Shown here: one piece after another, positions 1 to 47,626 of the stretch | Numbering within the stretch: the first letter of the stretch is position 1 | Layout of the letters: every line of letters starts with the position of its first letter | From: Cyanobacteria bacterium M_surface_10_m2_119 | Lineage (GTDB): Bacteria > Cyanobacteriota > Cyanobacteriia > PCC-6307 > Cyanobiaceae | NCBI GenBank assembly: GCA_016882525.1 | Contig: VGPU01000016.1 | Location: 1-47,626, forward strand | Reading direction: 5' to 3' | Length of the DNA: 47,626 nucleotides | The notes under the pieces: generated by a model | Database searches by the model: none | The model's input: only the letters and a program-made list of their open reading frames with translations | Told to the model about the DNA's origin: nothing | Position numbers and translations under genes: made by a program

Positions 1-1
1 G

Positions 2-1018
2 CTCGGCGCGAACGACGCCGCCAACGTGTTCGGATCGGCGGTGGGCAGCCGGATGCTCCGCTTCTCCACGGCGGCCCTGCTCTGCAGCATCTTCGTGATC
101 CTCGGGGCGGTGAGTGCGGGGGGGGGAGCCACGGGAGGCCTGGGGCAGCTGGGGGCGGTGAACGCCCTGGCCGGTTCCTTCACCACCGCCCTGGCCGCCG
201 CCATCACCGTCACCTGGATGAACCGGGCCGGCCTGCCCGTCTCCTCCACCCAGGCCGTGGTGGGCGCGATTGTGGGCTGGAACTGGTTCAGCGGTGCCCA
301 GACTGACCTCAGCCAGCTCAGCCGCATCGTCGGCACCTGGGTGCTCTGCCCGCTGCTGGCCGCCCTGGCCGCCGCCTGTCTCTACCGCCTTGGCGCCCTG
401 CTGGTGGGCTGCACCCGTCCCCATCTGCTGCGCCTGGATGCGGGCCTGCGGCTAGGGTTGATTCTGTCGGGCGTGTTCGGCTCCTACAGCCTCGGGGCCA
501 ACAACATCGGCAACGTGATGGGCGTGTTCGTGCCCGCAGCTCCCTTCGCCGCCCTGGTGCTGCCCGGTGGCCTCACCGTGAGCGGTACCCAGCAGCTCTT
601 TTTTCTCGGAGGGCTGGCCATCGCCACCGGCGTCTACACCCACTCCCGCCGGGTGATGCTCACGGTGGGGCACAACCTGATGCCCCTCTCCCCCTTCGGG
701 GCCCTGGTGGTGGTTCTGGCCAACGCCCTGGTGCTGTTCGTGTTCTCCTCCCAGCCGCTCTCCGACGCGGTGGCGGGCCTGGGGCTCCCTCCCCTCCCCC
801 TGGTGCCCGTCTCCAGCTCCCAGGCCATGATCGGGGCCGTGGTGGGTGTCGCCCTGCTGCAGGGACGGCGCGGCCTGCGCCAGATCCGCTGGATCGTGCT
901 GGCGCGGATCGCCTCCGGTTGGGTCACCACACCGGTGCTGGCGGCCCTGCTGGCCTATGTGCTGCTGTTCGTGGTGCAGAACGTCTTCGCCCAGCAGGTG
1001 GTGCAGCCCATCGGATGA
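2..1018 (+). CDS. PiT-family inorganic phosphate permease (5' end missing)
   Basis: The gene is open at the left window edge; 338 residues are visible. The first visible residues, LGANDAANVFG, match the GANDxxN signature of the N-terminal half of PiT phosphate:cation symporters. A second copy, GANNIGNVMGVF, lies near residues 159-170, as expected from the internal duplication of this family. The repeated SSTQAVVGAIVG and SSSQAMIGAVVG segments are the paired 'SSTxAxxGaxxG' motifs. Most of the protein is hydrophobic and should form about ten membrane helices. It carries a run of nine G (118-126) without losing frame. The family imports phosphate, usually as metal-phosphate, with H+ or Na+. The stop lies 36 bases before the next gene, which has an unrelated function. 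Confidence 0.93.
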   Translation, partial: LGANDAANVFGSAVGSRMLRFSTAALLCSIFVILGAVSAGGGATGGLGQLGAVNALAGSFTTALAAAITVTWMNRAGLPVSSTQAVVGAIVGWNWFSGAQTDLSQLSRIVGTWVLCPLLAALAAACLYRLGALLVGCTRPHLLRLDAGLRLGLILSGVFGSYSLGANNIGNVMGVFVPAAPFAALVLPGGLTVSGTQQLFFLGGLAIATGVYTHSRRVMLTVGHNLMPLSPFGALVVVLANALVLFVFSSQPLSDAVAGLGLPPLPLVPVSSSQAMIGAVVGVALLQGRRGLRQIRWIVLARIASGWVTTPVLAALLAYVLLFVVQNVFAQQVVQPIG

Positions 1019-1054
1019 GCGCACGGGTCGGGCTGCCTGCCTACGCTGCCGGCC

Positions 1055-4000
1055 ATGGCGGAGCAGGCTGCACGGGGCGCGCGCGGGTGGCGGTTCTGGA
1101 TCGACCGTGGCGGCACCTTCACCGACGTGGTGGGCTGCGATCCGGCGGGCCGGCTGCGGGTGGGGAAGGTGCTTTCGCAGCAGCCCGAACGCCCGGGCGA
1201 TCCCGCCGTGCGGGCGATTCAGGAATGGCTGGGGCTGGCGGAAGGCCCGATCCCTGAGGGTCTGCTGCAGGAGGTGCGGCTGGGCACCACCGTGGCCACC
1301 AATGCCCTGCTTGAGCACCACGGTGCCCCGGTGCTGTTGCTGATCAACCGCGGCCTGGCTGATCTGCTCACCATCGGGGATCAGCACCGGCCGGACATCT
1401 TTGCCCTGGCGATCGAGCGGCCCCGCCCCCTGGATGTGCGCGTGCTTGAAGTGGGCGGCCGGCTGGCTGCCGATGGCCGCGAACTGGAGCCGCTGCAGCT
1501 GGATGAGACTCTGGCCGCGGACCTGCGGGCCGCCCTGGCCGCGGGCTACAGGAGCTGTGCGGTGGCCCTGCTGCATAGCTGCCGCCACAGCGGCCATGAA
1601 CAGCAGCTGGGGGCCTGGCTGGCACCGTTGGGATTCGAGGCGATCGTCCTCTCCCACCAGCTCAGCGCCCAGCCCCGACTGGTGCCCCGCGGACACACCA
1701 CCCTGGTGGAGGCGACGGTGGCCCCGGTGCTGGAGCGCTACCTGGCCCAGGTGCGCGCCGCCCTGGGGCCGGCCCCGCGCCTGCGGGTGATGTGCTCCAG
1801 CGGTGCCCTGGCCGAACCCGCCCTGCTCCATGCCAAGGACACGATTCTCTCCGGCCCCGCCGGCGGCATGGTGGGGGCGGTGGCGGTGGCCCGGGAAGCC
1901 CTGGCGGCTGCCGGTGAACCCGACTGCCCCGTGGTGGGCTTTGACATGGGCGGCACCTCCACCGATGTCTTCCACTTCGCTCCCGAGCAGGGCGAGCTGG
2001 CCTGGGAGCGGCTGGCGGAAACGGAGATTGCCGGCCTGCGCCTGCAGGCGCCGATGCTGCCCATCCACACCGTCGCCGCCGGAGGGGGATCGATCGTGCG
2101 CTTCGATGGCGAGCGGTTGCTGGTGGGGCCTGAATCCGCCGGTGCCACCCCAGGACCCGCCGCCTACCGACGCGGCGGCCCGGCCACCATCACCGATGCC
2201 AACCTCCTGCTGGGCCGACTGCCCGTGACGGCCCTGCCGGCGGTGTTCGGGGCCGGCGGCGACCAGCCGGCGGATCGGGAGGCCGCCCGGGCCCGCTTCC
2301 GTGCATTGGCGGCTGCGATGAACGCCGCCGGCTCAGGAGCTGCCAGGGCCACCAGCCCAGAACAGGCGGCGGCCGGTGCCCTGGCGATCGCCATCGAGAC
2401 GATGGCCGGCGCGATCCGTCGCATCTCGATTGAACGGGGCCATGATCTGCGCGCTGCCCTGTTGGTGAGCTATGGCGGGGCGGGCGGCCAGCATGCCTGC
2501 CGCCTGGCAGAGGTGCTGGGGGTGCAGCGCGTGCTCCTCCACCCCTTGGCGGGGGTGCTGTCGGCCTATGGCATCGGCATGGCGCGGCAGCGGCTGTTGC
2601 TGGAGCGCAGCCTGGCCACTCCCCTCAGGGCCGACTTGCTGCCCCGGCTGCGTCAGCACTGCGATCAGCTGGCAGCGGAGGGCGCCGCCCGCCTGGGCGC
2701 TGATCGGCCCCCCAGGCTGAGTGTGCGTCTGGAGCTGCGCTACCCCGGCAGCGAGCGGGGGTTGGAGTTGCTCTGGGAGGGAGCCATGGGGGCTGCGGCA
2801 GGCGGCGCTGCAGGCGGCCCCCTGGAGGCGGACCAGGCGGTGACGGCCCTGGAGCGCGCCTTTGCCGCCAGCCACCGCCGCCGCTTCGGCTACGTGCCGG
2901 AGGGGGCCGCAGAACCGCTGATCGTGGAGCGGCTGCTGCTGGAGCTGGAGGCCGCCGGCGAAGACGCGGCGAACAGTTCTGAGAGCGCCGTGCTCGATGG
3001 CTCCGCCCTGGCGGCTTCCAGCGGGGCTGCGGGGGCTGAGCCGGTTCCCCGCTCGCTCTGGCACGACGGCCAGTGGCTGACGGTGCCCCACTGGCAGCGG
3101 CAGCAGCTCCAACCCGGCCAGGTGCTGGAGGGGCCGGCTCTGATCAGCGATCCCACCTCCACAAGCCTGCTGGAGCTGGGCTGGCAGGCCCGGCTGTTGC
3201 CCGGAGGTGCTCTGTTGCTGGAGCGTCGGGGGGAGCGAGTGCGCGCCGCTGCCGCCGCATTCCCGGGAGTCGCAGCCTCTTCCGCCGCCGCGCCCTCCTT
3301 CAGCGAGCCAGCTGCGGCCCGGCCCGATCCCACCCTGCTGCAGCTCTACAACCACCGCTTCATGGCGGTGGCCGAACAGATGGGCGCGCGCCTGCAGCAG
3401 AGCGCCCGCTCGGTGAACATCCGCGAGCGGCTCGACTTCTCCTGCGCCGTGTTCGACGGCCGCGGCGCCCTGGTGGCCAACGCGCCCCACATCCCCGTGC
3501 ATCTGGGTTCGATGGGCGACAGCGTCGCGGCCCTGCTGGCGGCGATCGCCCGCGGTGAGCGGCTTCCCCTGGGCCCTGGGGATGTGGTGCTCAGCAACGA
3601 CCCCTACAACGGCGGCACCCACCTGCCCGACATCACGGCGATCACGCCGGTATTTGCGCCGAGCGATGGCGGCTCGGCGCCGCCGGTGCTGTTCGTGGCC
3701 AGCCGCGGTCACCATGCCGATGTGGGGGGCATTAGCCCGGGCTCGATGCCGGCCTTCAGCCGCACGATCGCCGAGGAGGGCCTGCTGCTCGACAACGTGC
3801 CCTTCGTGCAGGCGGGCCGCTGGGATGAGCCCGTCTGGCGGCAGCGCCTGGCGGCCGGCCCCTGGCCCGTGCGCAACCCCGACCAGCTGCTGGCCGACCT
3901 GCAGGCCCAGGTGGCCGCCAACCAGCTGGGCGTCGACCAGCTGCAGCAGCTGATCGCCCGCCACGGTTTGGCGGAGGTGCTCGCCTACGCCGGCCACGGC

Positions 4001-4906
4001 CAGCGCCAGGCGGCGGCGGCGGTGCGCCGAGCCCTGGCGCGGCTGCGCGATGGCGACTTCTGCCTCGATCTCGACGGCGGCGGCCGGATCGCGGTGGCGA
4101 TCCGGGTGGATCAGCAGGCGGGCCGGGCCCTGTTGGATTTCAGCGGCACCTCCCCCCAGCGGCCCGACAACTTCAATGCCCCCCTGGCCGTCACCAAGGC
4201 AGCGGTGCTCTACGTGTTCCGCTGCCTGGTGGGGGAGCCCATCCCCCTCAATGCCGGCTGCCTGCAGCCCCTGGAGTTGCTGGTGCCGGAGGGCTGCCTG
4301 CTCAACCCCCGGCCGCCGGCGGCGGTGGTGGCCGGCAATGTGGAGGTGTCGCAGGCGCTCACCAATGCCCTGTTCGCAGCGCTGGGCGTCCAGGCGGCGG
4401 CCCAGGGCACGATGAACAACCTCAGTTTTGGCAACGACCGCTGCCAGTACTACGAAACGATCTGCGGCGGCACCGGCGGGGGCCGTACACCCGCGGGGGT
4501 GGGCTTCGCCGGCGCCGCGGCCGTGCAGAGCCACATGACCAACTCCCGCCTCACCGATCCGGAGGTGCTGGAGGCCCGCTTCCCGGTGCGGCTGGAGCGC
4601 TTCGCCATTCGCCGCGGCAGTGGCGGCGCCGGCCGCTGGCCGGGGGGCGACGGGGTGGTGCGCCAGCTGCGCTGCCTGGAGCCGCTGGCGGTGTCGCTGA
4701 TCTCCGGCAGCCGCAGTGTGGCGCCCTTCGGGCTGGAGGGCGGCGCGTCGGGGGCCTGCGGCCGCAATGGGCTGCTCCGGGTCGACGGTCGTCGTGAGGA
4801 GCTGCCGGCCTGCTGTGCCCTCGCGCTGCAGGCGGGCGAGGCGCTCTGCATCGAGACTCCGGGGGGCGGGGGCTTCGGTGCGCTGCCGACCACGGGTCAG
4901 CGATGA
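1055..4906 (+). CDS. 5-oxoprolinase / hydantoinase A-B fusion protein
   Basis: A 1283-residue protein in the size range of single-chain ATP-dependent 5-oxoprolinases. Residues 1 to about 680 resemble hydantoinase A, with the N-terminal [14 protein letters not shown] phosphate-binding motif and a second GGTSTDV motif. Residues from about 760 to the end resemble hydantoinase B, with [42 protein letters not shown] and a C-terminal TPGGGGFG. The family hydrolyses 5-oxo-L-proline to glutamate using ATP. An N-methylhydantoinase or acetophenone-carboxylase-like activity cannot be excluded from sequence alone. ATG 1055 directly precedes the conserved N-terminus. The stop overlaps the gamma-glutamyltransferase start by four bases (ATGA), so the two are probably co-translated and act in glutathione/gamma-glutamyl turnover. 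Confidence 0.9.
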
Positions 4907-6777
4907 CGGGGACCCTCGGCTCCCGGCTGGTCTTCCAGTTCCTGCCTCAGGGGGTGCGGCCGGTGCTGGCCCTGATCGCCCTCGTGCTGGCTTTTCCCCT
5001 GCCCGGGCGGGCCAACCCCCTGCAGGAGGGCCGTCAGCGCTTTCAGCCACAGTGTTCTGCCGGGGGCATGGTGGCCAGCCAGGAGCAGCTGGCCTCGGAG
5101 GCGGGGGCGGCCGTGCTGCGCCAGGGGGGCAATGCGGTGGATGCGGCAGTGGCCACGGCCTTCGTCCTGGCGGTGACCCTGCCCCAGGCCGGCAACCTGG
5201 GGGGTGGCGGCTTCGCCGTGCTCTGGCTGCCGGGCCCCTCCCCCGCCCGGGGGCGCGGCTGCCTGCCGGTTCAACGGCCCGGGGCGAGCGGTCCTGAGCT
5301 GGCCATCGGCCGCGGCGTGGCCGTGGCTGTGAACTTCCGGGAGACCGCCCCCCTGGCAGCCACCCCTGGGATGTTCCTGGACGCCGATGGCCAGGTCGAC
5401 CGCCAGCGGGCCACCCGCAGCCTGCTCAGCACCGCCGTGCCCGGCACCCCAGCCGGCCTGCTGCTGGCCCAGCGCTGCTATGGCCGCCTGCCCCTGGCCC
5501 GGGTGATGGCGCCGGCGATCGCCCTGGCCGAGCAGGGCTTTGCCGTGGGGCCGGAACTCAGCCGTTCCCTGCGCCAGGCCGCCCCGCTGCTCCAGGCCGA
5601 CCCCACCTCCCGCCAGCTGTTCTTCCAGCCGCCGCGCCAGGCGGGTGACGAGCCCCAGCCCTACCGGCCCGGCCAGCTGCTGCGCCAACCCCAGCTGGCC
5701 GCCAGCCTGCGCCGCATCGCCGCCGCTGGCGAGGCCGGCTTCTACCAGGGCTCCAGTGCCCAGGCCCTGGTGGCGCTGATGCGGGAGCGGGGTGGTCTGA
5801 TTCGCCAGGCCGATCTCGACGCCTACCGGGCCCAGCTGGTGCGGCCCCTGCGCGCCCGCTTCCGCGGCGCCACCGTGCTGGGCATGCCACCGCCGAGCAG
5901 CGGTGGCGTCACGCTGCTGCAGCTGCTGCAGATCCTCGAGCCCCTGCCCCTGGAGCGCTGGGGGCTGAACAGCGCCGCCGGCATCCATGCACTGGTGGAG
6001 GCGATGAATCTGGCCTACCGCGACCGCAATCAGTGGCTGGGCGATCCGGACCAGGTGTCGATCCCCCTGGAGCGGTTGCTCAGTGCGGACCATGCCAGCG
6101 CGCTGCGCGGCCAGCTCGATCTTGACCGCCACCGTGCGGCCTCCACCCTGGCCCCGCCCGCGGCTCCCCGCCGGGAGGGGCCCAACACCACCCACCTCTC
6201 GGTGGCCGACCGCAACGGCGGCCTGGTGGCTCTCACCACCACCCTCAACTTCGCCTACGGCAACGGCGTGAGCGTGCCCGGCGCCGGCTTCCTGCTCAAC
6301 AACGAGATGGACGACTTCACCGCCAGCCCCGGCCAGCCCAACGCCTATGGCCTGGTGCAGGCGGAGGCCAATGCGATCGCCCCGGGCAAGCGGCCCCTCA
6401 GTTCGATGAGCCCCACCCTGGTGTTCCGGCCCGATGGCTCCCCTTGGCTGGCCACCGGCAGCCCGGGCGGCAGCCGCATCATCACCACGGTGCTGCAGGT
6501 GCTGCTCGGCCGGCTCGTGCATGGCCTCAACCTGGCCTCAGCGGTCGCCAGCCCGCGCGTGCACAGCCAGCTCTGGCCCGACCAGATCAGCCACGAGCAG
6601 GGCATCAGCCCCGACACGCTCGAGCTGCTGCGACGCCGTGGTCATCAGCTGCAGCTGGCGCCGGCCATGGGTTCGGCCAACAGCGTGGAAGTGCTGCAGC
6701 CCGCAGCCGGCGAGCTGTGCCGCAGCCTCGGGGTGGCCGATCCGCGCCGACTCGACGCGGCAGCAGTGGCCGAGTAG
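4903..6777 (+). CDS. ggt: gamma-glutamyltransferase
   Basis: A 624-residue N-terminal-nucleophile hydrolase. Residues 1-37 form a signal peptide (hydrophobic ALIALVLAF stretch, likely cleavage after GRA), so the enzyme should be periplasmic. The large subunit contains GGNAVDAAVATAF, NLGGGGF and NFRETAPLAA. The self-cleavage site is NTTHLSVAD, placing the nucleophile at about Thr429; this Thr becomes the first residue of the small subunit. SSMSPTLVF and GSPGGSRIITTVLQ follow, as in the family. The enzyme cleaves the gamma-glutamyl bond of glutathione and related peptides. It overlaps the upstream 5-oxoprolinase-like gene by four bases. About 20 unusual Gly/Pro/Arg-rich residues near 112-135 look like a loop insertion. 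The start is fixed by the overlap and the signal peptide. Confidence 0.94.
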   Translation: MTGTLGSRLVFQFLPQGVRPVLALIALVLAFPLPGRANPLQEGRQRFQPQCSAGGMVASQEQLASEAGAAVLRQGGNAVDAAVATAFVLAVTLPQAGNLGGGGFAVLWLPGPSPARGRGCLPVQRPGASGPELAIGRGVAVAVNFRETAPLAATPGMFLDADGQVDRQRATRSLLSTAVPGTPAGLLLAQRCYGRLPLARVMAPAIALAEQGFAVGPELSRSLRQAAPLLQADPTSRQLFFQPPRQAGDEPQPYRPGQLLRQPQLAASLRRIAAAGEAGFYQGSSAQALVALMRERGGLIRQADLDAYRAQLVRPLRARFRGATVLGMPPPSSGGVTLLQLLQILEPLPLERWGLNSAAGIHALVEAMNLAYRDRNQWLGDPDQVSIPLERLLSADHASALRGQLDLDRHRAASTLAPPAAPRREGPNTTHLSVADRNGGLVALTTTLNFAYGNGVSVPGAGFLLNNEMDDFTASPGQPNAYGLVQAEANAIAPGKRPLSSMSPTLVFRPDGSPWLATGSPGGSRIITTVLQVLLGRLVHGLNLASAVASPRVHSQLWPDQISHEQGISPDTLELLRRRGHQLQLAPAMGSANSVEVLQPAAGELCRSLGVADPRRLDAAAVAE

Positions 6778-6808
6778 GGCCGCCCCCCTTCGGAGCCGGG
6801 CGCAGTGC

Positions 6809-7321
6809 TCAGCTGGCAGGGGCGTCAGGCGCCGTGATCAGGTTCACGGCGGAGAAGGCCAGACCGATGCCGAACAGGGTGCCGATGGCCCAGAGGCTGT
6901 CGCTCGGCCATTCCGCGATCAGCAGCACGCCCAGGATGGCCGTGACGATGCCATCCAGCAGCACCAGGCCCCTGGCGGGCCCCTGGCCGGCGGCGGCGCT
7001 GGCCAGCTCCATCACCCCTTCAAAGGCGAGCAGGAAGCCCACGAAGAGGGTGAGGCTCACCTCGCTCCCCACCGGGTACACCAGGGTCCAGACGCCGCCC
7101 CCGAGGTAGAGCAAGCCGGAGAGCAGGCGAAACAGCCTGCTGCTGGCATCGCCACCGGTGAGCCGCAGCAGCTGGGCGATGCCGGCGGCAACGGCCACCC
7201 CGCCGATGCCGATCGTGAGCAGGGTGGCGGAGACGAAGGGCAGGGCAATCGCCAGGCCGGCGGAGGCGAACAGGAGAGCGGCTGCGGTCCAGCGCAGGGC
7301 GGGTGAAGCGGGAGCGGACAC
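6809..7321 (-). CDS. HdeD-family (DUF308) membrane protein
   Basis: A 170-residue, almost wholly hydrophobic protein with about six predicted membrane helices in three hairpins. It shows Gly-rich helices such as IGIGGVAVAAGIAQLL and LLYLGGGVWTLVYP, plus GVMELASA and LDGIVTAILGVLLIAEWP, typical of HdeD/DUF308 proteins. HdeD is linked to acid resistance in E. coli; the role in cyanobacteria is not established. The start is GTG 7321. It converges with ggt (31 bases apart) and diverges from the oxidase gene run. Confidence 0.85.
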   Translation of the reverse strand: MSAPASPALRWTAAALLFASAGLAIALPFVSATLLTIGIGGVAVAAGIAQLLRLTGGDASSRLFRLLSGLLYLGGGVWTLVYPVGSEVSLTLFVGFLLAFEGVMELASAAAGQGPARGLVLLDGIVTAILGVLLIAEWPSDSLWAIGTLFGIGLAFSAVNLITAPDAPAS

Positions 7322-7506
7322 CGGAAAAACAGAGGAGCTGAAGAAACCCTAGATGTCGCCGCTGGCCGGATCGCTCTGTCAGGAGCCTCAGGCACGTGTT
7401 GATCCCCCCTTGTGGCAATTCATTACAACGCCAAGGCCCTCCAAAGAGGGCTGATCAGATTAATTCGGAATGCCTGCGCGGTCGATCGACGCGCCACCCG
7501 ATTCGG
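7322..7506. promoter_or_regulatory. divergent intergenic region, probable promoter of the oxidase gene run
   Basis: This 185-base gap separates HdeD (-) from the first DUF2231 gene (+). Its right half (about 7410-7475) is clearly richer in A/T than the coding DNA around it and contains TTGTGGCAATTCATTACAAC and CAGATTAATTCGG. A short perfect inverted repeat lies at 7436-7451. It is the only sizeable gap before a run of nine co-directional genes, so a promoter for that run probably lies here. I cannot fix a -35/-10 pair with confidence. Confidence 0.4.
7436..7451. other. small inverted repeat upstream of the oxidase genes
   Basis: GCCCTC, CAAA, GAGGGC forms a perfect 6-base stem with a 4-base loop, about 55 bases before the first DUF2231 start. 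It has no T run after it. It could be an operator half-site pair or a 5' leader hairpin, or be chance in GC-rich DNA. Confidence 0.2.
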
Positions 7507-8004
7507 ATGCCTGAGCTTCTGCCGGCGCTCAACGATCACAACCTTCCCTGGATGGACACGATCCATCCGATCGTTGTGCATTTCGTGATCGCGATGGGGC
7601 TGATCAGCTTTGTCTTTGATTTGATCGGCAAGCTTTTCCGTCGGAGTCAGTTGTTTGAGGTCAGTTTCTGGAATCTGCTGTTCGCCACCGCGGCGATTTT
7701 CGTGGCGATCATCTTCGGCCAGGTGGAGGCGGGTCTGGCCAATCCCTACGGGGCCTCCAGCGAGATCCTGAATCTGCACAGCACCATCGGCTGGTCGCTG
7801 GCGGGGGTGCTCTCGCTGATGTCCGGCTGGCGCTACGTGATCCGCAGCCGCGATCCCCAGGAGATTCCCCTCAGCTTTCTCGGCGCAGGGGCTCTGCTGA
7901 GCGCCCTGATCGTGGTGCAGGTCACCCTCGGCAATCAGTTGATCTGGGTTTACGGCCTGCACACCGTGCCCGTGGTGCAGGCCATGCGTGACGGGTTGGT
8001 GTGA
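7507..8004 (+). CDS. DUF2231 membrane protein (first of two), oxidase-linked
   Basis: A 165-residue protein with about four membrane helices. It has the family signature HPxxVHF (His20, His25) at the start of helix 1, a further His at the start of helix 3 (LHSTIGW, His91) and one just after helix 4 (GLHT, His152). The neighbouring paralogue keeps all four. I chose ATG 7507; the frame is open 37 codons further upstream, but that stretch is not membrane-like and lies in the AT-richer leader. The stop overlaps the next start by one base. Function is unknown. The four conserved membrane His are compatible with heme b or metal binding, which is inference only. Confidence 0.85.
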   Translation: MPELLPALNDHNLPWMDTIHPIVVHFVIAMGLISFVFDLIGKLFRRSQLFEVSFWNLLFATAAIFVAIIFGQVEAGLANPYGASSEILNLHSTIGWSLAGVLSLMSGWRYVIRSRDPQEIPLSFLGAGALLSALIVVQVTLGNQLIWVYGLHTVPVVQAMRDGLV

Positions 8005-8624
8005 TGGCGCCCTACATCTCCCCGCAACCGCCGATTGAGCAGCTGGCCTCCCAGCTGGGCCCCAATGGTCTCCCCTATGCCCTGCCGATCCATCCAAACC
8101 TGGTGCACCTCACGATCGGCCTGTTCGTGATTGCCATCGCCTTTGATATTGCCGGTGCGCTCTATCCGGTGGAGAAGCGCGTGTTTCGCTTCCTGGCCCT
8201 GCCGGTGACGCGTGCCGGCTTTCATGACGTGGGTTGGTACAATCTGCTGGCCTGCGCCATCGTGAGCTTCTTCACCGTGGCCGCTGGCTTCTACGAGCTG
8301 CTGCTGGCGGAGCCCCTGCCTGGCGTCATCAGCACCATCGGCCTGCAAAGCATGGAAACCATGCTGCTCCACGGCGTGGGCGGTGTGCTGATCCTGCTGG
8401 TGATCGTGGCGATGACGGTGTGGCGCGGCTACCAGCGCTTTGTGTGGCGCAAGGACATGGGCCGTCAGGTGCAGTGGCTCTACCTGCTGACAGGTCTGGT
8501 TCTGTTTCTGGTGATCGGCCTGCACGGCACCCTCGGTGCCGAGCTGGCGGCTGAATTCGGAGTGCACATCACCGCGGACCAGCTCCTTGCTGCTGGCGCT
8601 GATCTCAAGGAGGCGCTGCCATGA
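8004..8624 (+). CDS. DUF2231 membrane protein (second of two), oxidase-linked
   Basis: A 206-residue paralogue of the preceding protein. It repeats the same pattern: HPNLVHL (His30, His35), WYNLL in helix 2, LLHGVGG at helix 3 (His123) and IGLHG at the end of helix 4 (His174), followed by a longer soluble tail. ATG 8004 overlaps the upstream stop (TGATG), and a GTG one codon earlier is also possible. The last four bases overlap the start of oxidase subunit II, so translation is probably coupled. Both proteins are likely accessory or extra subunits of the oxidase, possibly replacing the electron entry lost from subunit II (inference). Confidence 0.85.
   Translation: MAPYISPQPPIEQLASQLGPNGLPYALPIHPNLVHLTIGLFVIAIAFDIAGALYPVEKRVFRFLALPVTRAGFHDVGWYNLLACAIVSFFTVAAGFYELLLAEPLPGVISTIGLQSMETMLLHGVGGVLILLVIVAMTVWRGYQRFVWRKDMGRQVQWLYLLTGLVLFLVIGLHGTLGAELAAEFGVHITADQLLAAGADLKEALP
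8607..8613 (+). promoter_or_regulatory. ribosome binding site of oxidase subunit II
   Basis: AAGGAGG lies seven bases before ATG 8621, inside the end of the second DUF2231 gene. It is a near-perfect Shine-Dalgarno sequence and supports the overlapping start. Confidence 0.7.
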
Positions 8625-9556
8625 CCAGTTCCACGCCGCGCCTGCGCCCGCTGCCCCTGATCGGACTTGCCCTCTGGGTTGGTCTGCTCGTGCTGGTGAG
8701 CGTCTGGATGAGCCAGCAGTCCTATCGCTGGCTGCCGGTCCAGGCCTCCACGGCCGCGCCCCTGGTGGATGGTCTGTTCAGCTTCGAGACGGGGGTGGGC
8801 ACCTTCGTGTTTCTGGCGGTGATTTCCGTGATGGCCTGGGTGATGCTCATGCACCGGGCTGAGAAGTACGACGAGAGTGACGCCGAGCCGATTGAGGGGA
8901 ACACCAGGCTGGAAGTGATCTGGACGGCCATTCCCTTTGTGCTGGTGATGGCGATCGCCATCTATGCCATCCGGGTGAATACCACCCTGGGGGTGCTAGG
9001 TCCGATGGAGCACATCCATGTGCGCGATCCGCTGGAGCAGCAGGGTGGCTATCCAGGTGATCGCCTTCCCCCCGAATCCGTTGAGGTGATTGCCCGGCAG
9101 TGGTCGTGGGAGTTCCGATACCCCAACTCTGGGGTCTCCTCCACCGAATTGCACCTGGCCGTCGATCAGCCGGTGACCTTCCGGTTGGTTTCTGAAGACG
9201 TGCTGCATGGCTTCTACATCCCCGCCTTTCGCCTGAAGCAGGACGTGGTGCCTGGCCGGGCCATCGACTTCAACCTCACCCCAACCCGGGAAGGGCGCTA
9301 CCGCCTGCGGGATTCCCAGTTCAGCGGCACCTGGTTCGCCGCCAATCAGGCCGATGTGGTGGTGGAGAGCGGCCCGGATCACCTCTCCTGGTTGAAGCAG
9401 GCCGCGGGCCAACCACTCCAGAGCGGCATCAGCGATGCGGTGCAGGAATACGCCGAGCGTGGCAAGAAAAGCAACCCCGGCTGGGCCACGGTGCCTCCAG
9501 CCCCGCCTCCGCAGGTGAATGTTCCCGGTTCCAACACCCTGCCCCATGACGCCTGA
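8621..9556 (+). CDS. ctaC: heme-copper oxidase subunit II lacking the CuA site (ARTO type)
   Basis: A 311-residue subunit II with hydrophobic segments near residues 13-32, 62-82 and 105-125, then a periplasmic cupredoxin domain (VIARQWSWEFRYP, EDVLHGFYIPAF). The CuA loop is destroyed. Where CuA proteins have C-x-E-x-C-G-x-x-x-H-x-x-M, this protein reads D231-S-Q233-F-S235-G-T-W-F239-A-A-N242, so both Cys, Glu, His and Met are replaced. Only the upstream His of DVLHGF remains. Loss of CuA is the known hallmark of the cyanobacterial alternative respiratory terminal oxidase (second cox cluster) and of quinol oxidases, so cytochrome c is unlikely to be the donor. The C-terminal tail is Pro-rich. 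It is followed 12 bases later by subunit I. Confidence 0.92.
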   Translation: MTSSTPRLRPLPLIGLALWVGLLVLVSVWMSQQSYRWLPVQASTAAPLVDGLFSFETGVGTFVFLAVISVMAWVMLMHRAEKYDESDAEPIEGNTRLEVIWTAIPFVLVMAIAIYAIRVNTTLGVLGPMEHIHVRDPLEQQGGYPGDRLPPESVEVIARQWSWEFRYPNSGVSSTELHLAVDQPVTFRLVSEDVLHGFYIPAFRLKQDVVPGRAIDFNLTPTREGRYRLRDSQFSGTWFAANQADVVVESGPDHLSWLKQAAGQPLQSGISDAVQEYAERGKKSNPGWATVPPAPPPQVNVPGSNTLPHDA

Positions 9557-9568
9557 GCTCGCTTTCCG

Positions 9569-11242
9569 ATGACCTCCGCCACCTTCCCCGCCAGCGAGCC
9601 CAAGCCCTCCTGGACCCGCTACTTCAGTTTCAACACCGACGCCAAGGTGATTGGAATCCAGTACATCGTGCTGGCCTTCTTTTATTTTCTGATCGGTGGC
9701 CTGCTGGCCATGATCATCCGCGGTGAGCTGATCACGCCCGCCGCCGATCTGGTTGACCGTACGGTTTACAACGGCATCTACACTATGCATGGAACAATCA
9801 TGTTGTTCCTGTTCATCTTTCCGGTTCTTAACGGTCTCAACAATCTGTTGATTCCCACCATGATCGGTGCGCCGGATATGGCCTTTCCTCGCTTGAATGC
9901 GGTGGCCTTCTGGCTGGTTCCGATCTTCGGTACTCTCCTGATCGCCAGCTTTTTTGTGCCCGGTGGGCCCGCTTATTCCGGTTGGTGGTCCTATCCGCCG
10001 GTGAGCATCCAAAACCCTCTGGGCCATCTGGTGAGCGGCCAGGGCCTGTGGCTCACGGCAGTGGCGCTCTCCGGCGTGTCGTCGATCATGGGGGCGGTCA
10101 ACTTCGTGACCACGATCATTCGCATGCGTGCTCCTGGCATGGGCTGGTTCCGCATGCCGGTGTTCTGCTGGACGGCACTGGCGGCCCAAACTCTGCAGCT
10201 GATTGGCCTCCCGGCCCTCACGGGCGGAGCGGTGATGCTGCTGTTCGATCTTGTGGCCGGCACGTCGTTCTACAGGCCGGAAGGGGGTGGTGATCCAGTG
10301 CTTTATCAGCACTTTTTCTGGTTTTATTCGCATCCGGCGGTCTACGTGATCATCCTGCCGGTGTTCGGCATTTTTTCCGAACTCTTTCCGGTGTATGCCC
10401 GCAAGCCCCTGTTCGGCTACGTCTATGTGGCTCTGGCCTCTTTCATCATCGTGGGCCTGGGTTTGGTGGTTTGGGTTCACCACATGTTTCCCAGTGGAGT
10501 GGCCCAGTGGATGCGCAATCTCTTCATGGTCACCACCATGCTGATTTCAGTGCCCACCGGCGTGAAGGTGTTTGCCTGGCTTGGCACCCTCTGGCGCGGC
10601 AAATTGCGGCTCACAACACCGATGTTGTTCTGCCTCGGTGGGCTCTTCAACTTCGTGTTCGCCGGCATCACCGGCATCATGCTGGCCACCGTGCCTGTGG
10701 ATATTCATGTCAGCAATACTTATTTTGTTGTCGGCCACTTTCACTATGTGATCTACGGGGCGGCCGTGATGGGCGTTTTCGCGGCGATCTACCACTGGTT
10801 TCCAAAGTTCATCGGGCGCATGCCCTACGAGGGGCTTGGCAAACTCCACTTCCTGCTTACGTTTGTTGGGGCGAACCTCAACTTCCTGCCCATGCACCCC
10901 CTGGGCCTGATGGGAATGCCGCGTCGTGTGTCCTCCTACGACCCCGAATTTGCCTTCTGGAACGTGCTCGCCAGCCTGGGGGCCTTCCTGCTCGGGGTGT
11001 CGATCATTCCCTTCCTGCTCAACATGGTGAGCTCCTGGGTGCTGGGCCCCAGGGCAACCCACAATCCCTGGAATGCCATCGGTCTGGAGTGGCTTCTGCC
11101 CTCGCCCCCGGCCGAGGACAACTTCGGCGAGCACGTGCCCACCGTGATCTCCCGGCCCTATGGCTACGGCCTGGGCCAGCCCCTGGTGGAGAACCAGGAG
11201 GCGATTGAACGGGAGCTCAACCTTCAGGAGGCCCGGGCATGA
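9569..11242 (+). CDS. ctaD: heme-copper oxidase subunit I (ARTO, A2-type)
   Basis: A 557-residue subunit I with about twelve membrane helices. The low-spin heme ligands are His74 (TMHGT) and His392 of the HFH pair, and the high-spin ligand is His390. CuB ligands are His255, His304 and His305, with Tyr259 positioned for the His-Tyr crosslink. The loop reads Y253-S-H-P-A-V-Y259: the Glu of the usual HPEVY is Ala257, and the preceding Tyr-Ser is the known mark of A2-type oxidases, which use Tyr/Ser in the D-channel. The K-channel Lys is present (TGVKVF, Lys333). Together with the CuA-less subunit II this defines a probable quinol oxidase. The 3' end overlaps subunit III by four bases. Several internal patches are less GC-rich than the flanks. 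Confidence 0.95.
   Translation: MTSATFPASEPKPSWTRYFSFNTDAKVIGIQYIVLAFFYFLIGGLLAMIIRGELITPAADLVDRTVYNGIYTMHGTIMLFLFIFPVLNGLNNLLIPTMIGAPDMAFPRLNAVAFWLVPIFGTLLIASFFVPGGPAYSGWWSYPPVSIQNPLGHLVSGQGLWLTAVALSGVSSIMGAVNFVTTIIRMRAPGMGWFRMPVFCWTALAAQTLQLIGLPALTGGAVMLLFDLVAGTSFYRPEGGGDPVLYQHFFWFYSHPAVYVIILPVFGIFSELFPVYARKPLFGYVYVALASFIIVGLGLVVWVHHMFPSGVAQWMRNLFMVTTMLISVPTGVKVFAWLGTLWRGKLRLTTPMLFCLGGLFNFVFAGITGIMLATVPVDIHVSNTYFVVGHFHYVIYGAAVMGVFAAIYHWFPKFIGRMPYEGLGKLHFLLTFVGANLNFLPMHPLGLMGMPRRVSSYDPEFAFWNVLASLGAFLLGVSIIPFLLNMVSSWVLGPRATHNPWNAIGLEWLLPSPPAEDNFGEHVPTVISRPYGYGLGQPLVENQEAIERELNLQEARA
11226..11231 (+). promoter_or_regulatory. ribosome binding site of oxidase subunit III
   Basis: AGGAGG ends seven bases before ATG 11239, within the end of subunit I, and supports translational coupling of the two subunits. 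Confidence 0.6.
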
Positions 11243-11847
11243 CCAGCACCACTCCCCCCAGCGGCTCGCTCGCTCCCCACGGCGAAGGTGGAGAGGGGCA
11301 TGCCAACCACAGCCTCACCGGCTTCGTCATCTTCCTGTGCTCCGAGAGCGTCATCTTCCTGGCGTTCTTCAGTGGCTTTGCCGTGCTGAAGACCTCAGCC
11401 CTCAACTGGTTGCCCGCCGGTGTGGAGGGTCTGGAATGGCGCATGCCGCTGATCAACACGATTGTCCTGGTGTCGAGTTCCGGCACGATCTGGCTGGCGG
11501 AGGTTCTCAAGGCCCAAGGCCGTCTCTGGGGTTTCCGGGCCCTCTGGCTGCTCACCATGGCCCTGGGGGCCTATTTCCTCTATGGCCAGGCCGTGGAGTG
11601 GAGCGGTCTTGCGTTCGGGTTCACCTCAGGCACCTTCGGCGGCACCTTCTATCTGCTCACCGGTTTTCACGGTCTGCATGTGGCGACCGGTGTGCTGCTG
11701 ATGGCCCTGATGCTTGTGAAATCCTTTCTTTCCGGTAACTACGACGGGGGTGAAGAGGGCGTCCAGGCCACATCCCTGTTCTGGCACTTTGTGGATGTGA
11801 TCTGGATCATCTTGTTTGTGCTCATCTACGTGTGGCAACGTCATTGA
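11239..11847 (+). CDS. ctaE: heme-copper oxidase subunit III
   Basis: A 202-residue, five-helix subunit III, short like other cyanobacterial and quinol-oxidase versions. It keeps the helix motif FLCSESVIFLAFF with the conserved Glu, the TGFHGLHVATG loop and the C-terminal LFWHFVDVIWIILF helix. It should cap subunit I and stabilise turnover. ATG overlaps the subunit I stop (ATGA) and has a good Shine-Dalgarno. The next gene, a GMC flavoprotein, begins ten bases after the stop, so transcription very likely continues. Confidence 0.94.
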   Translation: MTSTTPPSGSLAPHGEGGEGHANHSLTGFVIFLCSESVIFLAFFSGFAVLKTSALNWLPAGVEGLEWRMPLINTIVLVSSSGTIWLAEVLKAQGRLWGFRALWLLTMALGAYFLYGQAVEWSGLAFGFTSGTFGGTFYLLTGFHGLHVATGVLLMALMLVKSFLSGNYDGGEEGVQATSLFWHFVDVIWIILFVLIYVWQRH

Positions 11848-11851
11848 GGAG
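11846..11851 (+). promoter_or_regulatory. ribosome binding site deciding the start of the first GMC gene
   Basis: GAGGAG lies six bases before ATG 11858. The frame is open 14 codons further upstream, but this site and the immediately following Rossmann motif favour ATG 11858. Confidence 0.55.
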
Positions 11852-11857
11852 CCGCCC

Positions 11858-13375
11858 ATGATCATCGACGACCGCCATTACGACGTGATCATCATCGGCA
11901 GCGGCGCTGCCGGTGGCACGATCGCCGCTGCCCTTTCTGAGGCGGGCCATGCCGTGCTCCTGCTCGAGCGCGGTGGCAGCATGCCCCTGGCCGACCAGAA
12001 CCTGGCTGGCGTGGAGCTGTTCCGCAAGGACCGCTACCACCCCAACGAGCGCTGGTTCGGCACCGATGGCGATCCCTTCGCGCCGCAGACGATCTACGCC
12101 TTCGGCGGCAACACCAAGATCTGGGGGGGGGTGCTCGAGCGCATGCGCGAGCGGGAGTTCGCCGGCCTGCCGCTGCAGGAGCGCCAGGCGCCGGCCTGGG
12201 GACTGAGCTACGCCGACATGGAGCCCTGGTATGCCGAGGCTGAACGCCTCTACCGGGTGCATGGTCAGCGCGGCAGCGATCCCACCGAGCCCCAAGGCAC
12301 CGCTCCCTTCGGCTTTGCCCCCAAGCCGGTGGAGCCGTTTCTGTCGGCCCTGGCGGACGACCTCCAGCGCCATGGTGTGCACCCCTATCGCCTGCCCCTG
12401 AGCTGGTCGGAGTCCAGCCGTGATCCCAGTGGTGATGCGGAGCTGTTCGGGGTGGAGCCGGCCCGGCAGCGGGTCGAGGTGGTGGTGCGCGGCGGCGCGG
12501 CGGTGCAGCGCCTGCACGTGAATCCCTCGGGCAGCGAGGTGCGCGGGGTGGAGGCCCTGATCGATGGCCAGAGTTGGCTGTTCAGCGGCCACCAGGTGGT
12601 GCTGGCGGCTGGAGCGATCAACACCCCGGCGATCCTGCTGCGTTCCGGCAGTGATCACCACCCCCGCGGTCTGGCCAATGGCTCCGACCAGGTGGGCCGC
12701 AACCTGATGAAGCTTCAGCTCACGTCGATCCTGCAGCTCGCCAGCGAGCCCAACGACGGCCGCTATGGCCGTGGGTTCGGGGTCAACGACTATCTCTGGG
12801 GAGACCAGAACGTGTCATTCCCGCTCGGTTCGATTCAGAGTGGCGGTGGCGTGTTGCAGGACGCCCTGTTTGCCGAATCGCCGCCGGTGCTCTCGCTGGT
12901 GACCAAGCTGCTGCCCGACTTCGGACTGGAGCAACTGGCTTCCCGTTCCATCACCTGGTGGGCGATGAGCCCCGTGCTGCCGGATCCACACAACCGCGTC
13001 AGCCTGCGCAATGACCACATCCAAGTGAACTATCGGGTGAACAACTTTGAGGCCCACGACCGGCTCGTGTATCGCTGGATCGATACCCTCAAGGCCGTGG
13101 AGGCCGATCCCCTCACCCGGGTGGTGCGTGGCGCCCCCACCCATCCCCGGGGCGAGGCGCCGCTCTCCGCCATCGGCTATGCCTGTGGCACCTGTCGCAT
13201 GGGCGAGAACCCAGCCTCCTCGGTGGCGAATCTCCAGGGTCGCACCCATGAGGTTGCCAATCTCACCATCGCCGATGCCAGCCTCCTGCCGGCCTGCCCG
13301 GCCATGGGTTTCGGCCTCACGGTGATCGCCAACGCCCTGCGGATCGTCGAGGGCCTGTCCAGCGTGCTCCGATGA
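11858..13375 (+). CDS. GMC-family FAD flavoprotein with altered active site
   Basis: A 505-residue glucose-methanol-choline family protein. The N-terminal Rossmann fold is intact (IIIGSGAAGGTIA, residues 11-23), as is the FAD-domain FGGNTKIWGGVLERMR. GMC enzymes normally use His three residues before the GTCRMG motif; here that residue is Tyr441 (YACGTCRMG). The second catalytic His/Asn, in the usual GxNPxLT, is Gly484 (AMGFGLT). The Cys-rich segment present in the second GMC protein is absent. It may therefore bind FAD without ordinary alcohol oxidation, use another chemistry, or act as a partner of the second GMC protein. No signal peptide is seen. The stop overlaps the glucosidase start by four bases. 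Frame is kept across a run of nine G near 12123. Confidence 0.88.
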   Translation: MIIDDRHYDVIIIGSGAAGGTIAAALSEAGHAVLLLERGGSMPLADQNLAGVELFRKDRYHPNERWFGTDGDPFAPQTIYAFGGNTKIWGGVLERMREREFAGLPLQERQAPAWGLSYADMEPWYAEAERLYRVHGQRGSDPTEPQGTAPFGFAPKPVEPFLSALADDLQRHGVHPYRLPLSWSESSRDPSGDAELFGVEPARQRVEVVVRGGAAVQRLHVNPSGSEVRGVEALIDGQSWLFSGHQVVLAAGAINTPAILLRSGSDHHPRGLANGSDQVGRNLMKLQLTSILQLASEPNDGRYGRGFGVNDYLWGDQNVSFPLGSIQSGGGVLQDALFAESPPVLSLVTKLLPDFGLEQLASRSITWWAMSPVLPDPHNRVSLRNDHIQVNYRVNNFEAHDRLVYRWIDTLKAVEADPLTRVVRGAPTHPRGEAPLSAIGYACGTCRMGENPASSVANLQGRTHEVANLTIADASLLPACPAMGFGLTVIANALRIVEGLSSVLR

Positions 13376-16062
13376 CGGTATCCCTTCCCTCCGAGGCCAA
13401 GCGGATTGCCGAGCGTGACTCCGGTCATGCCCCCTGGAGCCTGTGGGGCAGCTACCTGCCCGATCGCCAGTGGGGCACCGTCCGCGAGGACTATTCCGCC
13501 GATGGCGATGCCTGGCGCTCCTTCCCACACGATCACGCCCGCTCACGCGTCTATCGCTGGGGTGAAGACGGTCTGCTGGGCATCTGCGATGAGCAGTGCC
13601 GGCTGTGTTTTTCCCTGGCCCTGTGGAACGGCCAGGATCCCATCCTCAAGGAGCGCCCCTTTGGCCTGAGCAACCCTGAGGGGAACCACGGCGAAGACCT
13701 CAAGGACTACTACTTCCACATCGCCAACACCCCTACCCACAGCTTCATGCGTGGGCTGTACAAATATCCCCAGGCTCGCTTCCCCTATGAGCAGCTGGTG
13801 GCGGAGAATGGCCGCCGCGACCGCACCCAGCCGGAATACGAGCTGGTGGATACGGGCATCTTCGATGAGGGCCGTTACTTCGATGTGTTCATCGAGTACG
13901 CCAAGGCCTCACCCACCGACCTGCTGATCCGCATCCGGGCGATCAACCGCGGTCCCGACGCGGCGCCGCTCAGCCTGCTGCCCACGCTCTGGCTGCGCAA
14001 CACCTGGGCCTGGGGCTATCCCGATCAGATCCGACAACCGTTGCGGCTCGACGGGAATCGGCTGATCACGCCCACCCTCCCATCCCTCGACTCCTATGAG
14101 CTGCTGCTCAAGGGATCGGCCCAGTGGCTGTTCACCGACAACGAGACCAACGATGAGCGTCTCTACGGCCAGCCCAACACCGCCCCCTTTCAGAAGGACG
14201 GCTTCCACCGCTTCCTCATCGAGGGGGAGCAGGGTGCCGTCAACCCTGGTGGTGAGGGCACCAAGGCTGCGCCGCTGCTGCAGCACACCCTGAAGCCGGG
14301 CGAGACCTGGACGGTGGAGCTGCGTTTGCGGGCGCTGGTGCCGCACGACCCTGCCGACACACCCGAGGACGATGATCCACTGCCGTTCGGCGATGCCTTC
14401 AACGCCTTGTTCGAGGCCCGCGAGCACGAATGGCAGGCCTACATGGAACACCGCTTGCCGGGACTGACGCCCGACGACCGGCTCATCCACAGCAGTGCCC
14501 TGGCCGGGCTGCTGTGGTGCAAGAAGTATTACGGCTGGAGCGTGGTGCGCTGGCTGGATGGTGATCCCACCCATCCGGCGCCACCGCCGGAGCGCATGCA
14601 CTCGGAGACGGCTCCGTGGCGTCGTCTGCATGCCGACGACATCATCGCCATGCCGGATGCCTGGGAGTACCCCTACTTCTGCCAGTGGGACCTGATGTTC
14701 CACGCCGTGTCGTTTGCCATCGTCGATCCGGCCACGGCCAAGCAGCAGTCGATGCTGCTGCGCTCGCCCCATTACACGGCTCCCAACGCCCAGACGCCGG
14801 CGTACGAGTGGGCCCTGTCGGATCCCAACCCACCAATCGGGGCCTGGGCCGTGATGCGGATCTTCCAGATCGAGCGCAAGCAGGCCGAGGGCACGGCCGA
14901 CTTCGCCTACCTGCGGGAAGCGCTGCGCAAGCTGCTCCTCGAGTACGGCTGGTGGGCCAACCGCAACGATCGCTCGGGCGACAACATCTTTGAAGGGGGC
15001 TTCCTCGGCCTTGACAACATCGCCGTGTTTGACCGGCGATTTCCACTCTCCGATGGAAGTCACATTCTGCAATGCGATGGCACTGCATGGATGGCTTCGC
15101 TGAGCCTGAACCTGCTCAACATAGCGGTAGAGCTCAGTCGTGATGAGCCTGAGTATGCCGATATCTGCGAGCGCTTTGTTTACGACTTCTTGGTGCTGAC
15201 TTTTGCGCTCAATGTTCCGGCGCAACGTGAGTACATAAACTGGAATGAAGAGGATGGTTTTTACTATGACGTGATCAAGCGGCCCGATGGCAGCACCGAT
15301 TATCTCCGCACCCGCTCCGTTTCCGGTTTGATTCCACTGCTGGCCGTTGCCAGTTTTGATGTGCAGACCGTTGAGCGCCTGCCGATGTTGGATGTGCTCA
15401 AGAGTGGCTCCTGGCTGATTCACGAGCGCACCTCACCCACCTGGCTGGAGGCCAACATGGGGCGCTGGCATAACGATCGCCTCTTGCTTGCCCTGGTGCC
15501 GGAGGACCGCCTGCGGCGGATCTGTCAACGCCTGTTCGACGAGGATGAATTCCTGTCGCCCTACGGCATTCGGGCCCTCTCCAAGGTGTATGAGGACCAT
15601 CCCTATCGCTACACGGCGGGCTCCGACAGCGAGGAGCTGCGCTATAGCCCTGCGGATAGCCCGGTCGCGATGTTCGGTGGCAATTCAAACTGGCGTGGGC
15701 CTGTTTGGATGCCGATCAACTTCCTCCTGATTGAGTCGTTGCAGAAGTTTGCCCATTTTTATGGCGACAGCTTCAAGGTGGAGTTTCCCACCCGTTCCGG
15801 CAACTGGATCAATCTCTGGGACGCTTCGCTGCAGCTTCAGAAGCGCCTTGTGGGTATCTTCCGCCGCGATGCCATGGGACGGCGTGCATTCAACGGCGAT
15901 GTTGACCTGTTCCAGAATGATCCCCACTGGCGGGATCTGCTCCTGTTTAACGAATATTTTCATGGTGACAACGGCCGCGGTGTCGGTGCCTCTCACCAGA
16001 CCGGCTGGAGTGCCGTGGTGGCCAAGATGATCAATCAGCTGCATCGTTATCCCAGCGGTTGA
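13372..16062 (+). CDS. GH63/MGH1-like glucosidase
   Basis: An 896-residue cytoplasmic protein without signal peptide. The N-terminal 400 residues form a beta-rich domain. The C-terminal half is an (alpha/alpha)6 catalytic region with EYPYFCQWDLMFHAVSFAI, GGFLGLDNIAVFDR, TAWMASLSLNLL and GGNSNWRGPVWMPINFLL, which match GH63/MGH1-type glucosidases. The family hydrolyses alpha-glucosides; members act on glycan glucose, glucosylglycerate or mannosylglycerate. A compatible-solute glucoside is a reasonable cyanobacterial substrate, but the sequence does not prove it. Joined to the first GMC gene by ATGA; the second GMC gene starts 54 bases downstream. The 15040-15300 part is visibly less GC-rich than its surroundings. 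Confidence 0.85.
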   Translation: MTVSLPSEAKRIAERDSGHAPWSLWGSYLPDRQWGTVREDYSADGDAWRSFPHDHARSRVYRWGEDGLLGICDEQCRLCFSLALWNGQDPILKERPFGLSNPEGNHGEDLKDYYFHIANTPTHSFMRGLYKYPQARFPYEQLVAENGRRDRTQPEYELVDTGIFDEGRYFDVFIEYAKASPTDLLIRIRAINRGPDAAPLSLLPTLWLRNTWAWGYPDQIRQPLRLDGNRLITPTLPSLDSYELLLKGSAQWLFTDNETNDERLYGQPNTAPFQKDGFHRFLIEGEQGAVNPGGEGTKAAPLLQHTLKPGETWTVELRLRALVPHDPADTPEDDDPLPFGDAFNALFEAREHEWQAYMEHRLPGLTPDDRLIHSSALAGLLWCKKYYGWSVVRWLDGDPTHPAPPPERMHSETAPWRRLHADDIIAMPDAWEYPYFCQWDLMFHAVSFAIVDPATAKQQSMLLRSPHYTAPNAQTPAYEWALSDPNPPIGAWAVMRIFQIERKQAEGTADFAYLREALRKLLLEYGWWANRNDRSGDNIFEGGFLGLDNIAVFDRRFPLSDGSHILQCDGTAWMASLSLNLLNIAVELSRDEPEYADICERFVYDFLVLTFALNVPAQREYINWNEEDGFYYDVIKRPDGSTDYLRTRSVSGLIPLLAVASFDVQTVERLPMLDVLKSGSWLIHERTSPTWLEANMGRWHNDRLLLALVPEDRLRRICQRLFDEDEFLSPYGIRALSKVYEDHPYRYTAGSDSEELRYSPADSPVAMFGGNSNWRGPVWMPINFLLIESLQKFAHFYGDSFKVEFPTRSGNWINLWDASLQLQKRLVGIFRRDAMGRRAFNGDVDLFQNDPHWRDLLLFNEYFHGDNGRGVGASHQTGWSAVVAKMINQLHRYPSG

Positions 16063-16116
16063 CGTTCACCCCAGAACGTCGAGCGGCGATCACGACTTCT
16101 CTTCGCTCCCCCACCG

Positions 16117-17751
16117 ATGGCCCTGGTGTCCTCTCAGGATCTGCTCACCGGCATCCACTGTTCGCCGTTGCCCGTGGCCGGCCAGCAGCACGTGGCCGAC
16201 GGCGCTCATTTCGATGTGGTGATCATCGGCAGTGGCGCCGGTGGCGGCACCCTGGCCCGCACCCTGGCGCCCACCGGCCTGAAGATCCTGGTGCTGGAGC
16301 GGGGCGACTGGCTGCCCCAGGAGCCCCAGAACTGGGATGCGGAGGAGGTGTTCCAGAAGAACCGCTACGTGTCGAAGGACACGTGGTACGACAAGCACGG
16401 CAAGCCCTTCCAGCCTGGCAGCCATTACTTCGTGGGCGGGGCCACCAAGATGTATGGCGCCGCCCACTTCCGGCTGCGCCAGCAGGATTTCGAGGAGCTG
16501 GTGCACTTTGACGGCATTTCGCCGGCCTGGCCCCTGCGCTACAGCGACTTCGAGCCCTGGTATCAGCGGGCCGAGGAGATGTATCACGTGCATGGCCTGC
16601 GCGGTGAGGACCCCACCGAGCCCCCGTGCAGCGGCCCCTATCCCCATCATCCGATTGCCCACGAGCCCCGCATCCAGAAACTGGTGGATGACCTGCGGGC
16701 TGCCGGGCTGCATCCCTCCCATGCCCCCTGTGGCGTGATGCTGGATGAAGCGAACCTGGCCTTCAGCCGCTGCCGCAAGTGCAACTGCTGTGACGGCTTT
16801 CCCTGCCTGGTGCACGCCAAGAGCGATGCCGATGTGCTGGGGATGCGGCCGGCCCTCGCCAGCAGCAACGTGTCACTGCTCACCCGTGCCGAGGTGCGCC
16901 GCCTCGTCACCGACGCCAGTGGCCGGAGTGTGACGGCTGTGGAGCTGCAGCGCGGTGGTGAACCCCTGCGGGTGAGCGGCGATGTGGTGGTGGTGAGCTG
17001 CGGTGCGGCCAACAGCGCCCGGCTGTTGTTGATGTCAGCCAGCGATCAGCATCCCCGGGGCCTGGCCAATGGCTCTGACCAGGTGGGCCGGAACTACATG
17101 TTCCACAACAGCAAGGCGATGGTGGCCCTGGCCCATGAGCCCAACACCACCGTGTTTCAGAAAACCATCACGATCAACGACTGGTATCTGGGGGATGCCG
17201 AGTTCGATTACCCGATGGGCAACATCCAGATGACCGGCAAGACCAACGGCCAGATCATGAAGGGCTATGCGCCCTTGGAAACCTTCCTGATGCCCGGTTG
17301 GTCGATGGACAAGATCGCCGAGCATGCCCTGGATTTCTGGATCTCCTCCGAAGATCTGCCGGATCCCGACAACCGGGTGACGATCGACGGCCAGGGGCAT
17401 ATTCACCTGAGCTACACCCCCAACAACCAGACCGCTGCTCAGCGCTTGTATGGACGCCTCACCGGCATGCTCGACCGTCTCTACCTGCGCAACCACCTGG
17501 TGGAGCGGCAGATCTACATCAAGAGCATGATGAGCATTGCGGCGGTGGGTCACCAGGCCGGCACCTGCCGCTTCGGCACCGATCCGGCCACCTCGGTGCT
17601 CGATCTCCACTGCAAGGCCCACGAGCTCGACAACCTCTACGTGGTGGATACGAGCTTCATGCCCACCATCGGTGCGGTGAATCCCTCGCTCACCGCCATC
17701 GCCAATGCGTTGCGGGTGGGCGAGCATCTGCGCGAACGGCTGCGCGCCTGA
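16117..17751 (+). CDS. GMC-family oxidoreductase with Cys-rich cluster
   Basis: A 544-residue GMC flavoprotein. After about 30 extra N-terminal residues comes the Rossmann motif VVIIGSGAGGGTLA (residues 34-47), then VGGATKMYGAAHFR. A dense Cys group, C219-RK-C222-N-C224-C225-DGFP-C230 followed by AKSDAD, resembles the segment that binds a [3Fe-4S] cluster in FAD-dependent glucose dehydrogenase catalytic subunits. The catalytic pair is intact: His479 in HQAGTCRFG and Asn522 in GAVNPSLT. It is therefore probably an active dehydrogenase that passes electrons on rather than to O2. It shares RGLANGSDQVGRN with the first GMC protein, so the two are paralogues. The chloride transporter gene begins 36 bases downstream. 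Confidence 0.9.
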   Translation: MALVSSQDLLTGIHCSPLPVAGQQHVADGAHFDVVIIGSGAGGGTLARTLAPTGLKILVLERGDWLPQEPQNWDAEEVFQKNRYVSKDTWYDKHGKPFQPGSHYFVGGATKMYGAAHFRLRQQDFEELVHFDGISPAWPLRYSDFEPWYQRAEEMYHVHGLRGEDPTEPPCSGPYPHHPIAHEPRIQKLVDDLRAAGLHPSHAPCGVMLDEANLAFSRCRKCNCCDGFPCLVHAKSDADVLGMRPALASSNVSLLTRAEVRRLVTDASGRSVTAVELQRGGEPLRVSGDVVVVSCGAANSARLLLMSASDQHPRGLANGSDQVGRNYMFHNSKAMVALAHEPNTTVFQKTITINDWYLGDAEFDYPMGNIQMTGKTNGQIMKGYAPLETFLMPGWSMDKIAEHALDFWISSEDLPDPDNRVTIDGQGHIHLSYTPNNQTAAQRLYGRLTGMLDRLYLRNHLVERQIYIKSMMSIAAVGHQAGTCRFGTDPATSVLDLHCKAHELDNLYVVDTSFMPTIGAVNPSLTAIANALRVGEHLRERLRA

Positions 17752-17787
17752 ACAAACTCCCCCTACTGGTCCCGCGAGTGCCGCCCG

Positions 17788-19077
17788 ATGGTTCGTCAGC
17801 TGATCCGGCAGCTTGTTCAGCTTGCCCTGCTGGGAGTGTTGGTGGGCCTCGCCTGCTGGCCGTTCAACCTGCTGGATCGCTGGCAGGACGCTCTGCTGCG
17901 CCAGTTGCCCGCCTTCAGCGGTGAACCCTGGCAGCCCCAGACTGTGTTGCTCGCCTGCGCCCCCTTGGTGGCTGTGCCGGTGCTGCTGACGCTCCAGCGC
18001 GGCGTGTGGGCCGGCGGCGCTGGATCCGGCATCCCCCAGACCATGGCCAGCGTGGAGGATCCGGTCCTGGCCCCCCGCCTTCTGGGCCTCCGTCCCACCC
18101 TGCAGCGCCTTGGCCTCTGGACGATTGCCACGCTGAGCCTCCTGCCCCTGGGGCGTGAGGGCCCTGTGGTGCAGGTGGGTGCGGCGGTGGCCCAGGGACT
18201 GCGCAGCCGGTTTCCGCGTCTGCTGGGTGAACTCACCACGGCCGATCTGCTGGCCGTGTCTGCCGGAGCGGGCCTGGCGGGTGGCTTCAACACCCCGTTG
18301 ATGGGGGTGGTGTTCGTGGCGGAGGAATTCACCAACCGCTTCATGGCGCCGCTGGTGTGGCCGGCGCTGGTGATCTGCGCCGTGGCGGCGGCCTTCAGCA
18401 ATCTCACCGGCCAGCCGGAATTCGCCCTGGGCATCCTGGCTGTGCGGCCCAGCGAGCTCACCCAGATGCTCTGGGCGATGCCGATCGGTGTGCTGGGCGG
18501 GTTGCTGGGCGCCGGTTTCGGCCGGTTGCTGCTGGCCCTCACCCGGCGGTTCCTGCGCCTGGCCAGGAGCCATCCCCTAGTCCTGGGTCTGGCCATCGGC
18601 ACGCTGCTCAGCCTCTTTCTGCTGGCGAGCGGGGGCTCCAGCGGCGGAGACGGCGAGGCGCTGATGGGCCAGCTGATCGCGGTGGAGGGATCCCGGGCCA
18701 CGGGCCATGGCGGCCCGCTCGGCGATCTGCTCACCCTGTTGCTGCGGGTTCTCGGACCTGCCCTTTCCCTGGGGGCCGGGATTCCTGGCGGTCTGATCGA
18801 TCCGGCCCTCGCCTTCGGCGCCCTGCTCGGTCGCGCTGTGGGGGGCCTGGCCGGTCTGACTGGCATGGGCCTGGCGCTGGGCATGGCGGCGGGGCTCGCC
18901 GGGGCGACCCAGCTGCCGGTGATGACGGTGTTGTTCGCCCTGCGTCTGGCCGGCGATCAACAGCTCCTGCCCGGAATGCTTCTGGCCGCCGTCCTGGCAG
19001 CGCTGGTGAGCCGTCTGATCGTGCCTCAGCCCATCTATCACGCCCTCGCCGAGGTGAGTCGACCAGCCGCTTCATGA
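17788..19077 (+). CDS. ClC-family chloride channel or Cl-/H+ exchanger
   Basis: A 429-residue ClC protein with the three pore signatures: GAGSGIPQ, GREGPVVQVGAAVA (gating Glu124) and GAGIPGGLIDP. The internal pair Glu179-Glu180 (VVFVAEEF) corresponds to the Glu202/Glu203 region of E. coli ClC-ec1, where Glu203 carries protons. That favours an exchanger over a passive channel, though alignment by eye is not proof. It lies last in the co-directional run that begins with the oxidase genes and could balance charge or pH, which is inference. It ends 13 bases before the convergent doxX-like gene. Confidence 0.93.
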   Translation: MVRQLIRQLVQLALLGVLVGLACWPFNLLDRWQDALLRQLPAFSGEPWQPQTVLLACAPLVAVPVLLTLQRGVWAGGAGSGIPQTMASVEDPVLAPRLLGLRPTLQRLGLWTIATLSLLPLGREGPVVQVGAAVAQGLRSRFPRLLGELTTADLLAVSAGAGLAGGFNTPLMGVVFVAEEFTNRFMAPLVWPALVICAVAAAFSNLTGQPEFALGILAVRPSELTQMLWAMPIGVLGGLLGAGFGRLLLALTRRFLRLARSHPLVLGLAIGTLLSLFLLASGGSSGGDGEALMGQLIAVEGSRATGHGGPLGDLLTLLLRVLGPALSLGAGIPGGLIDPALAFGALLGRAVGGLAGLTGMGLALGMAAGLAGATQLPVMTVLFALRLAGDQQLLPGMLLAAVLAALVSRLIVPQPIYHALAEVSRPAAS

Positions 19078-19090
19078 GCGGGGAGCCGGT

Positions 19091-19591
19091 TCAGCCAGCC
19101 AGCAGGCTCTGAACCAGATCGGCGATCAAGAGGTTGTCGATCGAGAACAGGCCGCCGCCGCAGCCGATCAGCACGAGGCACATCACCACGTACATGGCGG
19201 CCTTCTCCGAGCTGGGGGGCTCGCCCACCCCCATCGGGCCGGCATAGTCGCCGGCGGGAATCTGGTAGGGGTCGGGGGCGATGAAGGGAAAACCGGAGCG
19301 GATCTCCAGCACCATCGCGTAGGCCATCGAAACCAGGATCGCCAGCGATGCCAGGGGCGTCAGCAGTCCGGGCAGCAGGGCGATGCCCGCGGCGAACATC
19401 GAGAAGGCCGAGAGGAAGCAGAGCCACTGCGGCGTGTTCAGCGCCTGGGCCCAGGTGGAGAGGTTGCGCAGCTTGGGCCAGCCGTGGCGGATGAAGCACA
19501 CCCCCATGAACAGCCGCAGCAGCAGCAGCGCGGCCTGGGCCGCCGCGGAAGGCGCAACCGGCACCAGCAGTTCCACCACCGTGACGTCCAT
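19091..19591 (-). CDS. DoxX-family membrane protein
   Basis: A 166-residue protein of four membrane helices. The N-terminal helix reads LLLLRLFMGVCFIRHGWPKL, with the DoxX/SURF4 pattern of Arg, then HGWPKL, at the end of helix 1. I chose ATG 19591; the frame is open 34 codons further upstream, but that stretch is polar and overlaps the neighbouring glgX leader. DoxX-type proteins are linked to redox or sulfur metabolism in some bacteria; the substrate here is unknown. The gene is divergent from glgX, so the 91-base gap should hold both promoters. Confidence 0.85.
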   Translation of the reverse strand: MDVTVVELLVPVAPSAAAQAALLLLRLFMGVCFIRHGWPKLRNLSTWAQALNTPQWLCFLSAFSMFAAGIALLPGLLTPLASLAILVSMAYAMVLEIRSGFPFIAPDPYQIPAGDYAGPMGVGEPPSSEKAAMYVVMCLVLIGCGGGLFSIDNLLIADLVQSLLAG

Positions 19592-19682
19592 CAATTCGAC
19601 CTGATTTTCTCTGCAACGTAGGCAGCGGCCCTGGCCCTGGCCACCATTGGCGGGTGACCACACACAGAGCGAGGGCCTGGCT

Positions 19683-21776
19683 GTGACCACCATTCCCCTG
19701 GGCCTCTCCGCCGGCTGCAGCGCGCCGCTCGGAGCCAGCCTGCAGCCGGGGGGAGTGAACTTCAGCGTGCATGCCCGGGGCTGCGCTCACCTGGAGATCT
19801 GCCTCTTCGAGGGGCTCGAGGATCCTGAGCCGGCGGCGGTGCTGGTGCTCGAGGGGGAACAGCACCGCAGCGGCTCCTACTGGCATGGCCTGGTGGCCGG
19901 GCTGGGCCCCGGCCAGCTCTATGGCTACCGCCTGCCGGCCGATCCCGACGGCCTGCTGCTCGATCCCTATGCCCCGGCCCTGGCGGTGCCGCCGGGCTAC
20001 AGCCGGCAGCGGGGCCAGCGGCGCCAGGGCGGTGACGGCTGGGCCGGGGCGATGAAGAGTGTGGTGGCCGACCTCGGCAGCTACGACTGGCAGGGGGATC
20101 GCCCCCTGCGCCGGCCCGCCCGCGAAACGGTGATCTACGAGCTGCATGTGCGCGGCTTCACGGCCGATCCCAGCGCCGGCATCCCCGCCGGGCGGGCCGG
20201 CACCTACGCGGGGCTGATCGACAAGATCCCCTACCTGCAGGAGCTGGGGATCACCGCGGTTGAGCTGCTGCCGGTGTTCGCCTTCGACGCCCAGGCGGCG
20301 CCGGCGGAGCTGGTGAACTACTGGGGCTACCAGCCGATCACGGTGCTGGCCCTCCATCCGGCCTACACCAGCGGCAGCGATCCGCTGGCGGCCCTGGATG
20401 AATTCCGCGACCTGGTGAAGGCCCTGCACCGCGCCGGCATCGAGGTGATCCTGGATGTGGTCTTCAACCACACCGCCGAGGGGGCGATGGCCGGGCCGGC
20501 GGCCGGGCCCACCCTCTCCTACCGGGGCCTGGCCCCCCACGACTACTACCTGCTGGAAGGGGAAGGCGACAGCCTGCGCGATCTGGATGTGACCGGTTGC
20601 GGCAACACCTTCAATGCCAACAACCCCGTGGTGCGGCGGCTGATCCGCCACAGCCTGCGCCACTGGGTGGAGCAGATGCACGTGGACGGCTTTCGCTTCG
20701 ATCTGGCCGCCGTGCTCTCCCGCGATGAGGAGGGCAAGCCGGAGCCACGCCCGCCGATCCTGTTCGATCTCGACAGCGATCCCGTATTGGCGGGCACCAA
20801 GCTGATCGCCGAGGCCTGGGATGCGGCCGGTCTCTACGAGGTGGGCAGCTTCGTGGGCGAGCGCTGGCAGGAGTGGAACGGCCGCTTCCGCGACGACCTG
20901 CGTCACTTCCTCAAGGGGGACGGCGGCTTCGCCTGGGCGGCGGCCCAGCGCCTGATCGGCAGCCCGGACATCTATGGCCCCCGGCGGCGGGAGGTGGAGG
21001 TGAGCGTGAATTTCCTCACCTGCCACGACGGCTTCACCCTGGCCGACTGGGTGAGTTTCAACGCCAAGCACAACGAGGCCAACGGGGAGGCCAATCGCGA
21101 CGGTTCCGATGACAACGCCAGCTGGAACTGCGGCGTGGAGGGCCCCAGCGACGATCCGGAGGTGCTGGCCCTCAGGGCCCGCCAGCAGCGCAATGCCCTC
21201 TGCCTGCTGCTGCTCGCGGCCGGCACGCCGATGCTGGCCATGGGCGATGAGGTGGGCCGCAGCCAGCAGGGCAACAACAACGCCTACTGCCAGGACAACC
21301 CGATCAGCTGGTTCGACTGGACCCTGGTGGAGCGCCATGCCGACCTGCTGCGCTTCACCCGCGAGCTGATCGCCTACCGGCAGCGGCGCGATGTGGTGGT
21401 GGATCACACCAGCCTGCCGCTGGCCGAGCTGCTGCGGCGCTGCGCCGTGGAGTGGCATGGCGTGGAGCCCTGCCGGCCCGACTGGGGCCCCGACTCCCAC
21501 TCCCTGGCCCTGAGCTGCACCAGCAGCGAGCACCGCTTTCGGATGCACGTGATGGTGAATGCCTGGTGGCAGCCCCTGCGCTTCACCCTGCCGCCCACCG
21601 GCCTGGCGGATGGCCGCTGGCACCGTTGGATCGACACCGCCCGGCCCAGCCCCGACGACATCGTCGCCTGGGGAGAGGCGCCGCCGCTGCCCGACCACGC
21701 CTGCCAGGTGCAGGCCCGCTCGGTGGTGGTGCTGCTGGTGCGCCAGCGTGACGTGGAGAGTGGAACAGCACGTTGA
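19683..21776 (+). CDS. glgX: glycogen debranching enzyme (isoamylase type, GH13)
   Basis: A 697-residue GlgX/isoamylase. It begins with a CBM48-like domain (LGASLQPGGVNFSVHA, about residues 12-100). The GH13 barrel follows: ELHVRGFTADPSAG, DVVFNHTAEG, VDGFRFDLAAVL with the Asp nucleophile, IAEAWDAAG with the Glu acid/base and FLTCHDGFTLADWVSFNAKH with the transition-state HD. It cleaves alpha-1,6 branches of glycogen. I chose GTG 19683 because the conserved domain starts directly after it; a TTG twelve codons upstream is possible. The stop overlaps ATG 21776 of the disrupted ClC-like gene by one base. Confidence 0.93.
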   Translation: MTTIPLGLSAGCSAPLGASLQPGGVNFSVHARGCAHLEICLFEGLEDPEPAAVLVLEGEQHRSGSYWHGLVAGLGPGQLYGYRLPADPDGLLLDPYAPALAVPPGYSRQRGQRRQGGDGWAGAMKSVVADLGSYDWQGDRPLRRPARETVIYELHVRGFTADPSAGIPAGRAGTYAGLIDKIPYLQELGITAVELLPVFAFDAQAAPAELVNYWGYQPITVLALHPAYTSGSDPLAALDEFRDLVKALHRAGIEVILDVVFNHTAEGAMAGPAAGPTLSYRGLAPHDYYLLEGEGDSLRDLDVTGCGNTFNANNPVVRRLIRHSLRHWVEQMHVDGFRFDLAAVLSRDEEGKPEPRPPILFDLDSDPVLAGTKLIAEAWDAAGLYEVGSFVGERWQEWNGRFRDDLRHFLKGDGGFAWAAAQRLIGSPDIYGPRRREVEVSVNFLTCHDGFTLADWVSFNAKHNEANGEANRDGSDDNASWNCGVEGPSDDPEVLALRARQQRNALCLLLLAAGTPMLAMGDEVGRSQQGNNNAYCQDNPISWFDWTLVERHADLLRFTRELIAYRQRRDVVVDHTSLPLAELLRRCAVEWHGVEPCRPDWGPDSHSLALSCTSSEHRFRMHVMVNAWWQPLRFTLPPTGLADGRWHRWIDTARPSPDDIVAWGEAPPLPDHACQVQARSVVVLLVRQRDVESGTAR

Positions 21777-23131
21777 TGGCAAATCTGGCTGCCGCGCTGA
21801 TCTGGCTGCTGCTGGGCCTGGCGCTGGCGCTGTTGGAGTGGCCCTACCAGGCGCTCTCCGAGCTGGGGTTTCGCCTGCAGCGCTGGGGCTGGCCGCTGCC
21901 GGGGCTGGCCGCATCGGCTGATGGTGGAGCTGGCAGTGGATCTGCAGGGGCTGCAGTGATCACTCCAGGACCGGCGGTGCTGCTGGTGTTCAGTGCCAGT
22001 GCCAGTGCCAGTGCCCTGCTGTGCTGGCTGGCCTGGGGTCCCCTGGCCGCCGGCCGGGGTGGAGGGGTGGCGCCGCTGCTGGCCCTCGACCGCACGCCGG
22101 GACCCCTGCCAGCGGCGGTTGAGGCCAGCTGGCTGGAGAAGCTCAGCCTGCGCAGCCAGCTGCAGCGGCTGCCGTTGATGCTGCTCACCCACCTCGGGGG
22201 GCTGGCGGTGGGGGTGGAGTCGCCGTCGGTGGCGATCGGCGCCAGCGCCTTCGTGGCGATCCGGCGGCACTGGTCGCGCTTCCGGCCCCTGGCGGCCCTG
22301 CCCCTGCCGGCCGTGGCCGTGATTGGCGGTGCCGCCGGCCTGGGGGTGGCCTTCCGCTCCCCGCTGCTGGCGGTCACCTATGCCCTGGAGGAGGTGGGTC
22401 GCCGCAGTGGCGTGCGGCTGCTGGGCCCGATGCTGCTGGTGGCAGGCTCCGGGGCCCTGCTCAGCACGCCGCTGGGGCAGCCGGCCCGGCTGGCGGGCCT
22501 GCAGTTCGGAGCCCTGGCGGCTCCCCTCTGAGGTTGGGCCGCTCTGTTCTCCCTGGCTGGTGCGGCGCTGGGGGTGCTGCTGGTGCGTCTGCTGCTTCCT
22601 GCGGCGGTGCTGGTGCAGCGGCTGATGGGTCGGCAACGCCTGTTGGGGGCCCTGCTGCTGGCCCTGGCACTCACGGCCTTGGCGCTGCTGAGCGCGGGGC
22701 TCAGCCTCAACGATGGATCCCTGTCGCTGGCCGCCACCCTGGCGGGGCAGAGCGGTGGCCCGCCCCTCACCCTGCTTTGGCGCGCCCTGGCCACGCTCCT
22801 GAGCCTGGCGGCCGGCGCCCCCGGCGGCCTGATGCACGACAGCATGACCCTCGGCGCCCTGTTGACCTCCCTGCTGCCGGCTCAGATCGGGCTGTCTGCG
22901 GTCCAGATGGGGCAGCTGGCGGCGTTGGGGGCGGTGGCCCTGTTCGCCGCCGCCCAGGGCACTCCCCTGTTCTGCGCTGCGTTTGTGTTCACCCTGCAGG
23001 GCGATCCCCAGCTGCTGCCGGCCCTGTTGCTGGTGGCGGCTGTGAGCGATGCCCTCAGTGCCAGCTGGCGCGGCGAGGGCTGGAACGGCCATCAGTGCGC
23101 CGTTCTGATGCAGCAGGCCCAGCGGGGCTGA
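21776..23131 (+). pseudogene. ClC-like chloride channel gene interrupted by an in-frame TGA
   Basis: Codons 1-251 and the part after 22531 lie in the same frame and together form one ClC-like protein of about 450 residues, broken only by TGA at 22529-22531 (codon 252). Upstream are GVESPSVAIGASAF, a variant of GREGPxVxxG that keeps Glu but has Ser for Gly, and YALEEVG. Downstream are GAPGGLMHDSMTLGALL, matching the GxPGGxxxPxxxxGA pore segment, and AAAQGTPLFCAAFVF. A protein ending at the TGA would lack the third pore signature. No other stop is present, so the change is recent or a sequencing error; TGG or CGA to TGA would suffice. It overlaps glgX by one base. A reinitiated fragment from 22574 is possible but unlikely to work alone. 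Confidence 0.82.
21992..22015 (+). repeat. four-copy hexanucleotide repeat AGTGCC
   Basis: Four perfect tandem AGTGCC copies encode alternating Ser-Ala in the interrupted ClC-like gene. Copy-number changes would add or remove two residues without shifting frame. Confidence 0.85.
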
Positions 23132-23135
23132 GGCT

Positions 23136-24551
23136 TCAGCGCACCACCAGCTGCAGGCGGTGGCCATCGGGATCGCTCACCTGCAGGCCCGCCAGAAATC
23201 CCAGCTCCCCGGCTTCCGCGGCGGAGAGTGTCACAACCCCTGGGCTGAGCAGCCTGCCGCCATCGGTCTCAACCAGGGCGGCGATGGCCTCCAGCTGGGC
23301 GGGGCCATCGCCCACCAGCAGGCGCAGCTGGCCATGGGCACGGTCCTGAGGACCCAGATCACTGGGCAGCGGCCGGCCCCCTTCCGGCCTGCGGTAGTCG
23401 AGGCACTCGATGCCGGCGCCGCTGGGGCAGCGGTGGCCGCTGATGCGCACCCGGGTGCCGGCCAGGCCATCGAGCCCGTCCTGTTCCGGCCCCTCGTTCA
23501 CGCCGTCGCCGCCGAGGCGCAGGCCCAGGAGCTGGTCGTAGAAGCGGCAGCTGCGCTCCGTGTCGCTGATGCCGATGGCGCTGTGGTCGATGCCCAGGAA
23601 CAGGCCGGCCGCATCGGGGCTGGTGGTGTCGTCGTGCCCATGCCAGCGGGCGTCGCCCTTATCAGCCGGGAACTGCAGCAACTCCAGGCAGTGGCCCTCG
23701 GGGCCGTGCAGCTTGAAGGCCTCGATGCCGGCGGCGGCGCTGTTCCAGTCCGGCAGGCGCTGGGGTGCGCTGGAGATCGGCTGCAGGCGCCCCTCGGCGA
23801 TCACCTGCCGCAGCGGCGCGCTGGCCTGCTCCAGGTCCCGCACCACGATGCAGATGTGCTGGAACCAGAGGTCGTTGCTGCGGCTGTCTGGGGGAAAGGG
23901 GCGGCCGGGCCGCTGGCCGGGGCCCAGCTCCTGCACCTCCAGCAGCTCCAGCCGCTCGCGGCCCAGGGCCAGGCGCACCAGCTTCAGCCGGGCCCCCGGC
24001 AGGCCGATCAGCTCGGCGTAGCCCGGACCCGGCTCGATCGCATCGAGACGGCGGCAGCCCAGGTGGCTGCAGAAAAAGGCGGCGCAGGCCTCGGCATCGG
24101 CGCAGCTGAAGCTCACCGCCTCCAGGTGGGGCCAGGGGGCGAGGGCCCCGGCACCGGCCGCGGCGATCTGGCCATCGCGCTGGGGCGTCATGCCCGACAC
24201 CCCCAGTCCGCCCAGCAGCTCCCCTCGCCAGCGCAGGGCGATGCCGCCTCCCATCGCCGCCGCCGGCTGGCCCAGGGCCCCGGCCAGCTGCAGCAGGGCC
24301 GGCCATTCGCCGTTGATGGCTGCCTCCTGCCCCGCGGTGTCGTTGCCGCTGAGGGCGGCCATGCGCGCCTTGGCGATCGCCGCCTCGGCGGCGGCGGGGC
24401 TGGCCCCATCCAGGCGGCGGAAGGCGAGCAGCCGGCCGCCCCCATCCACCACCGCAGCGGCCACGGGCGATCCATCCCGGCGGGCTTCAGCCTGGGCCGC
24501 CGCCAGCAGCCGCTCGGCATCGGCCAACTCCAGGGCAAGGGCAGAACGCAT
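23136..24551 (-). CDS. GlcG/HbpS-like domain fused to two VOC (glyoxalase-fold) domains
   Basis: A 471-residue three-part protein. About residues 1-130 resemble GlcG/HbpS (DUF336): VAAAVVDGGGRLLAFRRLDGA, AIAKARMAA, GGGIALR and GGLGVSGM. About 140-305 form a first VOC domain (LEAVSFSCADAEACAAFFCSHLG through LHGPEGHCLELLQF) and about 315-471 a second (GIDHSAIGISDTERSCRFYDQLLGL through VSDPDGHRLQLVV). His and Glu at the expected metal positions are present in the second halves. The VOC fold covers glyoxalase, dioxygenase, epimerase and resistance proteins, so the reaction cannot be named. ATG 24551 is used; GTG 24566 is also possible and would overlap the Nif11 gene. It is the last gene of a four-gene minus-strand group. 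Confidence 0.82.
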   Translation of the reverse strand: MRSALALELADAERLLAAAQAEARRDGSPVAAAVVDGGGRLLAFRRLDGASPAAAEAAIAKARMAALSGNDTAGQEAAINGEWPALLQLAGALGQPAAAMGGGIALRWRGELLGGLGVSGMTPQRDGQIAAAGAGALAPWPHLEAVSFSCADAEACAAFFCSHLGCRRLDAIEPGPGYAELIGLPGARLKLVRLALGRERLELLEVQELGPGQRPGRPFPPDSRSNDLWFQHICIVVRDLEQASAPLRQVIAEGRLQPISSAPQRLPDWNSAAAGIEAFKLHGPEGHCLELLQFPADKGDARWHGHDDTTSPDAAGLFLGIDHSAIGISDTERSCRFYDQLLGLRLGGDGVNEGPEQDGLDGLAGTRVRISGHRCPSGAGIECLDYRRPEGGRPLPSDLGPQDRAHGQLRLLVGDGPAQLEAIAALVETDGGRLLSPGVVTLSAAEAGELGFLAGLQVSDPDGHRLQLVVR

Positions 24552-24556
24552 CGCCT

Positions 24557-24814
24557 TCAGCTCCACACGATTTTCATCAGCCAGAGGTGGCCCTCCAGCT
24601 CCACGCCGGCGGCGGCGGCCTCCAGCTCGCTGTCGCTGAGCCGCAGGGTGGCTTCGGCCTGGTGTCTGACCACATCCACGCCGCTGAAACTGAAGCCATG
24701 CTCAGCGCCCAGATCGGCGATGGCATTGAGGTTGGGGCAGGCGCTGAAGCGCTGCAGCAGTGCCGGATCACCCTTCACCTGGCTGAGGAAGGTTTCGAGC
24801 TGGGGGTTGGCCAT
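24557..24814 (-). CDS. Nif11-family small protein
   Basis: An 85-residue protein matching the Nif11 pattern: LETFLSQVKGDPALLQRFSACPNLNAI, then a GFSFSG segment and the closing DSELEAAAAG. Nif11-like sequences are common in cyanobacteria, some serving as leader regions of peptide natural products and others as small proteins of unknown role. Here there is no Gly-Gly cleavage site followed by a core peptide; the tail is hydrophobic (HLWLMKIVWS). No modifying enzyme lies nearby, so I do not call it a RiPP precursor. It sits between the lactonase and GlcG-VOC genes on the same strand; ATG 24814. Confidence 0.8.
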   Translation of the reverse strand: MANPQLETFLSQVKGDPALLQRFSACPNLNAIADLGAEHGFSFSGVDVVRHQAEATLRLSDSELEAAAAGVELEGHLWLMKIVWS

Positions 24815-24855
24815 GGGTCGGCAGGGGTGAGCAGAGAGCTGAGGGGAGCTGGAGT

Positions 24856-25776
24856 TCAGCGCTGCCAGGTGGCACCGCGGGTGGCCGTGAACAGGGCGTA
24901 GAGGGCTGTGGAGGCGCAGAGGAACAGGCGGCTGCCAAAGCGGTCGCCGAAGCAGAGATTGCTGACGCGCCGGGGCACCAGCACCTTGCCCAGCAGGGTG
25001 CCGTCCGGGGCGATCACGTGCACGCCGTCTGCGGCGCCGCACCAGAGGTTGCCGTGCTCATCCACCCGGAAGCCATCGGCCCAGCCCGGCGTGATCCTGT
25101 GGAACACATCGCCGCCGCTCAGGCTGCGGCCGTCGGCGTTCACCCGGAAGCGGCGGATGGACTGGCGCGGCTCGCTGGCACCGGGGGCTCCGGACTCGGC
25201 CACATAGAGCAGCTGTTCATCCGGGGAGAAGGCCAGGCCGTTGGGGCCATCGAAATCCGTGGCCACCGCTTCGGCGATGCCGCTGGTGGGATCGAGCCGA
25301 TACAGGGCAGGCGGCTGTTCCGAGTTCTGGCGGCCGCCCTCGTAGTCGTTCATCAGGCCGTAGAGCGGATCGCTGAACCAGATCGAGCCGTCGCCCTTCA
25401 CCACCACGTCGTTGGGGGCATTGAGCCGCTGGCCCCGGGCCTGGCTCACCAGGGTGGTGGTGCTGCCGTCGTGCTCCAGGCGGGTGAGGCAGCGGCTGCG
25501 GTGGTGGCACTGGATCAGCCGCCCCTGCAGGTCGCGGGTCTGGCCGTTGGCGAAGTCCGATGGCTCCAGAAAGGTGCTGACGCCGTGCTGCTCGCTCCAG
25601 CGCAGGGTGCGGTTGTTGGGGATGTCGCTGAACAGCAGGCAGCGGTGGTCGCCGAACCACACGGGACCCTCCAGCCAGCGGAAGCCCTCGGCCAGCAGTT
25701 CCAGCTCGGCGTTGAACAGCACCAGTTGTTCGAAGCGCGGGTCCTGGATCTCGATGCAGGCGGGGGTGGGTGCCAT
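24856..25776 (-). CDS. SMP-30/gluconolactonase-family protein
   Basis: A 306-residue beta-propeller with typical repeats: LLAEGFRWLEGPVWF, LLFSDIPNNRTLRW, LNAPNDVVVKGDGSIWFSDP (Asn/Asp metal ligands), FDGPNGLAFSPDEQLLYVAES and WADGFRVDEHGNLWC (catalytic Asp region). The family hydrolyses sugar lactones with a divalent metal. No signal peptide is seen. ATG 25776 is used; a GTG two codons earlier would nearly touch the upstream cupin gene. It lies second in a minus-strand group after the cupin. Confidence 0.9.
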   Translation of the reverse strand: MAPTPACIEIQDPRFEQLVLFNAELELLAEGFRWLEGPVWFGDHRCLLFSDIPNNRTLRWSEQHGVSTFLEPSDFANGQTRDLQGRLIQCHHRSRCLTRLEHDGSTTTLVSQARGQRLNAPNDVVVKGDGSIWFSDPLYGLMNDYEGGRQNSEQPPALYRLDPTSGIAEAVATDFDGPNGLAFSPDEQLLYVAESGAPGASEPRQSIRRFRVNADGRSLSGGDVFHRITPGWADGFRVDEHGNLWCGAADGVHVIAPDGTLLGKVLVPRRVSNLCFGDRFGSRLFLCASTALYALFTATRGATWQR

Positions 25777-25782
25777 CGCCAC

Positions 25783-26244
25783 TCAGGAGAAGAAGCCTGG
25801 AGGCGCCTGCATCCAGGCGTCATCGTTGCGCTGCACGATCAGCTGCAGACAGGGCTCGTCTCCCACCTGGCCGGAGAGATGCCCCCAGCGGCCGTCGTCG
25901 AGCCTGCGACAGCGCTGATCCCCGCCAAAGCTGAAGTCTCCGGGACCGAAGACATGGCGCTCACCGTCCATGCTCTCCACGAACCAGGAGCCGCTGAGCA
26001 CGAAGATCCACTTGGGGATGCGGTTCTCGTGCCATTCCCCTAGCCAGCCCACCGGCAGCAGGGTCAGAAAATTGTTGCCCTCCTCCATCAGCGGCGCACT
26101 CCACTGGGGGGCGACCCCGGGATTGAGCGGGGATGAGGCAAAGTCCCGGTAGCGGCACAGGGTCTGACGGCTGATGCCGTCGTCGTCGGTCCAGAGGTGC
26201 CAGTAGGTCTTTGGCAGGGGGGGCAGGCTTGTGGGTTCGTCCAT
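25783..26244 (-). CDS. cupin-like protein
   Basis: A 153-residue single-domain protein with a cupin-type core: GEWHENRIPKWIFVLSGSWFVE followed by GPGDFSFG and GHLSGQVGDEP. The spacing His...Glu...Gly-x-Asp-Phe fits the two cupin motifs. The N-terminus contains TYWHLWTDDDGISRQTLCRY. No enzyme activity can be assigned. It is the first gene of the minus-strand group; its stop lies six bases before the lactonase ATG. Its promoter should be in the gap to the right. Confidence 0.72.
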   Translation of the reverse strand: MDEPTSLPPLPKTYWHLWTDDDGISRQTLCRYRDFASSPLNPGVAPQWSAPLMEEGNNFLTLLPVGWLGEWHENRIPKWIFVLSGSWFVESMDGERHVFGPGDFSFGGDQRCRRLDDGRWGHLSGQVGDEPCLQLIVQRNDDAWMQAPPGFFS

Positions 26245-26576
26245 GGGTGGATGAAGAACAGCGATTCAGGGCTGCGAACGCAGGCTGGATGGACTGACCC
26301 TGCATGGCCTCTCGAATGCAGCGGCATGGGACACCCGATGACGGGGGAGAGCTCCATGCCGGTGCGTCGCTGCCATGCGCCCACTGCAGGCTGTCTGAAT
26401 TCAAGGTACGCAGTTCAGCTCCGGTGAACCTCTGTTGTCATGGATCAATGCGACGGCGGTCATGAATCGCCGATCCCAGTCCGGGGGTTGTCTGCAGGGG
26501 TGTTGCAGCTGGCTGCCGGTTTCATCCGCAGTGGTTAGTTTCGGCCTGATTCCCTCCTTCACTGCGGCCACGCGCA
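26245..26576. other. 332-base divergent gap between cupin and SDR genes
   Basis: This gap separates the cupin-led minus-strand group from the plus-strand SDR gene and must hold promoters for both. Part of it (about 26400-26480) is less GC-rich. Short reading frames inside show no recognisable domain. I see no convincing -35/-10 pair, tRNA or strong hairpin. Confidence 0.5.
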
Positions 26577-27383
26577 ATGACCCAGGCCAATCCCTACGCC
26601 CAGGAAACCTTGGCCAACCTCCTCCAGGGCAAGGTGATCATTGTCACCGGCGGCAACAGCGGCATCGGCAAGTCGATCGTGGAGGAGGTGGCTCGCCTCG
26701 GCGCCAAGGTGGTGATCGACTACCGATCGCATCCGGAAGCCACCGAGGCCATCGAAGAGGAAATCGGTGAACTCGGCGGCAGCTGCATCGGCGTGCAGGC
26801 CGATGTGGGCAAACTCGATGATCTTCAGCGCCTGGTGCAGGCAGCGGTGGAGCGCTATGGGCGTCTGGATGTGATGGTGAACAACGCCGGCATCGAGACC
26901 CGCACCTCCATCCTCGACACCACCCCCGAGGACTTCGACAAGGTGCTGAACGTGAACCTGCGCGGCGTGTTCTTCGCCACCCAGTACGCCGCCAAGCAGA
27001 TGATTGCCCAGGGCAGCGGCGGCCGCATCATCAACATCTCCTCGGTGCATGAGGACTGGCCCATGCCCAACAACACCCCTTACTGCGTGGCCAAGGGCGG
27101 CGTGCGCATGCTCACCCGCACGGCCGGAGTGGAGCTGGCCTCCAAGGGCGTGTCGATCGTGAATGTGGGTCCCGGTGCGGTGGCCACGCCGATCAACGAT
27201 TCCACGATGAATGACCCCGAGCTGCTGGCCAGGCTCAATGCGGCGATCCCGATGGGGCGCATGGCCCAGCCAGCTGAAATCGCCAAGGTGGTGGCGTTCC
27301 TGGCCAGCGATGCCGCCAGCTACATCACCGCCACCAGCATCTTTGCCGATGGCGGCATCATGCAGAGCAGCCCTGGGCTCTGA
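26577..27383 (+). CDS. short-chain dehydrogenase (glucose 1-dehydrogenase-like)
   Basis: A 268-residue classical SDR. The cofactor motif is TGGNSGIG (residues 25-32), followed by NNAG and the catalytic set Ser in NISSVHE, Tyr in PYCVAKGG and its Lys four residues later. The C-terminus has ASDAASYITATSIFADGGIM. The closest pattern I recognise is glucose 1-dehydrogenase/3-oxoacyl-reductase-like SDRs, but substrate cannot be fixed. The residue after the second strand of the Rossmann fold (DYRSHPE) suggests NADP may be accepted. The next gene begins 21 bases downstream. Confidence 0.93.
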   Translation: MTQANPYAQETLANLLQGKVIIVTGGNSGIGKSIVEEVARLGAKVVIDYRSHPEATEAIEEEIGELGGSCIGVQADVGKLDDLQRLVQAAVERYGRLDVMVNNAGIETRTSILDTTPEDFDKVLNVNLRGVFFATQYAAKQMIAQGSGGRIINISSVHEDWPMPNNTPYCVAKGGVRMLTRTAGVELASKGVSIVNVGPGAVATPINDSTMNDPELLARLNAAIPMGRMAQPAEIAKVVAFLASDAASYITATSIFADGGIMQSSPGL

Positions 27384-27404
27384 TGGCCCGGTGTTGGTGG
27401 GTTG

Positions 27405-28148
27405 ATGGTCGAGCCTGAGCCGCTGAGCACCAGGGGGTACACCCGCGCCGATGTGGAGCGCCTGCGCAAGCGACATCGAGGGTACCAGCTCACCCTGGCG
27501 GTGGAGGTGTTGCTGGTGCTCTGCCTGCCCCTGGCGGAGCTGTGGCCCGGGCTGTTGTCGTTGCTGCTGGTGGCGCTGGCCGTGGTGCTGAACGTGTTTC
27601 TCAGCCGCTATTCACTGCTGCGCCGTTCGCGCATGGTGGTGTACGGGTTCGGTGGTCTGGCGATCGCCCTCGAGGTGCTGTGGCATCTGCTGCGGCAGAT
27701 CGATTCCCGCTGGGCCGTGCTCCTCACGGTGCCCCATGTGGTGGTGTGGGTGGTGTTTCTCGCCCTGGTGCTGTTGCGCAAGGTGAACGGCCTGGTGCGG
27801 GAGCCGTTCGTCACCGTGTCGGTGTTGATGGGGGCCGCCAGCGGCTACCTGCTCATCGGTATTGCCGGCGGCCTGCTGTTCACCGCGCTGTGGGTCTTTC
27901 AGCCCCAGGCCTTCAATCTCGCTGACCTGCCCGCCGCCGGCAGCGATGCCGCCAGGGGGCTGATGACCATCGCCCCCGCTCTGATGGCTGGGGCCATGAA
28001 TCTGCTCACGACGGCGGGCACGGCGTTGCTGAACCCCCGCAACGTGACGGCCCAGGTGATCAGTTCGATGATCACCGTGGCCGGTCAGCTGTATGTGGCG
28101 ATTCTGATCGCCGTCATCCTGGGCCGCTTCCACCGGCGGCTTCGCTGA
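27405..28148 (+). CDS. ion-channel-like membrane protein with lost K+ selectivity filter
   Basis: A 247-residue membrane protein with about six hydrophobic segments. The end resembles a two-helix K+ channel pore: a pore-helix-like MAGAMNLLTTAG (about 194-205) followed by TAQVISSMITVAGQLYVAILIAVILGRF, which looks like the inner helix after the filter. The filter itself, normally TxGYGD-x-x-P, reads TTAGTALLNP (about 202-211), so Tyr and Asp are missing and K+ selectivity is unlikely. An RLRKRHRGYQL segment precedes helix 1. ATG 27405 is chosen over the TTG one codon earlier. The 3' end overlaps the convergent NDH-2 gene by 35 bases. Confidence 0.75.
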   Translation: MVEPEPLSTRGYTRADVERLRKRHRGYQLTLAVEVLLVLCLPLAELWPGLLSLLLVALAVVLNVFLSRYSLLRRSRMVVYGFGGLAIALEVLWHLLRQIDSRWAVLLTVPHVVVWVVFLALVLLRKVNGLVREPFVTVSVLMGAASGYLLIGIAGGLLFTALWVFQPQAFNLADLPAAGSDAARGLMTIAPALMAGAMNLLTTAGTALLNPRNVTAQVISSMITVAGQLYVAILIAVILGRFHRRLR

Positions 28149-29454
28149 TCACCAGGGCTGAACGCTCCCGGGTGGCGATCACCCAGAGCCATTTGGTGAG
28201 CAAGGTGAAGCGGTTCTCGGTGTCGGGCATGAAGGCCAGGTGAGCGAGCCCCCACAGCAGCCACCCCAGGGCCCCGCTCACCTTCAGGCCGCGGAGATCG
28301 GCCACGGCAAACAGGGGACCCACCACCGCCATGCTGCCGAAATCGGTGAAGGTGAACGGGGCGTGCTCCCGGCCCTCGATTCTGGCCAGGATGTCCTTCG
28401 CCACCCAGCCTCCCATCTGCACGGCCGGCCCAGCCATGCCGGGCAGGGGTTTGCCATCCGCCGTGTGGCCGAAGCTGCAGAGGTCGCCCACCACGCGGAT
28501 CTCGGGGTGGCCGGGGATGGAGAAGTCGGGCTCCACCACCACCCTTCCGCCTCGGTCCACCGTCACGCCGCTGCAGCATTCCCCCAGTCGTTTGCCCAGA
28601 GGGGAGGCGCTGACGCCGGCGGTCCAGCAGATCGTGTGAGCTTCGAGGACGCGCTCGCCGGCCGCCGTGTCCACCACCACCCGACCCGGCTCGATCGAGC
28701 GCACCCGTCCGCCCAGCAGCAGTTGCACGCCGTTGTGCAGGAGCCGGTTGCCCGCCGCTGCGGAGAGCTGGGGATCCATGGCTCGCAGCACCCGGTCGCC
28801 GGGATCCACCAGCGTCACGGTGCACTGCTGGGGATCGAGCTGCTTGAAAGCGCGCTCGAGGGTATGGCGCATCAGATCGTTGAGGGAGGCGGCCAGCTCG
28901 CAGCCGGTGGGTCCACCACCGATCACAACCACCGCCTGCAGCAGCTTGCGCTGCTCGGGATCCGGGGTCTGCTCCGCTTCCTCCAGGGCGTTGAGCACCT
29001 GGCGGCGGATGGCGGCCGCGTCCTCCAGGGTCTTCATCGGGGTGGCGAGGGGCCGCCAGTCGTCGTGGCCGAAGTAGCTGCTGGTGGCACCGGCCGCCAG
29101 GATCAGATGGTCGTAGCGATACCGCCGGTTGTTGAAGATCACCTCCCTGGCCTCGGGGTCGAGGTCATCGACCTCGCCGAGCAGGATCTGCACATTGGGG
29201 GCCTGGCCCACCATCTGGCGCAGGGGGGAGGCCACGTCGGTCTCCGACACCAGTCCGGAGGCCACCTGATAGAGCAGGGGCTGAAACAGGTTGAAATTGC
29301 GCCGGTCGATCAGGGTGACCCGCACCGGTTTCCCGGCCAGCGCATGGGCTGCCTTGAGACCGGCAAAGCCTCCGCCCACGATCACCACATGGGGCTGCTG
29401 GCTCAGGGAGAGATCCGGTGGGGTGAGTTCAAGGAAGAAGCGCTCAGGTGACAT
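28114..29454 (-). CDS. ndh: type II NADH dehydrogenase (NDH-2)
   Basis: A 446-residue two-dinucleotide-binding flavoprotein. The FAD motif is VVIVGGGFAGLKAA (about residues 23-36) and the NAD(P)H motif VVVIGGGPTGCELAASL. LLYQVASGLV and GDLCSFGHTADGKPLPGMAGPAVQMG are typical NDH-2 segments, the latter contacting FAD and quinone. The C-terminal region has hydrophobic or amphipathic stretches (LGWLLWGLAHLAF) for membrane contact. It oxidises NAD(P)H and reduces quinone without pumping protons, so it could feed the same quinone pool as the oxidase at 8-12 kb. ATG 29454 is used; a GTG two codons upstream is possible. Confidence 0.9.
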   Translation of the reverse strand: MSPERFFLELTPPDLSLSQQPHVVIVGGGFAGLKAAHALAGKPVRVTLIDRRNFNLFQPLLYQVASGLVSETDVASPLRQMVGQAPNVQILLGEVDDLDPEAREVIFNNRRYRYDHLILAAGATSSYFGHDDWRPLATPMKTLEDAAAIRRQVLNALEEAEQTPDPEQRKLLQAVVVIGGGPTGCELAASLNDLMRHTLERAFKQLDPQQCTVTLVDPGDRVLRAMDPQLSAAAGNRLLHNGVQLLLGGRVRSIEPGRVVVDTAAGERVLEAHTICWTAGVSASPLGKRLGECCSGVTVDRGGRVVVEPDFSIPGHPEIRVVGDLCSFGHTADGKPLPGMAGPAVQMGGWVAKDILARIEGREHAPFTFTDFGSMAVVGPLFAVADLRGLKVSGALGWLLWGLAHLAFMPDTENRFTLLTKWLWVIATRERSALVISEAAGGSGPG

Positions 29455-29553
29455 GGCCACTGGCCAGTTGCCAGGACCCTATGACGCTTTGGCGGTTTTG
29501 GCCTGTTGATGTCGCGGGATGCTGCTAACACCGGGCTGGATGCCTCTCTTCCC

Positions 29554-29817
29554 ATGTCCGTCGCTTCGCTTGAAGCCTTCTGCGCCCGCGTCGCCGCCGA
29601 CGAGGACCTGCGTGACCGGGTGCATGCCGCCACGGGGGTGGACGACATCGTGGCCATTGCAGCGGCCCACGGCCATGACCTCGACAAGACGGTGCTGCTG
29701 CGGGAGCACGCCCGTGCCCTCAGCAGCGCCCCCGACCATGTGCTCTCCGGGATCAACAGCTGGGGTGATGCGCTGATGCACTGCTTCGGGGTGGAGGCGG
29801 CGGCGGCCGAGGTGTGA
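29554..29817 (+). CDS. Nif11-family small protein (second copy)
   Basis: An 87-residue protein with the Nif11-like start SVASLEAFCARVAADEDLRDRV, then GVDDIVAIAAAHGHDL and a C-terminal SWGDALMHCFGVE. It lacks a Gly-Gly leader end and a Cys/Ser-rich core, so it is probably not a peptide natural-product precursor. I chose ATG 29554; the frame is open 16 codons upstream. The next gene, a shikimate-dehydrogenase-like protein, starts three bases after its stop if the TTG start is right. It differs clearly from the Nif11 protein at 24557. Confidence 0.75.
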   Translation: MSVASLEAFCARVAADEDLRDRVHAATGVDDIVAIAAAHGHDLDKTVLLREHARALSSAPDHVLSGINSWGDALMHCFGVEAAAAEV

Positions 29818-29820
29818 GCG

Positions 29821-30720
29821 TTGCGCGTCGTCCCAGTGCCCTCTGCTCCTTCATTCCCCGTTGCCGCCGCCGTGATCCCTCCCCAGAAACAGATGACCGG
29901 CATGCTCGGCCACCCGGTGGCCGAGAACCCGATCGATCGGATGTTCGATGCCGTTTTCGCCCATTACGGTCTGGCGTGGCAGTTCTGGAAGAACGACATC
30001 GGCAGCGAGGCTGATCTTGCCCTTGCGGTGCGGGCGTTGCGGCCCCTCGGCTACGCGGGCATGTGCATCACCGTGCCCTGGAAGGTGGCGGTGATTCCCC
30101 TCCTCGATGCGGTGGACGCCGACGTGCAGGCGATCGGCGCTGCCAACTACATGACGATCGAGAATGGCCGGCTGATCGGCCACAACAACGATGGCAAGGG
30201 GGTGGTGAAGGCGATTGAGAAGGTCACGCCCCTGGCTGGCCAGCGGGTGGTGATGCTCGGGGCTGGCGGGGCCGGACGGGCGATGGCGGTGGAGCTGGCC
30301 TGGGCTGGTGCTGCCCACCTCACCCTGGTCACGCGCCGCCGCGATCAGGGGGAGGAGGTGGCCGCCACCGTGACCCGGACCAGCGGTGTGCCGGCCGTGT
30401 GGCAACCCTGGGATGGAGAGGTGAACGTGCCGGCAGGCACCACGCTGTTGATGAATGCCACCCACCTCGGCTGCGCGCCCGATCTGGAGCCGGTGCCCGT
30501 GAACTGGGCCACGGTGGACGCTGGCTCCACGGTGGTGGATGTGATCACGAATCCGCGGGTCACGCCGTTCTTCGCCACGGCCCGGGAGCGGGGGTGCCGG
30601 GTGGTTGATGGTGTGGAGATGCTGGTGCAGTTGGCCATGCATATTTTTGAGCGCTGGACCGGGGTCCGCCCGGAGGAGCAGGTGTTTCAGCGCGCGGTGG
30701 CTGAGGCCCTGGGGGAGTGA
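29821..30720 (+). CDS. shikimate dehydrogenase-like protein with altered substrate pocket
   Basis: About 299 residues with the shikimate/quinate dehydrogenase fold. The NAD(P) motif is VVMLGAGGAGRAMAVE, followed by TRRRDQG. The catalytic Lys (CITVPWK, Lys88) and Asp (HNNDGKG, Asp124) are conserved. The shikimate-binding Ser-Leu-Ser of the usual GxPVxHSLSP motif is replaced by E35-N-P37 (GHPVAENP), NTD is NND, and the C-terminal Gln of MLVxQ is Leu (MLVQLAM). It is thus an AroE relative probably acting on another substrate. The start is uncertain: TTG 29821, GTG 29872 or ATG 29893, the last just before the conserved fold. It is closely packed behind a Nif11 gene. Confidence 0.82.
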   Translation: MRVVPVPSAPSFPVAAAVIPPQKQMTGMLGHPVAENPIDRMFDAVFAHYGLAWQFWKNDIGSEADLALAVRALRPLGYAGMCITVPWKVAVIPLLDAVDADVQAIGAANYMTIENGRLIGHNNDGKGVVKAIEKVTPLAGQRVVMLGAGGAGRAMAVELAWAGAAHLTLVTRRRDQGEEVAATVTRTSGVPAVWQPWDGEVNVPAGTTLLMNATHLGCAPDLEPVPVNWATVDAGSTVVDVITNPRVTPFFATARERGCRVVDGVEMLVQLAMHIFERWTGVRPEEQVFQRAVAEALGE

Positions 30721-31145
30721 GAGGCCGCAGGCCAGGGTGAGCCGCCGCGGGTGGGCAGGCGGGCTGGGCTTTTCTGTCCATTGCTGGCGCGGCGTTCCGT
30801 GAGTGCGCTGATGTCCAGCGTTGCTGTTGTCTTGCGGCTGAGGTGGGAACCCCACGTCTTTTTCGCCGTCTGGATGTTCCTGATGTTTCAGGTTCGCTTT
30901 CCACAGGGCGACTACGTCCTGATTGGGGAGAGGAGCCCATTTCCCCGGGGCTGCGTTTCCCTGGTTCATCGCTCTGTGGCTTGAGATTGGCTGTCTGATG
31001 CCAACTCTTCGTTGGCAGCTGCTTGACCGTTGCTGGGTCGTGTCGCCTGGCTGCAAGCGCTGCAGTGTTCCCGGTGGGGTGGCGGCGGCCCACTCCCCTG
31101 CTGCAGTTCCGTCGGGTTGGGGGGATCCGCGTCCTCCCTGCCCGC
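30721..31145. other. 425-base gap between convergent aroE-like and livF genes
   Basis: No gene is convincing here. A 77-codon frame (30751-30984) shows no domain or Shine-Dalgarno. A perfect 7-base inverted repeat lies at 30999-31017. Base composition around 30800-31030 is less GC-rich than the flanking genes. Both neighbouring genes end in this region, so terminators are expected, but no stem followed by a T run is visible. Confidence 0.5.
30999..31017. terminator. possible transcription-end hairpin
   Basis: TGCCAAC, TCTTC, GTTGGCA gives a perfect 7-base stem with a 5-base loop between two convergent genes. Neither side has the U tract of an intrinsic terminator, so this is a weak call. Confidence 0.25.
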
Positions 31146-31892
31146 TCACTCCCCCAGGTAGGAGGCGCGCAGGCTGCTGTCGGCCAGCAGCTGCCTGGCT
31201 GGACCTGCCAGGCTGATCAGTCCCGCCTCAAGCACGTACCCCCGGTCGGCGATCGAGAGGGCCGCCTCGGCGTTCTGCTCCACCAACAGGATGGTGAGCC
31301 CGTCGCGGTGGAGACCAGCCAGGGCCGTCATCACCTCACCCACCAGTCGCGGGGCCAGGCCCAGACTCGGCTCGTCGAGCATCAGCAGGGTGGGGCGACC
31401 CATCAGGGCGCGGGCGATGGCCAGCATCTGCTGCTCGCCTCCGGAGAGTCCGCCGGCGAGCTGCTGACGTCGTTCTGCCAGGCGCGGGAAGAGGCTGTAG
31501 CAGCGGTCCAGATCGTGGCGGATGGCCCCGGTGTCGCGTCGCAGCCAGGCCCCCAGTTCGAGATTGGCGGCCACGCTCTGGCGCGTCAGCACCCGTCGGC
31601 CTTCGGGGCAGTGGCCGATGCCCAGGCGCACGATCCGGTGCGCCGGCAGGCCGGCCAGGTTGCCGCCGCGCCACAGAATGTGACCCGCGGCCGGCGCCGC
31701 CAACCCGGAGATGGCCCGCAGGGTGGTGCTCTTCCCGGCCCCGTTCGGTCCCAGCAGGGCCACCAGCTCCCCCTGACGCACCTCCAGCTCCACGCCATGG
31801 AGGGCTCGCACGTTGCCGTAGTGCACCTGCAGGCCCTGCAGCTGCAACAGGGGCCTGTCGCCCATGCCATCGCCGGGGGGCCGGCCGTTCAT
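31146..31892 (-). CDS. livF: branched-chain/hydrophobic amino acid ABC transporter ATPase (LivF type)
   Basis: A 248-residue ABC ATPase. Walker A is GPNGAGKST, the signature LSGGEQQ and Walker B TLLMLDEPSLGLAPR, followed by the switch His region LLVEQNA (Gln replaces His, as in LivF-type subunits). The VHYGNVRALHGV start and EGRRVLTRQSV are LivF-like. It overlaps livG by four bases and is the last gene of the minus-strand transporter operon. Confidence 0.93.
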   Translation of the reverse strand: MNGRPPGDGMGDRPLLQLQGLQVHYGNVRALHGVELEVRQGELVALLGPNGAGKSTTLRAISGLAAPAAGHILWRGGNLAGLPAHRIVRLGIGHCPEGRRVLTRQSVAANLELGAWLRRDTGAIRHDLDRCYSLFPRLAERRQQLAGGLSGGEQQMLAIARALMGRPTLLMLDEPSLGLAPRLVGEVMTALAGLHRDGLTILLVEQNAEAALSIADRGYVLEAGLISLAGPARQLLADSSLRASYLGE

Positions 31893-32698
31893 GCCCCCCC
31901 TCCCAGATAGGCCTCGATCACGTTTGGATCGCGGCGCACCTGCTCCGGTGTGCCCAGGGCGATGCGCACGCCGAAGTCGAGTACGGCCATGCGGTCGCAG
32001 ACGCGCATCAGCAGAGGCACGTGGTGTTCGATCACCAGCAGGGTGAGCTGGTGGCGGCTGCGGAGCCCCCGGATCAGCGCGGCCAGCCCCTCCTTTTCCG
32101 CCGGGTTGAGGCCCGCAGCCGGCTCGTCGAGCAGCAGCAGGGCCGGCCCGGTGGCCAGGGCGCGCGCGATCTCCAGCCGGCGGCGGTCGCCATAGGCCAG
32201 GGTCCCGGCCTGACGCTCGGCCAGCCTATCGAGCTCCAGTTCCTCAAGCAGTTGCCAGGCCTTTTCCAGCCGCTGGGTCTCGGCCCGGCGGTGCCTCGGG
32301 CTGTTGAGCAGGCCCGCCAGGGCGGTGCTGCGCGGCTGCCGTTGCAGGGCCACCAGCAGGTTCTCCAGCACCGTCAGACCCTCGAACAGCCGCAGGTTCT
32401 GGAACGTGCGTGCCACCCCCAGGCGGTTGCGGCGATCGGGGGGCAGGGTCGTGATCGCTTCCCCCCGCCAGCACACTGCGCCGCCGCTGGCCGGGGTCAC
32501 CCCGGAGATCAGGTTGAACAGGGTGGTCTTGCCGGCACCGTTGGGGCCGATCACCCCGAAGATCTCCCCCGGTTGCACTGAGAAGCTCACCCGATCGAGG
32601 GCCAGCAGGCCACCGAATCGGCAGCTGAGTTCCTGCACCTCCAGCAGGGCCGTCGGGTGGCCCACCAGCGGGGTCGGCCGGGCGGAGCTGTTGCTCAT
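31889..32698 (-). CDS. livG: branched-chain/hydrophobic amino acid ABC transporter ATPase (LivG type)
   Basis: A 269-residue ABC ATPase. Walker A is GPNGAGKTT, and ARTFQNLRLFEGLTVLENLL is a LivG hallmark. The signature region is unusual: LAYGDRRRLEIARAL replaces LSYGxQRRLEIARAL, still within the LivG pattern. Walker B is ALLLLDEPAAGLNPAE and VIEHHVPLLM carries the switch His. ATG 32698 is used, because the frame upstream only reads antisense to livM. It overlaps both livM and livF by four bases. Confidence 0.93.
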   Translation of the reverse strand: MSNSSARPTPLVGHPTALLEVQELSCRFGGLLALDRVSFSVQPGEIFGVIGPNGAGKTTLFNLISGVTPASGGAVCWRGEAITTLPPDRRNRLGVARTFQNLRLFEGLTVLENLLVALQRQPRSTALAGLLNSPRHRRAETQRLEKAWQLLEELELDRLAERQAGTLAYGDRRRLEIARALATGPALLLLDEPAAGLNPAEKEGLAALIRGLRSRHQLTLLVIEHHVPLLMRVCDRMAVLDFGVRIALGTPEQVRRDPNVIEAYLGGGA

Positions 32699-33642
32699 CG
32701 CGGTGCCTCCTGGCGGCGGCCACCGATCCGTTCCAGCAGGCCTGGTGTGATCAGGCCCCGGGGGAAGAACACGGGGCCGAGCAGAATCACCAGGCCGAAC
32801 AGCACGAGGCGCACGTCGCCCACGGGTCTCAGCAGTTCGGGCAGGGCCGTGAGCAGCAGACCGCCCACCACGGGCCCGAGCCAACTGCGCGAGCCGCCGA
32901 GGATCACGAAGGCCAGGGTGGTGATGCTGGCGTCGAAGCTGCCCTGGCGGGCGTTCCAGGTGTTGAGGAAGTGGGCGGCGAGGGCGCCCGTGCTGCCGGC
33001 GAGCACGGCGCTGAGCACGAAGGCGCTCAGCCTGGTGGCCGTGGTGTCGATGCCCATGCATCGGGCCGCCAGTTCATCGTCGCGGATGGCGGCCATCGCC
33101 CGCCCCAGGGGCATCCCTTCCAGGCGCTGGCAGCCCCAGCCCGCCAGGGCCAGCAGGGCCAGGGCCGGCACCAGGTAGCCGCTGGCGGTGGCGAAGGGCT
33201 GGGGGATCGCGAAGATGCCGATGGCTCCTCCCGTGAAGGGGAGATTGAGGATCGCCACCCGCACGATCTCCACCAGGGCGATGGTGGCGATCGCCAGGTA
33301 GATCCCCTGCAGGCGGAGCACCAGCCTGCCCACCAGCAGGGCGAGCAGGCCGGCGAGTGCTCCGGCCAGCAACAGTTCCAACAGGAAGGAGGGCAGGGGG
33401 AAGCTGCCATCAGCGCCCGCTCCCAGCGCCGCCCAGCGGGTGGAGAGCAGGGCGGCGAGGGTGCCGCCCACCGCATAGAAGGCCGGGGTGGCGAGTGAGA
33501 GCTGCCCCGCCGCCAGCGGGAGGTACACCGATACCCCCAGCAGGGCGCCGATGAGCATCTGCACCAGGAGGCCGTTGTCGATCACGTTGGTGCACCCCCA
33601 GCGTGAAACCGGGGCATGGCGCTCAGCCGCATGGCGTTCCAT
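32695..33642 (-). CDS. livM: branched-chain/hydrophobic amino acid ABC transporter permease (LivM type)
   Basis: A 315-residue permease with about eight to nine membrane helices. It shows LSLATPAFYAVGGTLAALL, LQGIYLAIATIALVEIVR and the cytoplasmic coupling segment MAAIRDDELAARCMGID, all LivM features. GGSRSWLGPVVGG lies near the C-terminus. The start is ATG 33642; GTG 33585 (VIDNG) is an alternative that would remove a polar, His/Arg-rich N-terminus. Nine bases separate it from livH. Confidence 0.9.
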   Translation of the reverse strand: MERHAAERHAPVSRWGCTNVIDNGLLVQMLIGALLGVSVYLPLAAGQLSLATPAFYAVGGTLAALLSTRWAALGAGADGSFPLPSFLLELLLAGALAGLLALLVGRLVLRLQGIYLAIATIALVEIVRVAILNLPFTGGAIGIFAIPQPFATASGYLVPALALLALAGWGCQRLEGMPLGRAMAAIRDDELAARCMGIDTTATRLSAFVLSAVLAGSTGALAAHFLNTWNARQGSFDASITTLAFVILGGSRSWLGPVVGGLLLTALPELLRPVGDVRLVLFGLVILLGPVFFPRGLITPGLLERIGGRRQEAPR

Positions 33643-33651
33643 CCCATGGCG

Positions 33652-34587
33652 CTACACCTTCTCCACCAGGCGGCGTCCGAGCAGGCCGCTGGGGCGCAGC
33701 AACAACACCGCGAACAGGATCGCGAAGGCGAGGGCGTCGCGCCAACCGGAGGCGTCGGCTGGCACCAGCGCCTCCGCCAGCCCCATCAGCAGCCCCCCGG
33801 CGATCGCTCCAGGCACGCTGCCCAGTCCACCCAGCACCAGCACCGCCAGCCCCTTGAGGCCGTAGCCGATGCCGAAGTAGGGCCCGGGCAGGCTCACGCT
33901 CACTCCCACCAGACCACCGCCCAGGCCAGCCAGGGCGCCGCTGAGGAGGAAGGCCAGCCGCACCATGGCGTCGCTGTCGATGCCCAGCAACCGGGCGGTG
34001 GTGGGGTCTTCGGCGACGGCCCGCAGGGCGCGGCCGCCCCGGCTGCGTTCCAGCCAGAGGGTGAGCAGCAGCACCGCCGCGGCGCAGATCACCAGAAGCA
34101 GCACCTGCACACTGCGGATGCGTGCCCCCCCCAGGCTGATCGCGGCGGGCAGGCCGGTCAGGGTGCCGGCCGGGAAGGCATAGCCCTCCGCACCCATCAG
34201 CAGCTGCAGCAGGTTCACCAGCACCAGACCGGCGCCCAGGCTGGTGATCAGGGACAGCAGGGGTTCGGCGTTGCGCTGGCGCAGCGGCGCAAAGGCCAGA
34301 CGTTCCACCAGCAGCGATGCCAGAGCGGCCCCCATGGCCGCCAGCAGCAGGGCGGGGGCGAAGGGAAGCGCGAGCGGCAATCCCCATCCAGGCAGCCCGC
34401 CGTTGGCACTGATGCGTCCGCCCATCAGCAGGAACGTGAGGTAACCCCCCAGGGAGAACAGGGCGCCCTGGGCGAAGTTGATCACCCCGAGCACCGAGAA
34501 CACCAGCGTGTAACCCAGGGCCACCAGGGCGTAGACCCCACCGGCGGCGGCACCGTTGAGCAGGGTCTGCAACAGGGCTTCGATCAC
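33652..34587 (-). CDS. livH: branched-chain/hydrophobic amino acid ABC transporter permease (LivH type)
   Basis: A 311-residue permease with about eight helices. The start MIEALLQTLLNGAAAGGVYALVALG and the segment VLGVINFAQGALFSLGGYL are characteristic of LivH. The coupling helix is LRAVAEDPTTARLLGID, and LGSVPGAIAGGLLMGLAEAL lies near the end. It overlaps the substrate-binding protein gene by four bases. It should form the heterodimeric membrane channel with LivM. Confidence 0.93.
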   Translation of the reverse strand: MIEALLQTLLNGAAAGGVYALVALGYTLVFSVLGVINFAQGALFSLGGYLTFLLMGGRISANGGLPGWGLPLALPFAPALLLAAMGAALASLLVERLAFAPLRQRNAEPLLSLITSLGAGLVLVNLLQLLMGAEGYAFPAGTLTGLPAAISLGGARIRSVQVLLLVICAAAVLLLTLWLERSRGGRALRAVAEDPTTARLLGIDSDAMVRLAFLLSGALAGLGGGLVGVSVSLPGPYFGIGYGLKGLAVLVLGGLGSVPGAIAGGLLMGLAEALVPADASGWRDALAFAILFAVLLLRPSGLLGRRLVEKV

Positions 34588-35765
34588 GGCCGCTCTCCCC
34601 TGGCAGACGGCTTTGTCGCTGGCCTGGGAGCTGGATCCTGCGGGTCGCTTTCCAGGCTAAGGTCGCGCACCAGGGTGAAGCGACCGCGCCGACCATCCGG
34701 TTGCATGCGCACCTCGGCCACATAGAAGCGACCCTGCACCACCTCCCCATCCGGGCGGAAGCGGATCGGCCCGAGGGGGGTGTCATAGCTGCCGCCCAGC
34801 AGCTCCTGCATCAGCCGGCTGCGGGCCTGGCCTAGGGTCTGGCCCCGCAGGCCGCCCTGTTGCTCGAGCCGCGTGATCGCTTCGGCCAGCACCTGGTAGG
34901 CGGTGAAGGCCTGGGCGGTGATCTGGGAGGGGGGCTGCTCCGGGTTGGCGCGCTGATGCAGCCGCAGGAAGGCGCGGTTGATCGGCGTGTCGAGCTCCGG
35001 GCTGTAGGCCTGGGCGATCAGGATTCCGTCGCACCAGCGCTGGCAGATCGGGTAGATGTTGGGTGTGTTGAGGCCGTTGCCCACCACGATCTGGCCCCGG
35101 TAGCCCAGTTCGCGCAACTGGCGAATCAGGTTGCCGCCGGCCACCGCCTGCACGGAGATCACCACCAGCTGGGGATTGAGCTGCAGGGCGGCGGTGATCG
35201 GGTTCTGGAAGTCGTTATCGGCCAGCTGGGTGCGCTGCACGGTCACCGGTGTGAGGTTGCGGGCGGCCAGGGCTTTCTGAAAGATCACCGTCTCGGCGGC
35301 GCTGTAGGCGTCGTCCTGGGCGTAGAACACCGCCACCCGTCGGATCGAGGGATCGCGGCGAAGAGCCTCCCCCAGGGACAGCGGGGCGATCACCGAGCTC
35401 TGGGCCGACACACGGCTGATGTAGCGACCGATCTGGGGAATCCCCTGGGCGGTGTTGGAGGGGGCCACGACGGGCACGCCGAGGCGCTGGGCGATCGGAT
35501 CGGCCGCGAAGGCCTGCTGGGAGAGGGTGGGGCCGATCAGGGCGAGGGCGCCGGCGTTGATCAGCAGGTTGAACGCCGCGATGGCGGTGGCCTCATCGCT
35601 GCCGCCATCCTCGAGCTCCAGTGTCAGCGGAGAGGCGGAGTCGGGGGTCTTCGGTCGGGAGCGACCGTTGAACCACTGCTGGGCCAGGGCGATGCCCAGG
35701 CGCTGGTCCTGGCCGTAGAGATTGGCGTTTCCCGTGAGAGCGATCACGGCTCCCAGCTTGAGCAC
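34584..35765 (-). CDS. livK: ABC transporter substrate-binding protein (LivK type), start unclear
   Basis: A periplasmic-binding-protein fold of about 390 residues: LKLGAVIALTGNANLYGQDQRLGIALA, LIGPTLSQQAFAADPIAQRLGVPVVAPSNT, RVAVFYAQDDAYSA and GLNTPNIYPICQRWCDGILIAQAY. It belongs to the hydrophobic amino acid transporter class; the ligand is not clear. The first ordinary start codon, GTG 35765, sits at the mature domain. Upstream the same frame stays open to a TAG at 35952-35954 and reads like a signal peptide (ESRRRGARR, then LSALLAAGVGALALLG), but it has no ATG, GTG or TTG. Translation may begin at a CTG such as 35885 or 35927, or the sequence has an error. It is the first gene of the operon and is divergent from 36050. 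Confidence 0.88.
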   Translation of the reverse strand: MLKLGAVIALTGNANLYGQDQRLGIALAQQWFNGRSRPKTPDSASPLTLELEDGGSDEATAIAAFNLLINAGALALIGPTLSQQAFAADPIAQRLGVPVVAPSNTAQGIPQIGRYISRVSAQSSVIAPLSLGEALRRDPSIRRVAVFYAQDDAYSAAETVIFQKALAARNLTPVTVQRTQLADNDFQNPITAALQLNPQLVVISVQAVAGGNLIRQLRELGYRGQIVVGNGLNTPNIYPICQRWCDGILIAQAYSPELDTPINRAFLRLHQRANPEQPPSQITAQAFTAYQVLAEAITRLEQQGGLRGQTLGQARSRLMQELLGGSYDTPLGPIRFRPDGEVVQGRFYVAEVRMQPDGRRGRFTLVRDLSLESDPQDPAPRPATKPSARGERP

Positions 35766-36049
35766 GCCGCCTGGGGGAATCGCTCTGGTCGAGGGATCGG
35801 CCTGCTGGCCAAGGAGGGCCAGGGCGCCGACTCCCGCCGCCAGCAGGGCACTCAGGCGCCGGGCACCGCGCCGGCGGGACTCCAGCCGGCTGGTGGGGCC
35901 GGCGACGGCAGCGGGCGGCGAGGACAGAGACGCGCTGGAACTCCGGTGATGCTAAGTGCCTCACCGGGACCTGCCTGGTCGACGCCCCCGCCTGTCCTGG
36001 CTACAGCTGGGACAGGGGTCTCCCCCTCGTTCCGCTCCCTGCTCCTGCC

Positions 36050-36736
36050 ATGAACCAGCGCTGTCGTCGTGCTGTCCCGCTGCTGGCCCTCGGGGGCATG
36101 CTCCTCTGGGCGGGGCCGGCGGTCTGGGGGCGACCCGGAGTCGGTGGAGGCTTCGGCGGGCCAGCCTCCGGGCCCGGGGTGCGGCCCGGTGCTGGGGTCG
36201 GGGCCCCTGGCGCGGAAGTCCGTCAGCGCCCCGGGGGGGGCGTGGGCGGCCCGGCCTCGGGTGCCGGCGTGCGCCCCGGTGCAGGGTGGGGCGCTCCCGG
36301 GGCCGGGGTACGCCCAGGCGCTGGGGTGGGCCGGCCGGGCCCGGGGGTCTATGGCGGCGGGGCCTGGCATGCCGGTTGGGCCCATGGGGGCTACTGGGCG
36401 GCACGCCCCTGGACCTACGGCTGGTACGGCACGGCGCCGCTGGCCTGGGGGGTGGCCGGCATGGCCAGCGCAGCGGCCATCACCAGCGCGGTGGATGCCG
36501 CCGCTGCCCAGCAATCGACCTTTGTTGTGGTCCCCCAGACCGGGGTTCAGCTCAACTACGCGTCGGTGAAGGCGATCGAGCCCGATGGGGTGGCCTTCAG
36601 CTGGAGCAGTGGAACCACGAGCCAGAGCGCATTCAGCAGCTGTCGCCAGGGCGCCCTGAACGGCGTTGCCGCCACCGCGGCCAACGCCCATGTGCTCAAC
36701 GCCGCCTGTGTGGTGGCCTATGGGGCCGGCAGCTGA
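36050..36736 (+). CDS. secreted Gly/Pro-repeat protein
   Basis: A 228-residue protein of unknown function. Residues 1-27 form a signal peptide (RCRRAVPLLALGGMLLW, cleavage near VWG). Residues about 36-99 are tandem low-complexity repeats of the type GGPASG[PA]GVRPGAG and G[VW]GAPGAG. Then comes an aromatic Gly/Trp/Tyr segment (AWHAGWAHGGYWAARPWTYGWYG). The C-terminal part, from about residue 150, has a small folded-looking domain with two Cys (SSCRQGAL, NAACVVAYG) that could form a disulfide. Secretion and the repeats suggest a cell-envelope protein. It is divergent from the transporter operon and converges on hemL. Confidence 0.75.
   Translation: MNQRCRRAVPLLALGGMLLWAGPAVWGRPGVGGGFGGPASGPGVRPGAGVGAPGAEVRQRPGGGVGGPASGAGVRPGAGWGAPGAGVRPGAGVGRPGPGVYGGGAWHAGWAHGGYWAARPWTYGWYGTAPLAWGVAGMASAAAITSAVDAAAAQQSTFVVVPQTGVQLNYASVKAIEPDGVAFSWSSGTTSQSAFSSCRQGALNGVAATAANAHVLNAACVVAYGAGS
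36155..36346 (+). repeat. degenerate tandem repeat encoding Gly/Pro/Val units
   Basis: Two long units beginning GGCGGSCC (36155 and 36245) encode GGPASGxGVRPGAG, and three copies of GVRPGAG follow one another with short spacers. The copies differ at third codon positions, so the array is not a very recent expansion. Confidence 0.65.
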
Positions 36737-36756
36737 CTCCAGCTCAAGGCCGGCCC

Positions 36757-38073
36757 TCAGGCGACGGCCGAGAAGCAGTCGCGGAAGGCGGCGATGGTGG
36801 CGTCGATGTCCTCGTCGCTGTGGGCCAGGGAGGTGAATCCCGCCTCGAAGGCGCTGGGGGCCAGATAGACACCGCGCTCCAGCATGGCGCGGTGCAGCTT
36901 GCCGAAGCGCACGGTGTCGGCGGCCTTGGCCTCCTCGAAGTTGCGCACCGGCCCTTCGCAGAGGAAGAAGCCGAACATGGCGCTGATCGAGCCGCCGGTG
37001 ATCGGCAGGCCGGCGCTGCGGGCGGCGTCGAGGATGCCGTCGATCAGGCGTTTGGTGATCGCCTCGAGGCGCTCGTAGCTGCCGGGCTGCTTGAGCAGCT
37101 CGAGGGTCTTGATGCCGGCGGTCATCGCCAGCGGGTTGCCGCTCAGGGTGCCGGCCTGATACATCGGGCCGGCGGGGGCCACTATGGCCATGATGTCGGC
37201 GCGGCCGCCGTAGGCGCCCACGGGCAGGCCACCACCGATCACCTTGCCCATGGTGGTGAGATCAGGGGTGATGTCGAACCTGGCCTGGGCGCCGCCATAG
37301 CTGATGCGGAAGCCGGTCATCACCTCGTCGAACACCAGCAGCGCACCGTTCTCCTTGGTGAGCTCGCGGATGCCCTCGAGGAAGCCGGGCTCGGGGGTGA
37401 TGAAACCGGCGTTGCCCACCACGGGCTCAAGGATCACACCGGCGATTTCACCGGGGTTCTCGGCGAAGAGCTGCTTCACCGCCTCCAGATCGTTGTATGG
37501 GGCGGTGAGGGTGCTGGCGGCGGTGGTGCGCGGCACGCCGGGGGAGTCGGGCAGGCCGAGGGTGGCCACACCGGAGCCGGCCTTCACCAGGAACATGTCC
37601 GCGTGGCCGTGGTAGCAGCCCTCAAACTTGATGATCTTTTCGCGGCCGGTGAAGGCGCGCATCAGGCGCAGCACCGACATGCAGGCCTCGGTGCCGCTGT
37701 TCACGAAGCGCACCATCTCCACCGACGGCACGGCGTCGATCACCAGTTCGGCGAGCTGGTTCTCCAGGGCGCAGGGGGCACCGAAGCTGGTGCCCTTCTC
37801 CAGGGCCTCGTGCAGGGCAGCGATCACTTCGGGGTGGGCGTGGCCGCAGATCGCCGGACCCCAGCTGCCGATGTAATCGATGTAGCGGTTGCCGTCCACA
37901 TCCCAGGCGTAGGCGCCCTTCACGCGGTCAAACACGATCGGGTTGCCCCCCACGGAGCGGAAGGCCCGCACCGGCGAGCTCACCCCACCCGGCATCAGGG
38001 ACTGGGCGGCGCTGAAGATCGCCTGGGAGCGGGTGGTGTTCAAGGCGGGAGCCGAAACGGGTGCCGAGGTCAA
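36757..38073 (-). CDS. hemL: glutamate-1-semialdehyde 2,1-aminomutase
   Basis: A 438-residue PLP enzyme of the C5 heme/chlorophyll pathway; it converts glutamate-1-semialdehyde to 5-aminolevulinate. Conserved segments are [66 protein letters not shown] and the PLP-Lys site [18 protein letters not shown] (Lys277). The region upstream of the conserved TRSQAIF contains only TTG starts (38073 or 38043), so the gene uses TTG. It is divergent from glcD across about 110 bases. This is an essential housekeeping gene in a photosynthetic cell. Confidence 0.96.
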
Positions 38074-38183
38074 GGCGGATTCCGCGGAGTGAGGGAAAAC
38101 CGCTGCCTATCCTGACCCAGAACCCGACCCACTGCTTTGTCGGTCCCGTTCACCCTCGCCCCGTTCCCCGCGTCCGTGAGCCT

Positions 38184-39668
38184 GTGAGTCCCGACTGGTC
38201 AGCGCTGCAGCGTCGTCTGCGCCAGCTGCTGCCTCCCCGGGCCGTGGTGGCGGCCCCCCAGGAGTTACTCGCCTACGACTGCGACGGGCTCACCCTGCAC
38301 CGCCACCAGCCGCCCCTGGTGGTGCTGCCCGAGACCACCGAGCAGGTGGCTGCCGTGCTGCGCCTCTGCCACGACTGGCAGGTCCCTTTTGTGGCCCGCG
38401 GCAGTGGCACGGGGCTCTCTGGCGGTGCCGTGGCTGAGAGCGAGGCTCTGGTGGTGGCCACCAGCCGCATGCGCCGGGTGCTGGCGGTCGATCTGCCCAA
38501 CTGGCGGGTGGTGGTGCAGCCCGGTGTGATCAACAGCTGGGTGACCCGGGCGGTGGCGGGCGATGGCTTCTACTTCGCCCCCGATCCCTCCAGCCAGGTG
38601 GCCTGCAGCATCGGCGGCAACGTGGCTGAAAACTCCGGCGGTGTGCACTGCCTCAAGTACGGCGTCACCAGCAACCACGTGCTGGCCCTTGAGGTGGTGC
38701 TGCCGGATGGCACCGTCACCACCCTCGGGGGCGAGCTGGATGAAACCCCCGGTCTCGATCTGCGTGGGGCCTTCATCGGCAGCGAGGGCACCCTGGGCAT
38801 CGCCACCGCCATCACCCTGCGTCTGTTGCGGGCTCCCCAGTGTGTGGCCGTGCTCCTGGCCGACTTCACCAGCATGGAGGCGGCCGGGGAGGCCGTGCGC
38901 CGCGTGACGGCGGCCGGTGTGCTGCCGGCGGGCATGGAAATGATGGATCGCCTCACGATCGAGGCGGTGAACGACTACCTGGGCGGGGCCGCCGGTTTTG
39001 AGGAGTACCCCCGTGATGCGGCGGCGGTGCTGCTGATTGAGCTGGATGGCCAGCAGCGCGAGGTGCTTGCCGCCGCAGCCCTCACCCAGGACCTCTGCAT
39101 CCAGGCCGGGGCCCGCCAGGTGCGCCAGGCCTGGGAGGAGCAGGAGCGGGCCCTGCTCTGGAAGGGGCGCAAGTCGGCCATCTCCGCCCTGGGGCGTCGC
39201 TTCCCCAGCTACTACCTGCAGGATGGCGTCGTGCCCCGCAGCGCCCTGCCCCGGGTGCTGGCGGCGATCGATGGGCTCAGCCAGCGCTATGGGCTACCGG
39301 TGGCCAACGTGTTCCATGCCGGCGATGGCAACCTTCATCCCCTGATCCTCTACCGCGACGGCGAGCCCGGCATCCGGGAGCGCGTGCAGGAGCTGGGGGG
39401 CGAGATCCTGCGCCTGTGCGTGGAGGCTGGCGGCAGCATCAGCGGCGAGCACGGCATCGGCAGCGACAAGCGCTGCTACCTCAGCTGGATGTATGGCCCC
39501 GATGATCTGGCCACCATGCAGCTGGTGCGGCGGGCCTTCGATCCCAACGGCCTGGCTAACCCCGGCAAGATCTTTCCCACCCCCCGCGGGTGTGCCGAAT
39601 CGGCGCGGCGCCTGCAGGTTCTCCAGGCGGAGGGGGCGCCCCTCCCCGAGGCAGCAGTCGTCTTCTGA
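38184..39668 (+). CDS. glcD: FAD-linked oxidase, glycolate dehydrogenase subunit GlcD type
   Basis: A 494-residue vanillyl-alcohol-oxidase-family flavoprotein. The FAD-binding half has PPLVVLPETTEQVAAVLRL, VARGSGTGLSGGA, DPSSQVACSIGGNVAENSGG and GSEGTLGIATAITLRLL. The C-terminal half has NVFHAGDGNLHP, GSISGEHGIGSDK and the closing NPGKIFP. Glycolate dehydrogenase oxidises photorespiratory glycolate to glyoxylate and passes electrons to quinone; D-lactate is an alternative substrate for the family. GTG 38184 is chosen because the conserved region starts right after it; the frame is open a further 41 codons. GlcE/GlcF are not in this window. Confidence 0.9.
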   Translation: MSPDWSALQRRLRQLLPPRAVVAAPQELLAYDCDGLTLHRHQPPLVVLPETTEQVAAVLRLCHDWQVPFVARGSGTGLSGGAVAESEALVVATSRMRRVLAVDLPNWRVVVQPGVINSWVTRAVAGDGFYFAPDPSSQVACSIGGNVAENSGGVHCLKYGVTSNHVLALEVVLPDGTVTTLGGELDETPGLDLRGAFIGSEGTLGIATAITLRLLRAPQCVAVLLADFTSMEAAGEAVRRVTAAGVLPAGMEMMDRLTIEAVNDYLGGAAGFEEYPRDAAAVLLIELDGQQREVLAAAALTQDLCIQAGARQVRQAWEEQERALLWKGRKSAISALGRRFPSYYLQDGVVPRSALPRVLAAIDGLSQRYGLPVANVFHAGDGNLHPLILYRDGEPGIRERVQELGGEILRLCVEAGGSISGEHGIGSDKRCYLSWMYGPDDLATMQLVRRAFDPNGLANPGKIFPTPRGCAESARRLQVLQAEGAPLPEAAVVF

Positions 39669-39684
39669 TGCTTGAAACCGCTGG

Positions 39685-40917
39685 TCAGGCCTGCTGGCCG
39701 CCGCTGCGGTTGAGGAACCGATGCAGCCGGGTGTCCTCACTCACCAGATGCTGCAGCAGCCACACCTTGAGGTAGGCGATCAGGGCTTCAAACTCCCCCT
39801 GGCGGAACTGCTGCACCAGGCTGTCGCGGCGCCGCCCGAATTCCGCCAGCAGATCGGCATGGCAGCTTCGATGGATGGCCAGCCGGTCGTAACCGATGTT
39901 GGCCATCACCTGCTCCTCGTGCTGGAAGTGGCTGTGGGTCTCGCGGGCCAGGTGGTCGAGGGCGATCGCCACACCGAGATTGGTGGAGGCCTCGCGCATC
40001 GTGTTGCTGAGGCTGTTGAGCAGGTTGATCAGGGCGCGGAGCTTCTCCACCGACCTGGTGTCGGTGGAGAAGCTCCGCTTCCAGACCACCGTCTCCAGCT
40101 GCCGCAGCCGCTCCCGCTGCAGGGTGTCGAAGTCGATCGGGTCCTCCCCGGTGGTCGCCCCGCTCGCAACCACGGAGGGCTGTCCCCTGCCCACCAGCTC
40201 GGCGAAGTCCGTCACAGGCATGGCCCGGCCGAACAGATAGCCCTGGTAGGTCTCCGCCCTCAGGTCCCTCAGGATCTGGGCCTGTTCGGCGGTTTCAACC
40301 CCCTCCACCACCACCCCGATGTCAAGCACGCGGGAGAGGGAGATGATCGCGGTGGTGATCAGTCGGTCCTCCTCGCTCTCGGCGATGCCCAGCACGAAGG
40401 CCCGGTCCACCTTCAGGCGGTCCAGGGGCACGTTGCGGATGTAGGAGAGGCTGGAGTACCCGGTGCCGAAATCGTCGACGGCGATGCGGAAGCCGGCGGC
40501 ATGGAGCCCCTGCAGGCAGGCCAGGGATTGGGCTGCGTCCTCGGCGATCAGCCTCTCGGTGATCTCCAGTTCCAGCATCTGCGGGGGGAGACCCGCGGCC
40601 TGCGCCCGTTCCTGCAGCAGTCTCAGCAGCCGGGGGCCGAAGGCGGAGCCGGGAATGTTGAGGCTGAGGGGGAACCAGCTCCCCAGGCTGGCCCGCAGCT
40701 GGCGTGCCACCGCCACGGCGGTGTCCACCGACCAGCGCAGGAAGGCGTCGGCGCAGCGGGGAGCCTCCAGACCCTCGATGAAGGCCCCCGGAAAGATGAG
40801 TCCGCGATCGGGGTGCTGCCAGCGGATCAGCAGCTCTCCTCCGGTGATGGCGCCGTCCCAGGCGCGCACCTGGGGTTCGATGTGGAACACCATCTCCCCG
40901 GCCTCCAGTGCCCGCAC
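39685..40917 (-). CDS. EAL domain plus hemerythrin domain (C-terminal half of a frameshifted gene)
   Basis: About 410 residues. The EAL phosphodiesterase domain keeps the catalytic motifs: ELLIRW, NIPGSAFG, ELEITERL, DDFGTGYSSL, KVDRAFV, VEGVETAEQ and YQGYLFGRAMP, so c-di-GMP hydrolysis is plausible. The last 130 residues are a bacteriohemerythrin: HSHFQHEEQVM, YDRLAIHRSCH and WLLQHLVSEDTRLHRFL, supplying the usual His, Glu and Asp iron ligands. O2 or redox sensing coupled to c-di-GMP is inferred. The frame continues upstream of GTG 40917 as EISGGTADHRELV into a run of nine G (complement of 40953-40961), where it leaves the frame of the N-terminal half. Ten or seven G would restore one protein of about 708 residues. 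Confidence 0.85.
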   Translation of the reverse strand: MRALEAGEMVFHIEPQVRAWDGAITGGELLIRWQHPDRGLIFPGAFIEGLEAPRCADAFLRWSVDTAVAVARQLRASLGSWFPLSLNIPGSAFGPRLLRLLQERAQAAGLPPQMLELEITERLIAEDAAQSLACLQGLHAAGFRIAVDDFGTGYSSLSYIRNVPLDRLKVDRAFVLGIAESEEDRLITTAIISLSRVLDIGVVVEGVETAEQAQILRDLRAETYQGYLFGRAMPVTDFAELVGRGQPSVVASGATTGEDPIDFDTLQRERLRQLETVVWKRSFSTDTRSVEKLRALINLLNSLSNTMREASTNLGVAIALDHLARETHSHFQHEEQVMANIGYDRLAIHRSCHADLLAEFGRRRDSLVQQFRQGEFEALIAYLKVWLLQHLVSEDTRLHRFLNRSGGQQA

Positions 40918-41810
40918 CAGTTCCCTGTGGTCGGCAGTGCCGCCGCTGATTTCCCCCCCCCGGGGCCGCTCCCCTGGTCGAGCCGCAGGGCCTCGAGGAT
41001 CGCGGTCGCCCCATGGCCCTGGTTGTCCCAGCGGGCAAAACCCGTCTCCACGCTGAGGCCGGCTCCCCCCCGGGGGATTTCCGCCCTCAAGGCTGTCGTC
41101 AGGCGCTCGGTGAGGCTGGCCTTCAGGGCCTGCACTGCCGCTTCCGAGGGCAGCGCCTGCGGATGCAGCGACAGCACCAGCAGTTCGTTCTGGTCGTGGC
41201 GGGCGATCACGGGCTCCAGACCAGGCACCGCCCTGCAGCCCTCAACCAGAAGCAGCAGTCCCCGCTCCAGGGTCGCCCGGGGGAGCGGCACGTTGCCCTG
41301 GACGCTGATGAGCAGGCTGCAGCCCGGCATGCCGGTGGCCAGCAGTTGCCGGAGTTCCTGGCGTCCCCGGTTGCGGCTCAACAGGCCGGTCGCGGGGTCG
41401 TGATCCTCCACGTAATCCAGGCGATCCACGATCCGCCGGATCGTGCTGGGTTCCTGGATCAGCAGCAGCTGTTGCCCCCGATCCGGTGGGGGCAGGGCCA
41501 CCGTCTTCAGCAACACCCAGATACGCCGACCATCGGGGCGCTGGAGCTGCACAGGATTGAAGTCGGTCGGGGCAGCACACCCCGGAGCCGGACAGACGGG
41601 TTGCCGTACGCCGGGAAACAGCTCGGCGAAGCGCAGGGGGTGCTGGCCGCTTGGCTCGTCCAGACCGAGCAGGGGCCAGATGCGTCCATCGGTGGGCAGC
41701 AGGTCCCCCCCGGGGTCGAGCACCAGCACCAGATCGGAACCGGCCCGCAGCAGCGATGGCAGCAGCCTGGGCTGGGCCACGCGACCGGTGTGGTCGAGGC
41801 GGCTGGTCAT
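40827..41810 (-). CDS. degenerate GGDEF region (N-terminal half of a frameshifted gene)
   Basis: The N-terminal half of the same gene, from ATG 41810 to the frameshift near 40953; residues after that point are out-of-frame. Residues about 15-130 look like a PAS-type sensor (SDLVLVLDPGGDLLPTDG, NPVQLQRPDGRRIWVLLKTV), and DHDPATGLLSRNRGRQEL starts a GGDEF fold. The catalytic GGDEF is lost: ARHDQNELLVL stands in its place, so this domain cannot make c-di-GMP and is probably regulatory. The out-of-frame tail adds about 35 residues rich in Trp, Gly and Cys that are not expected in a real protein. Confidence 0.75.
   Translation of the reverse strand: MTSRLDHTGRVAQPRLLPSLLRAGSDLVLVLDPGGDLLPTDGRIWPLLGLDEPSGQHPLRFAELFPGVRQPVCPAPGCAAPTDFNPVQLQRPDGRRIWVLLKTVALPPPDRGQQLLLIQEPSTIRRIVDRLDYVEDHDPATGLLSRNRGRQELRQLLATGMPGCSLLISVQGNVPLPRATLERGLLLLVEGCRAVPGLEPVIARHDQNELLVLSLHPQALPSEAAVQALKASLTERLTTALRAEIPRGGAGLSVETGFARWDNQGHGATAILEALRLDQGSGPGGGKSAAALPTTGNWCGHWRPGRWCSTSNPRCAPGTAPSPEESC
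40953..40961 (-). repeat. run of nine G on the coding strand at the frameshift
   Basis: Nine consecutive C on the plus strand (G on the coding strand) lie exactly where the GGDEF frame and the EAL frame part. Similar nine-G runs at 118-126 (phosphate permease) and near 12123 (GMC gene) do not disrupt their frames. Confidence 0.85.
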
Positions 41811-41874
41811 CGCCTTCGGTTCTCGACAGCTACGGCCTGAGTCAGTGTGGCGGAACCTTCGGTTTCCGTCGACG

Positions 41875-42726
41875 TCAGCCGGCCCCCCAGTCGTCAGCTT
41901 CGGGAACCTCGGCATCCTCGGCATCGTCCGGCGGCCAGGCCAGGTTCACCACCACCGGCGCATGGTCGCTGGGCTGGGGATTGCCCCGGGTGGCCTTGTG
42001 AATGACGCAACCGGTCGCCAGCTCCACCAACTCCTGGTCGAGATAGATGTGGTCGATCCGCCAGCCCTGGTCGCGCTCCCAGGCACCGCTGCGGTAGTCC
42101 CACCAGCTCCAGTGGCCGCCTGCCAGCTCGAACAGGCGGAAGGCATCCTGCAGCCGTGTTCCCAGCACCTCGCGCAGGGCCCGACGTTCCGCCTCACTGG
42201 CCATGATGCCGCCGGTCAGGCGATCCGGATCCGGCAGGTCGCGGGCTTCGGGGCCGATGTTGAAGTCGCCGAGCATGCACAGCAGCTCGCCTTGTCCGTC
42301 CTGCACCGCCAGATAGCGGCGCAGGCAGGCCAGCCAGGCCAGCTTGTAGGCGTATTTCTCGCTCTTGAGGGAACTGCCGTTGGGCACGTAGAGGTTGAGC
42401 ACCCTCAGGCCCTCGATGCGGGCGCTGATCACCCGTTTCTGCTCACCGAGCTGGGCCGCTTCGCCGTCGCTCGGCAGCAGGGCGCTGAACCCCACCTGCA
42501 CATCCTCCAGCGGCAGACGGCTCAGGATCGCCACCCCGTTGTAGGCCTTCTGGCCGCTGATGGCGGCGGTGTAGCCGAGGTCGGAGAAGGCGGCATGGGG
42601 AAACAGCGGGTCGTCGACCTTGGTTTCCTGCAGGCACAGCACCTCGGGCTGTTCCGCGGCCAGCCAGCCCACGACCTGTTCCAGCCGCGTGCGCACCGAG
42701 TTCACATTCCAGCTGGCGATGCGCAT
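41875..42726 (-). CDS. xthA: exodeoxyribonuclease III
   Basis: A 283-residue AP endonuclease/3'-5' exonuclease. The catalytic motifs are present in order: WNVNSVRTRL (Asn), CLQETKVDD (Glu), NLYVPNG, LGDFNIGPEARD (Asp/Asn), WRIDHIYL and SDHAPVVV (Asp-His). It acts in base-excision repair. ATG 42726 directly precedes MRIASWNVNS; the frame is open 20 codons upstream into the region of the divergent gene. The last ten residues are acidic and not conserved in the family. The stop lies 64 bases from the GGDEF/EAL gene start. Confidence 0.95.
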   Translation of the reverse strand: MRIASWNVNSVRTRLEQVVGWLAAEQPEVLCLQETKVDDPLFPHAAFSDLGYTAAISGQKAYNGVAILSRLPLEDVQVGFSALLPSDGEAAQLGEQKRVISARIEGLRVLNLYVPNGSSLKSEKYAYKLAWLACLRRYLAVQDGQGELLCMLGDFNIGPEARDLPDPDRLTGGIMASEAERRALREVLGTRLQDAFRLFELAGGHWSWWDYRSGAWERDQGWRIDHIYLDQELVELATGCVIHKATRGNPQPSDHAPVVVNLAWPPDDAEDAEVPEADDWGAG

Positions 42727-42778
42727 GGCCTTCAGCAAACCGCCCCTAGCATGCATGTCAGGTGTGGAGTCGCTTCCG

Positions 42779-43144
42779 ATGGGCAACCGTCATCCGGGCA
42801 GCCAGGGTTTCCCCAAGCCGTTCCCGGTGTTCCTGGCCCTTTCGCTCCTGATCGCCGCAGCCCTGGCGCCCCAGCCATCGCGGGCCCAGCAGGAGGGCTA
42901 TGGCCAGACCATCAACTCCCCCCAGCAACAGCGGGAGCTCGACTACGGCACCGGTCCGCAGCGCAACTCCACCGTGCTCGATGCCACCAACCCAATCGAT
43001 CTGATGAACCGCCTGCGGCGGGCGACGGCCATGGACGATGCCACCCCTCCGTCCGACGCGATTGATGCCGCTCTCAGGGATTTTCAGGCCCAGCCGGCGA
43101 AGCCGTCGGCTTCGCCGGGCTCGAGCCTGATGCGGACCCCTTGA
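42779..43144 (+). CDS. small secreted protein of unknown function
   Basis: A 121-residue protein with a clear signal peptide (PKPFPVFLALSLLIAAALA, cleavage near SRA). The mature part is polar and probably disordered (QQEGYGQTINSPQQQRELDYG, DATNPIDLMNRLRRATAMDD). I recognise no domain. It is divergent from xthA. ATG 42779 is chosen because the n-region of the signal peptide follows; ATG 42755 in the same frame is possible. The last 71 bases overlap the convergent TPR gene, an unusually long overlap that slightly lowers confidence in the 3' part. Confidence 0.7.
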   Translation: MGNRHPGSQGFPKPFPVFLALSLLIAAALAPQPSRAQQEGYGQTINSPQQQRELDYGTGPQRNSTVLDATNPIDLMNRLRRATAMDDATPPSDAIDAALRDFQAQPAKPSASPGSSLMRTP

Positions 43145-43919
43145 GAGCCGCCATCCCCCAGGCTGCCGCCACCCGGTCGAGCTGCTCCTGAGCCTTGGGG
43201 TCGCTCTGCCGGCGTCGTGCCTCCCCCAGGGTCTGCTGGGCTGCGGCATCATCCCCGCGCTCGTGCTGCAGCATCGCCCGGGCCAGCAGGGGCCGATGGT
43301 CGTTTGGGAAACGGGTGGTCAGCTTGATCAGCTCTGCCTCCGCTGCCCCCTGCTGGCCGCGTCGCTGCAGCACGTTGGCCAGCAACAGGCCGATCGGCAG
43401 GGCCTCGGGCCTGAGGCTGGGGCTCGTGGCGCGCTTGAGGGCAGCCTCCAGTTGTTGCTGGGCCTGCGCGCCCCGCCCCTGCTCGAGCTGGATCAGGGCC
43501 ATCAGCTGTAACCCCTCCAACTGGTCGGGTCGCTGGCTGAGGAGCTGGCGCAGTTCGCGCTCCGCGCCCTTGAGGTCCTTCTGATCGCGGCGCAGTTCGG
43601 CCAGCAGCAGCCGCAGCGACCAGCGATCCGGTTCCCGATCCGCCAGCCGCTCCAGAAGGGGGGTGGCTTCGGCTCGCCGATCCAGGGCCACCAGCAGTTC
43701 GAGCAGCCGCTGCTGCTGGGCGGCGCTGGCCTGGCCCCGATCCAGTTGCCGCCGCAGTTGCTGGGCCTCGCGTTGCAGGGTCGCCTGGCTGTTCGAGGCG
43801 CCGGCGGCGCTGCCGTGGTGCAGCTGGCCGAGCCACCAGCCCGTGCCCACGCAGACCGCTGCCAGGGCCACCACGCCAGTGCCCAGCCAGAGACCTTGCC
43901 GGGATTGCCGTGGAGGCAT
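43074..43919 (-). CDS. membrane-anchored TPR protein
   Basis: A 281-residue protein. Residues about 10-32 are a membrane anchor (LWLGTGVVALAAVCVGTGWW). A coiled-coil-like Gln/Arg-rich segment follows (TLQREAQQLRRQLDRGQ), then about five helix-turn-helix repeats with the TPR spacing (ALDRRAEATPLLERLADREP, DLKGAERELRQLLSQRP, GAQAQQQLEAALKRA, GAAEAELIKLTTRFP, DDAAAQQTLGEARRR). The Ser/Pro tail is disordered and overlaps the neighbouring secreted-protein gene. It probably scaffolds an envelope complex; some cyanobacterial TPR proteins help photosystem or cytochrome assembly, but nothing here shows that. Confidence 0.8.
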   Translation of the reverse strand: MPPRQSRQGLWLGTGVVALAAVCVGTGWWLGQLHHGSAAGASNSQATLQREAQQLRRQLDRGQASAAQQQRLLELLVALDRRAEATPLLERLADREPDRWSLRLLLAELRRDQKDLKGAERELRQLLSQRPDQLEGLQLMALIQLEQGRGAQAQQQLEAALKRATSPSLRPEALPIGLLLANVLQRRGQQGAAEAELIKLTTRFPNDHRPLLARAMLQHERGDDAAAQQTLGEARRRQSDPKAQEQLDRVAAAWGMAALKGSASGSSPAKPTASPAGPENP

Positions 43920-43988
43920 TGCGCCGCGCTGGAGGGGCTGTCAGTCTGCCCGGCCGCCGCCGCGCTGGAGACCACTACATTGGCGGCC

Positions 43989-44702
43989 ATGCGCCCCCAT
44001 CCCATCCCTCCGGTCACCGAGCCCCTGCAGTACCGGGCCATCGGCGTCGTGCGCGGCACATACGTGCCGGCCGATGCCGAGCAGATCACCCGCGGTCTGA
44101 TCCGCACCGAGGACGGAGAGGAGCTCGAGGCGGTGGTGCTGGGTCGCCTCCTCACCCTGATGCGGCGCCATCTCGACCTCGAATGCCCCCATCTCTGGGT
44201 GGTCTATCCCCGCTCGCGCGAGGAAGGTGGCCTGCACCTGCAGATGGTCGGTGTCTGGGAACCCAGCACCCTCAGCCCAGCTGACGGTGAACCTGCCGCC
44301 GCCGACAGCACTGATTCTTCGCCGGTTGACACGTCGCCGGCCGATGCCCTTCCCGAGGGCGATGACTACTTCTCCGTGCGCGGCGAACTGGTGTTCACCA
44401 AGCCGGAGACCGGCCAGCTGGTGGTGAAGGTGCGCCAACTCCCCCGGGCTGACGGCCAGCGACCCCTGCCTTTCAAACTTCAGATTCAGGGCACCGTGCC
44501 CCTGGAGCACCTGCGTCACTTCGTCGCCCTCGACCTGCGGCGCCAGGGTCAGGAGCTTCAGCTGGAGCGCCTTGAAGTGATCGGACCGGTCGCGCAGCGC
44601 GGCAACCGCGGCGGCAAGGGGCGCCGTGATGGCCGTCGCGATGGCCGGCGCTCCTCCCCCCACCAGTCCGGAGCGCCCGCGGCCGGTCGGCCCGCCCGCT
44701 GA
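43989..44702 (+). CDS. conserved-looking hypothetical protein
   Basis: A 237-residue soluble protein I do not recognise. The N-terminal part (LQYRAIGVVRGTYVPADAEQ, GLIRTEDGEELEAVVLGRL, CPHLWVVYPR, LHLQMVGVWEPS) and a second part after a Ser/Asp/Pro-rich linker (FSVRGELVFTKPETGQLVVKVRQ, FKLQIQGTVP, HFVALDLRRQGQELQLERLEVI) both look beta-rich, possibly OB-like. The tail is strongly basic (GNRGGKGRRDGRRDGRRSS), suggesting nucleic-acid or ribosome binding, which is inference. ATG 43989 starts the conserved-looking part; the divergent TPR gene starts 69 bases to the left. Confidence 0.75.
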   Translation: MRPHPIPPVTEPLQYRAIGVVRGTYVPADAEQITRGLIRTEDGEELEAVVLGRLLTLMRRHLDLECPHLWVVYPRSREEGGLHLQMVGVWEPSTLSPADGEPAAADSTDSSPVDTSPADALPEGDDYFSVRGELVFTKPETGQLVVKVRQLPRADGQRPLPFKLQIQGTVPLEHLRHFVALDLRRQGQELQLERLEVIGPVAQRGNRGGKGRRDGRRDGRRSSPHQSGAPAAGRPAR

Positions 44703-44750
44703 AGGTCTCCCGGGGGTTCCCCATCTTTCCTTTACCCGTCCCCACCAGCC

Positions 44751-45416
44751 ATGACCTCCCCCCTCGCGGCCGGGCTGGCCGTGGCCCTGGTGAGCTTGCT
44801 GGCGGTGGTCGGGCCCCTGGTGGGTCTTTCCCCCTGGTGGATTGCCCTGATTGCCGGCCTGGGGCTGGGGGGACTCACCCTCGATGCCGCCACCTTTTCC
44901 GGCCGCGGCGGCCATCTCTTGGCTGAAGCTCTGCCGGGGGGCGAAGCCCGTCTGCGCCGCATTGCCATCCATGAAGCCGGTCATGTGCTCGTGGCGGCCG
45001 AGGAGGGAATGCCGGTGCAGCGCGTGCTGATCGGCAGCCTGGCCTGTCTGCAGGCTGGCCTGGCGTCCGGGGGCACCACGGAGCTGGAGCCTCCCCCGCA
45101 GGCCAAGTTGCCCCTCGAGGAGTTGCGCCGCTGGAGTCGGGTGCTGCAGGCCGGGATCGCCGCCGAGCAGCTGGTCTATGGCGCCAGTGTCGGTGGTGCC
45201 GATGACCGGGCGTTGCTGGGGCGGCTCTGGGGGATCTCCGGCTACGACGTGGAAACGGCCCAGCGGGAGCAGCGCCGCGCGCGACGGGAGATCGAGCAGC
45301 AGCTGGGACGCCGCCGCCAGGAGCTGGAGGGCGAAGCCCAGCGGTTGCTGGAGGCTGCTCCCCGGCTCGGGCGCCGCCCCCCTGGGTTGGAGCCGACCGC
45401 CCCTGGGGAGGCATGA
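44751..45416 (+). CDS. FtsH-protease-like (M41) membrane protein without AAA domain
   Basis: A 221-residue protein. Residues about 5-45 form two membrane segments. A zinc-metalloprotease motif follows: RRIAIHEAGHVLVAAEEG with HEAGH at 74-78. A later AEQLVYGASVGGADDRALL (Asp151/Asp152) matches the third zinc ligand region of FtsH (AEExxxGxxxxGAxxD). The ATP-hydrolysing AAA module is absent, so this is a stand-alone M41-like domain, a type seen in photosynthetic organisms as inactive or regulatory FtsH relatives, although here the zinc ligands look intact. The C-terminus is a long basic/acidic helix. The larC ATG begins one base after its stop. Confidence 0.82.
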   Translation: MTSPLAAGLAVALVSLLAVVGPLVGLSPWWIALIAGLGLGGLTLDAATFSGRGGHLLAEALPGGEARLRRIAIHEAGHVLVAAEEGMPVQRVLIGSLACLQAGLASGGTTELEPPPQAKLPLEELRRWSRVLQAGIAAEQLVYGASVGGADDRALLGRLWGISGYDVETAQREQRRARREIEQQLGRRRQELEGEAQRLLEAAPRLGRRPPGLEPTAPGEA

Positions 45417-45417
45417 G

Positions 45418-46674
45418 ATGGCCCTGGCCCTGATCGACTGTCCCACGGGCCTCGCCGGCAACATGCTGCTGGCCGCTCTTTTCGACCTGGGTGTGCCTCC
45501 CGCGGTGCTGGAGGAGCCCCTGGCCGCCCTGGGGCTCGCCGGCCGCTACGCCCTGCAACTCGAGGAGCGCCGCAGCGGCGGCCTGCGCGGCCTGCATCTC
45601 GAGGTGGAGGTCCGCGAGCGCGAGCCTGCCCATCGCCACTGGGCCCGGTTGCGGCCCCTGCTGGAGCAGGCCCCACTGGCCGATCCCCTGCGCCGCCGGG
45701 TGCTGGCGGTGTTCACCCTGCTGGCTGAGGTGGAAGGGGCCGTGCATGGCCACGACCCGGAGCAGGTGCACTTTCATGAAGTGGGAGCCATCGACGCCCT
45801 GGTGGATGTGGTGGGGGTCTGCGCGGGATTGCTGCACCTGGGGGTGGATCAGGTGGTCTGCCTGCCGCCACCCGCCGGACACGGCCGCGTGGCCACGGCC
45901 CACGGCCCCCTGCCGGTGCCGGTGCCCGCCGTGCTGGAGCTGGCGAGGCGCCGTGCGATCCCGCTGGCCAGCAGTGCCGGTCTGCCGGCGGTGGAACTCA
46001 CGACCCCCACCGGGTTGGCCTTGGCGGCCTGCTGGGCTGATCGCTTCGGCCTGCCGCCGGCCCATCTGCCCCGGCGGGTGGGGGTGGGGCTGGGCAGTCT
46101 CCAGCTCGATCGGCCCAACCTGCTGCGGCTGGTGCTGGCCGATCCGCTCGCCGGCGCAGGGGAGTCACCGTCACCGCTGCGGGAGCCGGTGGTCGAACAG
46201 CAGGCCCTGATCGATGACGCCACGCCGGAGGATCTGGCAGCCCTGATGGAGGCGCTGCGGGAGGCCGGCGCGCTCGACGTGTTCGCCCAGCCGCTCACGA
46301 TGAAGAAGGGACGGCCGGGCTGGCTGGTGACGGCCCTCTGCCTGCCGGTGGCCGCTGAGCGGCTGCGGGCGCTGTGGTGGCAGCACGGCACCAGCCTGGG
46401 GCTGCGCGAACGCCTGGAGCAGCGCTGGCTGCTTCCCCGTCGGATCGTCACCCTCCAGACGAGTCTGGGCAGCGTGCGCCTGAAACAGGCCCTGCTCCCC
46501 GATGGTCGCTGGCGATCAAAACCGGAGCACGATGATCTGCTGGCCCTGGCCCGTCGCCACGGCCTGGCCCTGGAGCAGGTGCGTGCCACCGTGTGGCAAC
46601 ACCAGGAGCAGCAGGAGCGGCTGTCGCCGCAGCCCCAGTCCAGGCCCCACCCCCCGATCGCCGGCCAGCCATGA
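45418..46674 (+). CDS. larC: LarC-family nickel-insertion protein (DUF111)
   Basis: A 418-residue protein with the LarC/DUF111 features: ALIDCPTGLAGNMLLAALFDLG, HFHEVGAIDALVDVVGV, the TAHGPLPVPVPAVLEL and ELTTPTGLAL segments, then DDATPEDLAALMEALREAGALDVF and a C-terminal TMKKGRPG with TVQTSLG-like strands. LarC inserts nickel into the pincer cofactor of lactate racemase and related enzymes, consuming CTP. Unlike the split, frameshifted larC of Lactiplantibacillus it is a single frame. larB, larE and larA are not in the window. The 3' end overlaps the next gene by four bases. Confidence 0.88.
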   Translation: MALALIDCPTGLAGNMLLAALFDLGVPPAVLEEPLAALGLAGRYALQLEERRSGGLRGLHLEVEVREREPAHRHWARLRPLLEQAPLADPLRRRVLAVFTLLAEVEGAVHGHDPEQVHFHEVGAIDALVDVVGVCAGLLHLGVDQVVCLPPPAGHGRVATAHGPLPVPVPAVLELARRRAIPLASSAGLPAVELTTPTGLALAACWADRFGLPPAHLPRRVGVGLGSLQLDRPNLLRLVLADPLAGAGESPSPLREPVVEQQALIDDATPEDLAALMEALREAGALDVFAQPLTMKKGRPGWLVTALCLPVAAERLRALWWQHGTSLGLRERLEQRWLLPRRIVTLQTSLGSVRLKQALLPDGRWRSKPEHDDLLALARRHGLALEQVRATVWQHQEQQERLSPQPQSRPHPPIAGQP

Positions 46675-47626
46675 TCCGTCCGACCCTGCCCGATCTCTCG
46701 TTGCTGCTGGCCCGCTGCCGCGCGGCCCTGGGGCCCCTGCTGGGTCGCCTGCCGCCCCTGCCGGGGGGGGCATCTCTCTGGATCACCCTGTTGAGCGTGG
46801 GCTTTCTGCTCGCTGCCCTGGGCAGCCATGGGCGTCAGATGCTGCAGCTCAGCCTCGATCTCCAGGGCTGGTTGTGGCTGCTGCTGGGGGTTGGGGTGAG
46901 TCTGCTGAGCCTCCTGGCCAATGCCCTGGGGCTGGGCGTGGTGCTGCGCTGGCTGCAGCTGCGCCCCCACTGGCTGCCGCTGGTGGCGCTCTACCTGAAC
47001 ACCAACCTGCGCAAATATCTGCCCGGTGGAATCTGGCATCTCACCAGTCGGCTCCAGAGCCTGCGCGCCGCCGACGGTCCCCTGGAGACCCCGGCCGGGC
47101 TGGCGATCGCCCTGGCGGCTGTGCTGCTGGATCCCCTGGTGGCCGCTGTGGCGGCCCTGGCGCTGGTGGTGGTGGGCGGCTGGCAGGGCGGTCTGGCCCT
47201 GTTCGCACTCCTGCCCCTGCTGCTGTTGTGGCCCCAGTGGCTGGCTCCGCTGCTGCGGCAGCTGGAGGAGCGCCAGGCCCGTCGTCTGCAGGTCAGCGAT
47301 GCCCTCAGCGCTGAGCTGACCGGCCAGGGCGGGGCGGCCATGGCGGCGGCACTGGCGGGCTATCCCCTGCTTCCCCTGCTGGCCCAGCTGGGGTTCGTGC
47401 TGCTGCGCTTTGGCGGGTTTGCCTGCTGCGTCTTCGCTTTTGACCTGCAGGCCAGCCTCCCCTGGACAGGCTGGCTGGCCGGCTTTGTTCTGGCCTGGAC
47501 CGTTGGTCTGGTGGTGCCCGGGGCTCCGGGGGGGCTGGGGGTGTTTGAAGCGGCCCTGCTGCTGCGGCTCGGCACGGCGATTCCCGATGGGCCACTCCTG
47601 GCGATTGCCCTCAGCTATCGGCTGGT
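46671..47626 (+). CDS. UPF0104/LPG-synthase-type membrane protein (3' end missing)
   Basis: The gene runs off the right edge; 318 residues are visible. It has about seven membrane helices, a short NTNLRKYLPGGIWHL segment and the motif VPGAPGGLGVFEAALLLRL, typical of the UPF0104 / lysylphosphatidylglycerol synthase transmembrane domain family. In cyanobacteria such proteins may be lipid or glycan flippases or transferases; a C-terminal catalytic domain, if any, would lie outside the window. ATG overlaps the larC stop (ATGA), suggesting one operon from 44751 onward. Confidence 0.85.
   Translation, partial: MIRPTLPDLSLLLARCRAALGPLLGRLPPLPGGASLWITLLSVGFLLAALGSHGRQMLQLSLDLQGWLWLLLGVGVSLLSLLANALGLGVVLRWLQLRPHWLPLVALYLNTNLRKYLPGGIWHLTSRLQSLRAADGPLETPAGLAIALAAVLLDPLVAAVAALALVVVGGWQGGLALFALLPLLLLWPQWLAPLLRQLEERQARRLQVSDALSAELTGQGGAAMAAALAGYPLLPLLAQLGFVLLRFGGFACCVFAFDLQASLPWTGWLAGFVLAWTVGLVVPGAPGGLGVFEAALLLRLGTAIPDGPLLAIALSYRL

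Follow-up and report, generated by a model that had tools for sequence, protein, structure and literature searches.

Gene organisation of the locus

The window (the whole stretch of DNA analysed, 47,626 nt) contains a run of nine genes in which a terminal oxidase stands beside DUF2231 proteins, two GMC flavoproteins, a glycoside hydrolase and a ClC-type transporter, raising the question of whether these genes form one system. A preliminary description had treated them as a single module that breaks down a stored glucoside, oxidises the product and vents the electrons through quinone to O2. On checking against the list of open reading frames, all nine were found on the + strand at the positions earlier claimed, with the Pfam assignments, in order, DUF2231 (twice), COX2, COX1, COX3, GMC, MGH1-like_GH with Glyco_hydro_63, GMC and Voltage_CLC. 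Four junctions are 4-base overlaps (8001/8004, 8621/8624, 11239/11242 and 13372/13375); none is a 1-base overlap, as some had been described to be, and the remaining gaps of 12, 10, 54 and 36 bases agree with the range of 10-54 previously given.

Positions 6700-19800 were scanned with two simple patterns, one sigma-70-like and one terminator-like. The only promoter match (1.7 expected) is on the - strand; there were 12 terminator-like matches (6.8 +/- 3.4 expected), and those on the + strand past 11847, at 12310 and 15339, are both intragenic. A promoter/terminator pair past 11847, which would have set the downstream genes apart, was not found by this simple two-pattern scan, and the first eight genes may be transcribed as one unit.

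A type 1 ARTO core

The first five genes are a known type 1 alternative respiratory terminal oxidase (ARTO). According to the accessible text of two studies (PMC6616624, PMC10119275), ARTOs are widespread in cyanobacteria and linked to iron reduction and low-iron survival, with their subunits and electron donor unsettled; the former leaves it undecided whether further subunits belong to the bo3-type quinol oxidases of cyanobacteria. The type 1 arrangement, with two extra genes directly before that for subunit II, is seen in the positions of D1 (7507..8004) and D2 (8001..8624, GTG start), encoding DUF2231 membrane proteins of 165 aa and 207 aa (PF09990, E 8e-35 and 1.8e-38). For D1 the open reading frame list gives an upstream GTG at 7396; the ATG at 7507 was preferred as the usual choice. 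These are followed by coxII (8621..9556, ctaC2/coxB3 type; COX2_TM and COX2 domains), coxI (9569..11242, ctaD2/coxA3 type), encoding a heme-copper oxidase subunit I (PF00115, E 1.3e-150), and coxIII (11239..11847, ctaE2/coxC3 type; PF00510, E 3.1e-30).

That this oxidase lacks CuA, as previously noted, is borne out: the motif C-x3-C-x3-H is missing from all 75 aligned ARTO subunit II rows (72 distinct), yet it is found in subunit II of the second oxidase of the same genome (L153; G000:C2:63982-65547, 55% identical to the ARTO coxI). The rows of this alignment, and of those for the GMC proteins below, are not independent, because some loci belong to the same genome (e.g. L035/L055). Fifteen coxI rows with 59-66% identity represent another oxidase lineage, none of them linked to a GMC gene, and were left out. 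The sequence 'YSHP' in coxI was dropped as a mark of ARTO because it is present in 75/75 rows, including a non-ARTO row.

D1 has four hydrophobic stretches, and its histidines 20, 25, 91 and 152 are invariant (73/73 rows). The conserved histidines of D2 (31, 36 and 124 in 71/71 rows; 175 in 69/71) align with those of D1, the two proteins being paralogues. This conservation makes both proteins candidates for heme-b carriers on the ARTO electron path.

A GMC-fold flavoprotein inherited with ARTO

Directly downstream of the oxidase lies GMC1 (11858..13375), a 505 aa GMC-fold flavoprotein (PF00732, PF05199). In a sample of 242 cyanobacterial genomes, 99 of 123 ARTO coxI copies were followed downstream by GMC1 on their own strand at no more than 4 kb, and another nine had it at some other site in the same genome, among the matches listed. 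The remaining 15 were in genomes for which GMC1 was not among the matches listed, 14 of these copies being in a single family (f32), which indicates that ARTO can function in its absence. Conversely, ARTO was found in all 101 genomes with a full-length GMC1, in 99 through the coxI threshold and in two through inspection of the loci (L158 and L152). Hence GMC1 has been inherited with ARTO across many cyanobacteria. No description of an ARTO-GMC link was found in the literature searched, most subscription journals being outside the reach of that search.

GMC enzymes take hydride from an alcohol by means of a His/Asn pair. In GMC1 the catalytic His is missing from 79/80 rows, the exception being L108, and the Asn from 80/80 (one as a gap); these counts cover 77 distinct sequences and leave out a 25%-identical paralogue, L050. 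The residues of the FAD-contact motif (G14, G16, G19, E37 and D473) are invariant in 81/81 rows, and the nearest structure to the GMC1 model is a fructose dehydrogenase (Z 36 in the fold search). Residues 316-343 of GMC1 are conserved, although the model renders them poorly. Thus the protein has the fold and FAD motif of a GMC dehydrogenase and lacks the catalytic pair; it also has no Cys cluster. In a tree of GMC proteins, 41 ARTO-side and 18 GH63-side rows form the two sides of one branch with support 100/100, the pair being lost on the ARTO side and retained on the GH63 side. A Cys4 motif of Fe-S type is kept in four ARTO-linked rows (L154-L157) and missing from the other 37 ARTO-side rows. 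From its linkage to ARTO and these residue patterns, GMC1 is probably a flavoprotein dedicated to ARTO rather than a sugar dehydrogenase.

A GH63-like hydrolase and a dehydrogenase-like neighbour

The next two genes encode a GH63-like glycoside hydrolase of 896 aa (13372..16062; PF22422, E 1e-16; PF03200, E 1.7e-8) and the dehydrogenase-like protein GMC2 (16117..17751), assigned through its Pfam GMC domains and residue alignment. By sequence, the closest solved relative of GMC2 is 6a2u, a FAD glucose dehydrogenase (E 1.4e-34), whose His and Asn align with H479 and N522 of GMC2. This pair is kept in 68/68 rows (64 distinct), and four cysteines (C219, C222, C225 and C230) are kept in 67/68, predicting a probable Fe-S cluster. 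Both GMC proteins had been described as Cys-cluster dehydrogenases; this fits GMC2, with its pair and Cys4, and is unsupported for GMC1, because that protein has neither.

At least 33 genomes have a GMC2-like gene adjoining GH63, at least 31 of the pairs lying on one strand within 2.5 kb. As GH63 adjoins a GMC with an intact pair and Cys cluster, in the window and in other families, the earlier suggestion of a sugar being released and then oxidised is reasonable; its extension to salt recovery fares badly, as described below. Residues D548 and E861, by motif the candidate catalytic acid and base of GH63, are invariant in 45 rows. Naming the substrate from solved structures was abandoned, because a sequence search of the PDB with GH63 gave no hit at E 0.001 and its model ranks ER alpha-glucosidase I (Z 20.9) above YgjK and MgH/GgH in the fold search.

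A salt-recovery or overflow route degrading stored glucosylglycerol is extremely unlikely. The fold search and the accessible text of one study (PMC6608630) place glucosylglycerate and mannosylglycerate hydrolases in the GH63 clan, which is in favour of such a route, but by the same text glucosylglycerol is not a substrate of the GgH that has been characterised, and most same-genus genomes with GgpS are without this GH63. The GgpS model TIGR02398 had no match in the 99.9%-complete genome of the window, on which ground glucosylglycerol is disfavoured as the substrate, nor in two others carrying the same cluster (G010 and G017); it did match in the three further carriers tested (G007, G008 and G021).

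Two modules joined in picocyanobacteria

Eighty named GH63 loci were reduced to 52 testable picocyanobacterial loci by removing 15 that are not picocyanobacterial and 13 near a contig end. At 48 of these 52, the eight genes from D1 to GMC2 occur in order, with GH63 identities to the window copy of 67-92%. This order is far beyond chance, and the linkage of oxidase, GMC and GH63 genes proposed for relatives of the window is thereby upheld. The ninth gene, encoding the ClC-type transporter (17788..19077; PF00654, E 3e-57), had been counted as part of the run; it lies outside the system, because a ClC gene is directly downstream in none of the 48 full loci. In one locus (L089), GMC2 is missing and a ClC gene lies 0.7 kb past GH63.

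The eight-gene run is two joined modules rather than a single old pathway, because ARTO-GMC1 is without an adjoining GH63 in 18 of 18 additional loci and, among the matches listed, ARTO is missing from 13 of the 33 genomes with GH63-GMC2. The 20 of these 33 with ARTO do not amount to a class-wide association (Fisher p 0.19, among the matches listed). One picocyanobacterial locus (L090) has the GH63-GMC2 pair with no adjoining oxidase, another (L093) retains the pair with coxII/coxI deleted, and in G198 (L171) it lies 8 kb from ARTO-GMC1. Hence the proposed nine-gene module stands as to eight genes conserved together, and fails as to ClC and as to its unity.

Proposed mechanism and alternatives

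Our preferred reading, which we hold with about even confidence, is that the eight genes are an extended picocyanobacterial type 1 ARTO operon, in which GMC1 is a partner of the oxidase and GH63-GMC2 passes electrons from sugar to the ARTO branch. In the first module (D1-D2-coxII-coxI-coxIII with GMC1), the flavin of GMC1 would take electrons from another donor, or GMC1 would dock that donor, and the electrons would pass onward to the oxidase branch, with D1 and D2 as candidate heme-b carriers along the same path. In the second, GH63 would cleave a cytosolic alpha-glucoside and GMC2, with its probable Fe-S cluster, would oxidise the released sugar. As the second module is placed behind the first in picocyanobacteria, sugar electrons could vent via quinone or ARTO partners to O2. 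A bolder version, which we consider rather unlikely, has type 1 ARTO as a larger flavo-heme assembly in place of an enzyme of three subunits, with GMC1 as flavin subunit and D1/D2 as heme-b subunits, fed in picocyanobacteria by GMC2, as a sister dehydrogenase that has stayed active, with its own glucosidase; GMC1 would then derive from a sugar dehydrogenase that lost its His/Asn pair first and the Fe-S motif later, and GMC2-fed ARTO would be a sugar-to-oxygen electron valve.

It is possible, if somewhat doubtful, that GH63 and GMC2 oxidise sugar inside the cell as an independent pair, which came to lie behind ARTO without functional coupling to it. The listed genomes with the pair and no ARTO, the pair standing alone in L090, its retention in L093 as oxidase genes decay and its separation in G198 all point this way, as do its neighbours at five inspected loci away from ARTO (aquaporin-type in 3/5, SDR in 2/5). 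However, the pair lies right behind GMC1 at 48 of the 52 testable loci despite GH63 identities of 67-92%, and GMC1 and GH63 overlap by 4 bases in the window. Less probable is that GMC1 is a pseudoenzyme for ARTO assembly or regulation (e.g. a chaperone, or a flavin redox or light sensor) that carries no respiratory electrons, with GH63-GMC2 merely co-transcribed. Loss of the catalytic pair whilst the FAD motif stays, the restriction of Cys4 to L154-L157 among the 41 ARTO-side rows and the lack of a class-wide tie between GH63-GMC2 and ARTO are consistent with this; but the FAD-contact residues are invariant in 81/81 rows, so a bound flavin in GMC1 likely still matters. We know of no assembly factor of this type.

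Ferric reductases usually combine a flavin with membrane histidines, a make-up matched by GMC1 with D1 and D2, and ARTO with these three proteins could serve chiefly to reduce Fe(III) at the plasma membrane, with the flavin site in GMC1 and the hemes in D1/D2. This is very unlikely, as the modelled GMC1 fold is unlike the flavin folds of known ferric reductases. By analogy, the impaired iron reduction and uptake of a Synechocystis ctaD2/ctaE2 mutant, cited in the accessible text of PMC10119275, would favour it.

The inheritance of GMC1 with ARTO, and the GH63-GMC2 genes that follow in picocyanobacteria, suggest that this oxidase, itself little understood, has partners that have gone unrecognised. 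Through a class-wide partner without the catalytic pair, the feeding of ARTO becomes directly open to genetic test, and the locus yields the specific hypothesis of freshwater picocyanobacteria burning internal sugar.

Comparison with known systems

GH63 has its fold and Pfam membership in common with MgH/GgH, ER alpha-glucosidase I and YgjK, although at 896 aa it is about twice the length of MgH/GgH. The best solved relatives of the two flavoproteins are 6a2u for GMC2 by sequence and, for the GMC1 model, the fructose dehydrogenase 7w2j. In comparison with both structures, GMC2 has retained the His/Asn pair, and its cysteines fall in the same region as the Cys cluster of those proteins, with a spacing that differs from that of 6a2u, but no small-subunit or cytochrome c subunit gene adjoins it, its neighbours being GH63 and ClC at gaps of 54 and 36 bases. 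GMC1, in contrast to both, lacks the pair and the cluster.

The ctaC2-D2-E2 cluster, reported for 85% of Synechococcus reference genomes in the accessible text of Dore et al. 2023 (PMC10119275), comprises the same oxidase genes as the window; GMC, 'glucos' and DUF2231 are absent from the main text of that source as available. The type 1 ARTO operon of Anabaena sp. PCC 7120, alr2729-alr2730-coxB3-coxA3-coxC3 in the accessible text of PMC6616624, resembles the window in having two extra genes, matched by position, followed by a CuA-less subunit II and subunits I and III. As described there, it stops at coxC3 without a GMC gene, which fits the 14 f32 genomes in which HetR is present and GMC1 is not among the matches listed; the window, in contrast, adds GMC1 to this core.

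An eight-gene unit conserved in picocyanobacteria

Inspection of the open reading frames and junctions in the window (contig C16 of a genome of 2.62 Mb in 118 contigs, estimated to be highly complete) found nine co-directional genes joined where the preliminary description had placed them, and its family assignments are the Pfam names for these genes. Every overlap between genes of the run is 4 bases, and opposite-strand genes flank it on both sides (6809-7321 and 19091-19693). The second of these, on the minus strand, encodes a small membrane protein, presumably DoxX-like, also found close to the cluster in many relatives. Further along are consecutive plus-strand ORFs (21773-22531 and 22574-23131), the first matching part of the ClC family profile, which may be a single frameshifted second ClC gene.

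Homologues of the glycoside hydrolase gene, GH63, were retrieved with flanks of 10 kb, a single genome representing each species, and of 260 confirmed stretches the best 80 were kept as loci; 65 were picocyanobacterial (GH63 identity 66-92%), 52 of them having enough contig on both sides to be testable. The order D1-D2-coxII-coxI-coxIII-GMC1-GH63-GMC2, that is, two DUF2231 membrane proteins, the CuA-less alternative respiratory terminal oxidase (ARTO), and a GMC flavoprotein on either side of GH63, is found in 48 of these 52, spanning Cyanobium, freshwater Synechococcus, Vulcanococcus, Synechococcus sp. RCC307 and Synechococcus sp. TMED19. The exceptions lack GMC2 (L089), have GH63-GMC2 alone (L090) or GH63 alone (L101), or contain a decaying ARTO cluster at 6819-9938, with D1 broken, coxII and coxI gone and GH63-GMC2 kept (L093, Cyanobium sp. 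FGCU6). The same order occurs in all six further relatives with enough contig (G010, G007, G021, G017, G035 and G036), several of which are the same genomes as loci in the 52-locus set. The ClC gene, previously counted as part of the run, is immediately downstream in none of the 48 full loci.

Several features vary between loci. In Synechococcus sp. RCC307 (L100, 6142-7828; L040), ARTO coxI is in two overlapping pieces in different frames, through a frameshift or sequence error. Relative to the window, coxII, coxI, coxIII and GMC1 fall at two levels of divergence in L036, L039, L040, L095, L100, L104 and others (for coxI, 88-97% identity versus about 65-78%), and in several such loci the flanking D1/D2 and GH63/GMC2 genes are more alike than the coxII-GMC1 block, which would fit exchange of this middle block or its drifting apart. 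A second GH63, about 47-52% identical, lies right behind GMC2 in L091 (14494-17130), L112 (14284-16971) and L119 (13996-16248). A Verrucomicrobiales MAG (L111, 1928-4552) has a GH63 59% identical to that of the window, closer than the non-picocyanobacterial GH63s (44-52%) among the matches listed, reflecting either transfer or a binning error.

Predicted functions of the encoded proteins

The two flavoproteins differ at the His/Asn catalytic pair of GMC enzymes. In all 68 of its rows GMC2 retains H479 and N522, the aligned counterparts of the FAD glucose dehydrogenase His and Asn, whereas GMC1 has lost the pair: the His position is occupied by Y, G, S, L, N or others in 79 of 80 rows (His in L108), and the Asn position by G, S or P in 79, with a gap in one. 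The FAD motif residues of GMC1 are invariant. Its model (mean pLDDT 78, weak at 316-343) best matches membrane-bound fructose dehydrogenase (Z 36, rmsd 3.2, 467 residues aligned), with FAD glucose dehydrogenase at Z 35. A 59-row tree separates all ARTO-side GMC rows from the rest by a branch with 100/100 support. The ARTO-linked GMCs of G108, G119, G183 and G104 keep the four Cys with the pair already replaced (by N and S); were this unrooted tree rooted on the GH63 side, the pair would have been lost before the Cys cluster. Cysteines at 443 and 480 of GMC1, near the lost pair, occur in 75 and 71 rows, respectively, out of 81, and could possibly form a replacement redox or metal site.

A fold search with the GH63 model matched ER alpha-glucosidase I (Z 20.9), YgjK (18.3) and MgH/GgH (17-18). 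FAD glucose dehydrogenases are known for acting on the beta anomer of glucose. The characterised GgH is described as inverting and as not cutting glucosylglycerol (PMC6608630). If GH63 likewise inverts on an alpha-glucoside, it would release beta glucose, the form fitting an FAD glucose dehydrogenase.

Four histidines are conserved in D1 (each in 73 of 73 rows) and four in D2 (71, 71, 71 and 69 of 71); they align between these paralogues, in or beside hydrophobic stretches, making heme-b binding a reasonable guess. According to PMC6616624, it is unclear if there are subunits beyond the three in these oxidases.

The eight genes, in a region scanned for promoters with simple patterns, would form a single transcript. 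GH63 might feed GMC2, whose electrons could pass to quinone or to ARTO partners, with GMC1 as a putative relay or docking partner. The earlier suggestion of salt recovery is disfavoured for glucosylglycerol, because cluster carriers G000 (the window's genome), G010 and G017 have no match to TIGR02398, the model for glucosylglycerol-phosphate synthase; G007, G008 and G021 have both.

Two modules with separate histories

In at least 33 of 242 genomes sampled across the class, no more than 5 kb separates GH63 from a GMC2-like gene, and at least 31 pairs share a strand within 2.5 kb, in variable order and with variable spacers; among five loci inspected, three have an aquaporin-type gene next to the pair and two have an SDR gene there. 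No class-wide link of the pair with ARTO was detected (ARTO in 20 of 33 pair genomes, p 0.19), and in picocyanobacterial G198 GH63-GMC2 is 8 kb away from ARTO-GMC1. Hence this module also leads an existence apart from ARTO, and was fixed behind D1-D2-ARTO-GMC1 in one lineage.

The association of ARTO with GMC1 is older and wider than the eight-gene unit. A GMC gene follows coxIII in all 18 ARTO loci lacking a window-type GH63 alongside, from ten genomes of the same family and eight of other families. Of 123 ARTO coxI copies in the 242 genomes (identity at least 67%), 99 are followed on the same strand by a GMC1-like gene, nine have GMC1 at another place in the genome or on a different contig, and 15 have no listed GMC1. 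Conversely, all 101 genomes with full-length GMC1 also have ARTO, 99 by the threshold and two (G116 and G042) through contig inspection. Fisher's test on the threshold counts (99, 2, 21, 120) gives p of about 1e-43, a descriptive value since species are not independent. No report of an ARTO-GMC link was found in the open-licence literature searched.

Fourteen of the 15 copies without GMC1 belong to one family, f32. HetR is present in 14 of 14 tested f32 genomes versus 7 of 16 tested others, and is thus compatible with f32 being a heterocystous family, an identification that fits but is not proven. The Anabaena ARTO operon is described as ending at coxC3 (PMC6616624); if heterocystous, the f32 genomes without GMC1 would match this arrangement.
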